Positions 1-64,000 of a stretch of 64,000 nucleotides of DNA are shown here, in pieces. The stretch is taken from assembly GCF_037023725.1 (NCBI RefSeq), contig NZ_CP146077.1, positions 2,703,001-2,767,000 on the forward strand, written 5' to 3'. Position numbers and translations under genes: made by a program. Each line of letters starts with the position of its first letter. Position 1 is the stretch's first letter. The notes below the pieces were generated by a model that worked only from the letters and a program-made list of their open reading frames with translations, had not been told where the DNA came from and searched no databases. The stretch is from Pseudomonas bubulae (lineage in GTDB: Bacteria; Pseudomonadota; Gammaproteobacteria; Pseudomonadales; Pseudomonadaceae).

Positions 1-1128
1 GGGCGGCATCTGGTGGCCTGGGGCGAGAGCCTGTTCTGGCCCAACATCAGCCAGGGCCAGGCACCGGTGGATTCGACCAAGTTCAACGTGCCCGGCACCG
101 AAGCCAAGGATGCCTACTTGCCGGTGGGGCAGATATCGGGCGCGTGGTCGGTGAATGAAGACCTGACCCTGCTCGGGTTCTACCAGTACAAGTGGGAAGA
201 AACCCAGCTCAACCCCGTGGGCGACTACTTTGGCAGCGATACCTTTGGCCCGGGGGCCGAGTTTTTCCGGCTCGCCCCGGGTATCGTCGACAACCTGCCC
301 AACGGGGCCGCAGTCGGCTACGCCGGCTCGGTCAAACCGGGCGACAGCGGCGAGTGGGGCCTGGGCACCCGATACCGGGTGACGCAAAACACCGAGGTCG
401 GCCTGTTTCATTACCGTTATCACGACCGCGTCCCGGCACTGTTCTTCGACTTTACCGGGCAGACCCATTACTCGTCCCTGAACAAAGTGGGTGGCAACGG
501 CAATGGCCCGAGTTACCAGCTGGGTTACTTTGACAACATCAAGCTCACCGGCATCAGTTTCACCACCAAAGCCGGTGATTCGGTGCAGTTCGCCGGTGAC
601 CTGAGCTATCGCGACGGCGCGGCGGTGTACCTGAGCAACGGTGCGCCGGCGCGGGGGCAGGTGTGGCAGGGAAACCTGAATGCCGTGTACATGATCGGGC
701 CGACGTTTATGGCGCAGCAGACCACCCTGATGACCGAGGTGGTGCACCAGCGCATCCAGGGCGTGGATGACCTGACCATTAGCGGTGGCGGGGCGGGCAC
801 GGACGGGACTTTCAATAAATATGTGTATGACGGTCAAACACGGGGTTCAAGCCTGTTGGGGATCGGCGCCTATTTCGATCACCCCAGCGTATTCAACGGC
901 TGGGACTTGACCACCAAGGCCACCTGGACCCAGAACATTGACGGCAGTGCCTATTCGGGGTTGGGCCGTGCTGAAAAGCGTCTGACAGTGGGTGGTGATT
1001 TCAAGTACCTGGGCAACTTTCAGCTGGGGCTGACTTATGTGGCGTATTTGAGCTCGGCCGATATTGCCCAGGGACGGACAATGGCGGATCGGGATTACCT
1101 GTCGTTCAATGGCAAGTACACCTTTTGA
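1..1128 (+). CDS. DUF1302-family outer-membrane protein, 5' end outside the window
   Basis: The reading frame is open from base 1 (reads GRHLVAWGES), so the true start lies upstream and about 375 C-terminal codons are seen. The sequence is rich in Gly, Tyr and alternating hydrophobic residues and ends in a terminal Phe (FNGKYTF), as expected of an outer-membrane beta-barrel. Phrases such as AWGESLFWPN and FGPGAEFFRL are what I recall of the DUF1302 family. In proteobacteria that family, usually with DUF1329, sits in clusters for steroids, terpenes and other hydrophobic compounds and is thought to help uptake. The neighbouring acyl-CoA genes fit this. The substrate is not known from sequence. 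Confidence 0.8.
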   Translation, partial: GRHLVAWGESLFWPNISQGQAPVDSTKFNVPGTEAKDAYLPVGQISGAWSVNEDLTLLGFYQYKWEETQLNPVGDYFGSDTFGPGAEFFRLAPGIVDNLPNGAAVGYAGSVKPGDSGEWGLGTRYRVTQNTEVGLFHYRYHDRVPALFFDFTGQTHYSSLNKVGGNGNGPSYQLGYFDNIKLTGISFTTKAGDSVQFAGDLSYRDGAAVYLSNGAPARGQVWQGNLNAVYMIGPTFMAQQTTLMTEVVHQRIQGVDDLTISGGGAGTDGTFNKYVYDGQTRGSSLLGIGAYFDHPSVFNGWDLTTKATWTQNIDGSAYSGLGRAEKRLTVGGDFKYLGNFQLGLTYVAYLSSADIAQGRTMADRDYLSFNGKYTF

Positions 1129-1134
1129 CCCGGG

Positions 1135-1168
1135 CCCTCACGGCAACCCTCTCCCGGAGGGAGAGGGG
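1135..1168. repeat. ccctcac-type interspersed repeat with hairpin, between convergent genes
   Basis: CCCTCTCCC at 1147-1155 and GGGAGAGGG at 1159-1167 form a perfect 9-bp stem with a GGA loop. The same unit, with three changes, recurs at 62571-62604, and a relative is at 16358-16401. It lies between the ends of two convergent genes and could act as a two-way terminator, although no T-tract follows on either side. Confidence 0.7.
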
Positions 1169-1200
1169 CGGGATGAGAGGGCTTGTGATTCTCAGCCCGT

Positions 1201-2385
1201 CTACCGGGCCTCCCGCGGCATCCCCAGCGCTCGTTCGGCAATGATATTGCGCTGAATCTCATTACTGCCGCCATAAAGGGTATCCGCACGGGTAAACAGA
1301 AACAGCGCCTGCAACCGTGTCAGCTCATAAGGCGCCCCGGCCAGCAACTCGGCCTCTGGCCCCAGTACATCCATCGCCAGCTTGCCCAGGGCCACATGCC
1401 AGGTCGACCAGGCCAGTTTGTAGATCGTCGCTTCAGGCCGCAGGCTGCCATCCTGTACCCCGGACAACATGCGCAACGAGTTGTAGCGCAACACCCGCAA
1501 GCCGCTCCAGGCCTGTGCGATGCGCTGGCGCAGCACCGGGTCTTGCGCCGCACCATTGGCCTTGGCAATACGCACCACTTCGTCCAACTCATTCTGAAAC
1601 TGCATTTGCTGGCCCAGGGTCGATACCCCGCGTTCAAACCCCAGCAGCGCCATGGCGATTTTCCAGCCATCACCCGGTTGGCCGATCAGGTTGTCTGCCG
1701 AAGCCCGCGCCTGATCAAAAAAAACCTCGTTGAATTCACTGGTACCGGTCAATTGCCGGATCGGCTGTACCCGTATACCCGGCTGGTCCATCTCCACCAG
1801 CAAGAACGACAGGCCGCGATGGCCAACACTTCCCGGCTCGGTACGTGCCAGCACAAAGCACCAGTCCGATTCATGAGCCAGTGAGGTCCAGACCTTTTGC
1901 CCGCTGATCAACCATTGCCCGCGGTCTTCATCGAAACTGGCGCGGGTCTTTATATTGGCCAGGTCCGACCCGGCACCCGGTTCGGAGTAGCCCTGACACC
2001 AAAAGTGCTGGCCCGCCAGTATCGGCGGCAAAAAACGTTGCTGCTGTTCCTGGCTGCCAAAGGCCGCAATCGTCGGCCCTACCAGCCCTTCGCCGATATG
2101 GCCCATACGTCCCGGGCCACCCGCCCTTGCGTACTCTTCGAAAAAGATCACTTGCTGGCTGATGCTCAAGCCACGGCCACCATGCTCGGTGGCCCAGCCA
2201 GCACCCACCCAGTGGCCTTGGGCCAAGACCTGTTCCCAGCGCTTGCGCAACCCGGGAGCAAAGTCCTCATCCCCCGGGCCACCGCGAAAGCGCAAAGCTG
2301 CAAAGTCACCGCTCAGGTGCTGCTGCATCCACTGCGCAACCTGTTGGCGAAACTGCTCATCTGCTGCGCTAAAACCGATATTCAT
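1201..2385 (-). CDS. Acyl-CoA dehydrogenase, NEIQRNIIAER-type subunit of a tandem pair
   Basis: Predicted flavoprotein oxidising an acyl-CoA to the 2,3-enoyl-CoA. The ATG at 2385 overlaps the stop of the upstream gene (ATGA) and has GGAG seven bases before it, so I prefer it to the GTG at 2391; this gives 394 residues. The central FAD-domain motif YSEPGAGSDLAN and the C-terminal GGSNEIQRNIIAERALGMP are present. The RxQFGxxIxSFQAxKH segment seen in its partner is absent. This complementary split resembles the heterotetrameric (alpha2beta2) dehydrogenases of steroid catabolism such as ChsE1-ChsE2 and FadE pairs. The acyl substrate is unknown. A heteromer with the product of 2382-3554 is inferred. 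Confidence 0.88.
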   Translation of the reverse strand: MNIGFSAADEQFRQQVAQWMQQHLSGDFAALRFRGGPGDEDFAPGLRKRWEQVLAQGHWVGAGWATEHGGRGLSISQQVIFFEEYARAGGPGRMGHIGEGLVGPTIAAFGSQEQQQRFLPPILAGQHFWCQGYSEPGAGSDLANIKTRASFDEDRGQWLISGQKVWTSLAHESDWCFVLARTEPGSVGHRGLSFLLVEMDQPGIRVQPIRQLTGTSEFNEVFFDQARASADNLIGQPGDGWKIAMALLGFERGVSTLGQQMQFQNELDEVVRIAKANGAAQDPVLRQRIAQAWSGLRVLRYNSLRMLSGVQDGSLRPEATIYKLAWSTWHVALGKLAMDVLGPEAELLAGAPYELTRLQALFLFTRADTLYGGSNEIQRNIIAERALGMPREAR

Positions 2386-3554
2386 GTGCACTCTCCGAAA
2401 ATCTGCCGGGCCAATTGCTCGCGATGAAACGCCGGGGTGCCGAGCATCTGCTCACTGGCCCGGGCTCGCTTGAAATACAGATGCGGGTCGTATTCCCAGG
2501 TAAAACCCACGCCACCGTGCAACTGGATGGACTCGGCGGCACACTGGAAAAAGCCTTCGCTGGCAAAAATTTTCGCAGTGGCCGCGGCTTCCCCAAGTTG
2601 CTCACGGATACCCGGATCACCATCGATATTCAGGCACTCGGCGGCAATGCAGGCAGCGTAGTAACTGGCCGAGCGCGCGCATTCGATGGCCAGCATCAAA
2701 TCGGCACAGCGGTGCTTGATGGCCTGGAAACTGGCGATAGTGCGACCAAATTGTTCGCGGCCGCTGATATAGGCCAGAGTGATGTCCAGCGACTGCTGTG
2801 CGCCACCGGTCTGCTCGGCCGCCAGGCCAACACAGGCTATCTGCAGCACATCGCGCAGCATCGGCCAGCCTTGCCCGGGTTCGCTGAGCAACTGATCGTC
2901 GTGGACGACTACATCGTTCAGGGTGATGGTAGCCAGGCGGCGGGTCTGATCCAGTGTCGGTTGCCACTGGCAAACAATCCCGGGAGTATCGGCAGGCAGT
3001 GCAAACAGGCGGATACCGGCTTCGCCGACGCTGCCCGGCGTGCGTGCGGCAATGATCAACAGCTGGCAATCGCTGCCATCGATCACATAGTGATACTCGC
3101 CATTGAGGCGATAACCCCCCGCATGGCTCTGCGCATACACCTGCACGGCGCTGTCGTCCCAGCGAGGCGCGCTGGTGTAGGCGAGGCTGGCGCGAATCTC
3201 ACCGGCGGCAATCAACGGCAGCCAGCGTTCCTTGAGTGCTTCATTGCGACTGAGCAGCAGGGCAGGGGTGGCCAGGCAGCAGGTTGCAAAAAATGGTGTG
3301 GGCAGCAGGCAGCGCCCGAGCTGTTCCTGGAGCAGGCTCACTTCGACAAAGCCCAGGCCAAGACCTCCATAGGCCTCGGGGATCGCCAGTGCGGGCCAAT
3401 ACAGCTCCCTGGCCATTCGCGCCCAGGTATCGGTGTCGTACCCCTGATCGCTGGTCATGGCCGTGCGCACCGCAGCGGAGCTGGCCACTTGGTTCAAAAA
3501 ACGTTCGGCGGATGCCTGAATCATTCGCTGTTCGTCTGTCAGGGCAAGCTCCAT
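2382..3554 (-). CDS. Acyl-CoA dehydrogenase, RxQFG-type subunit of a tandem pair
   Basis: About 390 residues beginning MELALTDEQRMIQAS. The start at 3554 is chosen because a GAGG lies six bases upstream and because family members begin here; an extended frame to 3617 has no such support. It carries SGREQFGRTIASFQAIKH and the C-terminal LHGGVGFTWEYD segment, but lacks the NEIQRNIIAER ending of the next gene, with which it overlaps by four bases. The two are probably translationally coupled and form one mixed enzyme. It is the first gene of a two-gene operon reading toward the DUF1302 gene. A perfect palindrome lies 73-84 bp upstream. Confidence 0.87.
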   Translation of the reverse strand: MELALTDEQRMIQASAERFLNQVASSAAVRTAMTSDQGYDTDTWARMARELYWPALAIPEAYGGLGLGFVEVSLLQEQLGRCLLPTPFFATCCLATPALLLSRNEALKERWLPLIAAGEIRASLAYTSAPRWDDSAVQVYAQSHAGGYRLNGEYHYVIDGSDCQLLIIAARTPGSVGEAGIRLFALPADTPGIVCQWQPTLDQTRRLATITLNDVVVHDDQLLSEPGQGWPMLRDVLQIACVGLAAEQTGGAQQSLDITLAYISGREQFGRTIASFQAIKHRCADLMLAIECARSASYYAACIAAECLNIDGDPGIREQLGEAAATAKIFASEGFFQCAAESIQLHGGVGFTWEYDPHLYFKRARASEQMLGTPAFHREQLARQIFGECT

Positions 3555-3626
3555 ATGGGCCTCGTCGTAAAAATACGGATCAAGGCGCCAGCATGAAAGC
3601 GCGCAGCACGGGTGCAATCCCTGAGC

Positions 3627-3638
3627 CGGACTAGTCCG
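3627..3638. promoter_or_regulatory. Perfect 12-bp palindrome upstream of the acyl-CoA dehydrogenase pair
   Basis: CGGACTAGTCCG is an exact palindrome in the 99-bp gap between the start of the dehydrogenase pair and the end of the fimbrial operon. Its size and place fit a TetR-type operator. No regulator gene is visible in the window to pair it with. Confidence 0.4.
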
Positions 3639-3653
3639 TTTGATTAGCCCGAG

Positions 3654-4967
3654 TCAGATTTCGGAGTCCCAGACTACCGTGATATTCCCGGAATACTTGC
3701 CTTGCTCGGACAACATCTGCAGGACATGCTGCCTTTGTATTTCAAAATGCAGCGTGGATGGCTTGTTATCGACATAGTGCGTGGACTTGAACAGCAGTCC
3801 AGTTGAAGCCCTCAGGGGTTCTCGAGAGACCGAGGAGTCATCATCATTGCCGATGCCATTGGGCATGCTAACCAGTACATCGACTGGAACTGCGTGGCCG
3901 CTGCTGGTATTGCTGATTGCGCAGGTATCGCCTACCAACCGGTCACAGGCCAGTTGCATCTTGAAACGTGAGCTGGCAGAAATCATGAAAGGCTGATCCC
4001 GAAAAAGTTTCTCGGGCGTGCGGCCATTTTGCATCCATTCTTGCCAACTACCCTTGGGTGTCAGTTCTACTTTATTGCCGCCGGGTGGAATATCCACTTT
4101 AAGGGTGTGCTGGACATTAAGCAGGAATTTGATCGTGAGTATATTGTCGCTGGGGAGCATATTGTCTCCCATGTCAATGTCTTGGTAAGGCCCCACGGTA
4201 TAGTTGATTTCACCATTATAATCACCCGATGACATTCCGAGTGGGTTGGGCGTCTTCATTTCATAAGAGAAGTCCAGGGTTCGATAAGTGAAGTTGGGGA
4301 TGTCGTACAGTGCTGCTCTACTACAGGTTGCTCCGGAAACAGGTGTTGTCCAGTAGATCGGGATTCCGAACCAGTTAGCGACGAATGTCGTCGCACCAAT
4401 GCAGGTGCCAGCCCCCCGCCATAAATAACCTCCCACCCATAATTTATTGAGACCATCCGACCAGCTGCTTGCATTGGGTACCAAGGTATGGATGTTCTGT
4501 GGTTCGATAGATGTATATGTTCCAATGCCGGTGATACGAACCTGTAACTCTTCAGTTTCCAGCGTTTGAGCATGGGTGACGATCAGAGTACGCCAATCAC
4601 TGTTTGCCCGAATCATCATGCCTTGCCTGGGGTCTGGGTTGTTGGCAATTATCCGGCTGGAGTTGCGAAAGGAAATAGGGGCGGAAATACTGATAATGCC
4701 TCTATTGATACAGGTTTGAGGCACGTAGCTGCAGTAGTGGCTATTGCTGGGTGTTTTGTTTGTGAATGTATTTCGGTGTGGAAGTGCCGGGTCGGGCTTG
4801 AACTCGGCCCGCACATTGACGTTCGCAGCATATACAGGCTCAAGAAGGCCAGGTATCAATACAAAGATGGCCAATACACAAGTTTGCCAATATATTGAGA
4901 ATGGTATGTTATTCAAACGTGTGGGGTTGTGGTCAATGACAGAGGCCCTGGAGGGTTTAATCTTCAT
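3654..4967 (-). CDS. CblD/CooD-type fimbrial tip adhesin, second copy
   Basis: Predicted minor tip subunit of a CS1/Cbl (alpha) fimbria, exported to the periplasm and assembled by the usher. ATG at 4967 with an AGG about eight bases upstream gives 437 residues; the n-region is long before the hydrophobic stretch (TCVLAIFVLIPGLLEPVYA). It shares with the copy at 6269-7591 the blocks AEFKPDPALPHRN, HTLKVDIPPGGN, ISASSRFKMQLACDR and GDTCAIS, and the ending VVWDSEI, so the two are paralogues. Paired Cys near the N terminus (HYCSYVPQTC) suggest disulphides. It is the last gene of the operon, 19 bp after the second pilin. The clear differences between copies suggest different receptors. Confidence 0.83.
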   Translation of the reverse strand: MKIKPSRASVIDHNPTRLNNIPFSIYWQTCVLAIFVLIPGLLEPVYAANVNVRAEFKPDPALPHRNTFTNKTPSNSHYCSYVPQTCINRGIISISAPISFRNSSRIIANNPDPRQGMMIRANSDWRTLIVTHAQTLETEELQVRITGIGTYTSIEPQNIHTLVPNASSWSDGLNKLWVGGYLWRGAGTCIGATTFVANWFGIPIYWTTPVSGATCSRAALYDIPNFTYRTLDFSYEMKTPNPLGMSSGDYNGEINYTVGPYQDIDMGDNMLPSDNILTIKFLLNVQHTLKVDIPPGGNKVELTPKGSWQEWMQNGRTPEKLFRDQPFMISASSRFKMQLACDRLVGDTCAISNTSSGHAVPVDVLVSMPNGIGNDDDSSVSREPLRASTGLLFKSTHYVDNKPSTLHFEIQRQHVLQMLSEQGKYSGNITVVWDSEI

Positions 4968-4986
4968 GCTATTACCTGAGTGCTGT

Positions 4987-5490
4987 TTATTGAGCTGCAG
5001 AAGGCGTCGGCCCATCAAACATGATTTGGACACTGCCAAAGTATGCCCCTGGCTTAAAACCTGTTTCAGGCTTGATCGCCTCGATTCGTAAGGGAACCCT
5101 GTAACCCGTTTTGGCTTCGTTGTCGGGCACGACCACTGTGTCGGTCAGCGCAAGTTCGTGGCCATTGAACTTGACCCGCAGGCTGATCAGATCCCGTCCG
5201 TTGGACAGCATTGATTCATGGCCCAGGCGTGCGGTAATGGCGCCACTGCGACTGCGCACATCGAATGACGCCTGCAGGGGCTCCAGATACCCGCGGGCAA
5301 GGTTCCACTTCATTATTTGTGTGCGCTCAAGAAACTGCGACTCCACGGGCAATATATAGAAGTCCGGGGTCGGAATAGTGACACTCACTTCAAAGATGTG
5401 TTCTTCGCGCGCTGCAAACCCCGCTTGCATCCAGAGTGCCAGGCTTGCCGCGACAGTCAGGCATGAGATTTTGCACGCAGATAGATGCAT
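4987..5490 (-). CDS. CS1-type fimbrial subunit, second (divergent) pilin
   Basis: A 167-residue secreted protein with signal peptide ending near MQAGFAA. The mature part starts EHIFEVSVTIPT and ends GSVQIMFDG, matching the layout of CooA/CblA major subunits, and it resembles the 164-residue pilin at 10209-10703 in size and ends. Divergence from that pilin is high, with no long shared runs. Its ATG overlaps the chaperone stop by one base (TGATG), so the two are coupled. Placed beside the second tip gene, it may form an alternative shaft or an adaptor for that tip. It could also be a minor subunit. Confidence 0.78.
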   Translation of the reverse strand: MHLSACKISCLTVAASLALWMQAGFAAREEHIFEVSVTIPTPDFYILPVESQFLERTQIMKWNLARGYLEPLQASFDVRSRSGAITARLGHESMLSNGRDLISLRVKFNGHELALTDTVVVPDNEAKTGYRVPLRIEAIKPETGFKPGAYFGSVQIMFDGPTPSAAQ

Positions 5491-6230
5491 CAGCCTTTAA
5501 CCTCCATGGGTTTATTGTTACTGCCCTCAATCAGGATAAAGCGATAATGACGGCCAGCTTTTTTGGTAAAGCTGAACAGGCGACCCGGCAAGATATGGTT
5601 TTTGGTAACGGGCTCGCACTCCAGCGGGTTCTGGACGGAGCAGTCTTTGAATTCATCAAGCAGCATGATGGTATTGCCGTTGTTTTTGACTGAGTACTGT
5701 TGTGCGGTGTCGTTTATCTGGGTATCAAAACCGGCGTTTTCAGGGCGTACAACAAAGAAGGTGCCATAGCCTGCGAGCACGTTGATCCCGGCCGACAGGG
5801 TCTTTTTATAGGCGTCGGTTTCTTCGGTGGAAAGGGCAAATTCATCTTCTTTTTCCGGCACGACCGGCACAAAACGCACGCGAAAGTACCGCTCTTGGTC
5901 TCGTATCCCCTTGAACAGCAGGCGGGTGCCCTGGGTGCCGCTGGCAGGGATTATCAGCCGTGCCGGGCTGGCGATCAGGCCATCACGCATGGCTGCATTG
6001 CCTTGGGTTTTCAGTGGTACTTCTTCTGAAGTGCCGTCGGCTTTGTAGACTATCTCCAGTATGGAAACGCGAACAAAGGCGGTGCTGCCGCCGCCGTTAT
6101 ACACCCGCTTCAAATAGGTGCTTTTATCGCCATCCATATAGTCAAAGACGGTTCCAACGTTGATACTGGGGCCCGCGATGGCACTAAATGAGATAACCCA
6201 TAGACTGAGTATGGCACTTGCAAGTTTCAT
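5490..6230 (-). CDS. Periplasmic fimbrial chaperone, CooB/CblB type
   Basis: A 246-residue protein with a signal peptide (LSLWVISFSAIAG). It has the two-domain immunoglobulin-like pattern of alpha-fimbrial chaperones: early strands containing VRVSILEIVY, a middle ASPARLIIPASGTQGTRLLF segment and RYFRVRFVPVVP, which corresponds to the YRVRFxPV strand of this family. It should hold the pilins and both tip proteins in the periplasm and deliver them to the usher. It is the only chaperone in the cluster, so it must serve both subunit pairs. The gene starts 38 bp after the first tip gene and overlaps the second pilin by one base. Confidence 0.85.
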   Translation of the reverse strand: MKLASAILSLWVISFSAIAGPSINVGTVFDYMDGDKSTYLKRVYNGGGSTAFVRVSILEIVYKADGTSEEVPLKTQGNAAMRDGLIASPARLIIPASGTQGTRLLFKGIRDQERYFRVRFVPVVPEKEDEFALSTEETDAYKKTLSAGINVLAGYGTFFVVRPENAGFDTQINDTAQQYSVKNNGNTIMLLDEFKDCSVQNPLECEPVTKNHILPGRLFSFTKKAGRHYRFILIEGSNNKPMEVKG

Positions 6231-6268
6231 GGTAAGTTCCTGTTTTCTCTATTTACTACCCGGGAGCC

Positions 6269-7591
6269 TTAAACTTCTGAATCCCAGATGATGGTCACAT
6301 TTCCTTTATAGGTGCCTTCCTGGTCGAGCATTTCATTCACGTATTTCTTTTCGATTTCGAAGTGCAGTACCCCGGTTTTTCCATCCACATATCGGCTGGG
6401 CTGGAACAGTTCAGTACCCTGGCCGCTTGTAAGCAAGGGCTTACGGGTGATCGAAGCGCCGTTTGAATCGGTAATGCCGCCGGGCAGACTGACAAATATA
6501 TTGATCGGCACGTTGTGGCTCACGTTGTTGCTGAGTGCGCAGGTGTCGCCCATGACTCTTTCGCAGCTCAACAGCATCTTGAAACGTGAACTGGCGGAAA
6601 CACTAAAGGATTGGTCGCTGGCAAGTGTTTCCGGTACTCGAGCTATGAGCAACCATTGGTACCAGCCGCCTTTGGGAACCAGATCGACCCTATTACCGCC
6701 CGGGGGGATATCAACTTTTAAGGTGTGCTGAACGTTCAGGTTAAAATTGAGATTCAGCACGGAGCTGTTAGGGATCAACAAATCACCCATGTCGAAATCC
6801 TGGTAAGGCCCTATTGTGTAAGCCAAGTTTCCGGAATAGTCACCTGCTGACATGCCTAATGGATCAGGTGTATTTAATTCGTAGGCGAAGTCCAAAGAGT
6901 GGTATGCCAACTTTGGGATGTTGTAAAGTGCCTTTTTGGCACAGATTACATCGGCCTCCGGTGCTCCCCAAAAGAACCAAAAATTTCCACCGGTGTAGAG
7001 GGGCGTCGATTTTCTGGTGCAGGGTGACGGCGGTATCGACCAGTTACTTCCGGACCACAGTTTGTTATGCCCGTCTCCCCAGCTTGTCGCACCAGGAACC
7101 AGGGTGTGTACGGTGTCGGGGTCAATGCTCAGTACTGTACCAAAACCGGTTATACGGATCTTCACTTCCTCTGTTTCCAGAGTCTGGTTGTGCCTGACGG
7201 TTAATGTCCGCCATGCTCCCGGGATTGTCACCATCGCACCTTGACGCGGATCTGTGTGATTGGCTAGTACAGGCACCGCAGACCTGAAAACTACGGGGGC
7301 GGCGATGCCGAACACGCCTTTGGAAGCGCAGTCAGCAGGGTTGTAATAGCAATATTGACCGGTATTCGGTGTTTTATTCGTAAATACATTGCGATTGGGA
7401 AAGGCGGGGTCAGGTTTGAACTCTGCATTTATTGTTATCTCTACCCCGTGAGTATTGGGCGGGGCAACAAGGCCACAAACAAAAATCAATACAATACCGG
7501 CAGCGGTTTTTGCCATCCGATTTAGCCTGCGGCTTTGTACCAGACTCAATAAACACTTTACGTTGAAGTCCGCTAGATTGTTCCGCTTCAT
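6269..7591 (-). CDS. CblD/CooD-type fimbrial tip adhesin, first copy
   Basis: A 440-residue tip subunit. The ATG at 7591 overlaps the usher stop by four bases (ATGA). A second possible start at 7516 (MAKTAAGIVLIFVCG) would give a shorter, more typical signal peptide and has AGG upstream, so the exact start is open. It keeps AEFKPDPAFPNRN, HTLKVDIPPGGN, ISVSASSRF-like and GDTCALSN blocks and the ending IIWDSEV found in its paralogue at 3654-4967. In the CS1 and Cbl systems the homologous protein starts assembly and binds the host surface. Directly following the usher, this is the likely ancestral tip gene of the operon. Confidence 0.85.
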   Translation of the reverse strand: MKRNNLADFNVKCLLSLVQSRRLNRMAKTAAGIVLIFVCGLVAPPNTHGVEITINAEFKPDPAFPNRNVFTNKTPNTGQYCYYNPADCASKGVFGIAAPVVFRSAVPVLANHTDPRQGAMVTIPGAWRTLTVRHNQTLETEEVKIRITGFGTVLSIDPDTVHTLVPGATSWGDGHNKLWSGSNWSIPPSPCTRKSTPLYTGGNFWFFWGAPEADVICAKKALYNIPKLAYHSLDFAYELNTPDPLGMSAGDYSGNLAYTIGPYQDFDMGDLLIPNSSVLNLNFNLNVQHTLKVDIPPGGNRVDLVPKGGWYQWLLIARVPETLASDQSFSVSASSRFKMLLSCERVMGDTCALSNNVSHNVPINIFVSLPGGITDSNGASITRKPLLTSGQGTELFQPSRYVDGKTGVLHFEIEKKYVNEMLDQEGTYKGNVTIIWDSEV

Positions 7592-10107
7592 CCTGCTGCC
7601 TCAACATTATTAGCCGATTCTGCCAACGTGTCGGGATGGCAACGCAGGTCGCCGATTTCCAGCACATTGTTCTGCCTGAGGGTTTTGTTGATGTCGATAC
7701 GGAATTGGCAGAGTAATGCTTCGTCCTTGCGCACTTCCAGAGTGGGAGTGCCGGCGTTCATCTCCATTGAGAAGAAACCGTCCACTTCACTGATGCCGCG
7801 GCTGGTGGTGTTGATGATGTGATAACCCTTGAGCGGGTTACCGTCCGCGTCAATCAAGCGGCCAAGAACGGTGACGGTATTCACCACGTTGATCTTGCGG
7901 TAGCCCACGCCGCCCTTGTTCAGGTGATAACGGGCGCGAGGTGGCTGGATCGCAGCGGCGGGCACGTGGTTGCCCTGAAAGTCGAAACTGACTGAGCTGC
8001 TCTCGTACGCGGTGAGGGGAATATAGTTGCGGCCGGGGCGCAGCATGGTGCTGCCACCGCTGAGGTCATCGGCACGCAAGGCAATGTTGGCGATATCGGA
8101 CTCGACGTCGACGATCATTCCGGCCCCGCGCCCGGAGGGCTCACTGCTCATGGCCACGGTCAAGCCGCTCAGGGCGATGGTGCTGTCCAAGTTAAGGCCA
8201 CCGCTCAGGTAGCCGTTATAAGACGAGCGTTGCACAAAGGTATCGGCGCTGAGGCTGTCGGTCAGGAAGGTGGCCCGGCCATTGACGCCCACTCCGTAGG
8301 TATCGGTACTTGCGGTGGCAGCCACGCTTTGCAGGACGTGGCCTTCGATATTTTTGCTGTAACTGAGGGAGGCATTGTTGTCACGCTCACCGTCCCGGCC
8401 GGTGCGTGACCCCAGGCTGGCTGACCAGCGTTCACCCGGGCCGCCGAGGGCCAGGCTGATGCTCAGGTCGACCCCGCGATTGCGCTTGTTGCCGGAACTG
8501 AGGCTGCCGGGTCGATCAAAGACCGACAAACGCCAGTTACCGTCGCTGCCAAACAGGTGCGTGGGTTGCGCCCAGCCCACGTCCAGGCCGTAGCCGCGGC
8601 TATAGCCATTGCTGTGGGAGAGGCGGGCACTCAAGGTGCTTTGCAGGCCGAAGCGATGGTTCAGGGACAGGGCGGTAGTGCTGGTCTGGCCCACATAGCT
8701 GGACTTTGTGCGCAGGCGCGTGCCGTCCGGCAGGGTTTCGTAGGTGTTACGGGTGTCGAGCCAGCTGCGGTTGTGGTTGAACACGACATTGCCGAGGCCG
8801 TAGTGGTACTGGCCGTTAAAGTCGACACCGGTGCCGTAGCTTTGAGTCTTGTAAAGATTGGCATAAAAGGTGAGATTGCTGGCCAGCGTCCAGTCAATGG
8901 CGGTGCCCCATTGCATCCTGTTTTTTACCTGGCGCGCAGACAGACCCAGGATGGCGCGCGGGTGCAGCAGGTAATTGAGCGAGGCGCCGGCGGTCATGTC
9001 GCCGGTGGCCTGGTCGTCCCAGTTGCTCAGCAGTTTGCTTTCGCGTCCGGCGAACAGGTTATAGCGCCATGGGTCGTCGTAGTTGCGCCAGTTGGACGGT
9101 TTATAGATCAGCTCCGAAGACGTGCTGCTAACTCGGCCGTCTTCGACCAGGCGAACCTCGACTTCGTAAATACCGCTGGGCAAGGGGCGGGTATCGAGGC
9201 TCTGCAAACCGGCGGCAACCAGCTGGGAATTGATCAACAGGCCGTTGCGGTAGATTTGTGCCGTTGCCGGACGACTGGCGGTGACATACACCGGGTATAC
9301 GCCGGGTTTGGCTTGATCGATGACCAGGCTGTCGGAACTGCCATACATGATGCCCACTGTGGTATCGGGGCTGGCGCCAAAAGTGCGAATTTGCCGGGTC
9401 AAACCTTCGGAGCCTGGAGTGAAATAGCCCAGGCGCAGAAATGTACCTTCCAGTTCACGCTGGGTGTGGGCTTCATAGACAGCATGTTTGAGCTGACTTT
9501 GGTCCGGACCATCCATGCGTGTGAGTTGCAGGTTGAGCGTTTGGCTCCAGTGGCCGATGCTGCCGCTGGCCTCCAGGCCATAACGACCGTCAACTTGCTC
9601 TCGCTGGCCGGCGGTGAGGTTTAGCTGATTGCGCACAATCAAACCGCCGCTGCCGCCGCTGGGCAGTTCGTGATAGCGGCTCTTCTGATAATCCTGTTCC
9701 GCCCTGGCGGTCAGCAACGAGACCATGGAGTTTTCCAGGTTGTAATGAACCGCCATTAACTGTTCGGGGCATTTGCCAGTGCAGGCTCCCAGTTGCACTC
9801 CTTGCTGGAGAAACTCCGACCAGGTGTCGCGCTCACTGGCCGGAATCTGGCTGGCGTTGAAGTCGGTGAACTCAAGGAGGGTCAGACGATCATCGCGGGT
9901 CAGTACGACCATGGCTTCACCCACCAGTTGCGAGTTGCGCTCGACCTGAACGGCCAGCGGTACATCGAAAAGGTGCTCTTCGAAGTCAGCCGGCAAGCCT
10001 TTGGCCTGGGCAAGCAAACTTCGGGGTGTACTGACTTCTGCGGCTGCCATTGATGCTGCAGGGAACAACAAGGCCAGCGTCACCGCGATGCGAGTCATCG
10101 GGAACAT
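7588..10107 (-). CDS. Outer-membrane usher, CooC/CblC/TcfC type
   Basis: An 839-residue protein with signal peptide (ALLFPAASMAAAEV). Size and order of parts match alpha-fimbrial ushers: an N-terminal domain, a long Tyr- and Ser-rich barrel region (for example GYSRGYGLDVGWAQ), a TcfC-like segment near residues 655-760 ending in RYHLNKGGVGYRKINV, and a C-terminal carboxypeptidase-regulatory-like fold (GRLIDADGNPLKGYHI). It forms the pore and platform for export of pilins and tips. It is preceded by the major pilin and a strong intergenic hairpin, and overlaps the tip gene by four bases. Confidence 0.9.
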   Translation of the reverse strand: MFPMTRIAVTLALLFPAASMAAAEVSTPRSLLAQAKGLPADFEEHLFDVPLAVQVERNSQLVGEAMVVLTRDDRLTLLEFTDFNASQIPASERDTWSEFLQQGVQLGACTGKCPEQLMAVHYNLENSMVSLLTARAEQDYQKSRYHELPSGGSGGLIVRNQLNLTAGQREQVDGRYGLEASGSIGHWSQTLNLQLTRMDGPDQSQLKHAVYEAHTQRELEGTFLRLGYFTPGSEGLTRQIRTFGASPDTTVGIMYGSSDSLVIDQAKPGVYPVYVTASRPATAQIYRNGLLINSQLVAAGLQSLDTRPLPSGIYEVEVRLVEDGRVSSTSSELIYKPSNWRNYDDPWRYNLFAGRESKLLSNWDDQATGDMTAGASLNYLLHPRAILGLSARQVKNRMQWGTAIDWTLASNLTFYANLYKTQSYGTGVDFNGQYHYGLGNVVFNHNRSWLDTRNTYETLPDGTRLRTKSSYVGQTSTTALSLNHRFGLQSTLSARLSHSNGYSRGYGLDVGWAQPTHLFGSDGNWRLSVFDRPGSLSSGNKRNRGVDLSISLALGGPGERWSASLGSRTGRDGERDNNASLSYSKNIEGHVLQSVAATASTDTYGVGVNGRATFLTDSLSADTFVQRSSYNGYLSGGLNLDSTIALSGLTVAMSSEPSGRGAGMIVDVESDIANIALRADDLSGGSTMLRPGRNYIPLTAYESSSVSFDFQGNHVPAAAIQPPRARYHLNKGGVGYRKINVVNTVTVLGRLIDADGNPLKGYHIINTTSRGISEVDGFFSMEMNAGTPTLEVRKDEALLCQFRIDINKTLRQNNVLEIGDLRCHPDTLAESANNVEAAG

Positions 10108-10147
10108 AAACGCAATACTCTAATAACGGACAGTCAATCCAGAAGAG

Positions 10148-10174
10148 GCGCCCGGTCGAAAACCGGCCGGGCGC
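10148..10174. terminator. Intercistronic hairpin between major pilin and usher
   Basis: GCGCCCGG at 10148-10155 pairs perfectly with CCGGGCGC at 10167-10174 around an 11-base loop. It lies in the 101-bp gap after the major pilin gene on the minus strand. There is no T-run, so partial termination or mRNA protection is more likely than full termination. Such hairpins usually let the pilin be made in excess over the usher. Confidence 0.6.
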
Positions 10175-10208
10175 GGGTATCGCCAGATGAATCAACGGTG
10201 TTGGCAGA

Positions 10209-10703
10209 TCAGGGGGTGGGTGGCGTGCTGTCGAACATCACGGTAAATGCGGTACTGAAATTGCCAGAGGCACCTGTTGGTATGGCGCCAGCAGATACCT
10301 CCAGCTCTGCAGTACCGCCTGCGGCGGAGGCGGGGGCGGTTGCCACCTCCAGGGCTGCAGCCGTAAGGGTCACACCGTTGAATTTGGTGGTCAGAGGGAT
10401 GTTGTGTGCGGTGTTACCGTTGAACAGCGCCCGTGGCCCGCCATCGATATACGCGCGCAATGCACCGCCTGTGCTCTTGTAGGTGAAGTTTTCACGAAGG
10501 CTGTTGATTTTGTTTTGGCCGATGTCATAGCCCATTACTTCAGCCTGACCGAAGGTCGGGCTAGAGGCTTGTGCATAGAAAGCAGTGCTTGGAACAGTGG
10601 CGCTGATATTAATCTGGGTACTTGTACTGTCGGCAGCCCATGCACTGGAAACACCGAACACCATTACTGCCGCAGCAACCAGAGCGGTTTTGTTTATTAA
10701 CAT
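10209..10703 (-). CDS. CS1-type fimbrial major pilin
   Basis: A 164-residue subunit beginning with signal peptide MLINKTALVAAAVMVFGVSSAWA. The mature protein starts near STQINISATVPST, has few charged residues and ends FTVMFDSTPPTP, as in CooA/CblA major subunits. AGG lies eight bases before the ATG. It is the first gene of the operon, followed by a hairpin, which fits high expression of the shaft protein. It lacks cysteine, as is usual for alpha-fimbrial major pilins and unlike most type 1 pilins. I see no sigma-70 promoter that I would defend; TATTAT occurs about 18 bp upstream of the start on the minus strand. Confidence 0.86.
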   Translation of the reverse strand: MLINKTALVAAAVMVFGVSSAWAADSTSTQINISATVPSTAFYAQASSPTFGQAEVMGYDIGQNKINSLRENFTYKSTGGALRAYIDGGPRALFNGNTAHNIPLTTKFNGVTLTAAALEVATAPASAAGGTAELEVSAGAIPTGASGNFSTAFTVMFDSTPPTP

Positions 10704-11307
10704 TTTGTTTACCTGTTGTATAATAGGTGTAAAGGAACATGCATTTGTGGAAACAGAGTGTTTTCCAATCGGCCGAGGATGATTAAGTTTGAATTCCGTC
10801 CAGATATCTGGCGTTTGTCATCAGGCTGGAATGGGCTTTCGACCCCCGGCTGGTCAAGCTGGATCAGAATATTAGAATTTCAGGATGGTTAAAGTAGCCA
10901 AGTGCGAACGTTTAAGTGGCTTTGGTCTTGCGATCTTGCGGCTTTCTTCCTTTGATAGTTGAGTGAATAATCCTGCTTGTATAAGTTCCTCCTGTAAGTG
11001 CAGGCTATGGCAGCAAGTTGTATTGTTTGAGCTTTGTTATTTTCTGCTGGGGCGGCTGATCTGTTTTTATAAGAGAGTGCTGTGTTGTTTGAGTGAAATA
11101 TCCAAGTAAAACGTAAGTTCATTAGTTCTTATGGCGTAGGGTGTGATTAATTAATGATGATTGATCGCTGCCGCGGGCATTTACTTGTGGCTATACGGGC
11201 GTGCGCCTGTGGCTCTGTGTCTTATGTTTAGTCTCAACGGACGATGATCCGCCTCGCGCGCCTTCCCATACTGCTCCCATGGTTTTTTTGCCAATCCAGG
11301 AGCACAT
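10704..11307. other. 604-bp A+T-rich intergenic region upstream of the fimbrial and EchA20-like genes
   Basis: This gap separates the divergent fimbrial operon and the beta-oxidation operon and is more A+T-rich (above all 10870-11160) than the genes to its right. It must hold both promoters. A 77-codon minus frame (10889-11122) starts ATG but has no clear ribosome-binding site and no recognisable features, so I do not call it. No IS ends, direct repeats or integrase remnants are seen. Confidence 0.6.
10748..10811. promoter_or_regulatory. Two dyads upstream of the fimbrial operon
   Basis: TGGAAAC (10748-10754) faces GTTTTCCA (10760-10767), an imperfect inverted repeat, and CCAGATATCTGG (10800-10811) is a perfect 12-bp palindrome. 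They lie about 45-110 bp before the major pilin start and are candidate operators. Confidence 0.35.
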
Positions 11308-12072
11308 GTGAACAGCGCAGCCCATACCGCATTTCAGACCAGTATCGACGCGGGCGTCGCTGAACTGGTGATCGACCGGCCACCGGTCAATGCCCTCGAC
11401 AGCCAGGAATGGCTCGATCTGGCACGTACTCTCGAAGCATTGGGGCAAGACCCGCAAGTGCGAGTCATCGTGATCCGCTCCGAGGGCCGTGGCTTCTGCG
11501 CCGGGGTCGATATCAAGGAGCTGGACGCCCACCCCGAACGTATCGTGACCGTCAATGCCGGCAACTACGCCACCTTCAAGGCCATTCACCGCAATCCGGT
11601 GCCGGTGATTGTTGCCGTGCATGGCTATGTGCTGGGTGGCGGGATCGGTATTACCGGCGCTGCCGATATTGTCGTTGCCTCCGATTGCGCCAGTTTTGCC
11701 TTACCCGAAGTGGATCGCGGCGCCATGGGCGGCGGGGCGCATTTGCAGCGTCTGTTCCCGGTGCAGAAAGTCCGTTATCTGTTTTTGACCGGCGACAAGA
11801 TCAGTGCCGTTGACGCCCAGCAATACGGCTTTATCGAGCGCGTGGTGCCCCGTGAGCAATTGCGTGAAACCGCGCTGCAAATTGCCCGCAAGATCGCCAG
11901 CAAAAGCCCGGACATGATCCGCATCGCCAAGGAAGCCCTGAACGGTATCGAAGACGGCAACCTGGAAGACAAATACCGCTGGGAACAGGGGTTCACGCTG
12001 CAGGCCTACAACAGCACGGACTCCGCCGAAACCCGCCGCGCATTCGTTGAAAAACGCGACGCCAACTTCTGA
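11308..12072 (+). CDS. Crotonase-family enoyl-CoA hydratase/hydrolase, EchA20-like
   Basis: A 254-residue crotonase. The GTG start at 11308 is forced because the ATG just before runs into TGA; AGGAG lies five bases upstream. Oxyanion-hole segments are GRGFCAGVDIKE and VLGGGIGITGAADIV. From memory it resembles M. tuberculosis EchA20 (Rv3550) along its length, including LPEVDRGAMGGGAHLQRL, the YRWEQGFTLQ stretch and the AKEAL segment. EchA20 opens the D ring of a steroid-derived CoA ester. If the similarity holds, this enzyme may be a ring-cleaving hydrolase and not a plain hydratase. It is the first gene of an eight-gene operon and ends ten bases before the next start. Confidence 0.85.
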   Translation: MNSAAHTAFQTSIDAGVAELVIDRPPVNALDSQEWLDLARTLEALGQDPQVRVIVIRSEGRGFCAGVDIKELDAHPERIVTVNAGNYATFKAIHRNPVPVIVAVHGYVLGGGIGITGAADIVVASDCASFALPEVDRGAMGGGAHLQRLFPVQKVRYLFLTGDKISAVDAQQYGFIERVVPREQLRETALQIARKIASKSPDMIRIAKEALNGIEDGNLEDKYRWEQGFTLQAYNSTDSAETRRAFVEKRDANF

Positions 12073-12082
12073 GGAGCTGACG

Positions 12083-13237
12083 ATGGATCTGACCTACTCC
12101 CCCAAACAAAAGGCTTTTCGCCAGGAGGTGCGCCAATGGCTGGCGGACAACCTGCCGACCACGCCGCTGGCCAGCTACGATACCCGCGAGGGCTTCGAGC
12201 AACACCGCCAGTGGGAAGCCAAATTATTCGAAAACCGTCTGTCGATGGTCATGTGGCCCACCGAGCTGGGCGGGCGCGGCTGCGACCTGATCGAGTGGCT
12301 GATTTTCGAAGAGGAATATTACGGCGCCGGCGGGCCGATGCGGGTCAATCAGAACGGCCAGCTGTTGCTCGGCCCGACGCTGATGGAGTTCGGCACCGAG
12401 GCGCAAAAACTGCGTTTCCTGCCGCGCATGGCCGCCAGTACCGACATGTGGGCCCAGGGCTGGTCCGAACCGAACGCAGGTTCCGACATGGCCGCTATCA
12501 CCAGCAAGGCCACCCGCGATGGCGACAGCTACGTGCTCAACGGCCAGAAAACCTGGTCCACACGAGCGATTTTTGCCGACTGGCTGTTCGGCCTGTTCCG
12601 TAGCGATCCGTCGTCCAGCCGCCATCACGGGCTGTCCTTCGTGATGGTGCCGCTCAATGCACCGGGGGTCACCGTACGCCCGATCAAGGCCCTGAACGGC
12701 AAGGATGCGTTTGCCGAAGTGTTCTTTGATGACGTGCGCATCCCGCTGGAAAACCGTATTGGCGATGAAGGCCAGGGCTGGCATGTGGCAATGGCCACTG
12801 CCGGCTTCGAGCGAGGTCTGCTGCTGCGTTCCCCGGCCCGTTTTCAATACACGGCGCGCAAATTGGTGGAGCTGTACCAGGCCAACCGCGCCAGCGCCGA
12901 TCGTGATCCGAGCCTTGGCGAGGCGGTGTGCAAGGCCTGGTCGGACGCCCAGGCTTACGCCCTGTCTGCGTACCACACCGTGGGCCGCCTGAGCCGCGGG
13001 GCACAGATTGGCGCCGAGTCGAGCACCAACAAAATATTCTGGTCGGAGCTGGATCTGCGCATGCACGAAACCGCCATGCGCATTCTCGGCGCCAGTGGCG
13101 AGCTGACCGGTCAATCGGAGGGCGGCTACAGCTGGCTGGACGGCTTTTTGTTCGCCCAGGCCGGGCCCATTTACGCCGGCACCAACGAGATCCAGCGCAA
13201 CATTATCGCCGAGCGCATGCTCGGCCTGCCGAAGTGA
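12083..13237 (+). CDS. Acyl-CoA dehydrogenase, NEIQRNIIAER-type subunit
   Basis: A 384-residue flavoprotein starting MDLTYSPKQKAFRQ. ATG at 12083 has GAGGAG seven bases upstream; the in-frame ATG at 12047 lies inside the upstream gene. The FAD motif WSEPNAGSDMAAI and the ending AGTNEIQRNIIAERMLGLP are present, while the RxQFG segment is missing. It is followed eight bases later by a second dehydrogenase having the opposite pattern, so the two probably form one heteromeric enzyme, as FadE pairs do in steroid catabolism. It resembles the product of 1201-2385 in design, which suggests two dehydrogenation steps in the same pathway. Confidence 0.88.
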   Translation: MDLTYSPKQKAFRQEVRQWLADNLPTTPLASYDTREGFEQHRQWEAKLFENRLSMVMWPTELGGRGCDLIEWLIFEEEYYGAGGPMRVNQNGQLLLGPTLMEFGTEAQKLRFLPRMAASTDMWAQGWSEPNAGSDMAAITSKATRDGDSYVLNGQKTWSTRAIFADWLFGLFRSDPSSSRHHGLSFVMVPLNAPGVTVRPIKALNGKDAFAEVFFDDVRIPLENRIGDEGQGWHVAMATAGFERGLLLRSPARFQYTARKLVELYQANRASADRDPSLGEAVCKAWSDAQAYALSAYHTVGRLSRGAQIGAESSTNKIFWSELDLRMHETAMRILGASGELTGQSEGGYSWLDGFLFAQAGPIYAGTNEIQRNIIAERMLGLPK

Positions 13238-13245
13238 GGCCGGGC

Positions 13246-14304
13246 ATGGACTTTACCTTTACCGAAGACCAGATCTCTTTTCGCGAGGCCATCAGCCGTT
13301 TTCTGATGACCGAAGCGGCCCCCGAAATGCTCCGTGAAATCTGGGAAACCGATGTCGGTCGCTCCCCGGATTTGCGCAACAAGATCGCCGAGCAGGGCCT
13401 GACCGCATTGTCGATCCCCGAGGCTTTCGGTGGCCTGGGCATGGACGATGTGGCCTGGGCCCTGATGACCCAGGAACTGGGTTACTACGCCATTCCTGAT
13501 TCCCTGGGTGATACCGCTTATGTGGCCAGTGCGCTGATCGCCGGGCTGGATGACGGCGTAGCCCGTCGCGGCGAATGGCTGGAACGCATTGCCGACGGCA
13601 GTTTGCGGGTGGCCATCGGGCACCCGGTCAATCCGCTGGTGGCCGATGCCGCCCACGCTGACTTGCTGCTGCTGGCCCATGGCGATGAAGTCCACGCCGT
13701 GCCGCGTAGCCAGGTGGATGTGCAAAATCACGCCAGTATCGATGCCTCTCGGCGCCTGGCGCAGGTCAGTTGGCAACCCGGCGCAGCCACCCTGGTGGCG
13801 CAGGGCGAACAGGGCCGCCAGCTGTGGGCGCAAACCCTTGATCGTGGCGCGCTGTCGGTAGCCGGGCAGTTGCTCGGGCTGGCTCAGCGCATGCTGGATT
13901 TATCGGTGGACTACGCCGCGCAGCGCAAACAATTCGGTAAGCCCATCGGCAGTTTTCAGGCAGTCAAGCATCATCTGGCCGACGTGGCTACTGCGCTGGA
14001 GTTCGCCAAACCGGTGCTGTACCGCGCCGCTTACGCGCTGGCACACAACGAACCGAATGCCGCCGTGTGGGTGTCCCAGGCGCGTCTGGCCAGTTGCGAA
14101 GCCAGCTGGCTGGCGGCCCGCCACGGCATCCAGGTGCATGGGGCGATGGGTTACACCTGGGAAGTCGACCTGCAAATGTTCATGAAGCGCGCCTGGGCAC
14201 TGGACAGTGCCTGGGGCGACCGTGCGCTGCACAAGGCCCGTGTGGCCGAATATGTATTGAGTGGCGCGGCGCCTCTGGGCTGCGGTCACACCTTCGAGGA
14301 TTGA
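13246..14304 (+). CDS. Acyl-CoA dehydrogenase, RxQFG-type subunit
   Basis: A 352-residue protein starting MDFTFTEDQISFREA; the ATG at 13246 is eight bases after the previous stop and in-frame codons upstream belong to the overlapping gene. It has QRKQFGKPIGSFQAVKHHLAD and VHGAMGYTWEVDLQMFMKRA, matching the FAD- and acyl-binding C-terminal domain. It lacks the NEIQRNIIAER terminus of its partner. It is short for an acyl-CoA dehydrogenase, as is common for the second chain of the heteromeric steroid-type enzymes. Its own activity alone is doubtful; with the product of 12083-13237 it should oxidise a ring- or side-chain acyl-CoA. Confidence 0.86.
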   Translation: MDFTFTEDQISFREAISRFLMTEAAPEMLREIWETDVGRSPDLRNKIAEQGLTALSIPEAFGGLGMDDVAWALMTQELGYYAIPDSLGDTAYVASALIAGLDDGVARRGEWLERIADGSLRVAIGHPVNPLVADAAHADLLLLAHGDEVHAVPRSQVDVQNHASIDASRRLAQVSWQPGAATLVAQGEQGRQLWAQTLDRGALSVAGQLLGLAQRMLDLSVDYAAQRKQFGKPIGSFQAVKHHLADVATALEFAKPVLYRAAYALAHNEPNAAVWVSQARLASCEASWLAARHGIQVHGAMGYTWEVDLQMFMKRAWALDSAWGDRALHKARVAEYVLSGAAPLGCGHTFED

Positions 14305-14307
14305 CCG

Positions 14308-15459
14308 ATGCCCCAAGCCTATATTGTTGATGCATTGCGCAGCCCCACCGGCAAGCGCAAGGGTGGCCTGGCCCATGTCCATGCCATCGACCTCGGCGCC
14401 CATGTGCTCAAGGCACTGGTGGAGCGCAACGCAATTCCGGCCGACGAATATGACGACGTGATTTTTGGGTGTGTCGACACCATCGGCTCCCAGGCCGGTG
14501 ATATCGCCCGCACCAGCTGGCTGGCCGCCGGTTTGCCGCTGAACGTGCCGGGCACCACCATCGATCGCCAGTGCGGTTCGTCACAACAGGCGCTGCACTT
14601 CGCCGCGCAGGCGGTGATGAGTGGCACCCAGGATGTGATTGCCGTGGGTGGTGTGCAAACCATGACCCAGATCCCTATTTCCTCGGCGATGCTGGCCGGG
14701 CAGCCACTGGGCTTTGCCGACCCGTTCTCCGGCAGCAAGGGCTGGCAAGCGCGCTTTGGCAAACAGCCGGTCAACCAGTTCTACGCCGCTCAGCGTATCG
14801 CCGACCACTGGAACATCAGCCGCCAGGACATGGAAGCCTATGCCCTGGAGAGCCATCGCCGGGCGCTGGAGGCCATGGCCGCGGGCCGTTTCGTCAACGA
14901 AATCGTGCCCTGTGAAGGGGTAAGGGACGACGAAACACCGCGCCAAACCAGCCTGGCCAAAATGGCCGAACTGGAGCCGGTGTTTGCCGAGTTTGCGTCG
15001 ATCACCGCTGCGGTATCCAGCCAGACCTGCGATGCCTCGGCCGCCTTGCTGGTGGTCTCCGAGGCGGCGCTCAAACGCTACAACCTCACGCCACGGGCGC
15101 GGATCCATCACCTGTCGGTGTTGGGCGACGACCCGATCTGGCACCTCAGGGCCCCGATTGCCGCCACCCGTGCCGCACTGAAAAAGGCTGGCATGGGCAT
15201 GCAGGACATTGACCTTGTTGAAATCAACGAAGCCTTCGCCTCGGTGGTGATGGCCTGGGCCAAGGAGCTGGATTTCGACCCGGCCAGGACCAACGCCAAC
15301 GGCGGTGCAATTGCTCTCGGCCATCCGTTGGGGGCAAGCGGTGCACGGTTGATGACCGGCCTGCTCAACCAGCTTGAGCACAGCGGTGGCCGCTACGGTT
15401 TGCAGACCATGTGCGAAGGCGGCGGTCAAGCCAACGTGACGATTATTGAACGCCTCTAG
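14308..15459 (+). CDS. Thiolase, FadA6-like
   Basis: A 383-residue acetyl-CoA acyltransferase that splits a 3-oxoacyl-CoA with CoA. The acyl-accepting Cys is C89 in TIDRQCGSSQQAL; the His loop is NGGAIALGHPLGASG and the second Cys lies in TMCEGGGQANVTIIERL. The stretches DVIFGCVDTIGSQAGDIAR and MTQIPISSAM agree with my memory of mycobacterial FadA6 (Rv3556c), a thiolase of steroid C/D-ring breakdown. It is three bases after the preceding gene. General fatty-acid or 3-oxoadipyl thiolase use cannot be ruled out, but the phrase-level match favours the ring pathway. Confidence 0.88.
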   Translation: MPQAYIVDALRSPTGKRKGGLAHVHAIDLGAHVLKALVERNAIPADEYDDVIFGCVDTIGSQAGDIARTSWLAAGLPLNVPGTTIDRQCGSSQQALHFAAQAVMSGTQDVIAVGGVQTMTQIPISSAMLAGQPLGFADPFSGSKGWQARFGKQPVNQFYAAQRIADHWNISRQDMEAYALESHRRALEAMAAGRFVNEIVPCEGVRDDETPRQTSLAKMAELEPVFAEFASITAAVSSQTCDASAALLVVSEAALKRYNLTPRARIHHLSVLGDDPIWHLRAPIAATRAALKKAGMGMQDIDLVEINEAFASVVMAWAKELDFDPARTNANGGAIALGHPLGASGARLMTGLLNQLEHSGGRYGLQTMCEGGGQANVTIIERL

Positions 15460-15469
15460 GAGCAACGAC

Positions 15470-16348
15470 ATGGCAATTTGTGCAGAACGTACCGTCATCA
15501 TTACCGGCGCGGGCGGCGGTTTGGGCCGCGCTTACGCGCTGGCGTTCGCCGGGCAGGGCGCCAATGTGGTGGTCAACGATATTCGTCGCGAAGCCGCCGA
15601 AGAGGTCGTGGCAGAAATCCTCCAGGCCGGTGGGCAGGCCATTGCCAATGCCGATGACATCACTGCCCTGGCCACGGCACAGCACATCGTCGACGCCGCC
15701 CTGGCCGCGTTTGGCGAAGTGCATGTGCTGGTCAACAACGCCGGAATCCTGCGTGACCGCATGTTTATCAGCCTCGCTGAAGAGGACTGGGATGCGGTCA
15801 TGCGTGTGCATCTCAAGGGGCATTTTTGCCTGGCCAATATCCTTGGCAAGCGCTGGCGCGACCTGGCCAAGGCCGGCCGGCCGGTGGCGGCACGGATCAT
15901 CAACACCAGTTCCGGCGCGGGCTTGCAGGGTTCGGTGGGGCAGTCCAACTACAGCGCAGCCAAAGGCGGGATTGCCGCGCTGACCCTGGTGCAGGCAGCC
16001 GAGCTGGGGCGCTACGGCGTGACGGCCAATGCCCTGGCGCCGGCGGCGCGGACCTCGATGACCGAAAGCGCGATGCCGGACATGGTGAAAAAACCTGAAG
16101 ACGGTGGCTTTGATTCATGGGCACCGGAAAACGTCGCGCCGCTGGTGGTATGGCTGGGCAGCGAACTGTCGGGGGATGTTACCGGGCAGATCATCGAAAG
16201 CCAGGGTGGGCGATTGTCCCTGGGCGATGGCTGGCGCACCGGGGTGACCCGCGACAAGGGCGCGCAATGGCAACCCGAAGAAGTGGGGGTTGCCCTGGGC
16301 CAGATTCTGGCCGAAGCGCCTGCACCGCAGCGGGTGTGGGGTAGCTGA
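15470..16348 (+). CDS. SDR 3-hydroxyacyl-CoA dehydrogenase, HSD17B4/ChsB1-like
   Basis: A 292-residue short-chain dehydrogenase. The ATG at 15470 has AGGAG eight bases upstream and is ten bases after the thiolase. Motifs: TGAGGGLGRAYAL for cofactor binding, NNAGILRDRMF, catalytic Ser in INTSSGAGLQG and YSAAKGG for Tyr and Lys. The N-terminal cofactor region plus NDIRR and the AARTSMT segment recall the dehydrogenase domain of multifunctional enzyme 2 and mycobacterial ChsB1. It likely oxidises the 3-hydroxyacyl-CoA made by the MaoC hydratase or the crotonase of this operon. It ends before a hairpin that may lower expression of the last three genes. Confidence 0.85.
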   Translation: MAICAERTVIITGAGGGLGRAYALAFAGQGANVVVNDIRREAAEEVVAEILQAGGQAIANADDITALATAQHIVDAALAAFGEVHVLVNNAGILRDRMFISLAEEDWDAVMRVHLKGHFCLANILGKRWRDLAKAGRPVAARIINTSSGAGLQGSVGQSNYSAAKGGIAALTLVQAAELGRYGVTANALAPAARTSMTESAMPDMVKKPEDGGFDSWAPENVAPLVVWLGSELSGDVTGQIIESQGGRLSLGDGWRTGVTRDKGAQWQPEEVGVALGQILAEAPAPQRVWGS

Positions 16349-16357
16349 TACCGCTGG

Positions 16358-16407
16358 CCCTCACCCCAACCCCTCCCTTTGGAAGAGGGCCAGGGTGAGG
16401 GGCTTTT
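16358..16407. terminator. Intra-operon hairpin of the ccctcac repeat family, with T-run
   Basis: CCCTCACCC (16358-16366) pairs with GGGTGAGGG (16393-16401) and is followed by gcTTTTg on the plus strand. It lies in the 88-bp gap between two SDR genes of the same operon. It could end or attenuate transcription there; no new promoter is obvious after it. Confidence 0.5.
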
Positions 16408-16436
16408 GATTTGCCGCTTAACAAGAGAATTCAACC

Positions 16437-17222
16437 ATGAGACAAGCACCTCCCTATGTCCCCGGCCACCAGTTACTGGCTGGCAAGTCGATTTTGATCA
16501 CTGCCGCAGCCGGCGCCGGTATCGGTTATGCCGCGGCCAAACGCTGCGCGGAAGAGGGCTGTCGCGCCCTGATGATTTCCGATATCCACCCGCGTCGTCT
16601 CGAAGAGGCAGTCGAGCGGCTAAAGGCCGAAACCGGCTTGCAGGCGGTCTACGGGCAGCTGTGCAACGTCACCGTCGAAGCCGACGTGCAAGCCCTGGTC
16701 GCCGCCGCTGAGGATGCGCTGGGCGGTGTCGATGTGCTGATCAACAACGCCGGGCTTGGCGGTCAGGTACGCCTGACCGAAATGACCGATGAGCAGTGGT
16801 CGTCGGTACTGGATATCACCCTGACCGGCACCATGCGCATGACTCGCGCCATGCTCCCGCATATGGAGCGTCGTGGTGCCGGGGCCATCGTCAACAACGC
16901 CTCGGTACTGGGCTGGCGCGCGCAAAAGGAGCAGGCCCACTACGCTGCGGCCAAGGCCGGGGTCATGGCCCTGACCCGCTGCAGCGCCCTGGAAGCCGCC
17001 GAAAACGGCGTGCGGATCAACGCTGTGGCGCCGTCGATCGCCCTGCACGACTTTCTGAAAAAAGCCGCCAGCAGCGAATTGCTCGACCAGCTCACCAGCC
17101 GCGAAGCCTTTGGCCGCGCCGCCGAAGTGTGGGAAGTGGCCAATGTCATGGTGTTTCTGGCCAGTGACTATGCCTCGTACATGGTCGGCGAAGTGCTGCC
17201 CGTCAGCTCGCAACACGCGTGA
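16437..17222 (+). CDS. SDR oxidoreductase, IpdF-like
   Basis: A 261-residue short-chain dehydrogenase with an unusual cofactor loop, ITAAAGAGIGYAAAKRC, in place of TGxxxGIG. Other motifs: NNAGLGGQVRLTEM, NNASVLGWRAQ with the catalytic Ser, and HYAAAKAGVMALTRCSALEA with Tyr and Lys. From memory these and the ending with SSQHA closely follow mycobacterial IpdF (Rv3559c), which oxidises a hydroxyl on the indane nucleus during steroid C/D-ring breakdown. This is the most telling gene for pathway assignment. A different ring alcohol as substrate is possible. The ATG follows a weak AAGAGAA; the stop is ten bases before the MaoC start. Confidence 0.83.
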   Translation: MRQAPPYVPGHQLLAGKSILITAAAGAGIGYAAAKRCAEEGCRALMISDIHPRRLEEAVERLKAETGLQAVYGQLCNVTVEADVQALVAAAEDALGGVDVLINNAGLGGQVRLTEMTDEQWSSVLDITLTGTMRMTRAMLPHMERRGAGAIVNNASVLGWRAQKEQAHYAAAKAGVMALTRCSALEAAENGVRINAVAPSIALHDFLKKAASSELLDQLTSREAFGRAAEVWEVANVMVFLASDYASYMVGEVLPVSSQHA

Positions 17223-17232
17223 GGAGCAGATT

Positions 17233-17703
17233 ATGAGCACAGTTTTCAGCAGCACCGGGCAGTTGCTGGCGGCCGAGGGCATGGATCTGGGGCGCACAGA
17301 CTGGCTGCTGCTGACCCAGGAACGGATCAACCTGTTTGCCGAAGCCACGGGCGATCACCAGTGGATCCATGTCGACCCTCAGCGCGCCGCCACCGGGCCA
17401 TTTGGCGCCTGCATCGCCCATGGTTACCTGACCCTGGCCCTGGCCAATCTGTTTATGCCGCAACTGATGCAGTTCGAGAACCTGGCCATGGGCGTCAACT
17501 ACGGCAGTGACCGACTGCGCTTCCCTGCGCCGGTCAAGGTCGGTTCGCGGATTCGCGGCCATGGCCAGTTGGTACGGGTCGAGATGCAGGGCCAGGCCGT
17601 GCAGGCTGTAGTGCGCATGAGCGTCGAAATCGAGGGCAGCGAACGCCCCGGCTGCGTGGTGGACACCATCAGCCGCTACACCTTCAACCCCCTTGAACAG
17701 TGA
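17233..17703 (+). CDS. MaoC-like (R)-enoyl-CoA hydratase
   Basis: A 156-residue single hot-dog domain. ATG at 17233 with GAGGAG seven bases upstream. The hydratase-2 signature is seen as FAEATGDHQWIHVDP, with the catalytic Asp and His, followed by GACIAHGYLTLAL. It should hydrate a 2-enoyl-CoA to the (R)-3-hydroxyacyl-CoA for the ChsB1-like SDR upstream. In steroid degraders MaoC hydratases take part in side-chain removal. Ten bases separate it from the IpdF-like gene and nine from the thiolase, so they are one transcription unit. Confidence 0.87.
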   Translation: MSTVFSSTGQLLAAEGMDLGRTDWLLLTQERINLFAEATGDHQWIHVDPQRAATGPFGACIAHGYLTLALANLFMPQLMQFENLAMGVNYGSDRLRFPAPVKVGSRIRGHGQLVRVEMQGQAVQAVVRMSVEIEGSERPGCVVDTISRYTFNPLEQ

Positions 17704-17712
17704 GCCTTGAAC

Positions 17713-18921
17713 ATGAATTTGAATGACGTTGTGATCGTATCCACCGCCCGCACTGCCTTGACCAAATCCTTTCGTGGCTCGTTCAACGATACCGAGGCGC
17801 CTGTGCTGGGCGGTCACGTGGTGCGTGCCGTGGTCGAGCGCGCGGGTATCGAGCCGGGTTCGGTGGAAGACGTGATCATGGGTGCCGCCGCCCAGCAGGG
17901 CACTCAGAGTTACAACATCGGCCGCCTGTGTGCGTACACCGGCGGTTTGCCCGATACTGTGCCGGGCATGGCGCTCGATCGCATGTGCGCCTCGGGCCTG
18001 ATGAGTATCGGCGTGGCGGCCAATGGCATCATGACCGGCGAAATGAAGATTGCCGTGGCCGGTGGCGTGGAGTCATTGTCGCTGACCCAGAACAAGTACA
18101 AAAACACCTACCGCGCCCAGTCCGAGGCCGTGCTTGAGTGCATGCCGACGGCTTATATTCCGATGCTCGAAACCGCGGAAATCGTGTCGCGGCGCTACAA
18201 CATCAGCCGCGAGGTACAGGATCAGTATGCGTTGCAGAGCCAGCAACGTACTGCCGCCGCCCAGGCTGAGGGCCTGTTTGCCGATGAGATCGTACCCTTG
18301 GCGGCGCGCAAGCTGTGCTTTGACAAGGAAGGCAAGCCCGCCGGTCATCAGGACGTGATCGCGGACCGTGACGAGTGCAACCGTCCCTCCACCACCCTTG
18401 AAGATCTGTCGAGTCTCAAGCCGGTGTGGAAAGACGGCAAGTGGATCGAACAGGGTGAGTTCATTACGGCAGGCAATGCCTCGCAGTTTTCCGATGGTGC
18501 CGCTGCGGTCCTGCTGATGAGCCGTGGCGAAGCCAGACAGCGTGGCATCGAAGCCCTGGGCGTGTATCGCGGGATTGCCGTGAGTGGTTGTGCACCGGAG
18601 GAAATGGGCATTGGTCCGGTGTATGCGATTCCCAAGTTGCTCAAGCGTTTTGGTCTGAGTGTTGCGGATATTGACCTGTGGGAAATCAACGAAGCGTTCG
18701 CCTGCCAGGTGGTGTATTGCCGTGACTTTCTGCAGATTCCCAATGACCGACTGAACGTCAACGGCGGGGCGATTGCCATTGGTCATCCGTTCGGCATGTC
18801 GGGTGCGCGGATGGTGGGGCACAGTCTGCTCGAGGGGCGTCGTCGTGGTGCGCGGTTTGTGGTGGTTGCCATGTGCATTGGCGGCGGCATGGGGGCAGCG
18901 GGGTTGTTTGAGCTGAGCTGA
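17713..18921 (+). CDS. Acetyl-CoA C-acyltransferase (thiolase)
   Basis: A 402-residue thiolase. The ATG at 17713 is used; an in-frame TTG at 17707 is possible since the Shine-Dalgarno is weak. Acyl-accepting C92 lies in [13 protein letters not shown]; the His loop is [17 protein letters not shown] and the second Cys is in [14 protein letters not shown]. It is clearly different from the FadA6-like thiolase at 14308, so the operon can cleave two kinds of 3-oxoacyl-CoA. It is the last gene of the catabolic operon. A degenerate REP half (near 18950-18962) follows it. Confidence 0.9.
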
Positions 18922-19067
18922 AGGCAGGGGGACAGTTTCTTTGTGGGAGCGGGCATGGGGCTTAAGGATTTCGTCGCGCGGGTAGGTGCGTAAAAGCAGG
19001 GAAGCAGTACAATTGCGCCTCTTTACCGGGCATGGACGCTGTTCGGCATCTGTTCACGAGAAGGCCC

Positions 19068-21164
19068 ATGGTTTCTGCTAGTTACTCCCCCGCGCTGGTT
19101 CTGATTTCCCTGTGTGTGGCCATTCTGGCTTCGTACACCGCCCTTGATCTGAGTGGTCGCATCGCCACGGCGCGAGGCCGGGCCGTGTATCTGTGGATCG
19201 CCGGCGGCGCACTGGCCATGGGTTTTGGCGTGTGGTCGATGCATTTTATCGGCATGCTTGCGCTTGAGCTGCCACTGGCCCTGGGCTACGACCTGGGGCT
19301 GACCCTGTGGTCATTGCTGGTGGCCATACTGTCGTGCGGTTTTGCCTTGTGGCTGGTCAGCCAGCCGCGTTTGCCGGCGCTGCAGTTGCTGTTCGGCGCC
19401 CTGATCATGGGCGCGGGCATTAGCGCCATGCACTACAGCGGCATGGCGGCGTTGCGCATGCAGCCGGGCATCGATTACGACCCGGCGTTGTTTGGCCTGT
19501 CGCTGGTGATTGCGGTGGGGGCCTCGGCGGCCGCGTTGTCGATCGCGTTTCGTCTGCGCCGGCAAACCCCCTATGTACGGCTGATGCGCGGTGGTGCTGC
19601 GGTGATCATGGGCCTGGCGATTGTCGGCATGCATTACACCGGCATGGCCGCAGCCAATTTCCCCATCGGCAGTTTTTGCGGTGCCGCCATCGACGGTCTG
19701 AGCGGTAACGGCCTGGACAATCTGGTACTGGTGTCCAGCCTGGCGGTATTGGTCATCGCCTTGCTGACCTCTATTTTTGATGCCCGCCTCGATGCCCGTA
19801 CAGCTGCGCTGGCGGACTCCCTGACCCTGGCCAACGAAGAGCTGACCCAACTGGCGCTGCACGACACCCTGACCGGGTTGCCCAACCGCATCCTGCTGGC
19901 TGACCGTATCGGTCAGGCGATGAGCAAGGTGGCGGAGCAGGGCGGCTGCTTCTCGCTGATGTTTATCGACCTCGATGGCTTCAAGCCGGTCAACGATGCC
20001 TTTGGTCATCATCTGGGCGACCGTTTGCTGCGGGAAGTTGCCCTGCGCCTGCGCGAGCAGTTGCGCAGCCAGGACACCCTGGCGCGTATTGGCGGCGACG
20101 AATTTGTGCTGCTGGTGCGTCTGCTGGAGCCTGATGACGCACCGCAAGTGGCAGCGCGGCAGGTGGGTCTGTTGTCCAGGGCGTTTCGGGTCGATGAGCA
20201 TGAGCTGTTGATCTCTGCCAGTGTCGGTATCGCCCTGTACCCCGGCAATGGCCTGACCGCCGAAGAGCTGCTGATGAACGCCGATGCGGCGATGTATCAC
20301 GCCAAGGGCGCGGGCAAAAATGGCTACAGCTTTTTCGACGCATCGATGAACACCAATGCCCGCAAGCAATTGCAGCTGCTGCAGGACTTGCGTCAGGCCC
20401 TGGAGCTGCAGCAGTTTCGCCTGCACTACCAGCCCAAGTTCGACGCCAGCAACAGCCGGCCGGTGGGGGCCGAAGCGCTGTTGCGCTGGGAGCATCCGCA
20501 GCAAGGGTTGCTGCTGCCGGAAAATTTTATCGACCTGGCGGAAAAAACCGGCCTGATCATCCCCATCGGTGACTGGGTGCTCAATGAAGCCTGCCGCCAG
20601 ATGCGCATATGGTTCGATCAGGGCTATAGCCACTGGCGCATTGCGGTCAACCTGTCGGCATTGCAGTTCTGCTATTCAGGGCTGGTTGACAGCGTGGTCG
20701 CGGCGCTCGAGCGTCATCGGTTACCGGCCAACAGCCTGACCCTGGAAATCACCGAAACCACCGCCATGAGCGATGCCGATGCGAGCATGGTGGTGTTGCA
20801 GCGGTTGTCGCAAATGGGCGTGGACCTGTCCATCGATGACTTTGGCACTGGCTATTCCAGCCTGATGTACCTCAAGCGCCTGCCCGCCAATGAACTGAAA
20901 ATCGACCGCGGTTTTGTGCGCGACCTGGAGCACGACAGCGACGATGCGGCGATTGTCTCGGCCATTGTCGCGCTGGGCCAGGCCCTGGGTTTGCGTATCG
21001 TCGCCGAAGGGGTGGAGACCGATACCCAGCAAAGTTTTTTAACCACGCTTGGCTGTGATGCCCTGCAAGGTTTTCTGCTGGGCGAGCCGCTGCCGGCGGA
21101 GCAATTCATGGCCGATATCCAAGGTGCCGAACCCGCCGGGCCGGGCAACAAAACAGCGACCTGA
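19068..21164 (+). CDS. MHYT-GGDEF-EAL membrane protein, MucR-like (c-di-GMP turnover)
   Basis: Seven-helix MHYT sensor domain with three repeats of the motif (MHFIGM, MHYSGM, MHYTGM), then a diguanylate cyclase domain with intact GGDEF (RIGGDEFVLL, about residue 342), then a phosphodiesterase domain with intact EALLRW (about residue 468) and DDFGTGYSSL. Both catalytic signatures are complete, so synthesis and hydrolysis of c-di-GMP are both possible. Domain order and size (698 residues) are those of P. aeruginosa MucR (PA1727), which controls alginate. The start at 19068 (MVSASYSP) matches the family; ATG at 19032 is an alternative. It is a single gene. Confidence 0.9.
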   Translation: MVSASYSPALVLISLCVAILASYTALDLSGRIATARGRAVYLWIAGGALAMGFGVWSMHFIGMLALELPLALGYDLGLTLWSLLVAILSCGFALWLVSQPRLPALQLLFGALIMGAGISAMHYSGMAALRMQPGIDYDPALFGLSLVIAVGASAAALSIAFRLRRQTPYVRLMRGGAAVIMGLAIVGMHYTGMAAANFPIGSFCGAAIDGLSGNGLDNLVLVSSLAVLVIALLTSIFDARLDARTAALADSLTLANEELTQLALHDTLTGLPNRILLADRIGQAMSKVAEQGGCFSLMFIDLDGFKPVNDAFGHHLGDRLLREVALRLREQLRSQDTLARIGGDEFVLLVRLLEPDDAPQVAARQVGLLSRAFRVDEHELLISASVGIALYPGNGLTAEELLMNADAAMYHAKGAGKNGYSFFDASMNTNARKQLQLLQDLRQALELQQFRLHYQPKFDASNSRPVGAEALLRWEHPQQGLLLPENFIDLAEKTGLIIPIGDWVLNEACRQMRIWFDQGYSHWRIAVNLSALQFCYSGLVDSVVAALERHRLPANSLTLEITETTAMSDADASMVVLQRLSQMGVDLSIDDFGTGYSSLMYLKRLPANELKIDRGFVRDLEHDSDDAAIVSAIVALGQALGLRIVAEGVETDTQQSFLTTLGCDALQGFLLGEPLPAEQFMADIQGAEPAGPGNKTAT

Positions 21165-21230
21165 CAAAACCGGGCCTTCGCGGTTATTCTGACAGCCAGA
21201 TTTGGATCGGTGTAAGGGGAACACGTATTT

Positions 21231-21977
21231 ATGGATAAAGTCATCGTGATCACCGGCGGCAGCCGCGGCATAGGCGCTGCCACGGCCTTGCTGGCTGCAA
21301 AGCAGGGTTATCGGATCTGCATCAACTACCTGACCGATGATGCTGCGGCCCATGAGGTGCTGGCGCAGGTTCGCGCCATGGGCGCCAAGGCCATTGCCGT
21401 GCGTGCCGATGTCAGCGACGAAGAGGAAATCATTCGCCTGTTTCTCGAAGTTGACGAACAGTTGGGGCCTGTTACCGCGCTGGTCAACAACGCCGGCACC
21501 GTGGGGCTCAAATCGCGGGTCGACGAGCTGACCGACCTGCGCATCATGCACACCCTGAAAACCAATGTGCTGGGGCCCATTCTGTGTGCCAAGCATGCCG
21601 TGCTGCGCATGTCGCCACGTTACGGCGGGCAGGGCGGTAATATCGTCAACGTGTCGTCGGTGGCGGCCCGCCTGGGTTCGCCCGGTGAATACGTCGATTA
21701 CGCCGCCTCCAAGGGCGCGCTGGACACTTTCACCCTGGGGCTGTCCAAGGAACTGGCGGGCGAGGGGATCCGGGTCAACGCGGTGCGGCCGGGCTATATC
21801 TTCACCGATTTTCACGCCTTGAGCGGCGATCCGGGCCGGGTCAGCAAGCTTGAACCTATCATCCCCATGGGGCGTGGCGGGCGGCCGGAAGAAGTGGCCG
21901 AAGCCATTGTTTGGCTGCTGTCGGACAAGGCGTCGTATACCACCGGCACCTTTCTCGACCTGGGCGGCGGGCGCTGA
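21231..21977 (+). CDS. SDR family oxidoreductase, YgfF-like
   Basis: A 248-residue short-chain dehydrogenase: TGGSRGIGAATAL cofactor loop, NNAGTVGLKSRV, NVSSVAARLGSPGEY with the Ser, and YAASKGALD with Tyr and Lys. The C-terminal TGTFLDLGGGR is typical of classical SDRs of about 250 residues. I would group it with YgfF-like proteins often labelled glucose dehydrogenase, but the substrate is not known. Stand-alone gene; a REP pair follows. Confidence 0.82.
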   Translation: MDKVIVITGGSRGIGAATALLAAKQGYRICINYLTDDAAAHEVLAQVRAMGAKAIAVRADVSDEEEIIRLFLEVDEQLGPVTALVNNAGTVGLKSRVDELTDLRIMHTLKTNVLGPILCAKHAVLRMSPRYGGQGGNIVNVSSVAARLGSPGEYVDYAASKGALDTFTLGLSKELAGEGIRVNAVRPGYIFTDFHALSGDPGRVSKLEPIIPMGRGGRPEEVAEAIVWLLSDKASYTTGTFLDLGGGR

Positions 21978-21990
21978 AGGTCGTGCTTTT

Positions 21991-22075
21991 GTGGGAGCGG
22001 GCTTGCTCGCGATGGCATCAGCGCGGTCAGGCTGAGTAACCGCGCCGCCTGCATCGCGGGCAAGCCCGCTCCCAC
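21991..22075. repeat. REP pair (gtgggagcgggcttg type)
   Basis: gtgggagcgggcttgctcgc at 21991-22010 faces its near-complement ending gcccgctcccac at 22064-22075, leaving a ~40-base centre. This is the common Pseudomonas REP/BIME form between genes; others are at 40331-40397, 47198-47245 and 56862-56957. Confidence 0.85.
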
Positions 22076-22102
22076 ATGGCTTGCATTTATGCTTGATCCG
22101 AC

Positions 22103-22121
22103 GATAATGCGACTTATTGCT
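22103..22121. promoter_or_regulatory. Candidate Fur box before the ECF sigma gene
   Basis: gataatgcgacttattgct matches about 12 of 19 positions of the classical Fur consensus, including the full left GATAATG. It is 22-40 bp before the sigma-factor start, where iron repression would be expected. Confidence 0.45.
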
Positions 22122-22142
22122 ATTTAAGTATGGTTATCTATC

Positions 22143-22655
22143 GTGTCGAGTCCTGTGGATCCCCAAAGGCTGCTGGCCAGTCTATATCACGACAATCACG
22201 CGTGGCTGCGCGGCTGGTTGTCGCGACAGGTACGATGCCCGCAGGATGCGGCCGATCTGGCCCAGGACACATTTTTGCGCGCTTGGGATGCCCGCCAACT
22301 GGAACGTATCCAGGAGCCTCGGGCTTACCTGAGTACCGTTGCCCGGCGCTTGCTCTGCTCACTGTGGCGGCGGCGCAAGCTTGAGCAAGCCTATCTCGAC
22401 CAACTGGCCGAGCTGCCTCTGGCCTACGCACCTTCTGCAGAAGACATTGCCCTGGTCCGTGAGGCGATCGAAGCCATTGATTGCCTGCTCGAAGGTTTGC
22501 CATCGCGGGTCAAGCGCGCCTTTTTGCTCAATCGTCTTGAAGGTATGCCCCAGCAGGCCATTGCCGAGCAACTGGGCGTATCCCTGGCCACCGTTGAGCG
22601 CGACTTGCGCCGCGCTTTTGTTCATTGCCTGTCGCAAACGGCGGAGAGCCCATGA
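22143..22655 (+). CDS. ECF sigma factor, FecI type
   Basis: A 170-residue sigma-70-family factor. Region 2 is AADLAQDTFLRAWDA with YLSTVARRLL; region 4 is LEGLPSRVKRAFLLNRLEGMPQQAIAEQLGVSLATVERDL. The start is GTG at 22143, with no strong Shine-Dalgarno, so low basal translation is likely. Its stop overlaps the ATG of the FecR gene (ATGA). It should direct transcription of the TonB receptor at 23730 when the receptor signals ligand binding. A candidate Fur box lies just upstream. Confidence 0.9.
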   Translation: MSSPVDPQRLLASLYHDNHAWLRGWLSRQVRCPQDAADLAQDTFLRAWDARQLERIQEPRAYLSTVARRLLCSLWRRRKLEQAYLDQLAELPLAYAPSAEDIALVREAIEAIDCLLEGLPSRVKRAFLLNRLEGMPQQAIAEQLGVSLATVERDLRRAFVHCLSQTAESP

Positions 22656-23629
22656 GTACAGCCAAGGTTGACCCGACCACCCGTGCCGCCATTGACTGGA
22701 TGCTGCGCCTCGAGTCCGGGCAGGCCTGCCCGTCGGAGCGTCAGGTGTTCAAGGCGTGGCTGGCCGAAAACCCGGCACATCTGGCTGCGTGGCAGCGGGT
22801 CGCCGGGGTGCTCAAGGCTCCCGTAGCCGATCTGCAATCGGTTGAGCGGCGCAGCCCGGGGCAATTGCAGGCGGTACGTCGGGCGCTGCTGGCCGGTACA
22901 TCACCATCGGGCAAAAAGACCCTGCAAGGCGGCCTGCTGCTGTTGGTGCTCGGCCTGGGTGCCGCGGGTCTGGTGGATCGCGTGACGCCCCTGACGGGGT
23001 TGACGGCCGATTACCAGACGGCCACCGGCGAGCGCAAAACCGTCGAACTGGCCGATGGCAGCCTGCTCACCCTCAACGCCCGCAGCGCGGTGGATATCGA
23101 CTTCAATGGCGATCAGCGCCGGGTGCACCTGCGTGAAGGCGAGTTGCAGGTGGATGTGGCAGCCGACGCCCAGCGTCCTTTTGTGGTGAGCACTGCCCAG
23201 GGCCAGGTGCAAGCCCTTGGCACGCGCTTTATGGTGCGCCAGGGCAGCACTGAAAGCCTGGCCAGCGTGCAACAGCACAGCGTGCAGTTGCACACCCTGG
23301 GCGGTCAGCAACTCCACCTCGAAACCGGTCGGGCGGCGTCATTTACCGCCACCCGGATAGACCCGCAAACCCCGACATCCCGTAGCCAGCCCGACTGGCT
23401 CGCGGGCCGGGTCGAGCTGCACGACGAACCCCTGTCAGCCCTGGTCGAGGCGCTGCGGCCCTACCAGACCGGCATGCTGCGTATCAGCCCGGAAGCCGCG
23501 CGGGTGCGGGTATTCGGTGTATTCCCGCTGGACAACACCGCACACACCCTGAATACGCTGGCGCAAACCTTGCCGATCAAGATCACGCGCTATGGGCCGT
23601 GGCTGACCCTGATCGATGTGCGCCAGTAA
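22652..23629 (+). CDS. FecR-type anti-sigma / transmembrane signal transducer
   Basis: A 325-residue inner-membrane protein. ATG at 22652 (MSTAKVDP) overlaps the sigma stop. The cytoplasmic N-terminal part has the FecR signature AIDWMLRLESG and a WLAENPAHLAAWQRV segment (DUF4880). One transmembrane helix lies near residues 90-108 (LLLLVLGLGAAGL). The periplasmic FecR domain contains ADGSLLTLNARSAVDIDF and REGELQVDVA. It holds the ECF sigma and relays the signal from the STN domain of the receptor encoded next. Confidence 0.92.
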   Translation: MSTAKVDPTTRAAIDWMLRLESGQACPSERQVFKAWLAENPAHLAAWQRVAGVLKAPVADLQSVERRSPGQLQAVRRALLAGTSPSGKKTLQGGLLLLVLGLGAAGLVDRVTPLTGLTADYQTATGERKTVELADGSLLTLNARSAVDIDFNGDQRRVHLREGELQVDVAADAQRPFVVSTAQGQVQALGTRFMVRQGSTESLASVQQHSVQLHTLGGQQLHLETGRAASFTATRIDPQTPTSRSQPDWLAGRVELHDEPLSALVEALRPYQTGMLRISPEAARVRVFGVFPLDNTAHTLNTLAQTLPIKITRYGPWLTLIDVRQ

Positions 23630-23674
23630 AAACCAATGAATGCGAATTAATTGCAGATAAGGTGAGGGGAAAGG

Positions 23675-23722
23675 CTTTCTCGTTGGTCAAGGTTACAACT
23701 GCCTACCTTGCAACGAGAAAGG
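23675..23722 (+). promoter_or_regulatory. Long 5'-UTR hairpin covering the ribosome-binding site of the TonB receptor
   Basis: CTTTCTCGTTG (23675-23685) pairs perfectly with CAACGAGAAAG (23711-23721), and CAAGGT (23688-23693) with ACCTTG (23705-23710), separated only by a two-base bulge. The loop has 11 bases. The GAGAAAGG ribosome-binding site (23715-23722) lies in the right arm and is thus paired. The receptor ATG is at 23730. Confidence 0.6.
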
Positions 23723-23729
23723 ATGCCCC

Positions 23730-26165
23730 ATGCCGTACGCCCATCCCAAAACCTGCCTGCTGGCGCTGGCCATCACCCTGAGCATTGGCGGTTACCCGCT
23801 GAGCGCGGTGGCCGAAACCCTGTCTGGCGAGCAAAATGCCACGCGTTTTTTTGACTTGCCTGCCGCGCCCCTGGGCGTGACCCTGAGCCGCATTGCCCGC
23901 GACAGCAACCTGACCCTGTCGGTGGCCCCGGCCTTGTTGCAGGGTAAAACCTCCGCGCCGGTCAATGGCATGTACACCCCGCAACAGGCCGCCGAACGCG
24001 CGCTGGTGGGCAGCGGGCTGGGCCTGGGCGTGACCGGTAGCGGTGCCTTGAGTGTCTACCCCAACGCCGGTGACGGGGTACTGAATCTGGGCGCAACCAA
24101 CGTGTCTGCGCTTCTGGGTGAGGATGGTCGTGGCCATGTTGACGGCTTTGTCGCCACCCGTTCGGCCACCGCCACCAAGACCGACACACCGATCCTCGAG
24201 ATTCCGCAAACCATCAACGTGGTCACTGCTGACCAGGTTGAAGTGCAGGGCGCCCACGATCTGACCCAGGCCCTGCGCTACACCCCGGGGCTGAGCACCA
24301 ACGGCTATACCGACCGCAACACCATTGCCGATGAAATCACCAGCCGCGGTTTTGCCCCGACCCTGCTCTACCTTGATGGCGCCTATCTGCCTTCGGCGGG
24401 CAGCCTGGGCGGCACCCCGCAGATCGACCCCTACACCCTGGAGCGCATCGAAGTGCTCAAGGGGCCGTCCTCCGTTCTGTACGGGCAAAACCAGCCGGGG
24501 GGCATGATCAATATGGTGGCCAAGCGCCCGAGCACCGAGGCCAGGCATCAAATCAAGGTCGGCACCGGCAGCTTTGACCGTTACAACCTGGCCTTCGATA
24601 CCACGGGCCCGCTGGATGAAGGCAAAACCCTGAGCTACCGGCTTATCGGCGTCGGCAACACCGGCAGCGAGCAAATCGACTACACCGAAGATTCCCGCAT
24701 GCTGCTGGCGCCCAGTCTCACCTGGGCGCCGGATGAGCGCAATGAACTGACGGTGTACGCGCAAGTGCAACGGGACGATGCCCTGGCCGACTACCAGTCC
24801 TTGCCGGCCGTGGGCAGTCTGTACCGCAACTCCCAAGGCAACAAGATAGATCGAGACTTCTTCTCGGGCGACTCGAAATGGAACGACTACAAGCGCGATC
24901 AATATGTGCTCGGCTACCAGTTTTCCCATGCCTTCAACGAGGTCATGACCTATCGCCAGAGCCTGAGCTACATCGACGTCAATGACCGTTACAAGGGCTT
25001 TTACCTGAACCGTTTCGTCACCGCCCCGGACGGCGCCACCGATACCCATGCCAGCCGCACCAAGCTCGACTGGCGCCAGCAAAACAGCTCTTATACTTTC
25101 GACAACCACCTGCAAAGTGACTTCACCACCGGGCCTGTGCAGCACACCCTGCTGGTGGGGCTCGACTACCGTGACTTCACCCGCAAGTTCCAGGGCTACA
25201 ACCTGTCCGGCAGCGAGGTGATTGACCTCTACAACCCCACCAACTACCGCACCACGGGTGTGCCGACCCTGACTACCAAATGGGATAACAGGGTCAAGCA
25301 GACCGGTTTTTATGTGCAGGACCAGATCAAACTGAACAACTTTATCCTGACCATTGGCGGTCGCCAGGATTGGGCCAAGGTCGACAACAATGACTTGCTG
25401 GCCAACTCCCACGAGATCCAGAGCGATAGCAAGTTCACCGGGCGTGTGGGCCTGACCTATGTCACTTCGTTTGGTCTGGCGCCGTATATCAGCTACACCG
25501 AATCCTTCCTGCCTTCCGTGGGCACTGCGGCACCGGCCCGAGGTGGCAAGGCGTTCGTGCCCATGACGGGCAAGCAATATGAAGTGGGGGTCAAATACCA
25601 GCCCGATGAGAGCACTTTGCTCAGCGCCTCGGTATTTGAAATCACCCAGCAAAACGTCCTGACCGGTGACTTGCAGTACCAGGAGTATCAAATCCAGGAA
25701 GGCGAGGTCCGGTCGCGGGGGATCGAACTTGAAGGCAAAAGCAGTTTCAGCAACATCGACCTGATCGCCTCGCTGTCGTATCTGGACGTGTTCTACACCA
25801 AGTCCAACTATGGCAATGAAGGCAACCGCAGCGAGGCACAGGCACCCTGGGCAGCCAGCGTGTGGGCCGACTACCACTTCACCGGACAGGCCCTGGCGGG
25901 CGTGACCCTGGGCGGCGGTGCACGTTATACCGGGAAAAACTTCGGCGACTCGGACAACACTTTCAAGACGCCGTCGTTTGTGGTGTATGACGCAACGCTC
26001 AGCTATGACCTGGCGGCCCTGGATGCGAGCTTCAAGGGTGTCAGTACCCGGCTGAACGTGCAGAACCTGTTTGATCGAGAGTACGTATCTTCGTGCAACT
26101 ACAGCTTTGGCTGCTACTACGGCCAGCAGCGCACGGCGTCGCTGGAGGTTAAATACGATTGGTGA
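23730..26165 (+). CDS. TonB-dependent siderophore receptor with STN signalling domain
   Basis: An 811-residue outer-membrane receptor. Signal peptide ends near SAVAET; the STN signalling domain spans about residues 40-105 (FFDLPAAPLGVTLSRIA); the plug follows at about 160-290 (LEIPQTINVVTADQV, VLKGPSSVLYGQNQPGG); the barrel ends NLFDREYVSSCN and LEVKYDW with terminal Trp. The Cys pair in SSCNYSFGCYYG near the end is typical of ferrichrome/ferrioxamine-type receptors (FhuA, FiuA, FoxA). It follows its own sigma/anti-sigma pair, forming a cell-surface signalling unit. Ferri-siderophore uptake is well supported; the exact siderophore is not. Confidence 0.92.
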   Translation: MPYAHPKTCLLALAITLSIGGYPLSAVAETLSGEQNATRFFDLPAAPLGVTLSRIARDSNLTLSVAPALLQGKTSAPVNGMYTPQQAAERALVGSGLGLGVTGSGALSVYPNAGDGVLNLGATNVSALLGEDGRGHVDGFVATRSATATKTDTPILEIPQTINVVTADQVEVQGAHDLTQALRYTPGLSTNGYTDRNTIADEITSRGFAPTLLYLDGAYLPSAGSLGGTPQIDPYTLERIEVLKGPSSVLYGQNQPGGMINMVAKRPSTEARHQIKVGTGSFDRYNLAFDTTGPLDEGKTLSYRLIGVGNTGSEQIDYTEDSRMLLAPSLTWAPDERNELTVYAQVQRDDALADYQSLPAVGSLYRNSQGNKIDRDFFSGDSKWNDYKRDQYVLGYQFSHAFNEVMTYRQSLSYIDVNDRYKGFYLNRFVTAPDGATDTHASRTKLDWRQQNSSYTFDNHLQSDFTTGPVQHTLLVGLDYRDFTRKFQGYNLSGSEVIDLYNPTNYRTTGVPTLTTKWDNRVKQTGFYVQDQIKLNNFILTIGGRQDWAKVDNNDLLANSHEIQSDSKFTGRVGLTYVTSFGLAPYISYTESFLPSVGTAAPARGGKAFVPMTGKQYEVGVKYQPDESTLLSASVFEITQQNVLTGDLQYQEYQIQEGEVRSRGIELEGKSSFSNIDLIASLSYLDVFYTKSNYGNEGNRSEAQAPWAASVWADYHFTGQALAGVTLGGGARYTGKNFGDSDNTFKTPSFVVYDATLSYDLAALDASFKGVSTRLNVQNLFDREYVSSCNYSFGCYYGQQRTASLEVKYDW

Positions 26166-26195
26166 GGGAGCGCTCTGCTACGGGGGCGGGATTGC

Positions 26196-27440
26196 TCAGC
26201 GCCGCAGCTTGAGCGCGCTGGCCAGGCTGATAGCCAACGGCAAACGGGGCAGCAGCGTGGCCTGGTAAGCATGGTAAAGGTCCGGCTTGCCCGGCCAGAT
26301 GTTTTGCGAAGGCAGGTTGTCGATCCCCAGTTCGTGATGCCAGCTGCCGTTCTGGCGGTCGATCATGTACAGGTCGATATAGTCCCAGAACTGTTGATAC
26401 CAGACTTCGTATTCATGCTCACCGCTGCGTTGCAACAACGCCGCCGCAGCTGCCGAGGCTTCGGCCAGGGTCCAGTGCAGACGCTCACGCACCAGCGGCT
26501 GGTGGTTCCAGTCCACGGTGTAGACGATTCCGCAGTCACCATCGACGTTCCAGCCGAACTGGCATGCACTGGCGAATAACCGCCGCGCGTCTTCCAGCAG
26601 CCATTCGGGCGCCGCCAGGCCGCGTTGCTTGCGTGCCGCCTCGAGGTGCAACAGCAGGCGCGCCCATTCGAAGGCGTGGCCGGGCGTTTTGCCGAACGGG
26701 CGAAAACCGTCTGCCGGGTTGTCCCGGTTGTAATCGGGCAATGGCTGCCACTGGCTGTCGAAATGTTCCACGGGCAGGTAGCCGGATTGCGCTGCATGCT
26801 GGTGAACAAGCTTTTCGGCAATCGACAGGGCGCGATCGAGCCACAGGTCTTCATCGAGGACATCGGCCAGGGCCAGAAAAGCTTCGACACCGTGCATATT
26901 GCTGTTGGCCCCGCGATAGGCCTCGCAGTCACTCCAGTCGCCAGCAAAGCTTTCCAGCAGGGCGCCTTCTGCCTCGGACCAGAAATGACCTTCAAGTATT
27001 GCTACCGTATCGCCCAGCAACTCGGCAGAACCGCCGCGCCCGGCAACCGCAGCCGAGCTGGCGGCCAGGGCCACAAAGGCGTGCAGGTAGGCGTCTTTAC
27101 GGGTATTGCCGTCTTCGGCGGCGGGGCGGGCAAACCAGCCGCCATGCACGGCATCACGCAGCGGCCCGGCCAGTGCGGCCAGGCCGTGGTCGATCAGCGG
27201 CGCGCAACCGGGCAGGCCTTGAATATGGGCCAGGGCAAAACTGTGTACCATGCGTGCGGTGGTGATGGTGTCTGCCGGGGCGTTGTTCGGGCGGCGACCA
27301 AACGGGTCGAGCGCGGCGAAGCCGCAGGGCACGCGGGCGGCCTTGGCGAAATCCACCAGCGCCTGGCCCTGATCGCGCAGCCACTGTTGATGGGTCGGCG
27401 ATGTCAGCCAGCTTTCGTTGGCCCGGGTTAGGTCGGTCAT
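26196..27440 (-). CDS. AGE-family sugar isomerase/epimerase (mannose isomerase-like)
   Basis: A 414-residue (alpha/alpha)6-barrel protein of the N-acylglucosamine 2-epimerase family. Conserved His positions lie in SNMHGVEAFLAL, TPGHAFEWARLL and GSWHHELG, and GKPDLYHAYQATLL near the C terminus matches aldose-ketose isomerases of the YihS and D-mannose isomerase group more than true epimerases. It should interconvert an aldose and ketose, such as mannose and fructose, in the cytoplasm. It is convergent with the TonB receptor gene (30-bp gap) and lies 92 bp after the LysR gene, which may control it. Confidence 0.85.
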   Translation of the reverse strand: MTDLTRANESWLTSPTHQQWLRDQGQALVDFAKAARVPCGFAALDPFGRRPNNAPADTITTARMVHSFALAHIQGLPGCAPLIDHGLAALAGPLRDAVHGGWFARPAAEDGNTRKDAYLHAFVALAASSAAVAGRGGSAELLGDTVAILEGHFWSEAEGALLESFAGDWSDCEAYRGANSNMHGVEAFLALADVLDEDLWLDRALSIAEKLVHQHAAQSGYLPVEHFDSQWQPLPDYNRDNPADGFRPFGKTPGHAFEWARLLLHLEAARKQRGLAAPEWLLEDARRLFASACQFGWNVDGDCGIVYTVDWNHQPLVRERLHWTLAEASAAAAALLQRSGEHEYEVWYQQFWDYIDLYMIDRQNGSWHHELGIDNLPSQNIWPGKPDLYHAYQATLLPRLPLAISLASALKLRR

Positions 27441-27532
27441 TTGCCACCTGTATTGTTTTTATGGGTGATTCAACGCTCGCAGACTAAGGGATCTGGCACA
27501 AAGCTGAAAGCTTTCATCCGGAGCCTGGCGAC

Positions 27533-28396
27533 TTAAATTTCCGGCTCCCGGGGCTGTGACCAGTCGCTGTCCTGCCTGACGATTTCGCGCAGCAGCGCGA
27601 TGCCCTGTTGCAAGGCTGCGCAGTCACGCTCGCGGGAGTACACCAGGTAGGTGGGGTAGCTGAATTCCGGGGCCTTGGGCACCCGTTCCAGGGCACCGCT
27701 GTCCAGATAGCGCTCGACCACACGGGTGCGGAAGTAGCCGCTGCCGCCGTTGTCCAGGATGTAATGCAAGGCCACCGGGCCCAGGTTGAAGCTGATGGCC
27801 GCTCGCGCCCTGTCGGGCAGGGCGGCGTCATGCTGGCGGCGAAAACCCTCACCCCATTCGACGTATACATAAGGTTCGGGTTGTTCGGGGCGGCGAATCT
27901 GGATCAGTTTTTCCTCCAGCAATTGCTCCACTTGCACACCGGGCCAGTAGGCGGGCTGATAGACCAGTGCAGCATCCAGCAGGCCCATCTCGATCTGACG
28001 CAGTAATTGTTCGGCATCGCTGATTTGTATGCGCAAGGCATGGGTGGTGAGGTGCTGACGCAGGGCTTTGGCCCAGTTGAGGATCAGCGGGTTGCACAGG
28101 CTGACTTCCCCGCCGATATGCAGCAACTGATGCAAGCCTTCGGGGCGCGGCAGATCGCGCCGTGCGGCTTCCCAGGTGTGCAGCAACTGGTTGGCGTACA
28201 CCACAAAGGCCTCGCCTTCGGGGGTGAGTTTTGCGCCGGCGCGGTTGCGGGTAAACAGGGTGACGCCGAGCAGGCTTTCGAGCTTGTGTACCCGTGCGGT
28301 CACGGCCGTCTGGGTAACGTGCAGCTTTTCGGCCGCGCCCACCAGGCTGCCGTAGCGGACAATTTCAAGGAAAGTACGGGCCAGGTCGAGGTCCAT
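27533..28396 (-). CDS. LysR-family transcriptional regulator
   Basis: A 287-residue regulator. The start at 28396 (MDLDLARTFLEIV) matches the family start; the longer frame to 28474 would run into the hcnA promoter. The N-terminal winged helix-turn-helix has GSLVGAAEKLHVTQTAVTARVHKLE, and the rest is the usual co-inducer domain. It is divergent from hcnABC, sharing a 176-bp gap, and upstream of the AGE isomerase in the same direction. Which of the two it regulates is not clear from the sequence. Confidence 0.88.
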   Translation of the reverse strand: MDLDLARTFLEIVRYGSLVGAAEKLHVTQTAVTARVHKLESLLGVTLFTRNRAGAKLTPEGEAFVVYANQLLHTWEAARRDLPRPEGLHQLLHIGGEVSLCNPLILNWAKALRQHLTTHALRIQISDAEQLLRQIEMGLLDAALVYQPAYWPGVQVEQLLEEKLIQIRRPEQPEPYVYVEWGEGFRRQHDAALPDRARAAISFNLGPVALHYILDNGGSGYFRTRVVERYLDSGALERVPKAPEFSYPTYLVYSRERDCAALQQGIALLREIVRQDSDWSQPREPEI

Positions 28397-28467
28397 AAGC
28401 GCGCCAGTGTGCAAGGGGCTTGCAGTGTAAGGGTAATGGCTGGAAAACACATGAAACGCGACGTTTA

Positions 28468-28508
28468 TTGGCACGCATCAATGTTTGTTTTCAGGAGCAG
28501 GCTAAGGT
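28468..28508 (+). promoter_or_regulatory. hcn promoter: ANR/FNR-type box and -10 element
   Basis: TTGGC-ACGC-ATCAA (28468-28481) matches 8 of 10 defined bases of the FNR/ANR consensus TTGAT-N4-ATCAA, with an intact right half. TAAGGT (28503-28508) is a fair -10 that would put the transcript start near 28515, so the box centre is at about -41, the standard activating position. hcn is known to be ANR-dependent in P. aeruginosa and P. protegens. Confidence 0.65.
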
Positions 28509-28556
28509 CGTCGGCCCTGGTACCCGGTGCCAGTGATTGACCGGGCAACACCACAT

Positions 28557-28567
28557 AAAAAGGATGA
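28557..28567 (+). promoter_or_regulatory. RsmA/RsmE-type site on the hcnA ribosome-binding site
   Basis: aaaaaGGATGA overlaps the Shine-Dalgarno eight bases before the hcnA ATG and fits the A/U-C-A-N-GGA-N-G-U/A consensus except for one base. GacA/Rsm control of hcnA by such a site is established in P. protegens CHA0. Confidence 0.55.
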
Positions 28568-28572
28568 CAGAC

Positions 28573-28890
28573 ATGGATGACTTGAAGCGACAGTACGATA
28601 TTCAACCCTTGAGGCAGGCCGACATGTCCATTCTGGTCAATGGTCAGCCAGTCAATGCCGCTCAAGGTGAAACCGTGCTCAGCGTGTTGAACTCAGTGGG
28701 TGTGCGGCAACTGTCGCGCAACGACCACGGGCGGATGACGGGCGCTTATTGCGGCATGGGCGTGTGCTACTGCTGCCTGGTGAATATCGATGGCAGGCAC
28801 AAGCGTCGCGCCTGCCAGACCGTGGTAAAGCCCGGTATGCAGGTCGAGACCGGGATCAACCGCGTCGCCAGCCAGGAGCTGGTGCTATGA
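28573..28890 (+). CDS. hcnA: Hydrogen cyanide synthase subunit HcnA ([2Fe-2S] protein)
   Basis: A 105-residue small ferredoxin-like subunit, the usual length of HcnA. ATG at 28573 has AAGGA eight bases before it; the ATG at 28564 lies inside that ribosome-binding site. The cluster ligands are C60, C65, C68 (or C67) and C81 in AYCGMGVCYCC and RRACQT. NDHG and IDGRHKRRACQT are typical of HcnA. With HcnB and HcnC it forms the membrane-associated enzyme that oxidises glycine to HCN and CO2, passing electrons toward the respiratory chain. Its stop overlaps the hcnB start (ATGA). Confidence 0.92.
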   Translation: MDDLKRQYDIQPLRQADMSILVNGQPVNAAQGETVLSVLNSVGVRQLSRNDHGRMTGAYCGMGVCYCCLVNIDGRHKRRACQTVVKPGMQVETGINRVASQELVL

Positions 28891-30284
28891 GCGCCCGTAC
28901 GGTGATTGTCGGTGGCGGACCGGCAGGGATGTCGGCGGCAATAGAGCTGGCGCAGCATGGCGTGCAAAGCACGTTGTTCGAAGAAGCCTCGCGGCTGGGT
29001 GGTGTAGTTTATCGCGGGCCTTTGCGCGACGGTGTCGAACTCGACTATCTGGGAGAACGCTACAAGGCTGCGCTGCACAAGTTGCACGGCGAATTTTCGG
29101 TCATTGCCCACTCAGTGGATGTACGCCTCAACCATCGCGTTGTCGGCGGGCAAGGTCAGCAAAGCCTGCAAGTGCTGGATGAGCATGAGCAATTGCAGCA
29201 AATCGGCTTCGATCAACTGCTGCTGTCCGCTGGCTGCCATGAGCGCAGCGTGCCGTTCCCGGGTTGGACCACCCCGGGTGTGATCATGCTGGGTGGCCTG
29301 CAGCTGCAGATCAAAAGTGGTGTTGTCAAACCCCGTGGGCCGACGCTGATTGCGGGCACCGGGCCCTTGCTGATGCTGGTGGCGTGCCAGTTGCACGCAG
29401 CGGGTGTGGAAGTGGCCGGGGTATATGAAGCGTGCGAGTTTGGCCGCATTGCCAAGGAAAGCCTGGCGCTGCTCAACCAGCCCCAGTTGTTCCTCGACGG
29501 CCTGAGCATGCTGGTTTACCTCAAGCGCCATGGCGTGGCCGTGCATTACGGCTGGGGTGTGGTGCAGGCGTTTGGCGAAGGGGAACTGAGCGAAGTGATC
29601 GTGGCTCCCTATTCCAGCACCTGGCAGGCCGACATGAGCCAGGCGCAGGCGGTGAAAGCCTGCACCCTGGCGGTGGGTTATGGCTTTATTCCACGCACTC
29701 AGCTCAGCCAGCAGATGGGTCTGGATCATGCTTACAACGTCGACGGTTATCTGGCGGCCAAAGCCGATAACTGGCAGCAGAGCAGTCAGGCATCAATCCA
29801 CCTGGCCGGTGATGTCACGGGCATGCGCGGGGGCGAGGCAGCGATGCTCACGGGGCGGATTGGCGCGTTGTCGATCTTGCAGCAGCGTGGGGTCCTGAGT
29901 GCAAAGCAGGCGCTTGAACAGCGCCGCGAGTACCTGTCCAGGCTCAACACCCTCATGCGCTTTCGCGGCGGGATTGATCGTTATACCCGGCGTGGTACGC
30001 GCCAGATCGATCTGCCCCAGGCCGACACGGTGGTATGCCGTTGCGAGCATGTCACCCGCGCCGATATCGACCTTGCGCTCAGCCAGGGCGTGCAGGACAT
30101 GGCCAGCCTTAAAATGCGTACACGCATAAGCATGGGCGACTGCCAGGGCCGCATGTGTGTCGGTTATTGCAGTGACCGCCTGCGTGAAGCCACCGGGCGC
30201 AAGGATGTGGGCTGGTTGCGCCCGCGATTCCCGCTGGAACCCGTGCCGTTTTCGGCTTTTATCAACGCGAGCAAGGATGCCTGA
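28887..30284 (+). CDS. hcnB: Hydrogen cyanide synthase subunit HcnB (FAD oxidoreductase)
   Basis: A 465-residue flavoprotein, within one or two residues of known HcnB. The N-terminal dinucleotide fold is VIVGGGPAGMSAAIELA; the middle has LLSAGCHERSVPFPGWTTPG and GGLQLQIKSGVVKP. The C terminus has four cysteines in VVCRCEHVT and GDCQGRMCVGYCSDRL, as in the BFD-like iron-sulphur domain of HcnB and opine oxidases, and ends WLRPRFPLEPVPFSAF. These phrases agree with my memory of HcnB, which separates it from OoxA-type relatives. The start overlaps hcnA; the stop is one base before the hcnC ATG. Confidence 0.93.
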   Translation: MSARTVIVGGGPAGMSAAIELAQHGVQSTLFEEASRLGGVVYRGPLRDGVELDYLGERYKAALHKLHGEFSVIAHSVDVRLNHRVVGGQGQQSLQVLDEHEQLQQIGFDQLLLSAGCHERSVPFPGWTTPGVIMLGGLQLQIKSGVVKPRGPTLIAGTGPLLMLVACQLHAAGVEVAGVYEACEFGRIAKESLALLNQPQLFLDGLSMLVYLKRHGVAVHYGWGVVQAFGEGELSEVIVAPYSSTWQADMSQAQAVKACTLAVGYGFIPRTQLSQQMGLDHAYNVDGYLAAKADNWQQSSQASIHLAGDVTGMRGGEAAMLTGRIGALSILQQRGVLSAKQALEQRREYLSRLNTLMRFRGGIDRYTRRGTRQIDLPQADTVVCRCEHVTRADIDLALSQGVQDMASLKMRTRISMGDCQGRMCVGYCSDRLREATGRKDVGWLRPRFPLEPVPFSAFINASKDA

Positions 30285-30285
30285 C

Positions 30286-31542
30286 ATGATCAAAACCTAT
30301 GACGTTGTCATCGCCGGTGGCGGTGTTATTGGCGCCTCCTGTGCGTATCACCTGTCCCGGCGCAAGGATCTTAAAATAGCCCTGATCGACTGCAAGCGCC
30401 CCGGCAATGCCAGCCGCGCGTCGGCAGGCGGGCTGTGGGCCATCGGCGAGTCCGTGGGGCTGGGCTGCGGGGTGATTTTTTTTCGCATGATGTCTGCCGA
30501 ACGCAAGCGTGAAGCCCAGGGTTCGGCCGTGATTGTCGACGCCAGTACCCCGCATATCCTGCCAGCGTGTTTTTTCGACTTTGCCCTGCAATCCAATGCC
30601 TTGTACCCCGGCTTGCACAAGGAACTGCTGGAAAACCACGGGATGGATTTCAAGTTCGAGCGCACCGGGCTCAAGTACGTGATTTATGACGATGAAGACC
30701 GGCTCTATGCCGAGCATATTGTCGCCAATATCCCGCATCTGGCCGATGAGGTGCGCTGGCTCGACCAGGCGGCCCTGCGCGAGGCGGAGCCGAGCGTCAG
30801 TCACGATGCGCAAGGTGCGCTGGAGTTTTTGTGCGATCACCAGGTGAGCCCGTTCCGGTTGACCGATGCCTACACCGAAGGGGCCCGGCAAAATGGAGTC
30901 GATCTGTACTTCAACACCAACGTCATCGAGGTCATGCGTCAGGGCAGCAAGGTGACCGGCGTGCGCACCGACAGCCAGGGCGCGTTCCACTGCAAAACCC
31001 TGATTAATGCCGCTGGCGCCTGGGCGGCAGAACTCAGCGTGATGGCCACTGACTTGAGTATCCCTGTGGCCCCGGTCAAGGGGCAGATTGTATTGACCGA
31101 GCGCATGCCCAAGTTGCTGAACGGCTGCCTGACCACCAGTGATTGCTACCTGGCGCAAAAGGACAACGGCGAAATCCTGATTGGCAGCACTACCGAAGAC
31201 AAAGGCTTCGACGTGACCACCACCTTCCCTGAAATCACCGGGCTGGTACAGGGGGCGATGCGCTGTATTCCCGAACTCAAGGACGCCAACCTGAAGCGTA
31301 CCTGGGCCGGGTTGCGGCCAGGCTCCCCCGATGAGCTGCCGATCCTGGGGCCCATGAAGGGGATTGAGGGGTATTTGAATGCCTGCGGGCATTTCCGTAC
31401 CGGCATCCTGACTTCGGCGATCACCGGTGTCATGCTCGACGCACTGGTGCGGCAAGAGCCGCTGCCGCTGGAGGTCACGCCGTTTCTGGCGGAGCGTTTT
31501 GACTTGCAACCGGTGGCGCTGAAAAAAGCCGTGAGTGCCTGA
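30286..31542 (+). CDS. hcnC: Hydrogen cyanide synthase subunit HcnC (FAD amino-acid oxidase-like)
   Basis: A 418-residue protein, matching known HcnC lengths. It belongs to the D-amino-acid oxidase fold: VVIAGGGVIGASCAYHLS for FAD, then KRPGNASRASAGGLWAIGES, VKGQIVLTERMP and TWAGLRPGSPDELPILGP. These segments are those I recall for HcnC; it should hold the glycine-oxidising site. ATG at 30286 has AAGG nine bases upstream; an in-frame ATG at 30277 overlaps hcnB and has no proper spacing. A hairpin follows between it and a convergent TonB receptor gene. Confidence 0.93.
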   Translation: MIKTYDVVIAGGGVIGASCAYHLSRRKDLKIALIDCKRPGNASRASAGGLWAIGESVGLGCGVIFFRMMSAERKREAQGSAVIVDASTPHILPACFFDFALQSNALYPGLHKELLENHGMDFKFERTGLKYVIYDDEDRLYAEHIVANIPHLADEVRWLDQAALREAEPSVSHDAQGALEFLCDHQVSPFRLTDAYTEGARQNGVDLYFNTNVIEVMRQGSKVTGVRTDSQGAFHCKTLINAAGAWAAELSVMATDLSIPVAPVKGQIVLTERMPKLLNGCLTTSDCYLAQKDNGEILIGSTTEDKGFDVTTTFPEITGLVQGAMRCIPELKDANLKRTWAGLRPGSPDELPILGPMKGIEGYLNACGHFRTGILTSAITGVMLDALVRQEPLPLEVTPFLAERFDLQPVALKKAVSA

Positions 31543-31548
31543 TACGGT

Positions 31549-31580
31549 CTGCTCGCGATGCGCTTGGCCTTCGCGAGCAG
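31549..31580. terminator. Hairpin between convergent hcnC and TonB receptor genes
   Basis: CTGCTCGCGA (31549-31558) pairs perfectly with TCGCGAGCAG (31571-31580) around a 12-base loop. It looks like a trimmed REP unit and probably ends transcription from both sides. Confidence 0.6.
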
Positions 31581-31599
31581 GCTCGTTGCCGCTGCTGAC

Positions 31600-34074
31600 T
31601 TAGAAGGTGTACTTGGACGTCAGCATCAGGCTGCGTGGTTCGCCATAGTAGGTGGTGTTGAAGTTACCCAGCCCCGACAGGTACTTTTTATCGAACACGT
31701 TGTTGGCGTTGAGGTTAAACGTCAGGTGTTCGTTGTACTCGTAGCGGGTCATCAGGTTGACCAGCGCGTAGCTGTGCTGCTCGATGATGTCGTAGTCGCC
31801 CTTGGCATCGTTGTAGATCTTGCCGTAGAACGGGCTTTGCCAGTTCACGCCACCGCCCACGGTGACTTTGTTCAGCACCCCCGGCAGGCGGTAAGTGGTG
31901 AACAGACGCGCCACGTTTTCCGGCTTGGTGGTTTCCAGCGGGTAGCCGTAGACACGTTCGCCATCATCAGAGCGGGTGCGGGCGTAGGTGTAGCCGGCGA
32001 TCAGGTTCCAGTCCTGCATCAGTTCACCGGCCAGTTCCAGCTCGATGCCGTTGGTGGTCGCACCATCAAGGGATTCATAGATGCCCAGGTTGGTGTTGGC
32101 GTTGGTGCCGACCTGAATCGGTACATTTTTCTGTTCGGTCCGGAACACGGCCGCACTGGCATTCAAACGGCCATCAAAGTACTCGCCCTTCAAACCGAGT
32201 TCGTAGCTGTTGCCTTCTGTGGGGGCCAGGGTGGCACCGGAACTGCTCTGCTCGGTAAGAGGCTTGTAGATCGAGGTGTAGCTGCCGTACACCGAATAGT
32301 TGTCGTTGATGTCGTAGACAACCCCGGCGTAGGGCGTCACCTCGCCGTGCTGTTTTGCCGTGGTCTTGTTGTCCTGGAACGTGCTGGTCTGCTCGTAGTA
32401 CTTGTAGGTGCTGTTGTACTGGAAATCACTTACGCGGCTGCCAAGGATAATCGACCAGTCGTCTGCCGGCTTGAAGCGTGCGGCGATATAGGCGCTGTTT
32501 TGATTTTGGTTGGTTTCGTATTTGCCGTTTTTCGGGAAGTCCGGTCTCGGGTATTTGCCGTTCCAGTCAAAAATGCTGCTCGACAGCTCACGGAATTCGC
32601 TGCCGTCGAAGGTCGCGCCGGTCTGGCGGGAGGTCTGGGAGGTTGCGCCCACTACCAGTTCATGTTCGCGGCCAAACAGGGTAAACGGGCCGGTCGCATT
32701 GATATCGAAGGTGTTCTGGACGCGATGGCCTTCCCACTGGCCCCAGTAGAAGAACATGCCGTCACCCGTGACCGGATCTGGCATCCCGCCGCTGGCCGAA
32801 CCCAGCAGGGTGTCGTGGTCGTTGGTTTGCTGGGTGAGGGTGCCTTTGACTTTCCAGTCATTGGCGAAACGGTGCTCCAGGGAGGCGAAGGTGGACTGGA
32901 TCTGGACGTCGCGGCGGCTCCAGTCGGTGGCCGGGTTGAACGAGCGGCTGAAGTCGGTTTTGGTGTAGTTGGAGAAGTAATACGGATTGCCGGTCCAGGA
33001 CGAGCCGCGAGGTTTGATATTCTGGTAGTCCATGCCGAAGGTGAACAGGGTGTCGGGGGTGAGGTCGGCCTGGATGATGCCGTAGAACACGTCATTTTTA
33101 CGTGAGTAGTGGTCGCGGTACGAGTCGGCATCCTGGTAAACCGCCACCATTCGCCCGCGCACGCTGCCATCGTCATTCAACGGCCCGGAGATATCACCTT
33201 CGGTGCGATAGTTGTCCCACGAGCCCGCGCTGGCAGTGACCGATGCCTTGAAGTCGCGGGTCGGTTTTTTGCGAATCAGGTTGACCGTGGCCGACGGCTC
33301 GCCCGAGCCGGACAACAGGCCGGTAGCGCCCTTGACGATATCGACGCGGTCATACAGGGCCATATCGACCTTGGTCGCACCTTCATCGAACACGCCGTCA
33401 TACAGGGTGTTGACCCCGTCGTACTGAAAGTTGGTGATGGCATAGCCGCGGGCCGAGTACTCCATGCGGTCGCTGTCGTAGGCCTGGGTGGAAATGCCCG
33501 GCGCGTTGCGCAGTACATCGCCGATGCTCTGTGCGGCTTGATCGTCCATCAGTTGGCGGGTGACTACTGTGACGGTCTGCGGGGTTTCGCGAATCGACAG
33601 CGGCAGTTTGGTCGAGCTGTTGCTGGCGCCGGTGGTATAGGAATGGGTGTCTTCGGTGGTCAGCGAGTCGCCCAGGCCCTGGCCTGTGACAGTGGTTGCA
33701 CCCAGTTCCAGACCTTTGCCTTGGGGGGCGCTCAAAATCACCGTGTCGCCGTTGAGCTGATACGAGATGCCGCTGCCCTGCAGCAGTGACTCCAGTGCCT
33801 TGACCGGCTCCAGCGAACCGCTCACTGGACGCGACTTGATGCCTTGCACCTGATCCGGGCTGTAGAGGATCTGCAGGTTGGCCTGCTTGCCCAGTTCATT
33901 CAGCGCGCTGGCCAGGGCTTGCGACGGAATGTTCAGGGCCACCGGCGCCGCGCTGGCAAGGGATGCCCCCAGCATGACCGAGGCCATCAGGGCACTGGAC
34001 AGCAAGGTGTGGCGTACCGTCCGGCGTTGGGTGGCGATCGAAAGAGGGGTCCGGCTCAAGTTGGGTCGTTGCAT
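31600..34074 (-). CDS. TonB-dependent siderophore receptor with STN domain, FpvA/FptA-like
   Basis: An 824-residue outer-membrane receptor. ATG at 34074 (MQRPNLSRTP) has AGG six bases upstream; an in-frame start at 34107 lacks this. A long signal sequence ends near GASLASAAP. The STN domain spans about residues 45-120 (LNIPSQALASALNELGKQANLQ), the plug about 150-290 (RETPQTVTVVTRQLMDDQ, YDRVDIVKGATGLLSGSGEP), and the barrel ends PRSLMLTSKYTF with terminal Phe. The STN domain implies signalling, yet no FecI/FecR pair is next to it. The type of siderophore is unknown; pyoverdine-, coprogen- or ferrioxamine-type ligands are possible. Confidence 0.91.
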   Translation of the reverse strand: MQRPNLSRTPLSIATQRRTVRHTLLSSALMASVMLGASLASAAPVALNIPSQALASALNELGKQANLQILYSPDQVQGIKSRPVSGSLEPVKALESLLQGSGISYQLNGDTVILSAPQGKGLELGATTVTGQGLGDSLTTEDTHSYTTGASNSSTKLPLSIRETPQTVTVVTRQLMDDQAAQSIGDVLRNAPGISTQAYDSDRMEYSARGYAITNFQYDGVNTLYDGVFDEGATKVDMALYDRVDIVKGATGLLSGSGEPSATVNLIRKKPTRDFKASVTASAGSWDNYRTEGDISGPLNDDGSVRGRMVAVYQDADSYRDHYSRKNDVFYGIIQADLTPDTLFTFGMDYQNIKPRGSSWTGNPYYFSNYTKTDFSRSFNPATDWSRRDVQIQSTFASLEHRFANDWKVKGTLTQQTNDHDTLLGSASGGMPDPVTGDGMFFYWGQWEGHRVQNTFDINATGPFTLFGREHELVVGATSQTSRQTGATFDGSEFRELSSSIFDWNGKYPRPDFPKNGKYETNQNQNSAYIAARFKPADDWSIILGSRVSDFQYNSTYKYYEQTSTFQDNKTTAKQHGEVTPYAGVVYDINDNYSVYGSYTSIYKPLTEQSSSGATLAPTEGNSYELGLKGEYFDGRLNASAAVFRTEQKNVPIQVGTNANTNLGIYESLDGATTNGIELELAGELMQDWNLIAGYTYARTRSDDGERVYGYPLETTKPENVARLFTTYRLPGVLNKVTVGGGVNWQSPFYGKIYNDAKGDYDIIEQHSYALVNLMTRYEYNEHLTFNLNANNVFDKKYLSGLGNFNTTYYGEPRSLMLTSKYTF

Positions 34075-34112
34075 CGCGTGCCTAGGCTCCGAAGTAAGAA
34101 GTTTCATTCTTG

Positions 34113-34132
34113 TTAATAGGAATAGTTATTAG
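34113..34132. promoter_or_regulatory. Candidate Fur box upstream of the TonB receptor
   Basis: ttaataggaatagttattag, read on the minus strand as CTAATAACTATTCCTATTAA, has the A/T-rich TAATA...TATTA inverted pattern of Pseudomonas Fur sites. It lies 39-58 bp before the receptor start. The match is only partial. Confidence 0.35.
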
Positions 34133-34152
34133 ACGCAGCACGATTGATAAAC

Positions 34153-34168
34153 CAGAAACAAGTTTCTG
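34153..34168. promoter_or_regulatory. Perfect dyad with PsrA-type core between divergent TonB receptor and pirin genes
   Basis: CAGAAAC-AA-GTTTCTG is an exact 7+2+7 inverted repeat. Its core GAAAC-N2-GTTTC fits the (G/C)AAAC-N2-4-GTTT(G/C) site reported for the fatty-acid-responsive regulator PsrA of Pseudomonas. It is 79 bp from the receptor start and 157 bp from the pirin start. A further GTTC-N8-GAAC dyad lies at 34229-34244. Confidence 0.45.
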
Positions 34169-34324
34169 ATTTAGTTGGTTTTGCTCCGGCCATTACAGGC
34201 TTGACCCGCTGATGCAGGGCGGAATAATTGTTCCATCCATAGAACGATCAGTACCAAAAAACCTGTCTAGTCTTATGGGTGCGACGAATCTATAGTTGTT
34301 GCCATGATTTACAGGAGGTGCAAC

Positions 34325-35191
34325 ATGAAAAAAATGCTTGGTGTTTATCAGGCCCCCCGCCCTCATTGGGTCGGCGATGGTTTTCCGGTTCGCACGATGT
34401 TTTCCTACGACAGCATGGGCAAACACATCAGCCCGTTTCTGCTTCTGGATTACGCCGGGCCAGCCGAGTTCACGCCTACTACAGAGCGTCGTGGTGTAGG
34501 CCAGCACCCGCACCGTGGTTTTGAAACGGTGACCATCGTCTACAAGGGCGAAGTGGAACACCGTGACTCCACCGGCAACGGCGGGGTGATCGGCCCGGGT
34601 GATGTGCAGTGGATGACCGCAGCGTCCGGCATCCTGCACGAGGAGTTCCATTCCGAGGCGTTTGCCCGCAGTGGCGGCCCGCTGGAGATGGTGCAGCTAT
34701 GGGTCAACCTGCCTGCAAAGGACAAAATGGCCGCGCCGGGGTATCAGGGCATCGTCGACCGTGACATCCCCGACCTGGCGCTCAAGGACGATGCCGGCCG
34801 TTTGCGCCTGATTGCCGGTGAGTTCGATGGCAAACGCGGCCCGGCCCATACCTTTACGCCGATCGACGTGTGGGATATCCGCTTGAATGCGGGCAAGTCG
34901 ACTACGCTGGATCTGCACCCGGGCCGCAACACTGCGCTGGTGGTGCTGCATGGTGCGGTCGAGGTCAACGGTCAGGACGTGGTGCGTGAAGGGCAGCTTG
35001 CGCTGTTTGAGCGTGATGGCTCGAGCATCCGCCTTGAAGCCAATAACGACGCCGTGCTGCTGGTCCTCAGCGGCGAGCCGATCGACGAACCGATCGTGGG
35101 CCATGGGCCGTTTGTGATGAACACCGACGCCGAAATCCATCAGGCGTTTGTGGACTTCCAGTCGGGCAAGTTTGGCCGCATGCCCGCGTAG
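34325..35191 (+). CDS. Pirin-family bicupin protein
   Basis: A 288-residue pirin. ATG at 34325 follows an excellent AGGAGGTG. The N-terminal cupin has the metal-binding motif GQHPHRGFETVTIV, with HEEFHSE supplying further ligands (His and Glu); SPFLLLDYAGP is the family signature. The C-terminal cupin runs from about residue 170. Bacterial pirins have been linked to quercetin oxidation, pyruvate dehydrogenase control and stress response; the role here cannot be chosen. It is divergent from the TonB receptor and separated from the YcaC-like gene by a strong terminator. Confidence 0.9.
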   Translation: MKKMLGVYQAPRPHWVGDGFPVRTMFSYDSMGKHISPFLLLDYAGPAEFTPTTERRGVGQHPHRGFETVTIVYKGEVEHRDSTGNGGVIGPGDVQWMTAASGILHEEFHSEAFARSGGPLEMVQLWVNLPAKDKMAAPGYQGIVDRDIPDLALKDDAGRLRLIAGEFDGKRGPAHTFTPIDVWDIRLNAGKSTTLDLHPGRNTALVVLHGAVEVNGQDVVREGQLALFERDGSSIRLEANNDAVLLVLSGEPIDEPIVGHGPFVMNTDAEIHQAFVDFQSGKFGRMPA

Positions 35192-35213
35192 CAATGCTGC
35201 ACCGAAGCGCAAT

Positions 35214-35246
35214 GCCAGGCCATGAGGGTCATGGCCTGGCCTTTTC
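35214..35246 (+). terminator. Rho-independent terminator after the pirin gene
   Basis: A 12-bp perfect stem (GCCAGGCCATGA, 35214-35225, with TCATGGCCTGGC, 35229-35240), a GGG loop and then CTTTTCT. It lies before the YcaC-like gene, which therefore needs its own promoter or readthrough. Confidence 0.8.
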
Positions 35247-35272
35247 TGTCTTATCCCAGAGAGGTAAACCCT

Positions 35273-35899
35273 GTGACAACTTCTTACAAGCGTTTGGACA
35301 AGGACAATGCCGCCGTTTTGTTGGTGGACCATCAGGCGGGTTTGCTGTCGCTGGTGCGGGATATCGAACCGGACAAATTCAAGAACAACGTGCTGGCGCT
35401 GGCTGATCTGGCCAAGTACTTCAAGTTGCCGACCATTTTGACCACCAGCTTCGAAACCGGACCCAACGGCCCGCTGGTGCCCGAGTTGAAGGCGCTGTTC
35501 CCGCAAGCGCCCTATATCGCCCGCCCGGGGCAGATCAATGCCTGGGACAACGAGGATTTTGTCAAGGCGGTCAAGGCAACAGGTAAAAAGCAACTGATCA
35601 TCGCAGGGGTGGTCACTGAGGTCTGCGTGGCATTCCCGGCACTGTCGGCACTGGCTGAAGGCTATGAGGTGTTTGTGGTGACGGATGCGTCGGGTACGTT
35701 CAACGAAATCACCCGCCATTCGGCCTGGGATCGCATGTCATCCTCGGGTGCGCAACTGATGACCTGGTTTGGTCTGGCCTGTGAGCTGCATCGCGACTGG
35801 CGCAATGACATTGAAGGCCTGGGCGCGCTGTTCTCCAACCATATCCCGGACTATCGCAATCTGATCACCAGCTACTCCACGTTGACAGCCGGTAAATAA
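35273..35899 (+). CDS. Isochorismatase-like cysteine hydrolase, YcaC type
   Basis: A 208-residue protein, the exact length of E. coli YcaC. GTG at 35273 has GAGAGG eight bases upstream; the longer frame starting at 35222 would begin inside the terminator. The catalytic Asp is in LLVDHQAGLL, the Lys about residue 100-110 in VKATGKKQLIIAG, and the nucleophilic Cys in GVVTEVCVAFPAL. These three are the triad of the isochorismatase-like superfamily. YcaC proteins form octamers; the natural substrate is not known. Confidence 0.9.
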   Translation: MTTSYKRLDKDNAAVLLVDHQAGLLSLVRDIEPDKFKNNVLALADLAKYFKLPTILTTSFETGPNGPLVPELKALFPQAPYIARPGQINAWDNEDFVKAVKATGKKQLIIAGVVTEVCVAFPALSALAEGYEVFVVTDASGTFNEITRHSAWDRMSSSGAQLMTWFGLACELHRDWRNDIEGLGALFSNHIPDYRNLITSYSTLTAGK

Positions 35900-35907
35900 C
35901 CGTTGGG

Positions 35908-35964
35908 CTCGTAGCGGCTGCCGAAGGAACCAGGCTGCGTTCGGCGGCAGTTGCTACGAGTTTT
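35908..35964. terminator. Long hairpin with T-run between convergent genes
   Basis: CTCGTAGCGGCTGCCG (35908-35923) pairs with CGGCAGTTGCTACGAG (35945-35960), 16 bp including two G-T pairs, and is followed by TTTT. It serves the YcaC-like gene and perhaps the convergent thiolase. The unit looks like another dispersed Pseudomonas repeat. Confidence 0.7.
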
Positions 35965-35973
35965 GGTCGTGTT

Positions 35974-37155
35974 TCACACCCGCTCGAAAATCACCGCTAT
36001 GCCCTGGCCGCCGCCAATGCACATGGTCGCCAGGGCATAACGACCCTGTGTCCGATGCAGTTCATGGATGGCCTTGGTCGCGATGATCGCGCCCGTGGCC
36101 CCCACCGGGTGGCCCAGGGCGATGCCCGAACCGTTGGGGTTGACCCTGGCCGGGTCCATATCCAGTTCCTGCATCACGGCACACGCCTGGGCGGCGAAGG
36201 CAATGTTGGCTTCGATCACGTCCATGTCACCGATCTTCAAGCCAGCCCGCTTCAATGCCAGCCGCGTTGCCGGTATCGGCCCCAACCCCATCAGCTCGGG
36301 TTCAACCCCTGCATGGGCGTAGGCCACCAGCCGCGCCATCGGCGCAAGATTGCCCGCCAGTACTGCCGCGCCACTGGCCAGCACCAGCGCCGCCGCCCCA
36401 TCATTGAGCCCCGATGCATTGCCTGCAGTCACGCTGCCGTCATTCTTGAAGGCCGGTTTCATCAGCGCCAGCTGCTCCAGGGTAGTGGCCCGCGGGTGCT
36501 CGTCCTGGCTGAACATCACACTGCCTTTGCGGCTGCGTACCTCGACGGTGGCGATCTGGCTGTCGAAGTAACCTTGCTCGATAGCCCGGGCGGCGCGTTG
36601 CTGGTCTTCAAGCGCCAGAGCGTCCTGGGCCTGGCGGCTGATGCTGTTGCGTTGGGCGATATTCTCGGCCGTTACACCCATATGAATGCCGTGGAACGGG
36701 TCGTGCAAAATACCCAGCATGTAGTCGAGCATTGGCGTATCGCCCATGCGCGCACCCCAGCGGGCGGCGGGCATCAGGTAGGGGCCGCGGCTCATGGCTT
36801 CGGCCCCGGCGCCAATGGCGAAGTCGGCGTCGCCGAGCATCAGGGTATGGGCGGCAGAAATGATCGCCTGCAAGCCCGAACCGCACAGGCGGTTGACGTT
36901 GTAGGCCGGGGTTTCCTTGGGGATCCCGGCATTGATCGCCGCAACCCGCGCCAGATAGGCATCCTGGGGCTCGGTGGGAATCACGTTGCCCATCACCACA
37001 TGACCGATGCGCCCGGGGTCGACCTGGCTGCTGTGCAACGCGGCCTTGACCGCAGTGCTGGCCAGCTCGGCCAGGGGCACGTCCTTGAGCGAGCCGCCAA
37101 AGGTGCCGATGGCCGTGCGCCGGGCGCTGAGGATGAAAATTTCAGGAGTTTGCAT
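35974..37155 (-). CDS. Acetyl-CoA acetyltransferase (thiolase)
   Basis: A 393-residue biosynthetic-type thiolase. Acyl-accepting C91 is in NVNRLCGSGLQAI; the His loop is NPNGSGIALGHPVGATG and the second Cys is in ALATMCIGGGQGIAV. The opening FILSARRTAIGTFGGSL is typical of acetoacetyl-CoA thiolases (AtoB/PhaA type). It condenses or cleaves short 3-oxoacyl-CoAs. It lies alone on the minus strand, 44 bp after the LysR gene; the LysR-thiolase order may be one transcription unit, but it is next to the core leu block and not linked to the catabolic cluster at the left. Confidence 0.9.
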   Translation of the reverse strand: MQTPEIFILSARRTAIGTFGGSLKDVPLAELASTAVKAALHSSQVDPGRIGHVVMGNVIPTEPQDAYLARVAAINAGIPKETPAYNVNRLCGSGLQAIISAAHTLMLGDADFAIGAGAEAMSRGPYLMPAARWGARMGDTPMLDYMLGILHDPFHGIHMGVTAENIAQRNSISRQAQDALALEDQQRAARAIEQGYFDSQIATVEVRSRKGSVMFSQDEHPRATTLEQLALMKPAFKNDGSVTAGNASGLNDGAAALVLASGAAVLAGNLAPMARLVAYAHAGVEPELMGLGPIPATRLALKRAGLKIGDMDVIEANIAFAAQACAVMQELDMDPARVNPNGSGIALGHPVGATGAIIATKAIHELHRTQGRYALATMCIGGGQGIAVIFERV

Positions 37156-37199
37156 GGCGGGTCCTTATTGTTTTATCGGGCCAAATGCGCGGGATTATT

Positions 37200-38114
37200 T
37201 CACCGGTGTACGGTTTGGGCGTCGTCCGTTTGTGCGGGCAGGGCATCTACCTGGGCATCGAGCAGGGTCATAAAGGCATGGGCCGCATTGGACAAGGTGC
37301 GTTCGGTATGCAGGATATACCCCAGCTGGCGGGTCAGCTGGATGCCGGGCAGGGCAATCGATGCCACCTGTTCATCCAGCATGGTGCGCGGCAACACGCT
37401 CCAGGCCAGGCCGATGGAGACCATCATCTTGATGGTCTCCAGGTAATTGGTGCTCATGGCGATGTTGGGTGTCAGGCCCTGGGCTTCAAACAGGCGATGG
37501 ACAATATGATGGGTAAAGGTATTGCCGCCGGGAAACACCGCTGGATGGCGTGCAATATCGGCCATGCTTACGGCTTTTTGCCGGGTCAGGCGGTGCTCCG
37601 GGGCCACCACGAAATCCAGCGGGTCATCCCAGACCGGCACGGCACGAATCAGTGAATGAGGCTCCGGCGCGAGGGTGATCACAGCCAGTTCTGCGCGGCC
37701 ATGCAGAATCTCGTCGTAGGCCACTTCGGAATCGAGAAACTGAATATCCAGCGCGACCTTGGGGTAAGTGCGGGTGAACTCGCGCAGTAAAGGTGGCAGG
37801 CGGTGCAGACCGATATGATGGCTGGTAGCCAGGGTCAGGCGCCCGCTGACTTCGCCATTGAGGTTGTTGAGTGCCCGGCGCGTGTCATCCAGTACGTTGA
37901 GGATCTGGTAAGCGCGCGGCAGCAAGGCCCGGCCGGCTTCGGTGAGGCTGACCTCACGGCCCAGCCGGTCGAACAGCCTGAGCTTGAGTTGCTGCTCGAT
38001 GCTGGCAATGCGTTTGCTGATGGCTGGCTGGGTCAGGAACAGCCGTTCGGCGGCCCCGGAAAAACTGCCGGTTTCAGCAATTGCAATAAACGCATTGAGA
38101 TTCGCGAGATCCAT
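37200..38114 (-). CDS. LysR-family regulator divergent from leuC
   Basis: A 304-residue LysR protein. The helix-turn-helix lies in GSFSGAAERLFLTQPAISKRIASIEQQLKLRLFDR; the co-inducer domain has SGRLTLATSHHIGLHRLPPLL. The same arrangement, a LysR gene back to back with leuC, occurs in P. aeruginosa, so control of leuCD by this protein is likely but not shown. The 133-bp gap holds an A/T dyad suitable as its operator. Confidence 0.88.
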   Translation of the reverse strand: MDLANLNAFIAIAETGSFSGAAERLFLTQPAISKRIASIEQQLKLRLFDRLGREVSLTEAGRALLPRAYQILNVLDDTRRALNNLNGEVSGRLTLATSHHIGLHRLPPLLREFTRTYPKVALDIQFLDSEVAYDEILHGRAELAVITLAPEPHSLIRAVPVWDDPLDFVVAPEHRLTRQKAVSMADIARHPAVFPGGNTFTHHIVHRLFEAQGLTPNIAMSTNYLETIKMMVSIGLAWSVLPRTMLDEQVASIALPGIQLTRQLGYILHTERTLSNAAHAFMTLLDAQVDALPAQTDDAQTVHR

Positions 38115-38148
38115 CTATTCGAATTCCTGTTGGTTATCCAAAGCATAA

Positions 38149-38188
38149 AAATTATGAATTTGAGTTATTCACTGTAACCCCATAGGAT
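38149..38188 (+). promoter_or_regulatory. leuC promoter with overlapping A/T dyad
   Basis: TTGAGT (38160-38165), 17 bp, TAGGAT (38183-38188) is a fair sigma-70 promoter about 60 bp before leuC. The perfect dyad AAATT-ATG-AATTT (38149-38161) overlaps the -35 and could bind the divergent LysR protein. Confidence 0.5.
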
Positions 38189-38247
38189 CGACCTCACAAG
38201 CCAAGTGGTTATTGGCACAGAAAAGTAGCTGATGAGGAAACCGTCTG

Positions 38248-39681
38248 ATGGCCGGCAAAACGCTCTACGACAAGCTCTGGGATTCGCATTTGGTCAAGCA
38301 GCGTGACGATGGCTCGGCGCTGATCTACATCGACCGTCACATCATTCACGAAGTGACCTCGCCGCAAGCCTTTGAAGGCCTGCGACTGGCCGGGCGCAAG
38401 CCTTGGCGCATCGATGCCAACATCGCCACCCCGGACCACAACGTACCGACCACGCCGGAGCGTAAAGGCGGGATCGAAGCGATTGCCGATCAGGTTTCCC
38501 GTCTGCAGGTGCAAACCCTGGATGACAACTGTGACGAATACGGCATTACCGAATTCAAGATGAACGACGTGCGTCAGGGCATCGTTCATGTGATCGGCCC
38601 GGAGCAGGGCGCGACCTTGCCGGGTATGACCGTGGTCTGCGGTGACTCGCACACCTCGACTCACGGCGCCTTCGGTGCATTGGCCCACGGTATCGGCACT
38701 TCCGAGGTCGAGCATGTGCTCGCCACCCAGTGCCTTGTCGCCAAAAAAATGAAGAACATGCTGGTGTCGGTCGAAGGGCAATTGCCGTTCGGCGTAACCG
38801 CCAAGGACATCGTACTGGCCGTGATCGGCAAGATCGGCACCGCGGGCGGCAATGGTCATGCCATCGAATTCGCCGGCAGCGCGATTCGTGACTTGTCCGT
38901 CGAAGGCCGCATGACCATCTGCAACATGTCCATCGAAGCCGGTGCCCGTGTAGGCCTGGTGGCCGCCGATCAGAAAACTGTCGATTATGTAAAGGGCCGT
39001 CCGTTTTCGCCTAAAGGCGCTGAATGGGACCTGGCGGTCGAAGCCTGGAAAGACCTGGTGTCCGACAGCGATGCGCAGTTCGACACCGTGGTTGAACTGG
39101 ACGCTACGCAGATCAAGCCGCAAGTCAGCTGGGGCACTTCGCCCGAGATGGTTCTGGCGGTTGATCAGAACGTGCCGGATCCGGCACAGGAAGCCGACCT
39201 GGTCAAGCGTGGCTCGATCGAACGTGCATTGAAGTACATGGGCCTGACCGCCAACCAGGCGATCACCGATATCCAGCTCGATCGCGTATTTATCGGCTCG
39301 TGCACCAACTCGCGGATCGAAGACTTGCGTGCTGCGGCAGTGATTGCCAAGGGGCGCAAGGTGGCGTCCACCATCAAGCAGGCGATTGTGGTGCCGGGCT
39401 CGGGTCTGGTTAAAGCCCAGGCCGAGGCTGAAGGTCTGGACAAGATCTTTATCGAGGCCGGTTTTGAATGGCGTGAGCCGGGTTGTTCGATGTGCCTGGC
39501 GATGAACCCGGACCGCCTTGAGTCGGGCGAGCATTGTGCTTCGACCTCCAACCGCAACTTTGAAGGCCGTCAGGGCGCCGGTGGCCGTACTCACCTGGTC
39601 AGCCCGGCCATGGCCGCTGCCGCCGCCGTGAATGGTCGTTTTATTGATGTCCGTGAATTGATCCAGGGGAGCGCAGCATGA
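38248..39681 (+). CDS. leuC: 3-isopropylmalate dehydratase large subunit LeuC
   Basis: A 477-residue aconitase-family protein that, with LeuD, converts 2- to 3-isopropylmalate in leucine synthesis. The [4Fe-4S] cluster ligands are C352 (IGSCTNSR), C413 and C416 ([13 protein letters not shown]). [14 protein letters not shown] and the ending region [12 protein letters not shown] are family hallmarks. GAGG lies ten bases before the ATG. It overlaps leuD by four bases (ATGA). Gene order matches Pseudomonas generally. Confidence 0.97.
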
Positions 39682-40322
39682 AGGCTTTTACTCAGCACAC
39701 CGGTTTGGTCGCGCCTTTGGATCGTGCCAACGTCGATACCGACCAGATCATTCCCAAGCAATTCCTGAAGTCGATCAAGCGTACCGGCTTTGGCCCTAAC
39801 CTGTTTGACGAGTGGCGTTATCTGGATGTGGGTCAGCCCTACCAGGACAACTCCAAACGCCCGCTGAACAAGGATTTTGTGCTTAACGCCGAGCGTTACC
39901 AGGGCGCCAGTGTGTTGCTGGCCCGGGAAAACTTCGGTTGCGGCTCCAGCCGTGAGCACGCGCCGTGGGCGCTGGAAGAGTACGGTTTTCGCAGCATCAT
40001 CGCGCCGAGCTACGCCGATATTTTCTTCAATAACAGCTTCAAGAACGGTTTGTTGCCGATCATCCTGAGCGACGCCGAAGTCGATGAGCTGTTTGCCCAG
40101 GTTGAAGCCGAGCCGGGTTACCAGCTCAAGATCGACCTCGAGGCGCAAACCGTGACCCGCCCGGATGGCAAGGTGCTGGGCTTTGAAATCGATGCGTTTC
40201 GCAAGCATTGCCTGCTCAACGGCCTGGACGATATCGGCCTGACCTTGCAGGACGGCGATGCAATTGCCGCGTTTGAAAGCAAGCACCGTGCGAGCCAGCC
40301 GTGGTTGTTTCGCGACGCTTGA
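39678..40322 (+). CDS. leuD: 3-isopropylmalate dehydratase small subunit LeuD
   Basis: A 214-residue swivel-domain subunit. The motif [15 protein letters not shown] (about residues 90-104) is the substrate-recognition loop of LeuD, and [15 protein letters not shown] is the conserved N-terminal region. It pairs with LeuC, whose stop it overlaps (ATGA), so equal production is expected. A REP pair follows it, before the methyltransferase gene, and may protect or end the leuCD message. Confidence 0.97.
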
Positions 40323-40330
40323 ATGGCCTC

Positions 40331-40397
40331 TTTGCGGGCAAGCCCGGCACCCACAGGGGAATGCATTTCAAATGTGGGAGCGGGCTTGCCCGCGATG
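40331..40397. repeat. REP pair between leuD and the methyltransferase gene
   Basis: tttgcgggcaagcccggcac (40331-40350) and gtgggagcgggcttgcccgc (40374-40393) are near-inverted arms of the gtgggagcgggcttg REP family seen at 21991. Confidence 0.85.
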
Positions 40398-40443
40398 ACG
40401 GCAGTGTGGACAACCCAAGTCTTGACGCTAAAAGGAAGTTTTA

Positions 40444-41211
40444 ATGACCAGTACCGCCCAGCACACCCAGGTCGTACAAAAGCAGTTCGGCGAACAGGCG
40501 TCGGCCTATCTGAGCAGCGCCGTGCATGCGCAAGGCACCGAGTTCGGTCTGCTCAAGGCCGAGCTGGCGGGTAAAGTTGAAGCGCGGGTGCTGGACCTGG
40601 GGTGTGGCGCGGGCCATGTAAGCTTTCATGTGGCTGCACTGGTCAAGGATGTGGTGGCATACGACCTGTCGCAACAAATGCTCGATGTGGTCAGTGCTGC
40701 CGCCAGCGATCGCGGGCTGGACAATATCAGCACCGTTTGCGGCGCGGCAGAGCGTTTGCCGTTTGCCGATGGCGAGTTCGACTATGTGCTCAGCCGTTAC
40801 TCGGCCCATCACTGGAGCGATCTGGGCGTTGCCCTGCGCGAAGTGCGCCGGGTGCTCAAGCCGGGTGGCGTAGCGGCATTTATCGATGTGATCTCACCCG
40901 GCAGCCCGTTATTCGACACCTACCTGCAAAGTGTCGAAGTGCTGCGCGACACCAGCCATGTGCGCGACTATTCGAGCGCCGAATGGCTGCGTCAGGTCAG
41001 CGAAGCCGGTTTGCACGTGCGCAGCACACAGCGTCAGCGTTTGCGTTTAGAGTTCAGCTCCTGGATCGAGCGCATGCGTACGCCACAGGTCATGAGCGCG
41101 GCCATCCGCCAGTTGCAGCAGTCGATGGGCGCCGAAGTACGCGATTATTTTGAAATTGAAGCCGATGGTTCGTTCAGCACCGATGTGCTGGTGCTGTGGG
41201 CCGAGAAGTAA
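40444..41211 (+). CDS. Class I SAM-dependent methyltransferase
   Basis: A 255-residue methyltransferase. Motif I is VLDLGCGAGHVSFH (about residues 50-63); the post-motif acidic residue is in VAYDLSQQML; motif II-like AERLPFADGEFDYVLSRYSAHHW follows, then VLKPGGVAAFIDV. This UbiE/BioC-like pattern does not show the substrate. A gene at this spot between leuD and leuB is kept in other Pseudomonas (PA3119 in P. aeruginosa), which suggests a housekeeping role unrelated to leucine. Confidence 0.9.
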   Translation: MTSTAQHTQVVQKQFGEQASAYLSSAVHAQGTEFGLLKAELAGKVEARVLDLGCGAGHVSFHVAALVKDVVAYDLSQQMLDVVSAAASDRGLDNISTVCGAAERLPFADGEFDYVLSRYSAHHWSDLGVALREVRRVLKPGGVAAFIDVISPGSPLFDTYLQSVEVLRDTSHVRDYSSAEWLRQVSEAGLHVRSTQRQRLRLEFSSWIERMRTPQVMSAAIRQLQQSMGAEVRDYFEIEADGSFSTDVLVLWAEK

Positions 41212-41267
41212 CCTGAATATTTCCGGGTGCGCCTGCGGGGGCATCAACAGACAAGAAAGAGGAACCC

Positions 41268-42350
41268 ATGAGCAAGCAGATTCTGATTCTCCCTGGCGAC
41301 GGTATTGGTCCGGAAATCATGGCCGAAGCGGTCAAGGTGCTGGAGCTGGCCAGTGACAAGTTCAACCTGGGCCTGGAGCTGACCCACGACCTGATCGGCG
41401 GCGCAGCCATCGACAAGCATGGCGTACCGTTGGCCGACGAGACCCTTGAGCGCGCCCGTGCGGCCGACGCTGTCTTGCTGGGCGCCGTGGGTGGCCCGAA
41501 ATGGGACAAGATCGAGCGCGACATTCGCCCCGAGCGCGGCCTGCTGAAAATCCGTGCTCAACTGGGCCTGTTCGGCAACCTGCGCCCGGCAATCCTGTAC
41601 CCGCAACTGGCTGATGCATCGAGCCTCAAGCCGGAAATCGTTTCCGGACTGGATATCCTCATCGTTCGCGAATTGACCGGTGGTATCTACTTCGGCGCCC
41701 CCCGTGGCACCCGCGAGCTGGAAAACGGCGAGCGTCAGGCCTATGACACCCTGCCGTACAGCGAAAGCGAAATCCGCCGCATTGCCCGCGTCGGTTTCGA
41801 CATGGCCCGCGTGCGTGGCAAAAAGCTCTGCTCGGTGGACAAGGCCAACGTGCTGGCGTCCAGCCAGCTGTGGCGTGAAGTGGTCGAGCAAGTGGCCAAG
41901 GACTACCCGGACGTCGAGCTGAGCCATATGTACGTCGACAACGCGGCCATGCAACTGGTGCGCGCACCCAAGCAATTTGACGTGATCGTCACCGAAAACA
42001 TGTTCGGTGACATCCTGTCCGACCAGGCTTCGATGCTCACGGGCTCTATCGGCATGCTGCCATCGGCATCCCTGGACACCCACAACAAGGGCATGTACGA
42101 GCCTTGCCACGGTTCGGCGCCGGACATCGCGGGGCAGGGTATTGCCAACCCGCTGGCGACCATTTTGTCGGTGTCGATGATGCTGCGTTACAGCTTCAAC
42201 CAGACCGCTGCTGCCGATGCCATCGAGCAGGCCGTAAGCCTGGTTCTGGACCAGGGTTTGCGTACCGGTGATATCTGGTCGACGGGTTGCACCCGGGTCG
42301 GAACACAGGAAATGGGCAATGCAGTAGTCGCGGCGCTGCAGAATCTGTAA
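41268..42350 (+). CDS. leuB: 3-isopropylmalate dehydrogenase LeuB
   Basis: A 360-residue NAD-dependent enzyme that oxidises and decarboxylates 3-isopropylmalate. [15 protein letters not shown] opens the protein; the substrate-binding Arg residues sit near [16 protein letters not shown]; Tyr is in [10 protein letters not shown]; metal-binding Asp residues are in the [14 protein letters not shown] segment; [14 protein letters not shown] is the cofactor loop. AAAGAGG lies upstream of the ATG. It is followed by a perfect hairpin before asd. Confidence 0.97.
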
Positions 42351-42361
42351 TCTCTCGGGCC

Positions 42362-42388
42362 CGTTACTTCCTGTTGGTGGAAGTAACG
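42362..42388. terminator. Perfect hairpin between leuB and asd
   Basis: CGTTACTTCC (42362-42371) pairs fully with GGAAGTAACG (42379-42388); loop TGTTGGT. No immediate T-run, though ACTTTTTG follows at 42394-42401. It may be a weak terminator, an attenuator or an mRNA-stability element. Confidence 0.5.
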
Positions 42389-42418
42389 ACCCCACTTTTT
42401 GTTAAAGGTGTAGTTGCG

Positions 42419-43531
42419 ATGAAACGTGTAGGTCTGGTCGGTTGGCGCGGTATGGTTGGTTCCGTGCTCATGCAGCGGATGCTGGAAGAGCAGGATTTCG
42501 ATCTGATCGAACCGGTGTTTTTCACCACTTCCAATGTCGGTGGACAAGGTCCGTCCGTGGGCAAGGATATTGCCCCGCTCAAGGATGCTTACAACATTGA
42601 AGAGCTGAAAACCCTCGATGTAATCCTGACCTGCCAGGGCGGCGACTACACCAGCGAGGTGTTCCCCAAGCTGCGTGAGGCGGGCTGGCAAGGTTACTGG
42701 ATCGATGCAGCGTCGACCCTGCGCATGCAGGATGATGCGGTCATTATTCTGGACCCGGTCAACCGCAAGGTCATCGACCAGCAGCTGGATGCCGGCACCA
42801 AAAACTATATCGGCGGCAACTGCACTGTCAGCCTGATGCTGATGGGTCTGGGCGGTCTGTTCGAAGCCGGTCTGGTAGAGTGGATGAGCGCCATGACCTA
42901 CCAGGCGGCCTCGGGCGCCGGTGCGCAGAACATGCGCGAGCTGATCAAGCAGATGGGCACTACTCATGCGGCGGTCGCCGATCAACTGGCCGACCCGGCC
43001 AGCGCGATTCTGGATATCGACCGTCGTGTGGCCGAGGCCATGCGCAGCGATGCCTACCCGACCGAAAACTTCGGTGTGCCATTGGCCGGCAGCCTGATCC
43101 CGTGGATCGACAAAGAGCTGCCGAACGGTCAAAGCCGTGAAGAGTGGAAAGCGCAGGCAGAAACCAACAAGATCCTGGGTCGCTTCAAGAACCCGGTTCC
43201 GGTGGACGGTATCTGCGTACGTATCGGTGCGATGCGTTGCCACAGCCAGGCCTTGACCATCAAGCTGAACAAAGATGTGCCTATCGCCGATATCGAAGGT
43301 TTGATCAGCCAGCACAACCCCTGGGTCAAGCTGGTGCCAAACCAGCGTGAAGCCAGCATCCAGGAACTGAGCCCGACCAAGGTTACCGGCACCCTGAATG
43401 TACCGGTTGGCCGTCTGCGCAAGCTGAACATGGGTTCGCAGTTCCTCGGTGCCTTTACCGTGGGCGACCAGTTGCTGTGGGGCGCGGCAGAACCGCTGCG
43501 CCGCATGCTGCGGATTTTGCTGGAGCGTTAA
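42419..43531 (+). CDS. asd: Aspartate-semialdehyde dehydrogenase Asd
   Basis: A 370-residue NADP enzyme making aspartate semialdehyde for lysine, threonine, methionine and cell-wall diaminopimelate. Start [17 protein letters not shown] at 42419 gives the length known for Pseudomonas; the longer frame begins inside leuB. Catalytic Cys is in [12 protein letters not shown] (about residue 135); the following His/Glu region [20 protein letters not shown] is intact. A GNRA-capped terminator follows. Confidence 0.97.
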
Positions 43532-43549
43532 TTCGCCACCGGCAGGTTC

Positions 43550-43583
43550 AAGCCCGCGTCTCGCAAGAGGCGCGGGCTTTTTA
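43550..43583 (+). terminator. Rho-independent terminator after asd
   Basis: AAGCCCGCG...CGCGGGCTT (43550-43579) extends inward to a 13-bp stem with a GCAA tetraloop (43563-43566) and is followed by TTTTAT. Confidence 0.88.
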
Positions 43584-43697
43584 TTGGATGATCAGCTGCT
43601 ACGAATTGTCATCATCCATCAAATCGGCCGGGCGCGTTGCCTGTCGGGGTTGTGCCCGGTACAGTGCCGCTCCCCACGTTTCGCCTGAGGTAGATAC

Positions 43698-44708
43698 ATG
43701 AACCAGTCCTTTGATATCGCCGTCGTTGGCGCCACCGGCACTGTCGGCGAAACCATCGTACAAATGCTCGAAGAGCGTGATTTTCCGGTTGGCAAGTTGC
43801 ACTTGCTGGCCAGCAGTGAATCTGACGGGCATTCGGTGCCTTTTCGCGGTAAAAACGTCAGGGTGCGCGATGTCGACACGTTCGATTTCAGCAGCGTACA
43901 GCTGGCATTCTTTGCCGCAGGCCCTGCCGTGACCTTGAGTTTTGCTGCCAAGGCCAGTGCAGCCGGCAGCATGGTGGTCGACCTGTCCGGCGCGCTGCCT
44001 TCTGCACAGGCGCCGCAGGTGGTACCTGAAGCCAACGCGCAGGTGCTGGCAACCTTGAAAAAACCACTGCAAGTCAGCAGCCCGAGTCCTTCGGCCACCG
44101 CACTGGCCGTGGTGCTGGCGCCTTTGCTAAGAGTGCTGGAAATTCAGCGGGTCAATGTGACGGTCTGCATGGCAGTTTCCGCTCAAGGCCGTGAAGCGGT
44201 CTCGGAGCTGGCACGCCAAACCACCGCGCTGCTGAACCTGCATCCGCTGGAAACCAGCTTCTTTGATCGTCAGATGGCCTTCAACGTCCTGGCCCAGGTC
44301 GGCACGCCGGACGCACAGGGCCATGTGCCGCTGGAAAAACGTTTGGTCAATGAGCTGCGCGAAGTTCTGGCTATGCCTACGCTGAAGGTATCGGCCAGCA
44401 GTGTGCAAGTGCCGGTATTTTTTGGTGACAGCTTCAGCGTGTCCCTGCAACTGGCCGGGCCGGTGGATCTGGTTGAAGTCAATGCCGCCCTCGAGGCAGG
44501 TGAGGGTATCGAGCTGGTGGAAGCCGGTGACTACCCGACTGCTGTTGGCGATGCCGTAGGTCAGGATGTGGTGTATGTCGGTCGAGTGCGTCACGGTGTG
44601 GACGACACATCTGAACTTAATCTGTGGCTGACGTCAGATAACGTACGCAAGGGTGGCGCATTGAACGCCGTGCAGTTGGCTGAGTTGTTGATAAAAGACC
44701 AACTGTAA
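43698..44708 (+). CDS. usg: Aspartate-semialdehyde dehydrogenase-like protein (Usg family)
   Basis: A 336-residue paralogue of Asd. It keeps the cofactor fold (VVGATGTVGETIVQML) and dimer domain, but at the catalytic position it reads VSSPSPSATALAVVLAP, with Ser where Asd enzymes have the nucleophilic Cys. It is therefore probably not a working dehydrogenase. E. coli Usg and the Pseudomonas protein at this locus (PA3116) have the same loss; their function is not known. The gene lies between the asd terminator and fimV, a conserved setting linked to truA. Confidence 0.85.
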   Translation: MNQSFDIAVVGATGTVGETIVQMLEERDFPVGKLHLLASSESDGHSVPFRGKNVRVRDVDTFDFSSVQLAFFAAGPAVTLSFAAKASAAGSMVVDLSGALPSAQAPQVVPEANAQVLATLKKPLQVSSPSPSATALAVVLAPLLRVLEIQRVNVTVCMAVSAQGREAVSELARQTTALLNLHPLETSFFDRQMAFNVLAQVGTPDAQGHVPLEKRLVNELREVLAMPTLKVSASSVQVPVFFGDSFSVSLQLAGPVDLVEVNAALEAGEGIELVEAGDYPTAVGDAVGQDVVYVGRVRHGVDDTSELNLWLTSDNVRKGGALNAVQLAELLIKDQL

Positions 44709-44769
44709 AAGATACTTGGCTGCTATACAGGTCTCGTGGGACGAGGCCTGTACCAATAAGGAAGAGGCT

Positions 44770-47154
44770 ATGGTTCAGGTTCGCAAATTGGTGTTGGCAA
44801 TCGCTGCCGCTTCGGCGCTGTCATCCGGTATGGCGCAGGCGCTTGAGCTTGGGGAGCTGACGCTCAAGTCGGCGCAGAACCAGCCGCTGCTGGCAGAAAT
44901 CGAACTGCTCGATGTCAAGGACCTGACTGCTGCGCAAGTGGTGCCAAGCCTTGCCCCCGAACAGGAGTTCAGCAAGGCCGGAGTTCCGCGCCCGGCGTTT
45001 CTGGATGATTTACGCTTTACCCCGATCATCAACGCCGATGGCAAGAGCGTATTGCGCGTCACCTCCAGCCAGCCGCTGTCCGAACCTTTTGTGAACTTCC
45101 TGGTGCAGGTGATGTGGCCCAACGGCCGCTTGATGCGCGACTACAGCGTGTTGCTCGATCCCGCCCGGTTCTCGCCGCAGGCCGCGTCGGCGGCAGCAAC
45201 GTCTGCGCCTGCTGCGCCCGGGCAGTACACCACCACGTCCCGTGACACACTGTGGGAGATCGCCGCCAAGGCGCGCAACGGCGGCTCGGTGCAGCAGACC
45301 ATGCTGGCAATTCAGGCCCTGAACCCTGATGCGTTTATCAACGGCAATATCAACCGGCTTAAAACCGGCCAGGTACTGCGCCTGCCAGATGCCTCGCAAA
45401 GTGTGCAATTGCCCCAGGCCAGGGCCATCAACGAAGTGGCGTCGCAAAATGCCGACTGGCGCAGTGGTCGTCGCACCGTACCGTTGGCCCAGCAACTCGA
45501 TGCAACCGGTCGCAAGCCTGTGCCGGCGCCTGCCGCCAAGGCTGTGCATCAGGATGCCTTGAGTCTGGTTTCCGCTCAGGCAGGCAAGGGTGCTGCCGGG
45601 GATGCGAAAAAACTGGCTGACCAGCTGGCGATGACTCAGGAAGGTCTGGACAGCAGCCGTCGTGAAAATGCCGAGCTGCAAGACCGGATGAAAGACCTGC
45701 AAAGCCAGTTGGACAAGCTGCAGCGTTTGATTGAATTGAAGAACGATCAACTGGCCAGGCTGGAGGCCGGCAAAGGTGCGCCTGTCGACCCGGCAGTTGC
45801 GTTGGCCGGCGTGCAGGCCGCTGATGCACCTGAAGCCGATATTGCGCCGGCAATCGAAGGTGCGCCGGCCACTGCAGTGGCACCAAGTCCTGAAGACACC
45901 GGGGCGACGCAAGGCCATGAGCGAAACATTCAGGACCTGCTGAACAGCCCGCTATTACTGGGGCTTGTCGGCGGCGGGGCGGTCTTGTTACTGCTCTTGC
46001 TGTTGTTGCTCGTGCGTCGGCGCAAGGCGCTGCAAGAAGCGCAAAAACATGCGCGAATGGCTCGGGATCTTGAAAATGAGTCCGGGTTTGCAGCCGATCT
46101 GGATCTGCCGCAAAGCAGTTTTGAGGGGCTTGAAACGCCGTCGCGCAGTATCGATCCTGCACCTGCACCTGCACCTGCACCTGCACCTGCACCTGCACCT
46201 GCACCTGCACCGGTCGTGGAGGCAGTAGCTCCGTTGGTCGCGCCGGTTACCCTGGCCAAGCCTGCGGCTGATGTGCTGGATCAGGCCGAGCGGTTGATTG
46301 AGCAGCGTCAGTTGAGCGAGGCCGTTGTATTGCTCAAGGCTGCGATCGATCGGGAGCCTCAGCGCAGTGATTTGCGTCTTGAGTTGATGCGGGTTTACGC
46401 CGAACTGGGTGATCGTGACGCTTTTATCGCTCAAGAGCGCCAACTGGTAGCCAATGGCAAGAATCACGCCCAAGTCGAGCAGCTCAAAAATCGTTATCCG
46501 GGCATGGCGGTGGCGGCAGCGGCCGGCATTGCAACCGCAGCGGTGGCCACCCAGCTGCAAGCGCAATTTGTCCAGGACATGATGCGCGACGATCGCGAGG
46601 TCGAACCGCAGCCGGAGCCTGCTGCACCTGCAGTTGAAGCGTTCGATCACGATTTTGATCTGAGCCTTGATGAACTGGAAGCGGCTTCCCCTGCGGTCGT
46701 GACGCCAGAACCTGCAGGGCTCGACAAGCCGGCGGCAGACAGTTTCGAAGCGGTGCTTGAACAGCAGGCTCAGGTTCAGGCGGCTCACGAAGGGGCGTCG
46801 GACTTTGATCTGGACCTGCCGGCGGACTTTGACCTGTCCCTGGCTGAAGAAAGCGCTCCACCCGCTGTGGCGGCGGACAGCTTTGCCCTTGAGCTGGACA
46901 AGGTCAATGCCGAGTTGCATCGCCTGTCGCAAAGCCTTGAGCAATCATCGCTGGAACAGCCCTTTGCCGATGATGAACCGGAATTCGACTTCCTCTCGGG
47001 CGCCGATGAAACGGCCACCAAACTCGATCTGGCCCAGGCCTATATCGATATGGGCGACGACGAAGGTGCGCGGGATATTCTGACCGAGGTCATGGAGGAG
47101 GGTAATCCACAGCAGCAGGCCGAAGCCCTGGAAATGATGGCACGCCTGAACTGA
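44770..47154 (+). CDS. fimV: FimV, polar inner-membrane hub protein
   Basis: A 794-residue protein organising the cell pole, type IV pili and twitching in Pseudomonas. ATG at 44770 has AAGGA seven bases upstream. Order: signal peptide to about A25 (ending GMAQALELG); FimV N-terminal region; LysM domain near residues 155-215 (YTTTSRDTLWEIAAKARNGG); coiled coil near 285-335; one membrane helix near 400-415 (LLLLLLLLLV); an acidic cytoplasmic part; TPR-like units; and the conserved C-terminal FimV motif LDLAQAYIDMGDDEGARDIL. A (Pro-Ala)9 linker just after the membrane is coded by a perfect hexamer repeat. It is shorter than P. aeruginosa FimV, which is about 919 residues. Confidence 0.95.
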   Translation: MVQVRKLVLAIAAASALSSGMAQALELGELTLKSAQNQPLLAEIELLDVKDLTAAQVVPSLAPEQEFSKAGVPRPAFLDDLRFTPIINADGKSVLRVTSSQPLSEPFVNFLVQVMWPNGRLMRDYSVLLDPARFSPQAASAAATSAPAAPGQYTTTSRDTLWEIAAKARNGGSVQQTMLAIQALNPDAFINGNINRLKTGQVLRLPDASQSVQLPQARAINEVASQNADWRSGRRTVPLAQQLDATGRKPVPAPAAKAVHQDALSLVSAQAGKGAAGDAKKLADQLAMTQEGLDSSRRENAELQDRMKDLQSQLDKLQRLIELKNDQLARLEAGKGAPVDPAVALAGVQAADAPEADIAPAIEGAPATAVAPSPEDTGATQGHERNIQDLLNSPLLLGLVGGGAVLLLLLLLLLVRRRKALQEAQKHARMARDLENESGFAADLDLPQSSFEGLETPSRSIDPAPAPAPAPAPAPAPAPAPVVEAVAPLVAPVTLAKPAADVLDQAERLIEQRQLSEAVVLLKAAIDREPQRSDLRLELMRVYAELGDRDAFIAQERQLVANGKNHAQVEQLKNRYPGMAVAAAAGIATAAVATQLQAQFVQDMMRDDREVEPQPEPAAPAVEAFDHDFDLSLDELEAASPAVVTPEPAGLDKPAADSFEAVLEQQAQVQAAHEGASDFDLDLPADFDLSLAEESAPPAVAADSFALELDKVNAELHRLSQSLEQSSLEQPFADDEPEFDFLSGADETATKLDLAQAYIDMGDDEGARDILTEVMEEGNPQQQAEALEMMARLN
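46156..46209 (+). repeat. Nine tandem CCTGCA hexamers inside fimV
   Basis: Nine perfect copies of CCTGCA (54 bp) code for alternating Pro-Ala in the cytoplasmic linker of FimV. The unit is six bases, so copy changes keep the frame and would only change linker length. Confidence 0.97.
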
Positions 47155-47197
47155 GTGAAACGCCTTTAGATGCTCTGTTGCCGGTCAACCCTCCCTA

Positions 47198-47245
47198 TGG
47201 GAGCGAGCCAGCTCGCGAACGACCTTCGCGAGCATGCTCGCTCCC
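47198..47245. repeat. REP hairpin (gggagcgagc type) between fimV and truA
   Basis: TGGGAGCGAGC (47198-47208) pairs with GCTCGCTCCCA (47235-47245), with a smaller inner GCTCGCGAA/TTCGCGAGC stem. Same family as 56862-56957. Confidence 0.85.
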
Positions 47246-47376
47246 ACAGTTGAAATGTCCTTTGGCAGCTGCTACGAAGCCTGGTTTGTCTGACGTTCCG
47301 GTGAAATGTTTCATGGCGTCTTGCCGGGTGCGCCCTATAATGGCCGCCTTTGCGTTTATGAGCAGGCTGCAAGTCC

Positions 47377-48231
47377 TTGGCAAATATAGATAACCCGGCC
47401 GCTGAAATGGCCGCGGAAGGTTTTTACCGAATCGCCCTTGGGGTGGAATACAAAGGTTCGCGCTACAGCGGCTGGCAGCGCCAGGCCAATGGTGTGCTGA
47501 CCGTTCAGGAAACCCTGGAAAACGCCCTGTCCAAAGTGGCCGCCTCACCGGTCTCCCTGATGTGCGCCGGGCGTACGGATGCCGGTGTGCATGCCTGCGG
47601 GCAGGTGGTGCATTTTGACACCCGGGCCGAGCGCTCCCTGAAAGCCTGGGTCATGGGCGCCAATATCAATTTGCCCCATGACATCAGCGTCACCTGGGCC
47701 CAGGTCATGCCCGCGCACTTCCATGCCCGCTTCAAGGCCATCGCCCGGCGCTATCGCTATGTGATCTACAACGATCAGATCCGGCCTGCCCATCTGAATC
47801 AGGAAATCACCTGGAACCACCGCCCGCTGGATGTCGAGCGTATGGCCGAGGCAGCTCGACACCTGTTGGGCGTGCATGATTTCAGTGCCTTTCGCGCCGG
47901 ACAGTGCCAGGCCAAATCCCCGATCAAGGAAATGCACCACCTGCGCGTGACCCGTCACGGCAACATGATTGTGCTGGATATTCGTGCCAGTGCCTTTCTG
48001 CACCATATGGTGCGCAATATCGCCGGGGTGCTGATGACTATCGGCACGGGCGAGCGGCCGGTGGAGTGGATCAAGGAAGTGCTGGAGAGCCGCGAGCGGC
48101 GCTCGGGCGGTGTGACGGCCCATCCCTACGGCCTGTATCTGGTGCAAGTTGAATACCGCGACGAGTTCCAGTTGCCGGAACGTTACATTGGTCCACATTT
48201 CTTGACCGGTTTTAGCGGCCTGGACGGCTGA
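47377..48231 (+). CDS. truA: tRNA pseudouridine(38-40) synthase TruA
   Basis: About 284 residues. Makes pseudouridine at positions 38-40 of the anticodon arm. The core reads ALGVEYKGSRYSGWQRQ, the catalytic Asp is in CAGRTDAGVHACGQVVHFD, followed by NINLPHDISV and the RRYRY strand, and YxYxI-type and MVRNIAGVL elements. The start is not certain: the frame opens at a TTG (47377), and the first ATG is 47407, with neither having a good ribosome-binding site. Ordinary family length favours the longer form slightly. Confidence 0.93.
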   Translation: MANIDNPAAEMAAEGFYRIALGVEYKGSRYSGWQRQANGVLTVQETLENALSKVAASPVSLMCAGRTDAGVHACGQVVHFDTRAERSLKAWVMGANINLPHDISVTWAQVMPAHFHARFKAIARRYRYVIYNDQIRPAHLNQEITWNHRPLDVERMAEAARHLLGVHDFSAFRAGQCQAKSPIKEMHHLRVTRHGNMIVLDIRASAFLHHMVRNIAGVLMTIGTGERPVEWIKEVLESRERRSGGVTAHPYGLYLVQVEYRDEFQLPERYIGPHFLTGFSGLDG

Positions 48232-48233
48232 CG

Positions 48234-48261
48234 CCCGGATAAGCATTTGTTACCATCCGGG
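48234..48261. terminator. Weak hairpin between truA and trpF
   Basis: CCCGGAT (48234-48240) pairs with ATCCGGG (48255-48261) across a 14-base loop, followed by gcTTTcg. Possibly a partial terminator. Confidence 0.4.
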
Positions 48262-48287
48262 GCTTTCGCGTTCGGGGTGTTATCGAG

Positions 48288-48911
48288 ATGTCCGTTGTTC
48301 GCAGCAAGATCTGCGGTATTACCCGCATAGAAGATGCACTGGCTGCGGTCGAGGCCGGGGCTGACGCCATAGGCTTCGTGTTCTACGCCAAGAGCCCGCG
48401 GTCAGTCACGGCCGCGCAGGCGCGGGCCATTATTGCCGCCTTGCCGCCTTTCGTGACTTCGGTGGGGTTGTTCGTCAATGCCAGCGCCTGTGAGCTGAAC
48501 GAAACCCTGGATGCCGTGCCGCTGGATCTGCTGCAGTTTCATGGCGATGAAACCCCGGAGCAGTGCGAAGGCTATCACCGTCCTTATATCAAGGCGTTGC
48601 GGGTCAAGGCCGGTGATGACATCGCCGGTGCCTGCAAGGCCTATGCAGGGGCCAGCGGTATTTTGCTCGATGCCTATGTTGAAGGTGTACCGGGTGGAAC
48701 TGGTCAGGCATTTGACTGGTCTTTGATACCTCAGGGTTTGCACAAGCCGATTATCCTGGCCGGCGGCCTGACGCCCGACAACGTTGCAGACGCCATCGCC
48801 CGGGTGCAGCCCTACGCCGTGGATGTCAGTGGCGGCGTTGAAAAGAGCAAGGGCATCAAGGATCACGACAGGATTCGTGCCTTTATGCGGGCAGTGCGCA
48901 CGGCAAACTGA
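48288..48911 (+). CDS. trpF: Phosphoribosylanthranilate isomerase TrpF
   Basis: A 207-residue TIM barrel for the third step of tryptophan synthesis. The catalytic Cys is in [12 protein letters not shown]; the catalytic Asp is in [19 protein letters not shown]; phosphate binding uses [10 protein letters not shown] and [14 protein letters not shown]. These are complete, so the enzyme should be active. In Pseudomonas trpF is separate from trpBA and lies between truA and accD, as here. Confidence 0.97.
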
Positions 48912-49179
48912 TGCGGATGTGACGGCTGGCACTCTGCCGCCGTCCATCAATACCGCTCTGCGAAGCAGGCGGGCCCGGTGAGAAGACGGGCAGAAATTTA
49001 AGTGGCGGCCGCTCTGGTGCGTGCTGTCGGTAAGGCTGAGGGTTGCAGGGTTTTGCTGGTTTGCCGAGTGCGGACCGCGGTTCCGGCAATTATCGCCACA
49101 CACCTGATTAATTTAGCTCAAGGGCATACACGGGGCCTGAACTGAACTGTTCTGGCCACCGGTACTGGAGAAAGAAAGC

Positions 49180-50100
49180 ATGAGCAACTGGTTGGTAGAC
49201 AAGCTGATTCCTTCGATCATGCGTTCCGAGGTCAAAAAGAGCTCGGTACCTGAAGGCCTGTGGCACAAATGCCCGTCCTGCGACGCTGTGCTTTATCGTC
49301 CGGAGCTGGAAAAGACCCTGGACGTTTGCCCGAAATGCAATCACCACATGCGTATCGGCGCCCGCGCCCGCATTGATATCTTCCTGGACGCCGACGGCCG
49401 TGCCGAACTGGGTGCAGACCTGGAGCCGGTTGACCGTCTCAAGTTCCGTGACAGCAAGAAGTACAAGGACCGTCTGGTCGGCGCGCAAAAGCAGACCGGC
49501 GAAAAAGACGCCCTGATCTCCATGAGCGGTACCTTGCTGGGCATGCCGGTGGTGGTATCGGCCTTCGAGTTCTCCTTCATGGGTGGCTCTATGGGTGCCA
49601 TTGTTGGCGAGCGCTTCGTGCGTGCGGCCAATTACGCCCTTGAACACCGCTGCCCGATGATCTGCTTCGCAGCCTCGGGCGGTGCGCGGATGCAGGAAGC
49701 CCTGATCTCCCTGATGCAAATGGCCAAGACCTCGGCGGTACTGGCGCGTCTGCGTGAAGAAGGCATCCCGTTTATCTCGGTACTGACCGACCCGGTATAC
49801 GGCGGTGTTTCGGCCAGCCTGGCGATGCTGGGTGACGTGATCGTGGCTGAGCCAAAGGCGCTGATCGGTTTTGCCGGCCCGCGTGTTATCGAACAGACCG
49901 TTCGCGAAAAACTGCCGGAAGGTTTCCAGCGCAGCGAGTTCCTGCTGGAGCACGGCGCCATCGACCTGATCGTTGCACGTCAGGAGCTGCGTCCGCGCCT
50001 GGGCAACCTGCTGGCGCAAATGATGGGCTTGCCGACACCGGTGTTCGTGGCCGCGCCTGTTGAAACCATCGTTGTTCCGCCGGCACCTGCGAACCTATGA
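49180..50100 (+). CDS. accD: Acetyl-CoA carboxylase carboxyltransferase subunit beta AccD
   Basis: A 306-residue subunit that transfers CO2 from carboxybiotin to acetyl-CoA, the committed step of fatty-acid synthesis. The zinc ribbon is C31, C34, C50 and C53 (HKCPSCDAV and VCPKCNHH). [14 protein letters not shown] and [23 protein letters not shown] belong to the crotonase-like core. GGAGAAAG precedes the ATG. A 268-bp gap before it, with no gene or clear hairpin, should hold its promoter. The stop overlaps the folC ATG (ATGA). Confidence 0.97.
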
Positions 50101-51404
50101 CCCAGCGCACCCTTGGCGAGTGGCTCGCCTATCTTGAGCAGTTGCATCCATCGGCCATCGATATGGGGCTGGATCGCGCACGCGAGGTAACGAACCGCTT
50201 GGGGCTGCAAAAGCCTGCGCCTCGGGTGGTGACGGTGACGGGTACCAATGGCAAGGGCTCGACCTGTGCGTTTGTGGCTTCGTTGCTGCAGGCGCAAGGG
50301 CTCAAGGTGGGGGTTTACAGTTCGCCCCACCTGCTGCGCTATAACGAGCGCGTACAAATTGAGGGTGTTGAAGTCTCGGACGAGCTGCTTTGCGAGGCCT
50401 TTGCGGCCCTGGATGCAGGGCGCGGCGAGACATCCCTTACATATTTTGAAATGGGTACGCTGGCAGCCTTCTGGTTGTTCGAGCGTGCCCAGCTGGATGC
50501 CGTGGTGCTGGAAGTCGGCCTGGGCGGGCGCCTGGATGCGGTCAATCTGGTGGATGCCGACCTGGCGCTGGTGACCAGTATCGGTGTCGATCATATTGAG
50601 TATCTGGGCAACACCCGTGAATCCGTGGGCTTTGAAAAGGCCGGGATTTTCCGTGCCGGCAAGCCGGCCCTGTGTGGCGATCTGAACCCGCCGCATACAT
50701 TGCTCGACAAGGCTGCAGAGCTGGGTTGCCCGCTGTTTCTGCGCGGTCGTGACTTTGATCTGGTCAGTACCGATCAGGTCTGGCATTGGCGTGGTCAGGA
50801 TGCCCGGGGGCAATTGATCGAGCTGCGCGATATTCCGCTGCTGGATCTGCCGATGGAAAACGCGGCGCTGGCCGTGCAGGCCTATGCGTTGACCGATCTG
50901 CCCTGGCAGCCGGAGCGCATTGTCGCGGCTCTGGCAGGTACTCGCATCACGGGGCGCCTGGATCGTCGCCAGTTCAGTTGGAAGGGCAAGCCCTTGCATA
51001 TACTGCTGGATGTAGGGCACAACCCCCATGCCGCCGAGTATTTGGCGCGGCGCCTGGCGCAGCGGCCGGTGGCAGGCAAGCGCCTGGCGGTGTTCGGTTT
51101 GCTGGCCGACAAGGACCTGGATGGCGTAGTGTCACAACTGACGGGCTCGGTCGCGCATTGGGCTGTTGCGCCGCTGGATACCCCGCGCACGCGCCCGGGC
51201 GCTGAAGTCGAGGCCGCGCTGCAGGGTTTTGGGGCGGCTGTTTCGGCTTATGCCAGCGTGGAGCAAGCGCTTGAGGCGCAGTGCGAACGGGCCACGACTG
51301 ACGACGAAATCCTGTTGTTCGGATCATTTTATTGTGTTGCCGAAGCGCTCGAGTGGTTGGAGCGGCGTGCCACGCAGGAGGCTGCAAATGGCTTTGCTGG
51401 ATAA
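50097..51404 (+). CDS. folC: Dihydrofolate/folylpolyglutamate synthase FolC
   Basis: A 435-residue Mur-ligase-type enzyme that adds glutamate to dihydropteroate and folates. The ATP loop is [15 protein letters not shown] (about residues 45-59); the omega loop and metal region follow at [35 protein letters not shown] is the central motif; LDVGHNPHA is in the C-terminal domain. It overlaps accD by four bases and the SPOR gene by 17, so all three are probably translated together. Confidence 0.96.
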
Positions 51405-52014
51405 GGCGTACAAACAAAGGATGGTGGGTGCCCTGGTGCTGGTGGCGCTGGCGGTTATTTTTCTGCCGATGCTGTTCTCCCGGCAGGACGAGCTGCGTCA
51501 GATTGAGGTGGATGCACCGAGCGCCCCTGAAATGCCGGTAATGCCGCAGGTCAAGGTCGAGCCGGTTGCCGTGCCTGAGCCTCAGGTGATCCCTGAGGAA
51601 CCGGCTCCGGTTGAGCAGCCGGTTGTCGAGCAGCAGGCACCAGCCCCGGTCGCACCGGTCGTGGCAAAGCCTGCAGTGGCTGCGCCCAAGCCTCCGGCTG
51701 TCACGCCGGCGCAAACCGTTGCCCAGGCACCGGCCAAGCTGGACACCACGCAAAAGCGTGTTGATCCCAATGGCTTGCCAATCAGCTGGTCGGTGCAACT
51801 GGTGAGCCTGTCCAATCGGGCCAGTGCTGATAACCTGCAAAAAACCCTTCGCAATCAAGGCTATAACGCTTATGTGCGATCTTCCGGCGGGATGAACCGG
51901 GTTTTTGTCGGCCCATTGCTGGAGCGTGCAGAGGCCGATCGCCTGCGCGATTTGCTTGGCAAGCAGCAAAACCTCAAGGGTTTTGTGGTGCGCTTCCAGC
52001 CTGAACGTGGCTGA
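51388..52014 (+). CDS. SPOR-domain inner-membrane protein (DedD-like)
   Basis: A 208-residue protein that likely binds denuded septal peptidoglycan at division. ATG at 51388 has AGGAGG seven bases upstream within folC. A short basic start ([11 protein letters not shown]) precedes one membrane helix (MVGALVLVALAVIFLPMLF), then a Pro/Val/Ala-rich spacer of about 80 residues, and a C-terminal SPOR domain (WSVQLVSLSNRASADNL, YNAYVRSSGGMNRVFVGPL). The same gene follows folC in P. aeruginosa (PA3110) and is dedD in E. coli, also next to folC and cvpA. Confidence 0.92.
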   Translation: MALLDKAYKQRMVGALVLVALAVIFLPMLFSRQDELRQIEVDAPSAPEMPVMPQVKVEPVAVPEPQVIPEEPAPVEQPVVEQQAPAPVAPVVAKPAVAAPKPPAVTPAQTVAQAPAKLDTTQKRVDPNGLPISWSVQLVSLSNRASADNLQKTLRNQGYNAYVRSSGGMNRVFVGPLLERAEADRLRDLLGKQQNLKGFVVRFQPERG

Positions 52015-52061
52015 CAGCGTAAAAAGGTTCAATCTGATTGCACAAGCACGGATAAATCGCC

Positions 52062-52098
52062 TTACCTGAGCGGCGGCGCTCTGCTAAAATGCGCCGCC
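52062..52098 (+). promoter_or_regulatory. Candidate cvpA-purF promoter with a dyad over the -10
   Basis: TTACCT (52062-52067), 17 bp, TAAAAT (52085-52090) is a likely sigma-70 promoter 31 bp before cvpA. GGCGGCGC (52072-52079) and GCGCCGCC (52091-52098) form a perfect 8-bp dyad around the -10, either an operator or the stem of a terminator for the upstream genes. Confidence 0.5.
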
Positions 52099-52120
52099 TC
52101 ATCTATCCGTAGGCTGAACT

Positions 52121-52678
52121 GTGCCATTTACCTGGGTTGACTGGGCGATCGTTGCAATCATCGCCATCTCCGCTTTGATCAGCTTGAAGCGCGGCTTCGT
52201 AAAAGAAGCATTGTCGCTGTGCACCTGGATCATTGCCGGGGTCGTTGCCTGGATGTTCGGCGGTTCGCTGTCGCAATACCTCTCCGGATACATCGAAACA
52301 CCTTCCGCCCGCGTTATCGCAGGGTGCACCATCATGTTTGTGGCCACCTTGCTGGTAGGCGCAATGATCAATTTTCTTATCGGCGAACTGATTCGCGTCA
52401 CCGGCCTGTCCGGGACCGATCGTTTTCTCGGCATGGCTTTCGGCGCTGCGCGTGGCGCATTGCTGGTGGTCACTGCGGTCGGGCTGTTGAGCCTGGGGCC
52501 GGTACAGCAGGACTCATGGTGGCAGGAGTCACGGCTCGTGCCACAATTTCTATTGGTTGCCGACTGGTCCAAAAACCTCATTCTGGGGTGGAGCAGTCAG
52601 TGGCTGGCCAGCGGAATCAGCGTACCCGCTGACATTCCGTTCAAGGAGCATCTCTTGCCGGCTACCCAGCCCAAGTGA
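52121..52678 (+). CDS. cvpA: CvpA-family membrane protein
   Basis: A 185-residue inner-membrane protein with four hydrophobic segments (for example AIVAIIAISALISL, IAGVVAWMFGGSL, IMFVATLLVGAMINFLIG and LLVVTAVGLLSL). The family signature LKRGFVKEALSL and RFLGMAFGAARG are present. The start is GTG at 52121. Known for colicin V production in E. coli and always near purF; it also supports envelope tolerance to bile in enterics. Its molecular role is unknown. It lies 41 bp before purF. Confidence 0.94.
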   Translation: MPFTWVDWAIVAIIAISALISLKRGFVKEALSLCTWIIAGVVAWMFGGSLSQYLSGYIETPSARVIAGCTIMFVATLLVGAMINFLIGELIRVTGLSGTDRFLGMAFGAARGALLVVTAVGLLSLGPVQQDSWWQESRLVPQFLLVADWSKNLILGWSSQWLASGISVPADIPFKEHLLPATQPK

Positions 52679-52719
52679 GTGGTGTTCAGTTCAGATCCAT
52701 TAAGTAGGGGTTGCGTCGC

Positions 52720-54225
52720 ATGTGTGGCATCGTCGGTATCGTCGGTAAGTCGAACGTCAATCAGGCGCTGTATGACGCGCTAACCGTCCTCCAGCACCGC
52801 GGCCAGGATGCTGCCGGTATTGTGACCAGCCATAATGGCCGGTTATTTCTGCGCAAGGACAACGGGCTGGTTCGTGACGTCTTTCATCAGCGTCATATGC
52901 AGCGCCTGGTCGGCAACGTGGGCATTGGCCACGTGCGCTATCCAACCGCTGGCAGCTCGACTTCAGCTGAAGCCCAGCCGTTTTATGTCAACTCGCCGTA
53001 TGGCATCACCCTGGCGCATAACGGCAACCTGACCAACGTTGAACAGCTGGCCAAGGAGATTTACGAATCTGATTTGCGTCACGTCAACACCAACTCCGAT
53101 TCGGAAGTGTTGCTTAACGTTTTCGCTCACGAACTGGCGCAGCGCGGCAAATTACAGCCGACTGAAGAAGACGTGTTTGCTGCCGTGACTGACGTGCACA
53201 ACCGTTGCCGTGGCGGTTACGCCGTGGTTGCGATGATCACCGGTTATGGCATCGTCGGTTTCCGCGACCCGAACGGCATTCGTCCGATTGTCTTCGGTCA
53301 GCGTCATACCGACGAAGGCGTCGAGTACATGATCGCCTCCGAGAGCGTTTCCCTGGATGTACTGGGCTTTACCCTGATCCGCGATCTGGCGCCGGGTGAA
53401 GCGGTTTACATCACTGAAGACGGCAAGCTGCACACCCGTCAGTGTGCGGTAAACCCGAAACTGACCCCGTGCATCTTCGAGCACGTGTATCTGGCGCGCC
53501 CGGACTCGATCATCGACGGTGTGTCGGTGTACAAGGCCCGTCTGCGCATGGGCGAGAAACTCGCCGAGAAGATCCTGCGTGAGCGTCCTGAGCACGATAT
53601 CGACGTGGTGATCCCGATTCCGGACACCAGCCGCTGCGCTGCACTGGAACTGGCCAACCACCTGGGCGTCAAGTTCCGCGAAGGCTTCGTGAAAAACCGT
53701 TACATCGGTCGTACCTTCATCATGCCGGGCCAGGCTGCACGTAAAAAATCCGTGCGCCAGAAGCTCAACGCCATCGAACTCGAGTTCCGCGGCAAGAACG
53801 TGATGCTGGTGGATGACTCGATCGTGCGCGGTACCACCTGCAAGCAGATCATTCAGATGGCCCGCGAAGCCGGCGCCAAGAACGTTTACTTCTGCTCGGC
53901 GGCCCCGGCGGTTCGTTACCCGAACGTGTATGGCATCGACATGCCAAGCGCTCACGAACTGATCGCCCATAACCGCAGCACCCAGGAAGTGGCTGAGCTG
54001 ATCGGCGCCGACTGGCTGATCTATCAGGATCTGCCTGACCTGATCGACGCTGTCGGTGGTGGCAAGATCAAGATCGATGCGTTCGATTGTGCAGTGTTTG
54101 ACGGCAAGTACGTCACCGGCGATATTGACGACAACTACCTGGAGCGAATCGAGCGTGCGCGCAACGATGCTTCCAAGGTGATTGCCCAGGGCGTCGGTGC
54201 GACGATAGGCTTGTACAACAACTAA
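52720..54225 (+). CDS. purF: Amidophosphoribosyltransferase PurF
   Basis: A 501-residue enzyme making phosphoribosylamine, the first step of purine synthesis. The start must be ATG 52720, because Met is removed to expose Cys1 of MCGIVGIVG, the glutaminase nucleophile; the longer frame from 52711 is thus rejected. The Ntn-hydrolase domain includes [10 protein letters not shown] and AHNGNLTN; the PRPP loop is [17 protein letters not shown] (about residues 363-379). No propeptide is present. A clear terminator follows. Confidence 0.97.
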
Positions 54226-54234
54226 GTGTTCACC

Positions 54235-54258
54235 AAACCGGCCCTGATGGGCCGGTTT
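54235..54258 (+). terminator. Rho-independent terminator after purF
   Basis: AAACCGGCCC (54235-54244) pairs with GGGCCGGTTT (54249-54258) around a TGAT loop; GCGTTT follows. It separates purF from metZ. Confidence 0.85.
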
Positions 54259-54297
54259 GCGTTTATCCAATACAAAGTAGAGCAAGGAGTGGGCAGC

Positions 54298-55509
54298 ATG
54301 AGTCAGGATTGGGATGCGGGTCGGCTGGACAGCGACCTTGAGGGCGTAGCGTTCGACACCCTGGCGGTGCGTGCTGGCCAGCACCGTACGCCGGAAGGTG
54401 AGCACGGTGATGCAATGTTCCTGACCTCCAGCTACGTGTTCCGCACAGCGGCAGACGCGGCAGCGCGGTTCTCGGGCGAGGTGGCAGGCAATGTTTATTC
54501 GCGTTACACCAACCCCACCGTTCGTGCTTTCGAAGAGCGCATCGCCGCCCTTGAAGGTGCCGAGCAGGCTGTAGCCACGGCGACGGGCATGGCAGCCATT
54601 CTGTCGGTGGTGATGAGCCTGTGCAGCGCCGGCGACCATATCCTGGTCTCGCGCAGTGTGTTCGGTTCGACCATCAGCCTGTTTGAGAAGTACTTCAAGC
54701 GCTTTGGCGTGCAGGTCGATTACGTGCCGTTGGCCGAACTGGCTGGCTGGGACGCGGCGATCAAGTCCAACACCAAGCTGCTGTTTGTCGAGTCGCCGTC
54801 CAACCCGCTGGCCGAGCTGGTCGATATCGCCGCGCTGGCTGAAATCGCCCACGCCAAGGGTGCCTTGCTGGTGGTCGACAACTGCTTTTGCACGCCAGCC
54901 TTGCAGCAGCCGCTGAAGCTGGGTGCAGACATCGTGGTGCATTCGGCAACCAAGTTCATCGATGGCCAGGGTCGTTGCATGGGTGGGGTAGTGGCCGGTC
55001 GTGGCGAGCTGATGAAAGAAATCGTCGGTTTCCTGCGTACCGCCGGGCCGACTCTGAGCCCGTTCAATGCGTGGATCTTCCTCAAGGGTCTGGAGACCCT
55101 CAACCTGCGCATGCGCGCTCACTGCGCCAGTGCCCAGGCCCTGGCCGAGTGGCTGGAGCAGCAGGATGGCGTAGAGAAGGTTCACTACGCCGGTCTCAAG
55201 AGCCATCCACAGTACGAATTGGCCCAGCGCCAGCAGCGCGGCTTTGGTGCCGTGGTCAGTTTTGAGGTCAAGGGCGGCAAAGAAGGCGCGTGGCGCTTTA
55301 TCGACGCGACACGTCTGATCTCGATCACTGCCAACCTGGGTGACAGCAAAACCACGATTACTCATCCGGCGACCACTTCCCATGGTCGCCTGGCACCGCA
55401 AGAGCGTGAAGCGGCCGGTATTCGTGACAGCCTGATCCGCATCGCCGTAGGCCTGGAAGATGTCACTGACCTGCAAGCCGACCTCGCACGAGGCCTGGCC
55501 GCGCTGTGA
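54298..55509 (+). CDS. metZ: O-succinylhomoserine sulfhydrylase MetZ
   Basis: A 403-residue PLP enzyme making homocysteine directly from O-succinylhomoserine and sulphide, the Pseudomonas route to methionine. ATG at 54298 has AAGGAG nine bases upstream. PLP lysine is K219 in [14 protein letters not shown]; phosphate contacts include YSRYTNPTV; other Cys/Met-enzyme motifs are [14 protein letters not shown] and [16 protein letters not shown]. Length and neighbourhood match P. aeruginosa metZ. Its stop overlaps the start of the next gene. Confidence 0.96.
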
Positions 55510-56285
55510 CCGACTGGATGCTCGAGGCGCCGGTAAGCGGCAATGGCCGTGTAGCACTGGTCACCGGTGCTGCGCGGGGCATTGGCCTGGGCATTGCAGC
55601 CTGGCTGGTCAGTGAAGGCTGGCAAGTGGTGCTCAGCGACATTGACCGCGCCCGGGGCACAAAAGTGGCCAAGGCGCTGGGCGACAGTGCCTGGTTTGTG
55701 CGCATGGATGTGTCGGTTGAAGACGATGTCATCCAGTGTGTCGCGCAAGTGCTGGGGCAGTTCGGACGGCTGGACGGGCTGGTGTGCAACGCCGCGATTG
55801 CGGACCCGCACAACACGCCCCTGGAAAGCCTCGATCTGGAGCAGTGGAACCGCGTGCTGGCGGTCAATCTCACCGGGCCGATGTTGCTGGCCAAGCATTG
55901 TGCGCCGTATCTGCGTGCCCATTGCGGGGCGATCGTCAACCTGGCTTCCACCCGTGCCCGCCAGTCGGAGCCTGATACCGAGGCTTACGTGGCAAGCAAG
56001 GGCGGGTTGCTGGCATTGACCCATGCGCTGGCCATCAGCCTTGGCCCGCAAATCAGGGTCAATGCTGTAAGCCCGGGCTGGATCGACGCCCGTGATCCAT
56101 CTGTAAGGCGTGCAGCGCCGTTGACGGACGCCGATCACGCTCAGCACCCTGCTGGCAGGGCAGGGGTTGTGGAGGACGTTGCCGCGATGGTTGCCTGGTT
56201 GTTGTCGCGCAACTCCGGTTTTGTCACGGGTCAGGAGTTTGTGGTGGATGGCGGCATGAGCAAGAAGATGATCTATGGCGATTAA
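55506..56285 (+). CDS. SDR family oxidoreductase
   Basis: A short-chain dehydrogenase of up to 259 residues: [36 protein letters not shown] with the Ser, and [11 protein letters not shown] with Tyr and Lys, ending [10 protein letters not shown]. The GTG at 55506 overlaps the metZ stop; the ATG at 55518 is a possible alternative start. Substrate unknown. The gene keeps this position after metZ in P. aeruginosa (PA3106), hinting at a link with methionine or sulphur metabolism, though none is known. Confidence 0.85.
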
Positions 56286-56332
56286 GGCCATGCCACTATT
56301 TTTGCTTGTTTTGAAAAAAACCAATCTTGTCC

Positions 56333-56361
56333 TTGACTTAGCTTCGATAGGTGCGTAAATT
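56333..56361 (+). promoter_or_regulatory. tRNA cluster promoter
   Basis: TTGACT (56333-56338), 17 bp, TAAATT (56356-56361), followed by a GC-rich discriminator (tcgcggcc) as usual for stringently controlled tRNA promoters. Confidence 0.7.
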
Positions 56362-56382
56362 TCGCGGCCTCAACGAAGCAAA

Positions 56383-56458
56383 GGGTGATTAGCTCAGCTG
56401 GGAGAGCATCTGCCTTACAAGCAGAGGGTCGGCGGTTCGATCCCGTCATCACCCACCA
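56383..56458 (+). tRNA. tRNA-Val (anticodon TAC)
   Basis: 76 bases. Acceptor arm GGGTGAT pairs with ATCACCC (56448-56454); the anticodon loop reads cTTACAAg with TAC; T-arm GGCGGTTCGATCCCGTC; the CCA end is encoded. First gene of a three-tRNA transcript. Confidence 0.96.
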
Positions 56459-56513
56459 CTTCTTGAGATTCTCGCAAGAGAAAGGTCGTTCCGAAAGGAG
56501 CTGCCACCGACGC

Positions 56514-56590
56514 GCAGCGGTAGTTCAGTCGGTTAGAATACCGGCCTGTCACGCCGGGGGTCGCGGGTTCGAGTCCCGTCCGCTGCGCCA
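56514..56590 (+). tRNA. tRNA-Asp (anticodon GTC), first copy
   Basis: 77 bases. Acceptor GCAGCGG pairs with CCGCTGC; anticodon loop CTGTCAC gives GTC; T-arm CGGGTTCGAGTCCCG; CCA encoded. Identical to the copy at 56693. Confidence 0.97.
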
Positions 56591-56692
56591 TATTTGTACA
56601 AATCAGGTTCGCCTGGTTTGCGATTGAAAAGCACCGAAGCTCTTCAGTCACAGGTTTTAAAAGTTTCAAACGGACGCAAGTCCGAGCGATAC

Positions 56693-56769
56693 GCAGCGGT
56701 AGTTCAGTCGGTTAGAATACCGGCCTGTCACGCCGGGGGTCGCGGGTTCGAGTCCCGTCCGCTGCGCCA
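56693..56769 (+). tRNA. tRNA-Asp (anticodon GTC), second copy
   Basis: 77 bases, identical in sequence to the copy at 56514-56590. The 102-bp spacer has a small hairpin GGACGCAAGTCC (56672-56683). Confidence 0.97.
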
Positions 56770-56805
56770 TATTTGCTTCAGGGCCCTTGAACTCCCTGAA
56801 GCTAC

Positions 56806-56835
56806 AAAAAAAGCGACCCCAGGGTCGCTTTTTTT
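56806..56835 (+). terminator. Terminator of the tRNA cluster
   Basis: An A-run and AGCGACCC (56812-56819) face GGGTCGCT (56822-56829) followed by a T7 run, an efficient two-way Rho-independent terminator. Confidence 0.92.
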
Positions 56836-56861
56836 GTGCCCGGGATTTTGTACGGACCCAG

Positions 56862-56957
56862 CCACTGTGGGAGCGAGCCTGCTCGCGAAGATGCCGGACT
56901 TGCCGGATAACCGCGAAGCTCTTGGCGCCTTCGCGAGCAGGCTCGCTCCCACAGTGG
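56862..56957. repeat. Long REP pair with 29-bp perfect arms
   Basis: Bases 56862-56890 and 56929-56957 are exact reverse complements (29 bp), with a 38-base centre. It is the gggagcgagc form of the Pseudomonas REP/BIME family and fills most of the 297-bp gap before the lipoprotein gene. Confidence 0.92.
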
Positions 56958-57066
56958 GGTCGAATGCGGTTTCAGGCCGCGATCCACGATCAGACGCGAC
57001 AAACTGCCCGCGATTATCACCACTTGATGCACAATACGCCCCGTACCGTTCTCTTCAGGATTTTCA

Positions 57067-57906
57067 ATGCTTATGTCATTCCCCGTGCGTGCCGTGGTAG
57101 TCGCTCTCGTGCTGACTGGCCTGGCAGGTTGCTCGTCGAAGAAAACTGCCATCTATGAACATGAAAACTTCGATGACTCCGGTACGTTCTCGCGCAATTA
57201 CCCGGTGACCGACAAGACAGCCTGCGAATCAGCGCGGCGCGCCTTGCTTAGCCAGGGCTATATCATCACCAGCAATGACCCGAAAATGATCAGCGGCCAC
57301 AAGAGCTTCCAGCAAACCGGCGAAAGCCATCTGGAGATCAGCTTCAACATTGTGTGTGCCGACGATGGCGGTTCTGAGCATCACGCCACCATGTTTGCCA
57401 ATGCGCTGCAGGACCGTTACGCCCTGAAGAAAGTCAACAACTCTGCCAGTCTGGGTGTCGGTGTGCTGGGTTCGGTGTCGATGCCGATTGGTTCAACCGA
57501 TGATTCGATGGTCAAAGTCGCCAGCGAGACGGTGTCTTCGGCGCAGTTCTATGACCGTTTTTTTGGCCTGGTCGAAGTGTTCCTGCCCAAGCCCAAGGAA
57601 GTCGTGAAAGCGGTAAAGGCGCCGCAAAAAGCCAAGCCTGATCTGGGCGTGCCTGAGCCTGCGCCAGTGCCGACTGAAGTGATTGTGCCTGCACCCCAGC
57701 CGGTTATTGTGCCCGAGCCAGTTGTGGCGCCTGCCAGCGAGCCTGTGCTGCTGCCCCCGGCCGCAGCCGAACCTGTTCTACCTGTGCTGGAGGCCCCGGT
57801 AACGGTACCTGCAGTTGTGGCGCCAGTCACGCCTGTGGTCGAGCCTGTGACCGAACCTGCCATCACCCCCGTACCTGCCGCCGTAGAGCCTTCCCCCGTT
57901 CAATAA
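57067..57906 (+). CDS. DUF2242 lipoprotein with Pro/Val-rich tail
   Basis: A 279-residue lipoprotein. AGGA lies six bases before the ATG. The signal peptide ends in a lipobox, TGLAGC, with Cys22; Ser-Ser follows, so it should be sorted to the outer membrane. Residues about 30-180 are the DUF2242 domain (ESARRALLSQGYII, ISFNIVCADDG). The last 90 residues are a low-complexity Pro/Val/Ala/Glu tail (for example PAPVPTEVIVPAPQPVIVP), probably an extended periplasmic spacer. Function unknown. A hairpin follows. Confidence 0.88.
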   Translation: MLMSFPVRAVVVALVLTGLAGCSSKKTAIYEHENFDDSGTFSRNYPVTDKTACESARRALLSQGYIITSNDPKMISGHKSFQQTGESHLEISFNIVCADDGGSEHHATMFANALQDRYALKKVNNSASLGVGVLGSVSMPIGSTDDSMVKVASETVSSAQFYDRFFGLVEVFLPKPKEVVKAVKAPQKAKPDLGVPEPAPVPTEVIVPAPQPVIVPEPVVAPASEPVLLPPAAAEPVLPVLEAPVTVPAVVAPVTPVVEPVTEPAITPVPAAVEPSPVQ

Positions 57907-57956
57907 CTGTGCAGTAAATCTCAAAAGCTCTGCTACGTTTAACGATGAGTATTGAC

Positions 57957-57996
57957 AGTGCCCGCGAAGGTGTCATTTTTCCTTCATGCGGGCACT
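57957..57996 (+). terminator. Hairpin after the DUF2242 gene
   Basis: AGTGCCCGC-GAAGG pairs with CCTTC-(AT)-GCGGGCACT, 14 bp with a two-base bulge, then TTAT. Likely terminator; the small ORF begins 47 bp later. Confidence 0.65.
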
Positions 57997-58043
57997 TTAT
58001 GCTCAGGCATGACTTAAACAAACAGACTGAAAAAGGATGCTGT

Positions 58044-58130
58044 ATGGACGACTATCAGGAAGAGCTGCTTGAATACCAGGCCTTTGAACTGGACCCACTG
58101 GAACCTGCCGACGATGCGACTGAGCTTTGA
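58044..58130 (+). CDS. Small acidic protein, 28 residues
   Basis: MDDYQEELLEYQAFELDPL followed by nine more residues, 28 in all, highly acidic (about ten Asp/Glu and no Lys or Arg) and without a membrane segment. An ideal AAAAGG lies at 58031-58036, seven bases before the ATG, which is much better than the upstream in-frame ATG at 57945 inside the terminator region. I do not recognise the family. Its stop is only 13 bp from the end of the convergent AraC gene. A short negatively charged peptide like this could bind a basic partner or act as a regulator; that is only a guess. Confidence 0.6.
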   Translation: MDDYQEELLEYQAFELDPLEPADDATEL

Positions 58131-58143
58131 GCCCGGTGCAGCA

Positions 58144-59187
58144 TCAGGCAGTCTGGCGCTGACGCCGTCGGTATTCTCCCGGCGTCTGCGCATTCCAGCG
58201 CTTGAAGGCCCGCTGAAACGCCTCGGCTGAGGCAAACCCCAACAAATAAGCGATTTCGCCGAAGGCCAGCTCCGTATCACGGATATAGGTCATGGCGAGG
58301 TCGCGGCGTGTGTCGTTGAGAATGGCGCGAAATTGCGTGCCTTCTTCGGCCAGCTTGCGGCGCAAGGTCCAGGTCGGCAGCTTGAGGCGTGCCGCCACTT
58401 CTTCAAGGTCGGGTTCGCGGCCGCCATTGAGCAAAGGCCCCAGCAGTTGCGTAATGCGCTCGCGCAGGCTGCGGGTGCGGGTCATTTGCTCCAGTTCGCG
58501 CTCACACAGTTGCAGCAGGTAGGCCCAGGTGCTGGGGCAGTGCTGCGGGTTGCGCAGGTCGAGGGTGGCGTGATTGAGGCGCAGCTGGTTGGTTTCTGCA
58601 CGAAACTGCAGGGTCGAGCTGCCCAGCCCGTTGTAGCATTGGGCGTAATCCGGTTCGCTGAATTCGATATCGATCTGCTCGCAGCTCAAGGGCCGGGCTG
58701 CAACCGCGGACAGGTGCTGCAACCAGCCGGCAATGATCGAGTCCACCACAAAGCGGTTATAGGCGTTGTACGGGCTGATGGAGTAAAACCGCAGCCAGGC
58801 ACCCTGGGCGTCTTCGTGCAGGCTTGACTGCCCGCGGTAGTTGGAGCCGTACAAGGGTTCGAAACGTATCAGGGTGCGGGCCGCTTCGCGCACTGTGGGT
58901 GCCTGGGCTGCAGTGACGCCGGCCAGGCCCACCTGGCCCAGACGGCTGAGTTGGCCCATACGCAGGCCCAGTGCCGGCTCGCCGGTCAGCATAATTGCGG
59001 CGTGGCCCAGGCGCATATAGCGCGGGATCGACAGGCGTGCCAGAGGCTGGGCCAGACGGGCTGGGTCAAGGCCGAACTGGTCGAGCAGGGGGGCCGGGTC
59101 GTGGCCGCAACTGCGCACGGCGTCGGCCAGGGACTGAACGAACCCGACCGATAGATCGCCCAGACGCATCGGCAGCGGTTTCATCAT
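58144..59187 (-). CDS. AraC-family regulator with arabinose-binding-like N-terminal domain
   Basis: A 347-residue regulator. The N-terminal about 200 residues are the Arabinose_bd type domain found in OruR/ArgR-like AraC members (ALGLRMGQLSRLGQVGLAG, FYSISPYNAYNRFVVD). The C-terminal DNA-binding domain has two helix-turn-helices; the second contains AFGEIAYLLGFASAEAFQRAFKRW and TPGEYRR. It lies directly downstream of the nitrilase-like gene on the same strand (1-bp gap), so the two are probably co-transcribed and linked in function. Confidence 0.9.
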   Translation of the reverse strand: MMKPLPMRLGDLSVGFVQSLADAVRSCGHDPAPLLDQFGLDPARLAQPLARLSIPRYMRLGHAAIMLTGEPALGLRMGQLSRLGQVGLAGVTAAQAPTVREAARTLIRFEPLYGSNYRGQSSLHEDAQGAWLRFYSISPYNAYNRFVVDSIIAGWLQHLSAVAARPLSCEQIDIEFSEPDYAQCYNGLGSSTLQFRAETNQLRLNHATLDLRNPQHCPSTWAYLLQLCERELEQMTRTRSLRERITQLLGPLLNGGREPDLEEVAARLKLPTWTLRRKLAEEGTQFRAILNDTRRDLAMTYIRDTELAFGEIAYLLGFASAEAFQRAFKRWNAQTPGEYRRRQRQTA

Positions 59188-59188
59188 T

Positions 59189-60319
59189 CTATAACCAGAG
59201 GTTCAGCAGTCGTGCACCGCTGCCAGGCTGGTCCGGGCTGGTCTGGCCGTTGCGGCTGATAAAGCCCTGGCCGGTGCTGTGCTTGTCCCAGAACTTGCCG
59301 CGCAAGAACACGGTGACGCCAGCGTTGGCGGTGCTGATGGGCAGGCTGCTGGTGAAGGTCAGGCGATGCCAGGCATCGCCCTCAGTGACTTCGCCGGGCT
59401 TGAGGCTGATTTCACTGGGCGTCGACACGCTTTTGTAACCGCCCCAGGGCTTGTCCCAGGTGGTCTTGCCGACGATAAACGCGGGCACTGCGATCAGTTG
59501 CGCGCCTTTTTCGTTCAGCGTGCGGTAGTTCTCGGGGTACCAGCTGTCGCTGCCGATCAGGATGCCCAGGCGCCCGGCCGGGGTGTCGACCACATTCAGC
59601 TCATGATCGGGGCTGGGCTGGATATAGCTCTGTTCTTCATAGGTGGGCAGCAATTGGCGCTGCGGAGTGCCGATGGCGGCACCCTCGCGGTCAAACACCA
59701 CGCTGCTGTTGTATAACGCGCCGGTGCCGACCAGCAGTTTGCCGTGTTCAATGCGCGGGTCGGGCAAGGCGATGCTGCCGGCCACCAGGGTTACCCCGAA
59801 CTCTTTGGCCAGGCCGCCAAACAGGGTCTGGTAATCGTCGGCCATGCTGTTGGCTTTCATGCGCAGATGAGCATCGTTGACCCGGCTTTCGCCGTCAGCG
59901 CGCAACCACGCATTGGCAAAGGCCAGCGGGTTGCTGATGGCCAGCCAGTGCATCGCTTGATTGAGGTTGGCGGCTTGATACAGCTGGTTTTTTTCACCGC
60001 GAAACATCAACCAGGAACCGATATGTTCCGGCAGTACCACTACGGTTTTGCCGTTGATCAGCCCGGCATCGCGGGCGCTGTTCAAGTAGGCCGCCAGTTT
60101 CAGATGGACCAGCGCCAGGCTTTGGTAGTCGCGGGGTGACAGGTCGGGCTCGATGCCCAGCAGGTTGCCGCGATCATTATTCACACCCTCGTTAATCGCG
60201 AGTTCGATGCGCAAGTCAGAAAGGTAGTGGCCAACATCCCGTTGCGTGGTCCACCAGGCATAACCGCCTGCAGCAGCAAAGAGGGCAATCAGTAAGGTGC
60301 AGCCAATTATTTTGCGCAT
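59189..60319 (-). CDS. Nitrilase-superfamily-like membrane-anchored protein lacking catalytic Cys and Lys
   Basis: A 376-residue protein with an N-terminal membrane anchor (IIGCTLLIALFAAAGGYAWW). The carbon-nitrogen hydrolase fold is seen: a Glu in VVVLPEHIGSW, then ALYNSSVVFDREG and GRLGILIGSDSWYPENYR. In active members the last segment carries Cys (ICYD.FPE); here the aligned place reads IGSD, with Gly. The Lys segment reads QRQLLP, without Lys. Only the Glu of the triad remains, so hydrolase activity is unlikely. It may act as a periplasmic binding or sensor partner of the AraC protein encoded next. The fold assignment is good; the function is unknown. Confidence 0.75.
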   Translation of the reverse strand: MRKIIGCTLLIALFAAAGGYAWWTTQRDVGHYLSDLRIELAINEGVNNDRGNLLGIEPDLSPRDYQSLALVHLKLAAYLNSARDAGLINGKTVVVLPEHIGSWLMFRGEKNQLYQAANLNQAMHWLAISNPLAFANAWLRADGESRVNDAHLRMKANSMADDYQTLFGGLAKEFGVTLVAGSIALPDPRIEHGKLLVGTGALYNSSVVFDREGAAIGTPQRQLLPTYEEQSYIQPSPDHELNVVDTPAGRLGILIGSDSWYPENYRTLNEKGAQLIAVPAFIVGKTTWDKPWGGYKSVSTPSEISLKPGEVTEGDAWHRLTFTSSLPISTANAGVTVFLRGKFWDKHSTGQGFISRNGQTSPDQPGSGARLLNLWL

Positions 60320-60505
60320 ATAAATAAAACAGACAGCTTTCAGCGGAATTCAATCTACAGGGTAGGCGGCGGTTGTTGGCTTGCCAAGGGGGGCTGCGCA
60401 TTTGGGTTAATAATTTGTAACTTTGGGTCATTGAGTGGGGTCGGTTGAGTCTTTACTGTGCCTCAGATCAACGACGGGAGCCGCAGAGCATCCCGCGTTC
60501 CGTGA

Positions 60506-62566
<2,061 letters not shown>

Positions 62567-62570
62567 AGCG

Positions 62571-62679
62571 CCCTCACCCTAACCCTCTCCCGGAGGGAGA
62601 GGGGACTGATTTGTGGCGTTGCGAAGATCTGCTTTGGCCTTTAGCCCCCTCTCACTTTGGGAGAGGGTTGGGGTGAGGG
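62571..62679. repeat. Inverted pair of ccctcac repeats between convergent genes
   Basis: The 21-base arm at 62571-62591 is the reverse complement of 62659-62679 apart from one T-G pair. The left copy also contains its own CCCTCTCCC/GGGAGAGGG hairpin. The whole element has the look of a small non-autonomous mobile unit and sits between fadH and the convergent ABC gene. Confidence 0.8.
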
Positions 62680-62688
62680 GCTTTGCTC

Positions 62689-63474
62689 TTAATGCACGAT
62701 CTGGGCTAAAAACGCCTTGGCCCGCGGGCTTTTCGGGGCGTTGAAAAACTCCTCGGGCGGCGAGTCTTCAATCACCATGCCGCCATCCAGGAACAACACC
62801 CGCTCCGCCACCTGCCGGGCAAAACCCATTTCATGGGTCACGCACAACATGGTCATGCCACTGCCCGCCAGGTTGACCATCACATCCAGCACTTCGCTGA
62901 CCATTTCCGGGTCCAGCGCCGAAGTCGGCTCATCGAACAACATGATTTTCGGTTCCATGCACAACGCCCGGGCAATGGCCACACGTTGCTGCTGGCCGCC
63001 GGACAACTGGCTCGGGTATTTATCAGCCTGGCTGGCAATGCCAACCTTGGTCAAAAAATGCTGGGCCAGTTCGATGGCTTTCTTGCGCGACAGGCCGCGC
63101 ACCGACATCGGCGCCAGGATGCAGTTGTCCAGCACACTCATGTGCGGGAACAGGTTGAAATGCTGGAACACCATACCGATCTCACTGCGCACTTTCGCCG
63201 CTTCACGGGTTGGCAGTGCCAGGTCGGTGTCGTTGATCAGGATGCGACCCTGCTCGGCGATTTCCAGGCGGTTGATGCAGCGGATCAGCGTCGACTTGCC
63301 AGAGCCGGACGGGCCGCACAGCACAATGCGTTCACCTTCGCGCACCTTCAGGTCGATGCCCTTGAGCACGTGAAAAGCGCTGTAATATTTGTTCAGCCCG
63401 GCGATATCCACGACGACCTTGCGGGTGTCAGTGACTGGCGACACAGGATGAACGTAAGCAGGTTGTGCAAGCAT
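62689..63474 (-). CDS. Polar amino-acid ABC transporter ATP-binding protein
   Basis: A 261-residue ATPase of the GlnQ/HisP group. Walker [11 protein letters not shown]-loop [13 protein letters not shown], signature [15 protein letters not shown], Walker [15 protein letters not shown] and the switch His in CVTHEMGFA are all intact. It powers uptake of an amino acid or a related compound. It lies 16 bp after the gene for a DadA-like dehydrogenase, suggesting uptake and oxidation of the same amino acid; the permease and binding protein are not in the window and may lie beyond its end. Confidence 0.93.
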
Positions 63475-63490
63475 GGTGTGTCTCCAGTGA

Positions 63491-64000
63491 TCAGTGAAAA
63501 CGCTCGGCGCTGTAGGGCGCAGGGTCGGTGAAAGGTTTTTCCCCGGTCATCATTTCGGCCAGCAGACGCCCGCTGACCGGGCCCAGGGTCAGGCCGTGGT
63601 GGGCGTGGCCAAAGTTGAACCACAGGCCCTTGTGGCGGCTGCCAGGGCCAATCACCGGGCACATGTCCGGCAGGCACGGGCGCCGGCCCAGCCAGGGTTC
63701 GGCATCCACACGCTCACCCAACGGGTACAGGCGTTGGGCGCGCTCCTCGCAGCGGCGCAACTGGATTTCGTTGATCGGGTCATCGCTGTCGGCAAATTCG
63801 ATCCCGGTAGTCAGGCGAATACCGCCCACCATCGGTGCCAGCACATAACCGCCCACCGAATCCAGAATCGGGTGCTGCATGGTGTGGCCGTCTTTGGCCG
63901 CGTAATGCATGTGATAGCCGCGCTTGATTGCCAGGGGAATGCGATAGCCCAGCGGTTCGAAAATCGCCCGTGCTTGCGGGCCGAGGGCAATCACCACTTC
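63491..64000 (-). CDS. FAD-dependent D-amino-acid dehydrogenase-like protein, N-terminal part outside the window
   Basis: The frame is open to base 64000, so only about 169 C-terminal residues are seen. [33 protein letters not shown] and [25 protein letters not shown] are typical of the DAO-fold family of DadA-like oxidases that pass electrons to quinone. The FAD-binding N terminus is missing here, so this call rests on the C-terminal half. It probably shares an operon with the ABC ATPase, 16 bp downstream. Confidence 0.85.

Follow-up and report, generated by a model that had tools for sequence, protein, structure and literature searches.

What does a Pseudomonas do with a compact set of genes that recalls the actinobacterial pathway for steroid rings C and D, and where are the enzymes that should open the rings? 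In the window, the 64,000-nucleotide stretch of the Pseudomonas bubulae genome analyzed here, eight open reading frames at 11308–18921 lie on one strand and follow each other almost without gaps. They very probably represent the 3′ half of the proteobacterial operon for steroid C/D-ring degradation (HIP, scd/ipd operon), a judgment that covers the best explanation as a whole, including the split of the operon, its control site, and the activator discussed below. The observations behind it are the genes themselves, the split, the conservation of the site, its fixed spacing, and patterns of co-occurrence.

All eight genes are encoded on the plus strand. The curated cut-offs of NCBIfam families are exceeded by a crotonase of the EchA20/ScdY type, the ring D hydrolase (11308–12072; PRK07938, 391.5 vs. 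260), whose assignment is also backed by its position, a thiolase of the FadA6/ScdF type (14308–15459; PRK07801, 680.6 vs. 591), a short-chain dehydrogenase (SDR) of the IpdF/ScdG type (16437–17222; PRK07831, 449.5 vs. 336), and an SDR in the position of ScdE (15470–16348, with a start predicted within a reading frame that opens at 15446; PRK07791, 451.7 vs. 373). The remaining products score below the cut-offs of their families and were assigned by position. They comprise the acyl-CoA dehydrogenase subunits in the positions of FadE31/ScdM1 (12083–13237, start codon predicted from the translation; pimC_large, 225 vs. 624) and FadE32/ScdM2 (13246–14304, start predicted; top family IpdE2, NF050027, but far below its cut-off with 143 vs. 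450), which are placed as in the HIP operon, a MaoC-like hydratase in the position of ScdD (17233–17703, start predicted; weak family matches, with the top family below its cut-off), and a second thiolase in the position of ORF33/ScdJ (17707–18921; top family PRK07108, 533.8 vs. 615).

The names EchA20, FadA6, and IpdF do not occur in the family titles and were assigned because of gene order and the literature; on this basis, the three assignments made in an earlier note on this DNA are upheld. Searches of the PDB yielded no entry named EchA20 among the 60 of 205 matches listed and none named FadA6 or IpdF; the top match of the IpdF-type SDR was 3o38 (299 bits), and the dehydrogenase subunit matched only ordinary acyl-CoA dehydrogenases. 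The SDR that the note had called ChsB1-like is closer to PDB entry 3qlj (306 bits) than to 7lg9 (199 bits), which we take to be ChsB1, and is better described as ScdE by its position. The proposed resemblance of the operon to the steroid C/D-ring pathway is borne out by a gene order that agrees with those tabulated for Pseudomonas stutzeri Chol1 and Comamonas testosteroni and by the presence of ring-degradation genes elsewhere in the genome.

A second pair of acyl-CoA dehydrogenase genes is located on the minus strand of the window (1201–3617). Based on profile searches and the position of homologs in other genomes, it encodes FadE30/ScdC2-like (1201–2391) and FadE33/ScdC1-like (2382–3617) proteins; the FadE30/ScdC2-like homolog sits between the scdE and ipdF homologs in genome G042 and in Halopseudomonas. 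The DUF1302 barrel reported next to the operon is real, but only the 3′ part of its gene (1–1128, plus strand) falls into the window, since the gene starts to the left of it, at C2:2702551. As the note had suggested might be found there, a DUF1329 gene lies to the left of the window together with an MMPL/RND gene, both ahead of the DUF1302 gene, whose product is suspected to have a role in steroid transport.

The genes missing from the window are present in the genome. A block with the order hsaC-ipdA-ipdB-scdN-ipdC, instead of directly preceding echA20, is located about 290 kb away, and fadD3 is found elsewhere, beside hsaA-like and kstD-like genes. IpdA and IpdB match PDB entry 6co6 with 282 and 185 bits (vs. 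92 and 67 bits for glutaconate CoA transferase), FadD3 exceeds the cut-off of its family (NF005801, 715.9 vs. 657), and the C-terminal domain of KshA (PF19298) was detected twice with 228 bits (cut-off 23.3). The HsaA-like (379 vs. 450), HsaC-like (284 vs. 450), HsaD-like (186 vs. 400), and KstD-like (574 vs. 788) proteins remain below the curated cut-offs, but these families are the top or among the top families for their proteins, and the gene order is that of Chol1. The position of IpdC/ScdK fits, but its sole match is to the FabK model (188 vs. 453, below the cut-off). The earlier note was correct in that IpdAB, IpdC, and FadD3 are absent from the window, but they are not nearby; its suggestion that their absence might indicate a new route of ring degradation was rejected because IpdAB and FadD3 are encoded in the genome. 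In a sample of 199 genomes of the genus Pseudomonas, where the best eight or nine candidates per genome were scored in the thiolase search, the thiolase is present in 28 genomes and occurs together with IpdA in 27. Second FadA6-like thiolases in genomes G051 and G151 (66–68% identical) lie in different surroundings that lack ipdAB and were excluded.

In the proposed pathway, whose reaction steps follow the literature, the enzymes of the window would act together with the IpdAB, IpdC, and FadD3 encoded elsewhere. The side chain of HIP would be shortened by the FadE30/33-like pair, ScdD, ScdE, and a thiolase, and IpdF would form the ring enone together with IpdC; EchA20 would then open ring D and IpdAB ring C, and later β-oxidation would involve a thiolase and FadE31/32. 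Among the fused-ring compounds considered earlier, the evidence from gene order and from the IpdAB, FadD3, HsaACD-, KstD-, and KshA-like genes favors steroids. The degradation of a non-steroid compound, such as a terpenoid or an indane, by borrowed steroid-type enzymes is very improbable; although the substrate is predicted from sequence, several of the A/B-ring proteins score below curated cut-offs, and such loci occur also in Thauera terpenica, the HsaA-, HsaC-, HsaD-, KstD-, KshA-, and FadD3-like genes are all present in the order of Chol1, and in genome G128 their homologs share one cluster, about 62 kb in length, with the operon, FadD3, and KshA. The organism is probably a steroid degrader of the P. 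fragi group, with bile acids as the best guess for the substrate. It follows as a prediction that bile acids can be used by bacteria of this group, which are known to occur in meat and milk. A literature search retrieved no paper joining “Pseudomonas fragi” and “bile acid degradation”; with “steroid” as the second term, the matches listed had titles on other matters.

The distance between the two halves of the operon is a peculiarity of one lineage. Among the best 80 of 561 loci, 5 lack a usable echA20 match; in 67 of the remaining 75 named loci, ipdC directly precedes echA20 (gaps measured between tblastn matches). The operon is split in the other eight, all of which belong to the P. fragi/lundensis group and are all the loci of that group in this set (8/8). 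In six of these eight genomes, the halves are on different contigs, as would be expected if the split were an artefact of assembly. The probability of such an artefact is negligible, and it was rejected on the grounds that the split is seen within single contigs: the halves are about 0.30, 0.36, and 0.33 Mb apart in the single-contig genomes G198 and G132 and on the complete chromosome of P. fragi D12, respectively, and other genes lie upstream of echA20 in all eight loci.

The closest outgroup among the best 80 of 561 loci, strain HK44, has an unsplit operon with a gap of about 730 bp between ipdC and echA20 that holds a promoter. HK44 groups with the fragi clade in the tree built from either half (support 100 and 96), and each genome of the fragi group has one match for ipdA and one for the echA20-linked thiolase at the thresholds used. 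Although other arrangements of the gene cluster are known in Pseudomonas, it is therefore very improbable that the halves differ in origin, be it by acquisition of one half from another lineage or by complementary losses from two full copies, and this explanation was rejected based on the trees of both halves. We favor a common origin of the halves, where an hsaC-like promoter, as seen in the unsplit HK44, would have arrived between ipdC and echA20 before the split, and a later rearrangement would have placed the halves about 0.3 Mb apart. The locus would then show both stages of an operon split, where the earlier stage, represented by the unsplit outgroup, already has the internal promoter. 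Constraint instead of duplication may also account for the similarity between the promoters of echA20 and hsaC.

Both halves carry the same short predicted control site. In HK44, the promoter between ipdC and echA20 carries TAGTCC-N4-GGACGATG, and a −10 element follows after 20 nt. Upstream of echA20, the predicted operator TAGTCTCAACGGACGATG (11229–11246, plus strand) matches the copy that precedes hsaC elsewhere in this genome at 18 of 18 positions and is followed after 20 nt by the predicted −10 element CATACT (11267–11272, plus strand). Outside the split group, the site precedes hsaC in all 63 loci with a usable hsaC match and at least 150 bp of upstream sequence. Exact copies number 3–8 in each of the 27 ipdA-positive Pseudomonas genomes and 0–2 in the other 172, so that a boundary between at least three and at most two copies separates ipdA-positive from ipdA-negative genomes throughout the sample of 199. 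Across 11 sites of the genome itself, the likeness to a −10 element peaks at a single offset (3.64 of 6 vs. a maximum of 2.73 in 2000 shuffles). One of these sites (3559450) faces away from a neighboring aldehyde dehydrogenase gene and toward another gene.

The site seems to be a marker of steroid-degradation genes across many related bacteria, which makes it a direct target for experiments and a means of finding further genes of the pathway. When one mismatch is allowed, 8 of the 19 sites in the genome are away from known steroid genes (reversed control: 7), and 19 one-mismatch matches in the best 80 of 561 loci have no gene of the reference set downstream. Not every suspected gene has a site, because none with up to two mismatches was found in the locus with the RND and DUF1329 genes (L004) and none is listed ahead of the FadE30/33-like pair. 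A scan for sigma-70 promoters gave three sites (2.6 expected), none of them before echA20.

With a transcription start about 7 nt beyond the −10 element, the site would be centered near −42, and each half is predicted to be switched on by an activator binding to it. This activator is most likely a TeiR-like regulator of the LuxR type encoded beside kshA, a prediction that, like promoter duplication and activation itself, is drawn from sequence. A LuxR-type protein is present in exactly the 27 of 199 genomes that are ipdA-positive (best eight or nine candidates scored per genome), although 12 of the 27 matches are only 39–43% identical, and its gene is located beside kshA or inside the steroid cluster. 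In one of two paralogs, the LuxR HTH model (PF00196) is reached with 27.8 vs. 23.5; the other, 70% identical, gave no match at 1e-5. The chances are evenly poised for a more general reading, by which the site would be the operator of TeiR-like LuxR activators that unite steroid catabolism in gamma- and betaproteobacteria in a single regulon, as a functional counterpart of KstR and KstR2, which are known as regulators in Actinobacteria. As the first step, the hsaC promoter would have been duplicated into the ipdC–echA20 junction, after which the P. fragi group would have been able to divide its HIP operon and still keep both parts under control; since separate transcription units have copies of the site of their own, the pathway can, under this reading, fragment.

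It is possible, if somewhat doubtful, that the conserved site is bound by a different regulator. LuxR binding is a prediction, just one of the two paralogs reaches the HTH model at the threshold used, and further regulators of steroid genes have been described for C. testosteroni. By contrast, the distribution and location of the LuxR-type gene speak for the LuxR-type protein, as does the position of the site, because class II activators bind at that distance from the −10 element. In C. testosteroni, TesR is described as necessary for induction (PMC6895838). The earlier term “KstR2-type” holds for the enzymes but probably not for their control, since the site suggests an activator of the LuxR type and since the passages on regulation in a 2021 review (PMC8399759) describe homologs of KstR1 and KstR2 as absent from bile-acid-degrading Proteobacteria and the control of bile acid degradation in these bacteria as largely unknown. 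A published operator or regulator for the site was not found in those parts of the literature that the search covered.

The predicted promoter resembles other systems in part. Class II promoters of the LuxR/lux-box type likewise have a near-palindromic site, similarly spaced from the −10 element, but differ in the sequence of the site, and the regulator proposed here has about 420 amino acids, of which only the C-terminal HTH was recognized. The KstR2 regulon of Mycobacterium and Rhodococcus comprises homologous enzymes, as judged by families and a published table, but is controlled by a TetR repressor, whereas the operon described here has a different site and probably an activator of the LuxR type. 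The C/D-ring genes of P. (Stutzerimonas) stutzeri Chol1 (C211_RS11215–RS11275; PMC8399759, Table 1) agree in gene content, order of locus tags, and upstream neighbors. According to that table, they form one run of locus tags, whereas the operon of P. bubulae is cut between ipdC and echA20, its FadE30/33-like genes have moved, and a separate promoter precedes echA20. Gene order also matches that tabulated for the scd/tes cluster of C. testosteroni (PMC5380842, Table 1; PMC13101464), which, unlike here, includes FadE33 and FadE30 (scdC1C2). Both the kind of operon and the route are already known; the additions made here are the split in the P. fragi group and the predicted site common to both halves.

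The earlier note was correct on function: the stretch at 11308-18921 of the window belongs to a steroid C/D-ring (HIP) operon, and the enzymes themselves are ordinary. The unusual side is regulation and evolution: steroid genes are marked by a conserved site, and the operon appears to have been split once it had acquired this site a second time. All eight plus-strand ORFs claimed for this stretch are present. Four of the encoded proteins pass a curated NCBIfam cut-off (crotonase, PRK07938; thiolase, PRK07801; two SDRs, PRK07831 and PRK07791), and none was reached by the dehydrogenase pair, the MaoC-like hydratase, or the second thiolase of the operon. The DUF1329 gene suspected left of window base 1 was found there together with an MMPL/RND gene, ahead of the DUF1302 gene, which starts at C2:2702551 (C2, chromosome of P. 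bubulae), likewise left of base 1. A second dehydrogenase pair (FadE30/33-like) is located at 1201-3617 on the minus strand and is separated from the operon by a chaperone-usher fimbrial cluster (3654-10703, as read from translations). A perfect palindrome, CGGACTAGTCCG, lies upstream of the FadE33-like gene (3627-3638); the core of this palindrome, GGACTAGTCC, was found 12 times across the 80 named loci (best 80 of 561). At 22143-26165, the ORFs appear from their translations to encode a sigma factor, a FecR-like protein, and a TonB-dependent receptor, with no apparent connection to the operon.

IpdAB, IpdC, and FadD3 are indeed absent from the window, but the explanation offered, that they are nearby or that the route is new, does not hold, because they are encoded elsewhere in the same genome and the operon is already known. 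A search of this genome for CoA transferases yielded eight matches, one at C2:3009562. Stretch L008, which surrounds this match, encodes, in this order, an HsaD-like hydrolase, an MFS protein, two SDRs, a SnoaL-type protein, an OYE, an acyl-CoA ligase, an MBL protein, a DUF1302 protein, a lipid-transfer-type thiolase, a ChsH2/MaoC protein, an HsaC-like dioxygenase, IpdA, IpdB, a crotonase, and an NMO/FabK-like protein; by position, the last two are ScdN and IpdC. Against the solved chains 6co6/6con, which we take to be IpdAB, IpdA and IpdB score 282 and 185 bits, versus 92 and 67 bits against glutaconate CoA transferase. The FadD3-family ligase (715.9 versus a cut-off of 657) is encoded with HsaA- and KstD-like genes at C2:3.548-3.556 Mb, and KshA-like genes are found at C2 3.27 and 3.67 Mb. 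The HsaA-, HsaC-, HsaD-, and KstD-like proteins fall short of the curated cut-offs for the respective models.

Within a sample of 199 genomes of the genus, 28 have the thiolase (E<=1e-120) and 27 have IpdA (E<=1e-60); all 27 have both. The one genome with the thiolase only, G051, is recorded as 9% contaminated. In G051 and G151 (stretches L110 and L111), FadA6-like thiolases that are 66-68% identical have a different gene context without ipdAB. The closest named relative among the best 80 of 561 loci is P. bubulae, with 98-100% identity in the eight operon proteins.

The split of the operon is evident from the 75 of these 80 named loci around the thiolase in which echA20 was usable. In 67, ipdC is directly upstream of echA20 (gap 0-178 bp, except ~730 bp in HK44, the closest outgroup of the P. 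fragi/lundensis group); the eight in which it is not all belong to the P. fragi/lundensis group. In all eight split genomes, ipdA is located elsewhere: its distance from the thiolase is ~294 kb in P. bubulae and ~331 kb in P. fragi D12, and in the remaining six it is on a different contig; the distance in the single-contig genomes G198 and G132 is ~0.30 and 0.36 Mb. The neighbors of echA20 in the fragi-group loci are usher genes (5/8) or the FadE30/33-like pair (3/8). In unrooted trees of the same 23 taxa, HK44 groups with the fragi clade for both the 5' half (five proteins; support 100) and the 3' half (four proteins; support 96). To the right of ipdC, close to the operon break, there are an RHS-like fragment and an ORF of 1698 aa (L031:51-2351 and 7041-12137).

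The motif TTAGTC-N5-GGACGATG upstream of echA20 is common to the eight named fragi-group loci, the genome of the window, and HK44. Outside the fragi group, TAGTCTCAACGGACGATG or a close form precedes hsaC in all 63 usable loci, including those of Thauera, Aromatoleum, Halopseudomonas, Marinobacterium, Halomonas, and Colwellia, with one mismatch to TAGTCCNNNNGGACGATG in 61 and two mismatches in 2. With at most one mismatch to TAGTCNNNNNGGACGATG, the P. bubulae genome has 19 sites versus 7 for the reversed control. Eleven are before or beside steroid genes (echA20, steA-like, MFS/hsaD, hsaC, DUF1329, a side-chain-cluster crotonase, hsaA, kshA (twice), the YCF48-RND unit, and 3559450, which adjoins an aldehyde dehydrogenase but points away from it toward another gene); eight are elsewhere. 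The one-mismatch copies at C2:599768 and 5046710, outside known steroid loci, may belong to additional members of the regulon or be due to chance. No site at <=2 mismatches was found in the RND-DUF1329 stretch left of the window. Every ipdA-positive genome (27) has 3-8 exact copies; among the other 172 genomes there are none in 121, one in 48, and two in 3. Many of the latter matches represent a recurrent sequence, TAGTCGTTGTGGACGATG, which is found as a single copy in many ipdA-negative genomes (e.g., G037, G162, and G105) and is probably an unrelated conserved sequence. In stretches from three relatives, sites directly upstream of a recognized steroid gene account for 5/5 read (of 6) in G128, 4/5 in G046, and 2/3 read (of 6) in G027.

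Over the 11 steroid-gene sites of P. bubulae, likeness to a -10 element peaks at a single offset, 20 nt after the site (mean 3.64 of 6; next best offset, 2.55; maximum of 2000 shuffles, 2.73), with scores of 4 at nine sites, 3 at one, and 1 at one. The hsaC promoter consensus has CACAAT at that position as well; a sigma-70 scan found no promoter before echA20. Assuming a start ~7 nt after the -10, the center of the near-palindrome would fall near -42, the position that class II activators occupy. The echA20 and hsaC promoters of five species (HK44, P. fragi, P. bubulae, P. saxonica, and P. lundensis) share 16-18 of the 18 operator positions and 20-23 of 32 positions beyond, and both have a CATACT-type -10. 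Although the two may be alike by convergence, their likeness fits a scenario in which the hsaC promoter was duplicated into the junction of ipdC and echA20 ahead of the break, and it may be this earlier duplication that allowed the break to be tolerated.

A likely candidate for the regulator acting at the site is a protein of 424 aa that carries a LuxR HTH (PF00196, 27.8 vs 23.5) and is encoded near kshA; a paralog (70% identical) is directly beside the second kshA. Matches (E<=1e-80) occur in 27/199 genomes, the same 27 that are ipdA-positive; 12 of them are only 39-43% identical, with one stop counted, which is the natural end in the two that were read (G046 and G027). At C2:3.27 Mb (L134:5321-9724), a second acyl-CoA ligase forms a set with LuxR-type and KshA-like genes, and a site precedes kshA. 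In Halopseudomonas formosensis, a LuxR-type gene between fadA6 and scdE is followed by another site copy (L156:11227-12492). TesR is described as required for induction of the tesB-tesR genes in C. testosteroni (PMC6895838), and P. stutzeri Chol1 lacking one of its two TeiR-like genes is reported to grow on cholate with a delay (PMC8399759). If TeiR-like, the LuxR-type proteins found here would conflict with a remark in print that tesR-like genes are confined to C. testosteroni (PMC6895838).

A steA/steB/sor1/hsh1 block has been described as characteristic of bile-acid-degrading Proteobacteria. L008 appears to hold this block, but the assignment is based on gene order and superfamily membership, which leaves bile acids as a guess for the substrate. 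The accounts of the chemistry disagree: the FadA6 step of actinobacteria is placed after ring-C opening, that of ScdF, its C. testosteroni counterpart, at side-chain thiolysis. By locus tag, Chol1 has HsaD, SteA, SteB, Hsh1, Sor1, StdA2, Sal1, Shy1, HsaC, IpdA, IpdB, ScdN, IpdC, one unlisted tag, two ACADs, FadA6, ScdE, IpdF, ScdD, and a thiolase, with EchA20 entered as “unknown”, and a further group comprising an amidase, HsaA, KstD, KshB, and StdA3/FadD3 (PMC8399759, Table 1). The order of the first group is that of L008 continued by the window operon, and the order of the second group is that of stretch L129. In C. testosteroni, echA20 (1280) is listed between ipdC (1279) and fadE31 (1281) (PMC5380842, Table 1). 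The gene order is that published for Chol1 and C. testosteroni, and the operon is therefore already known; echA20 adjoins ipdC in C. testosteroni, whereas the two are separated here.
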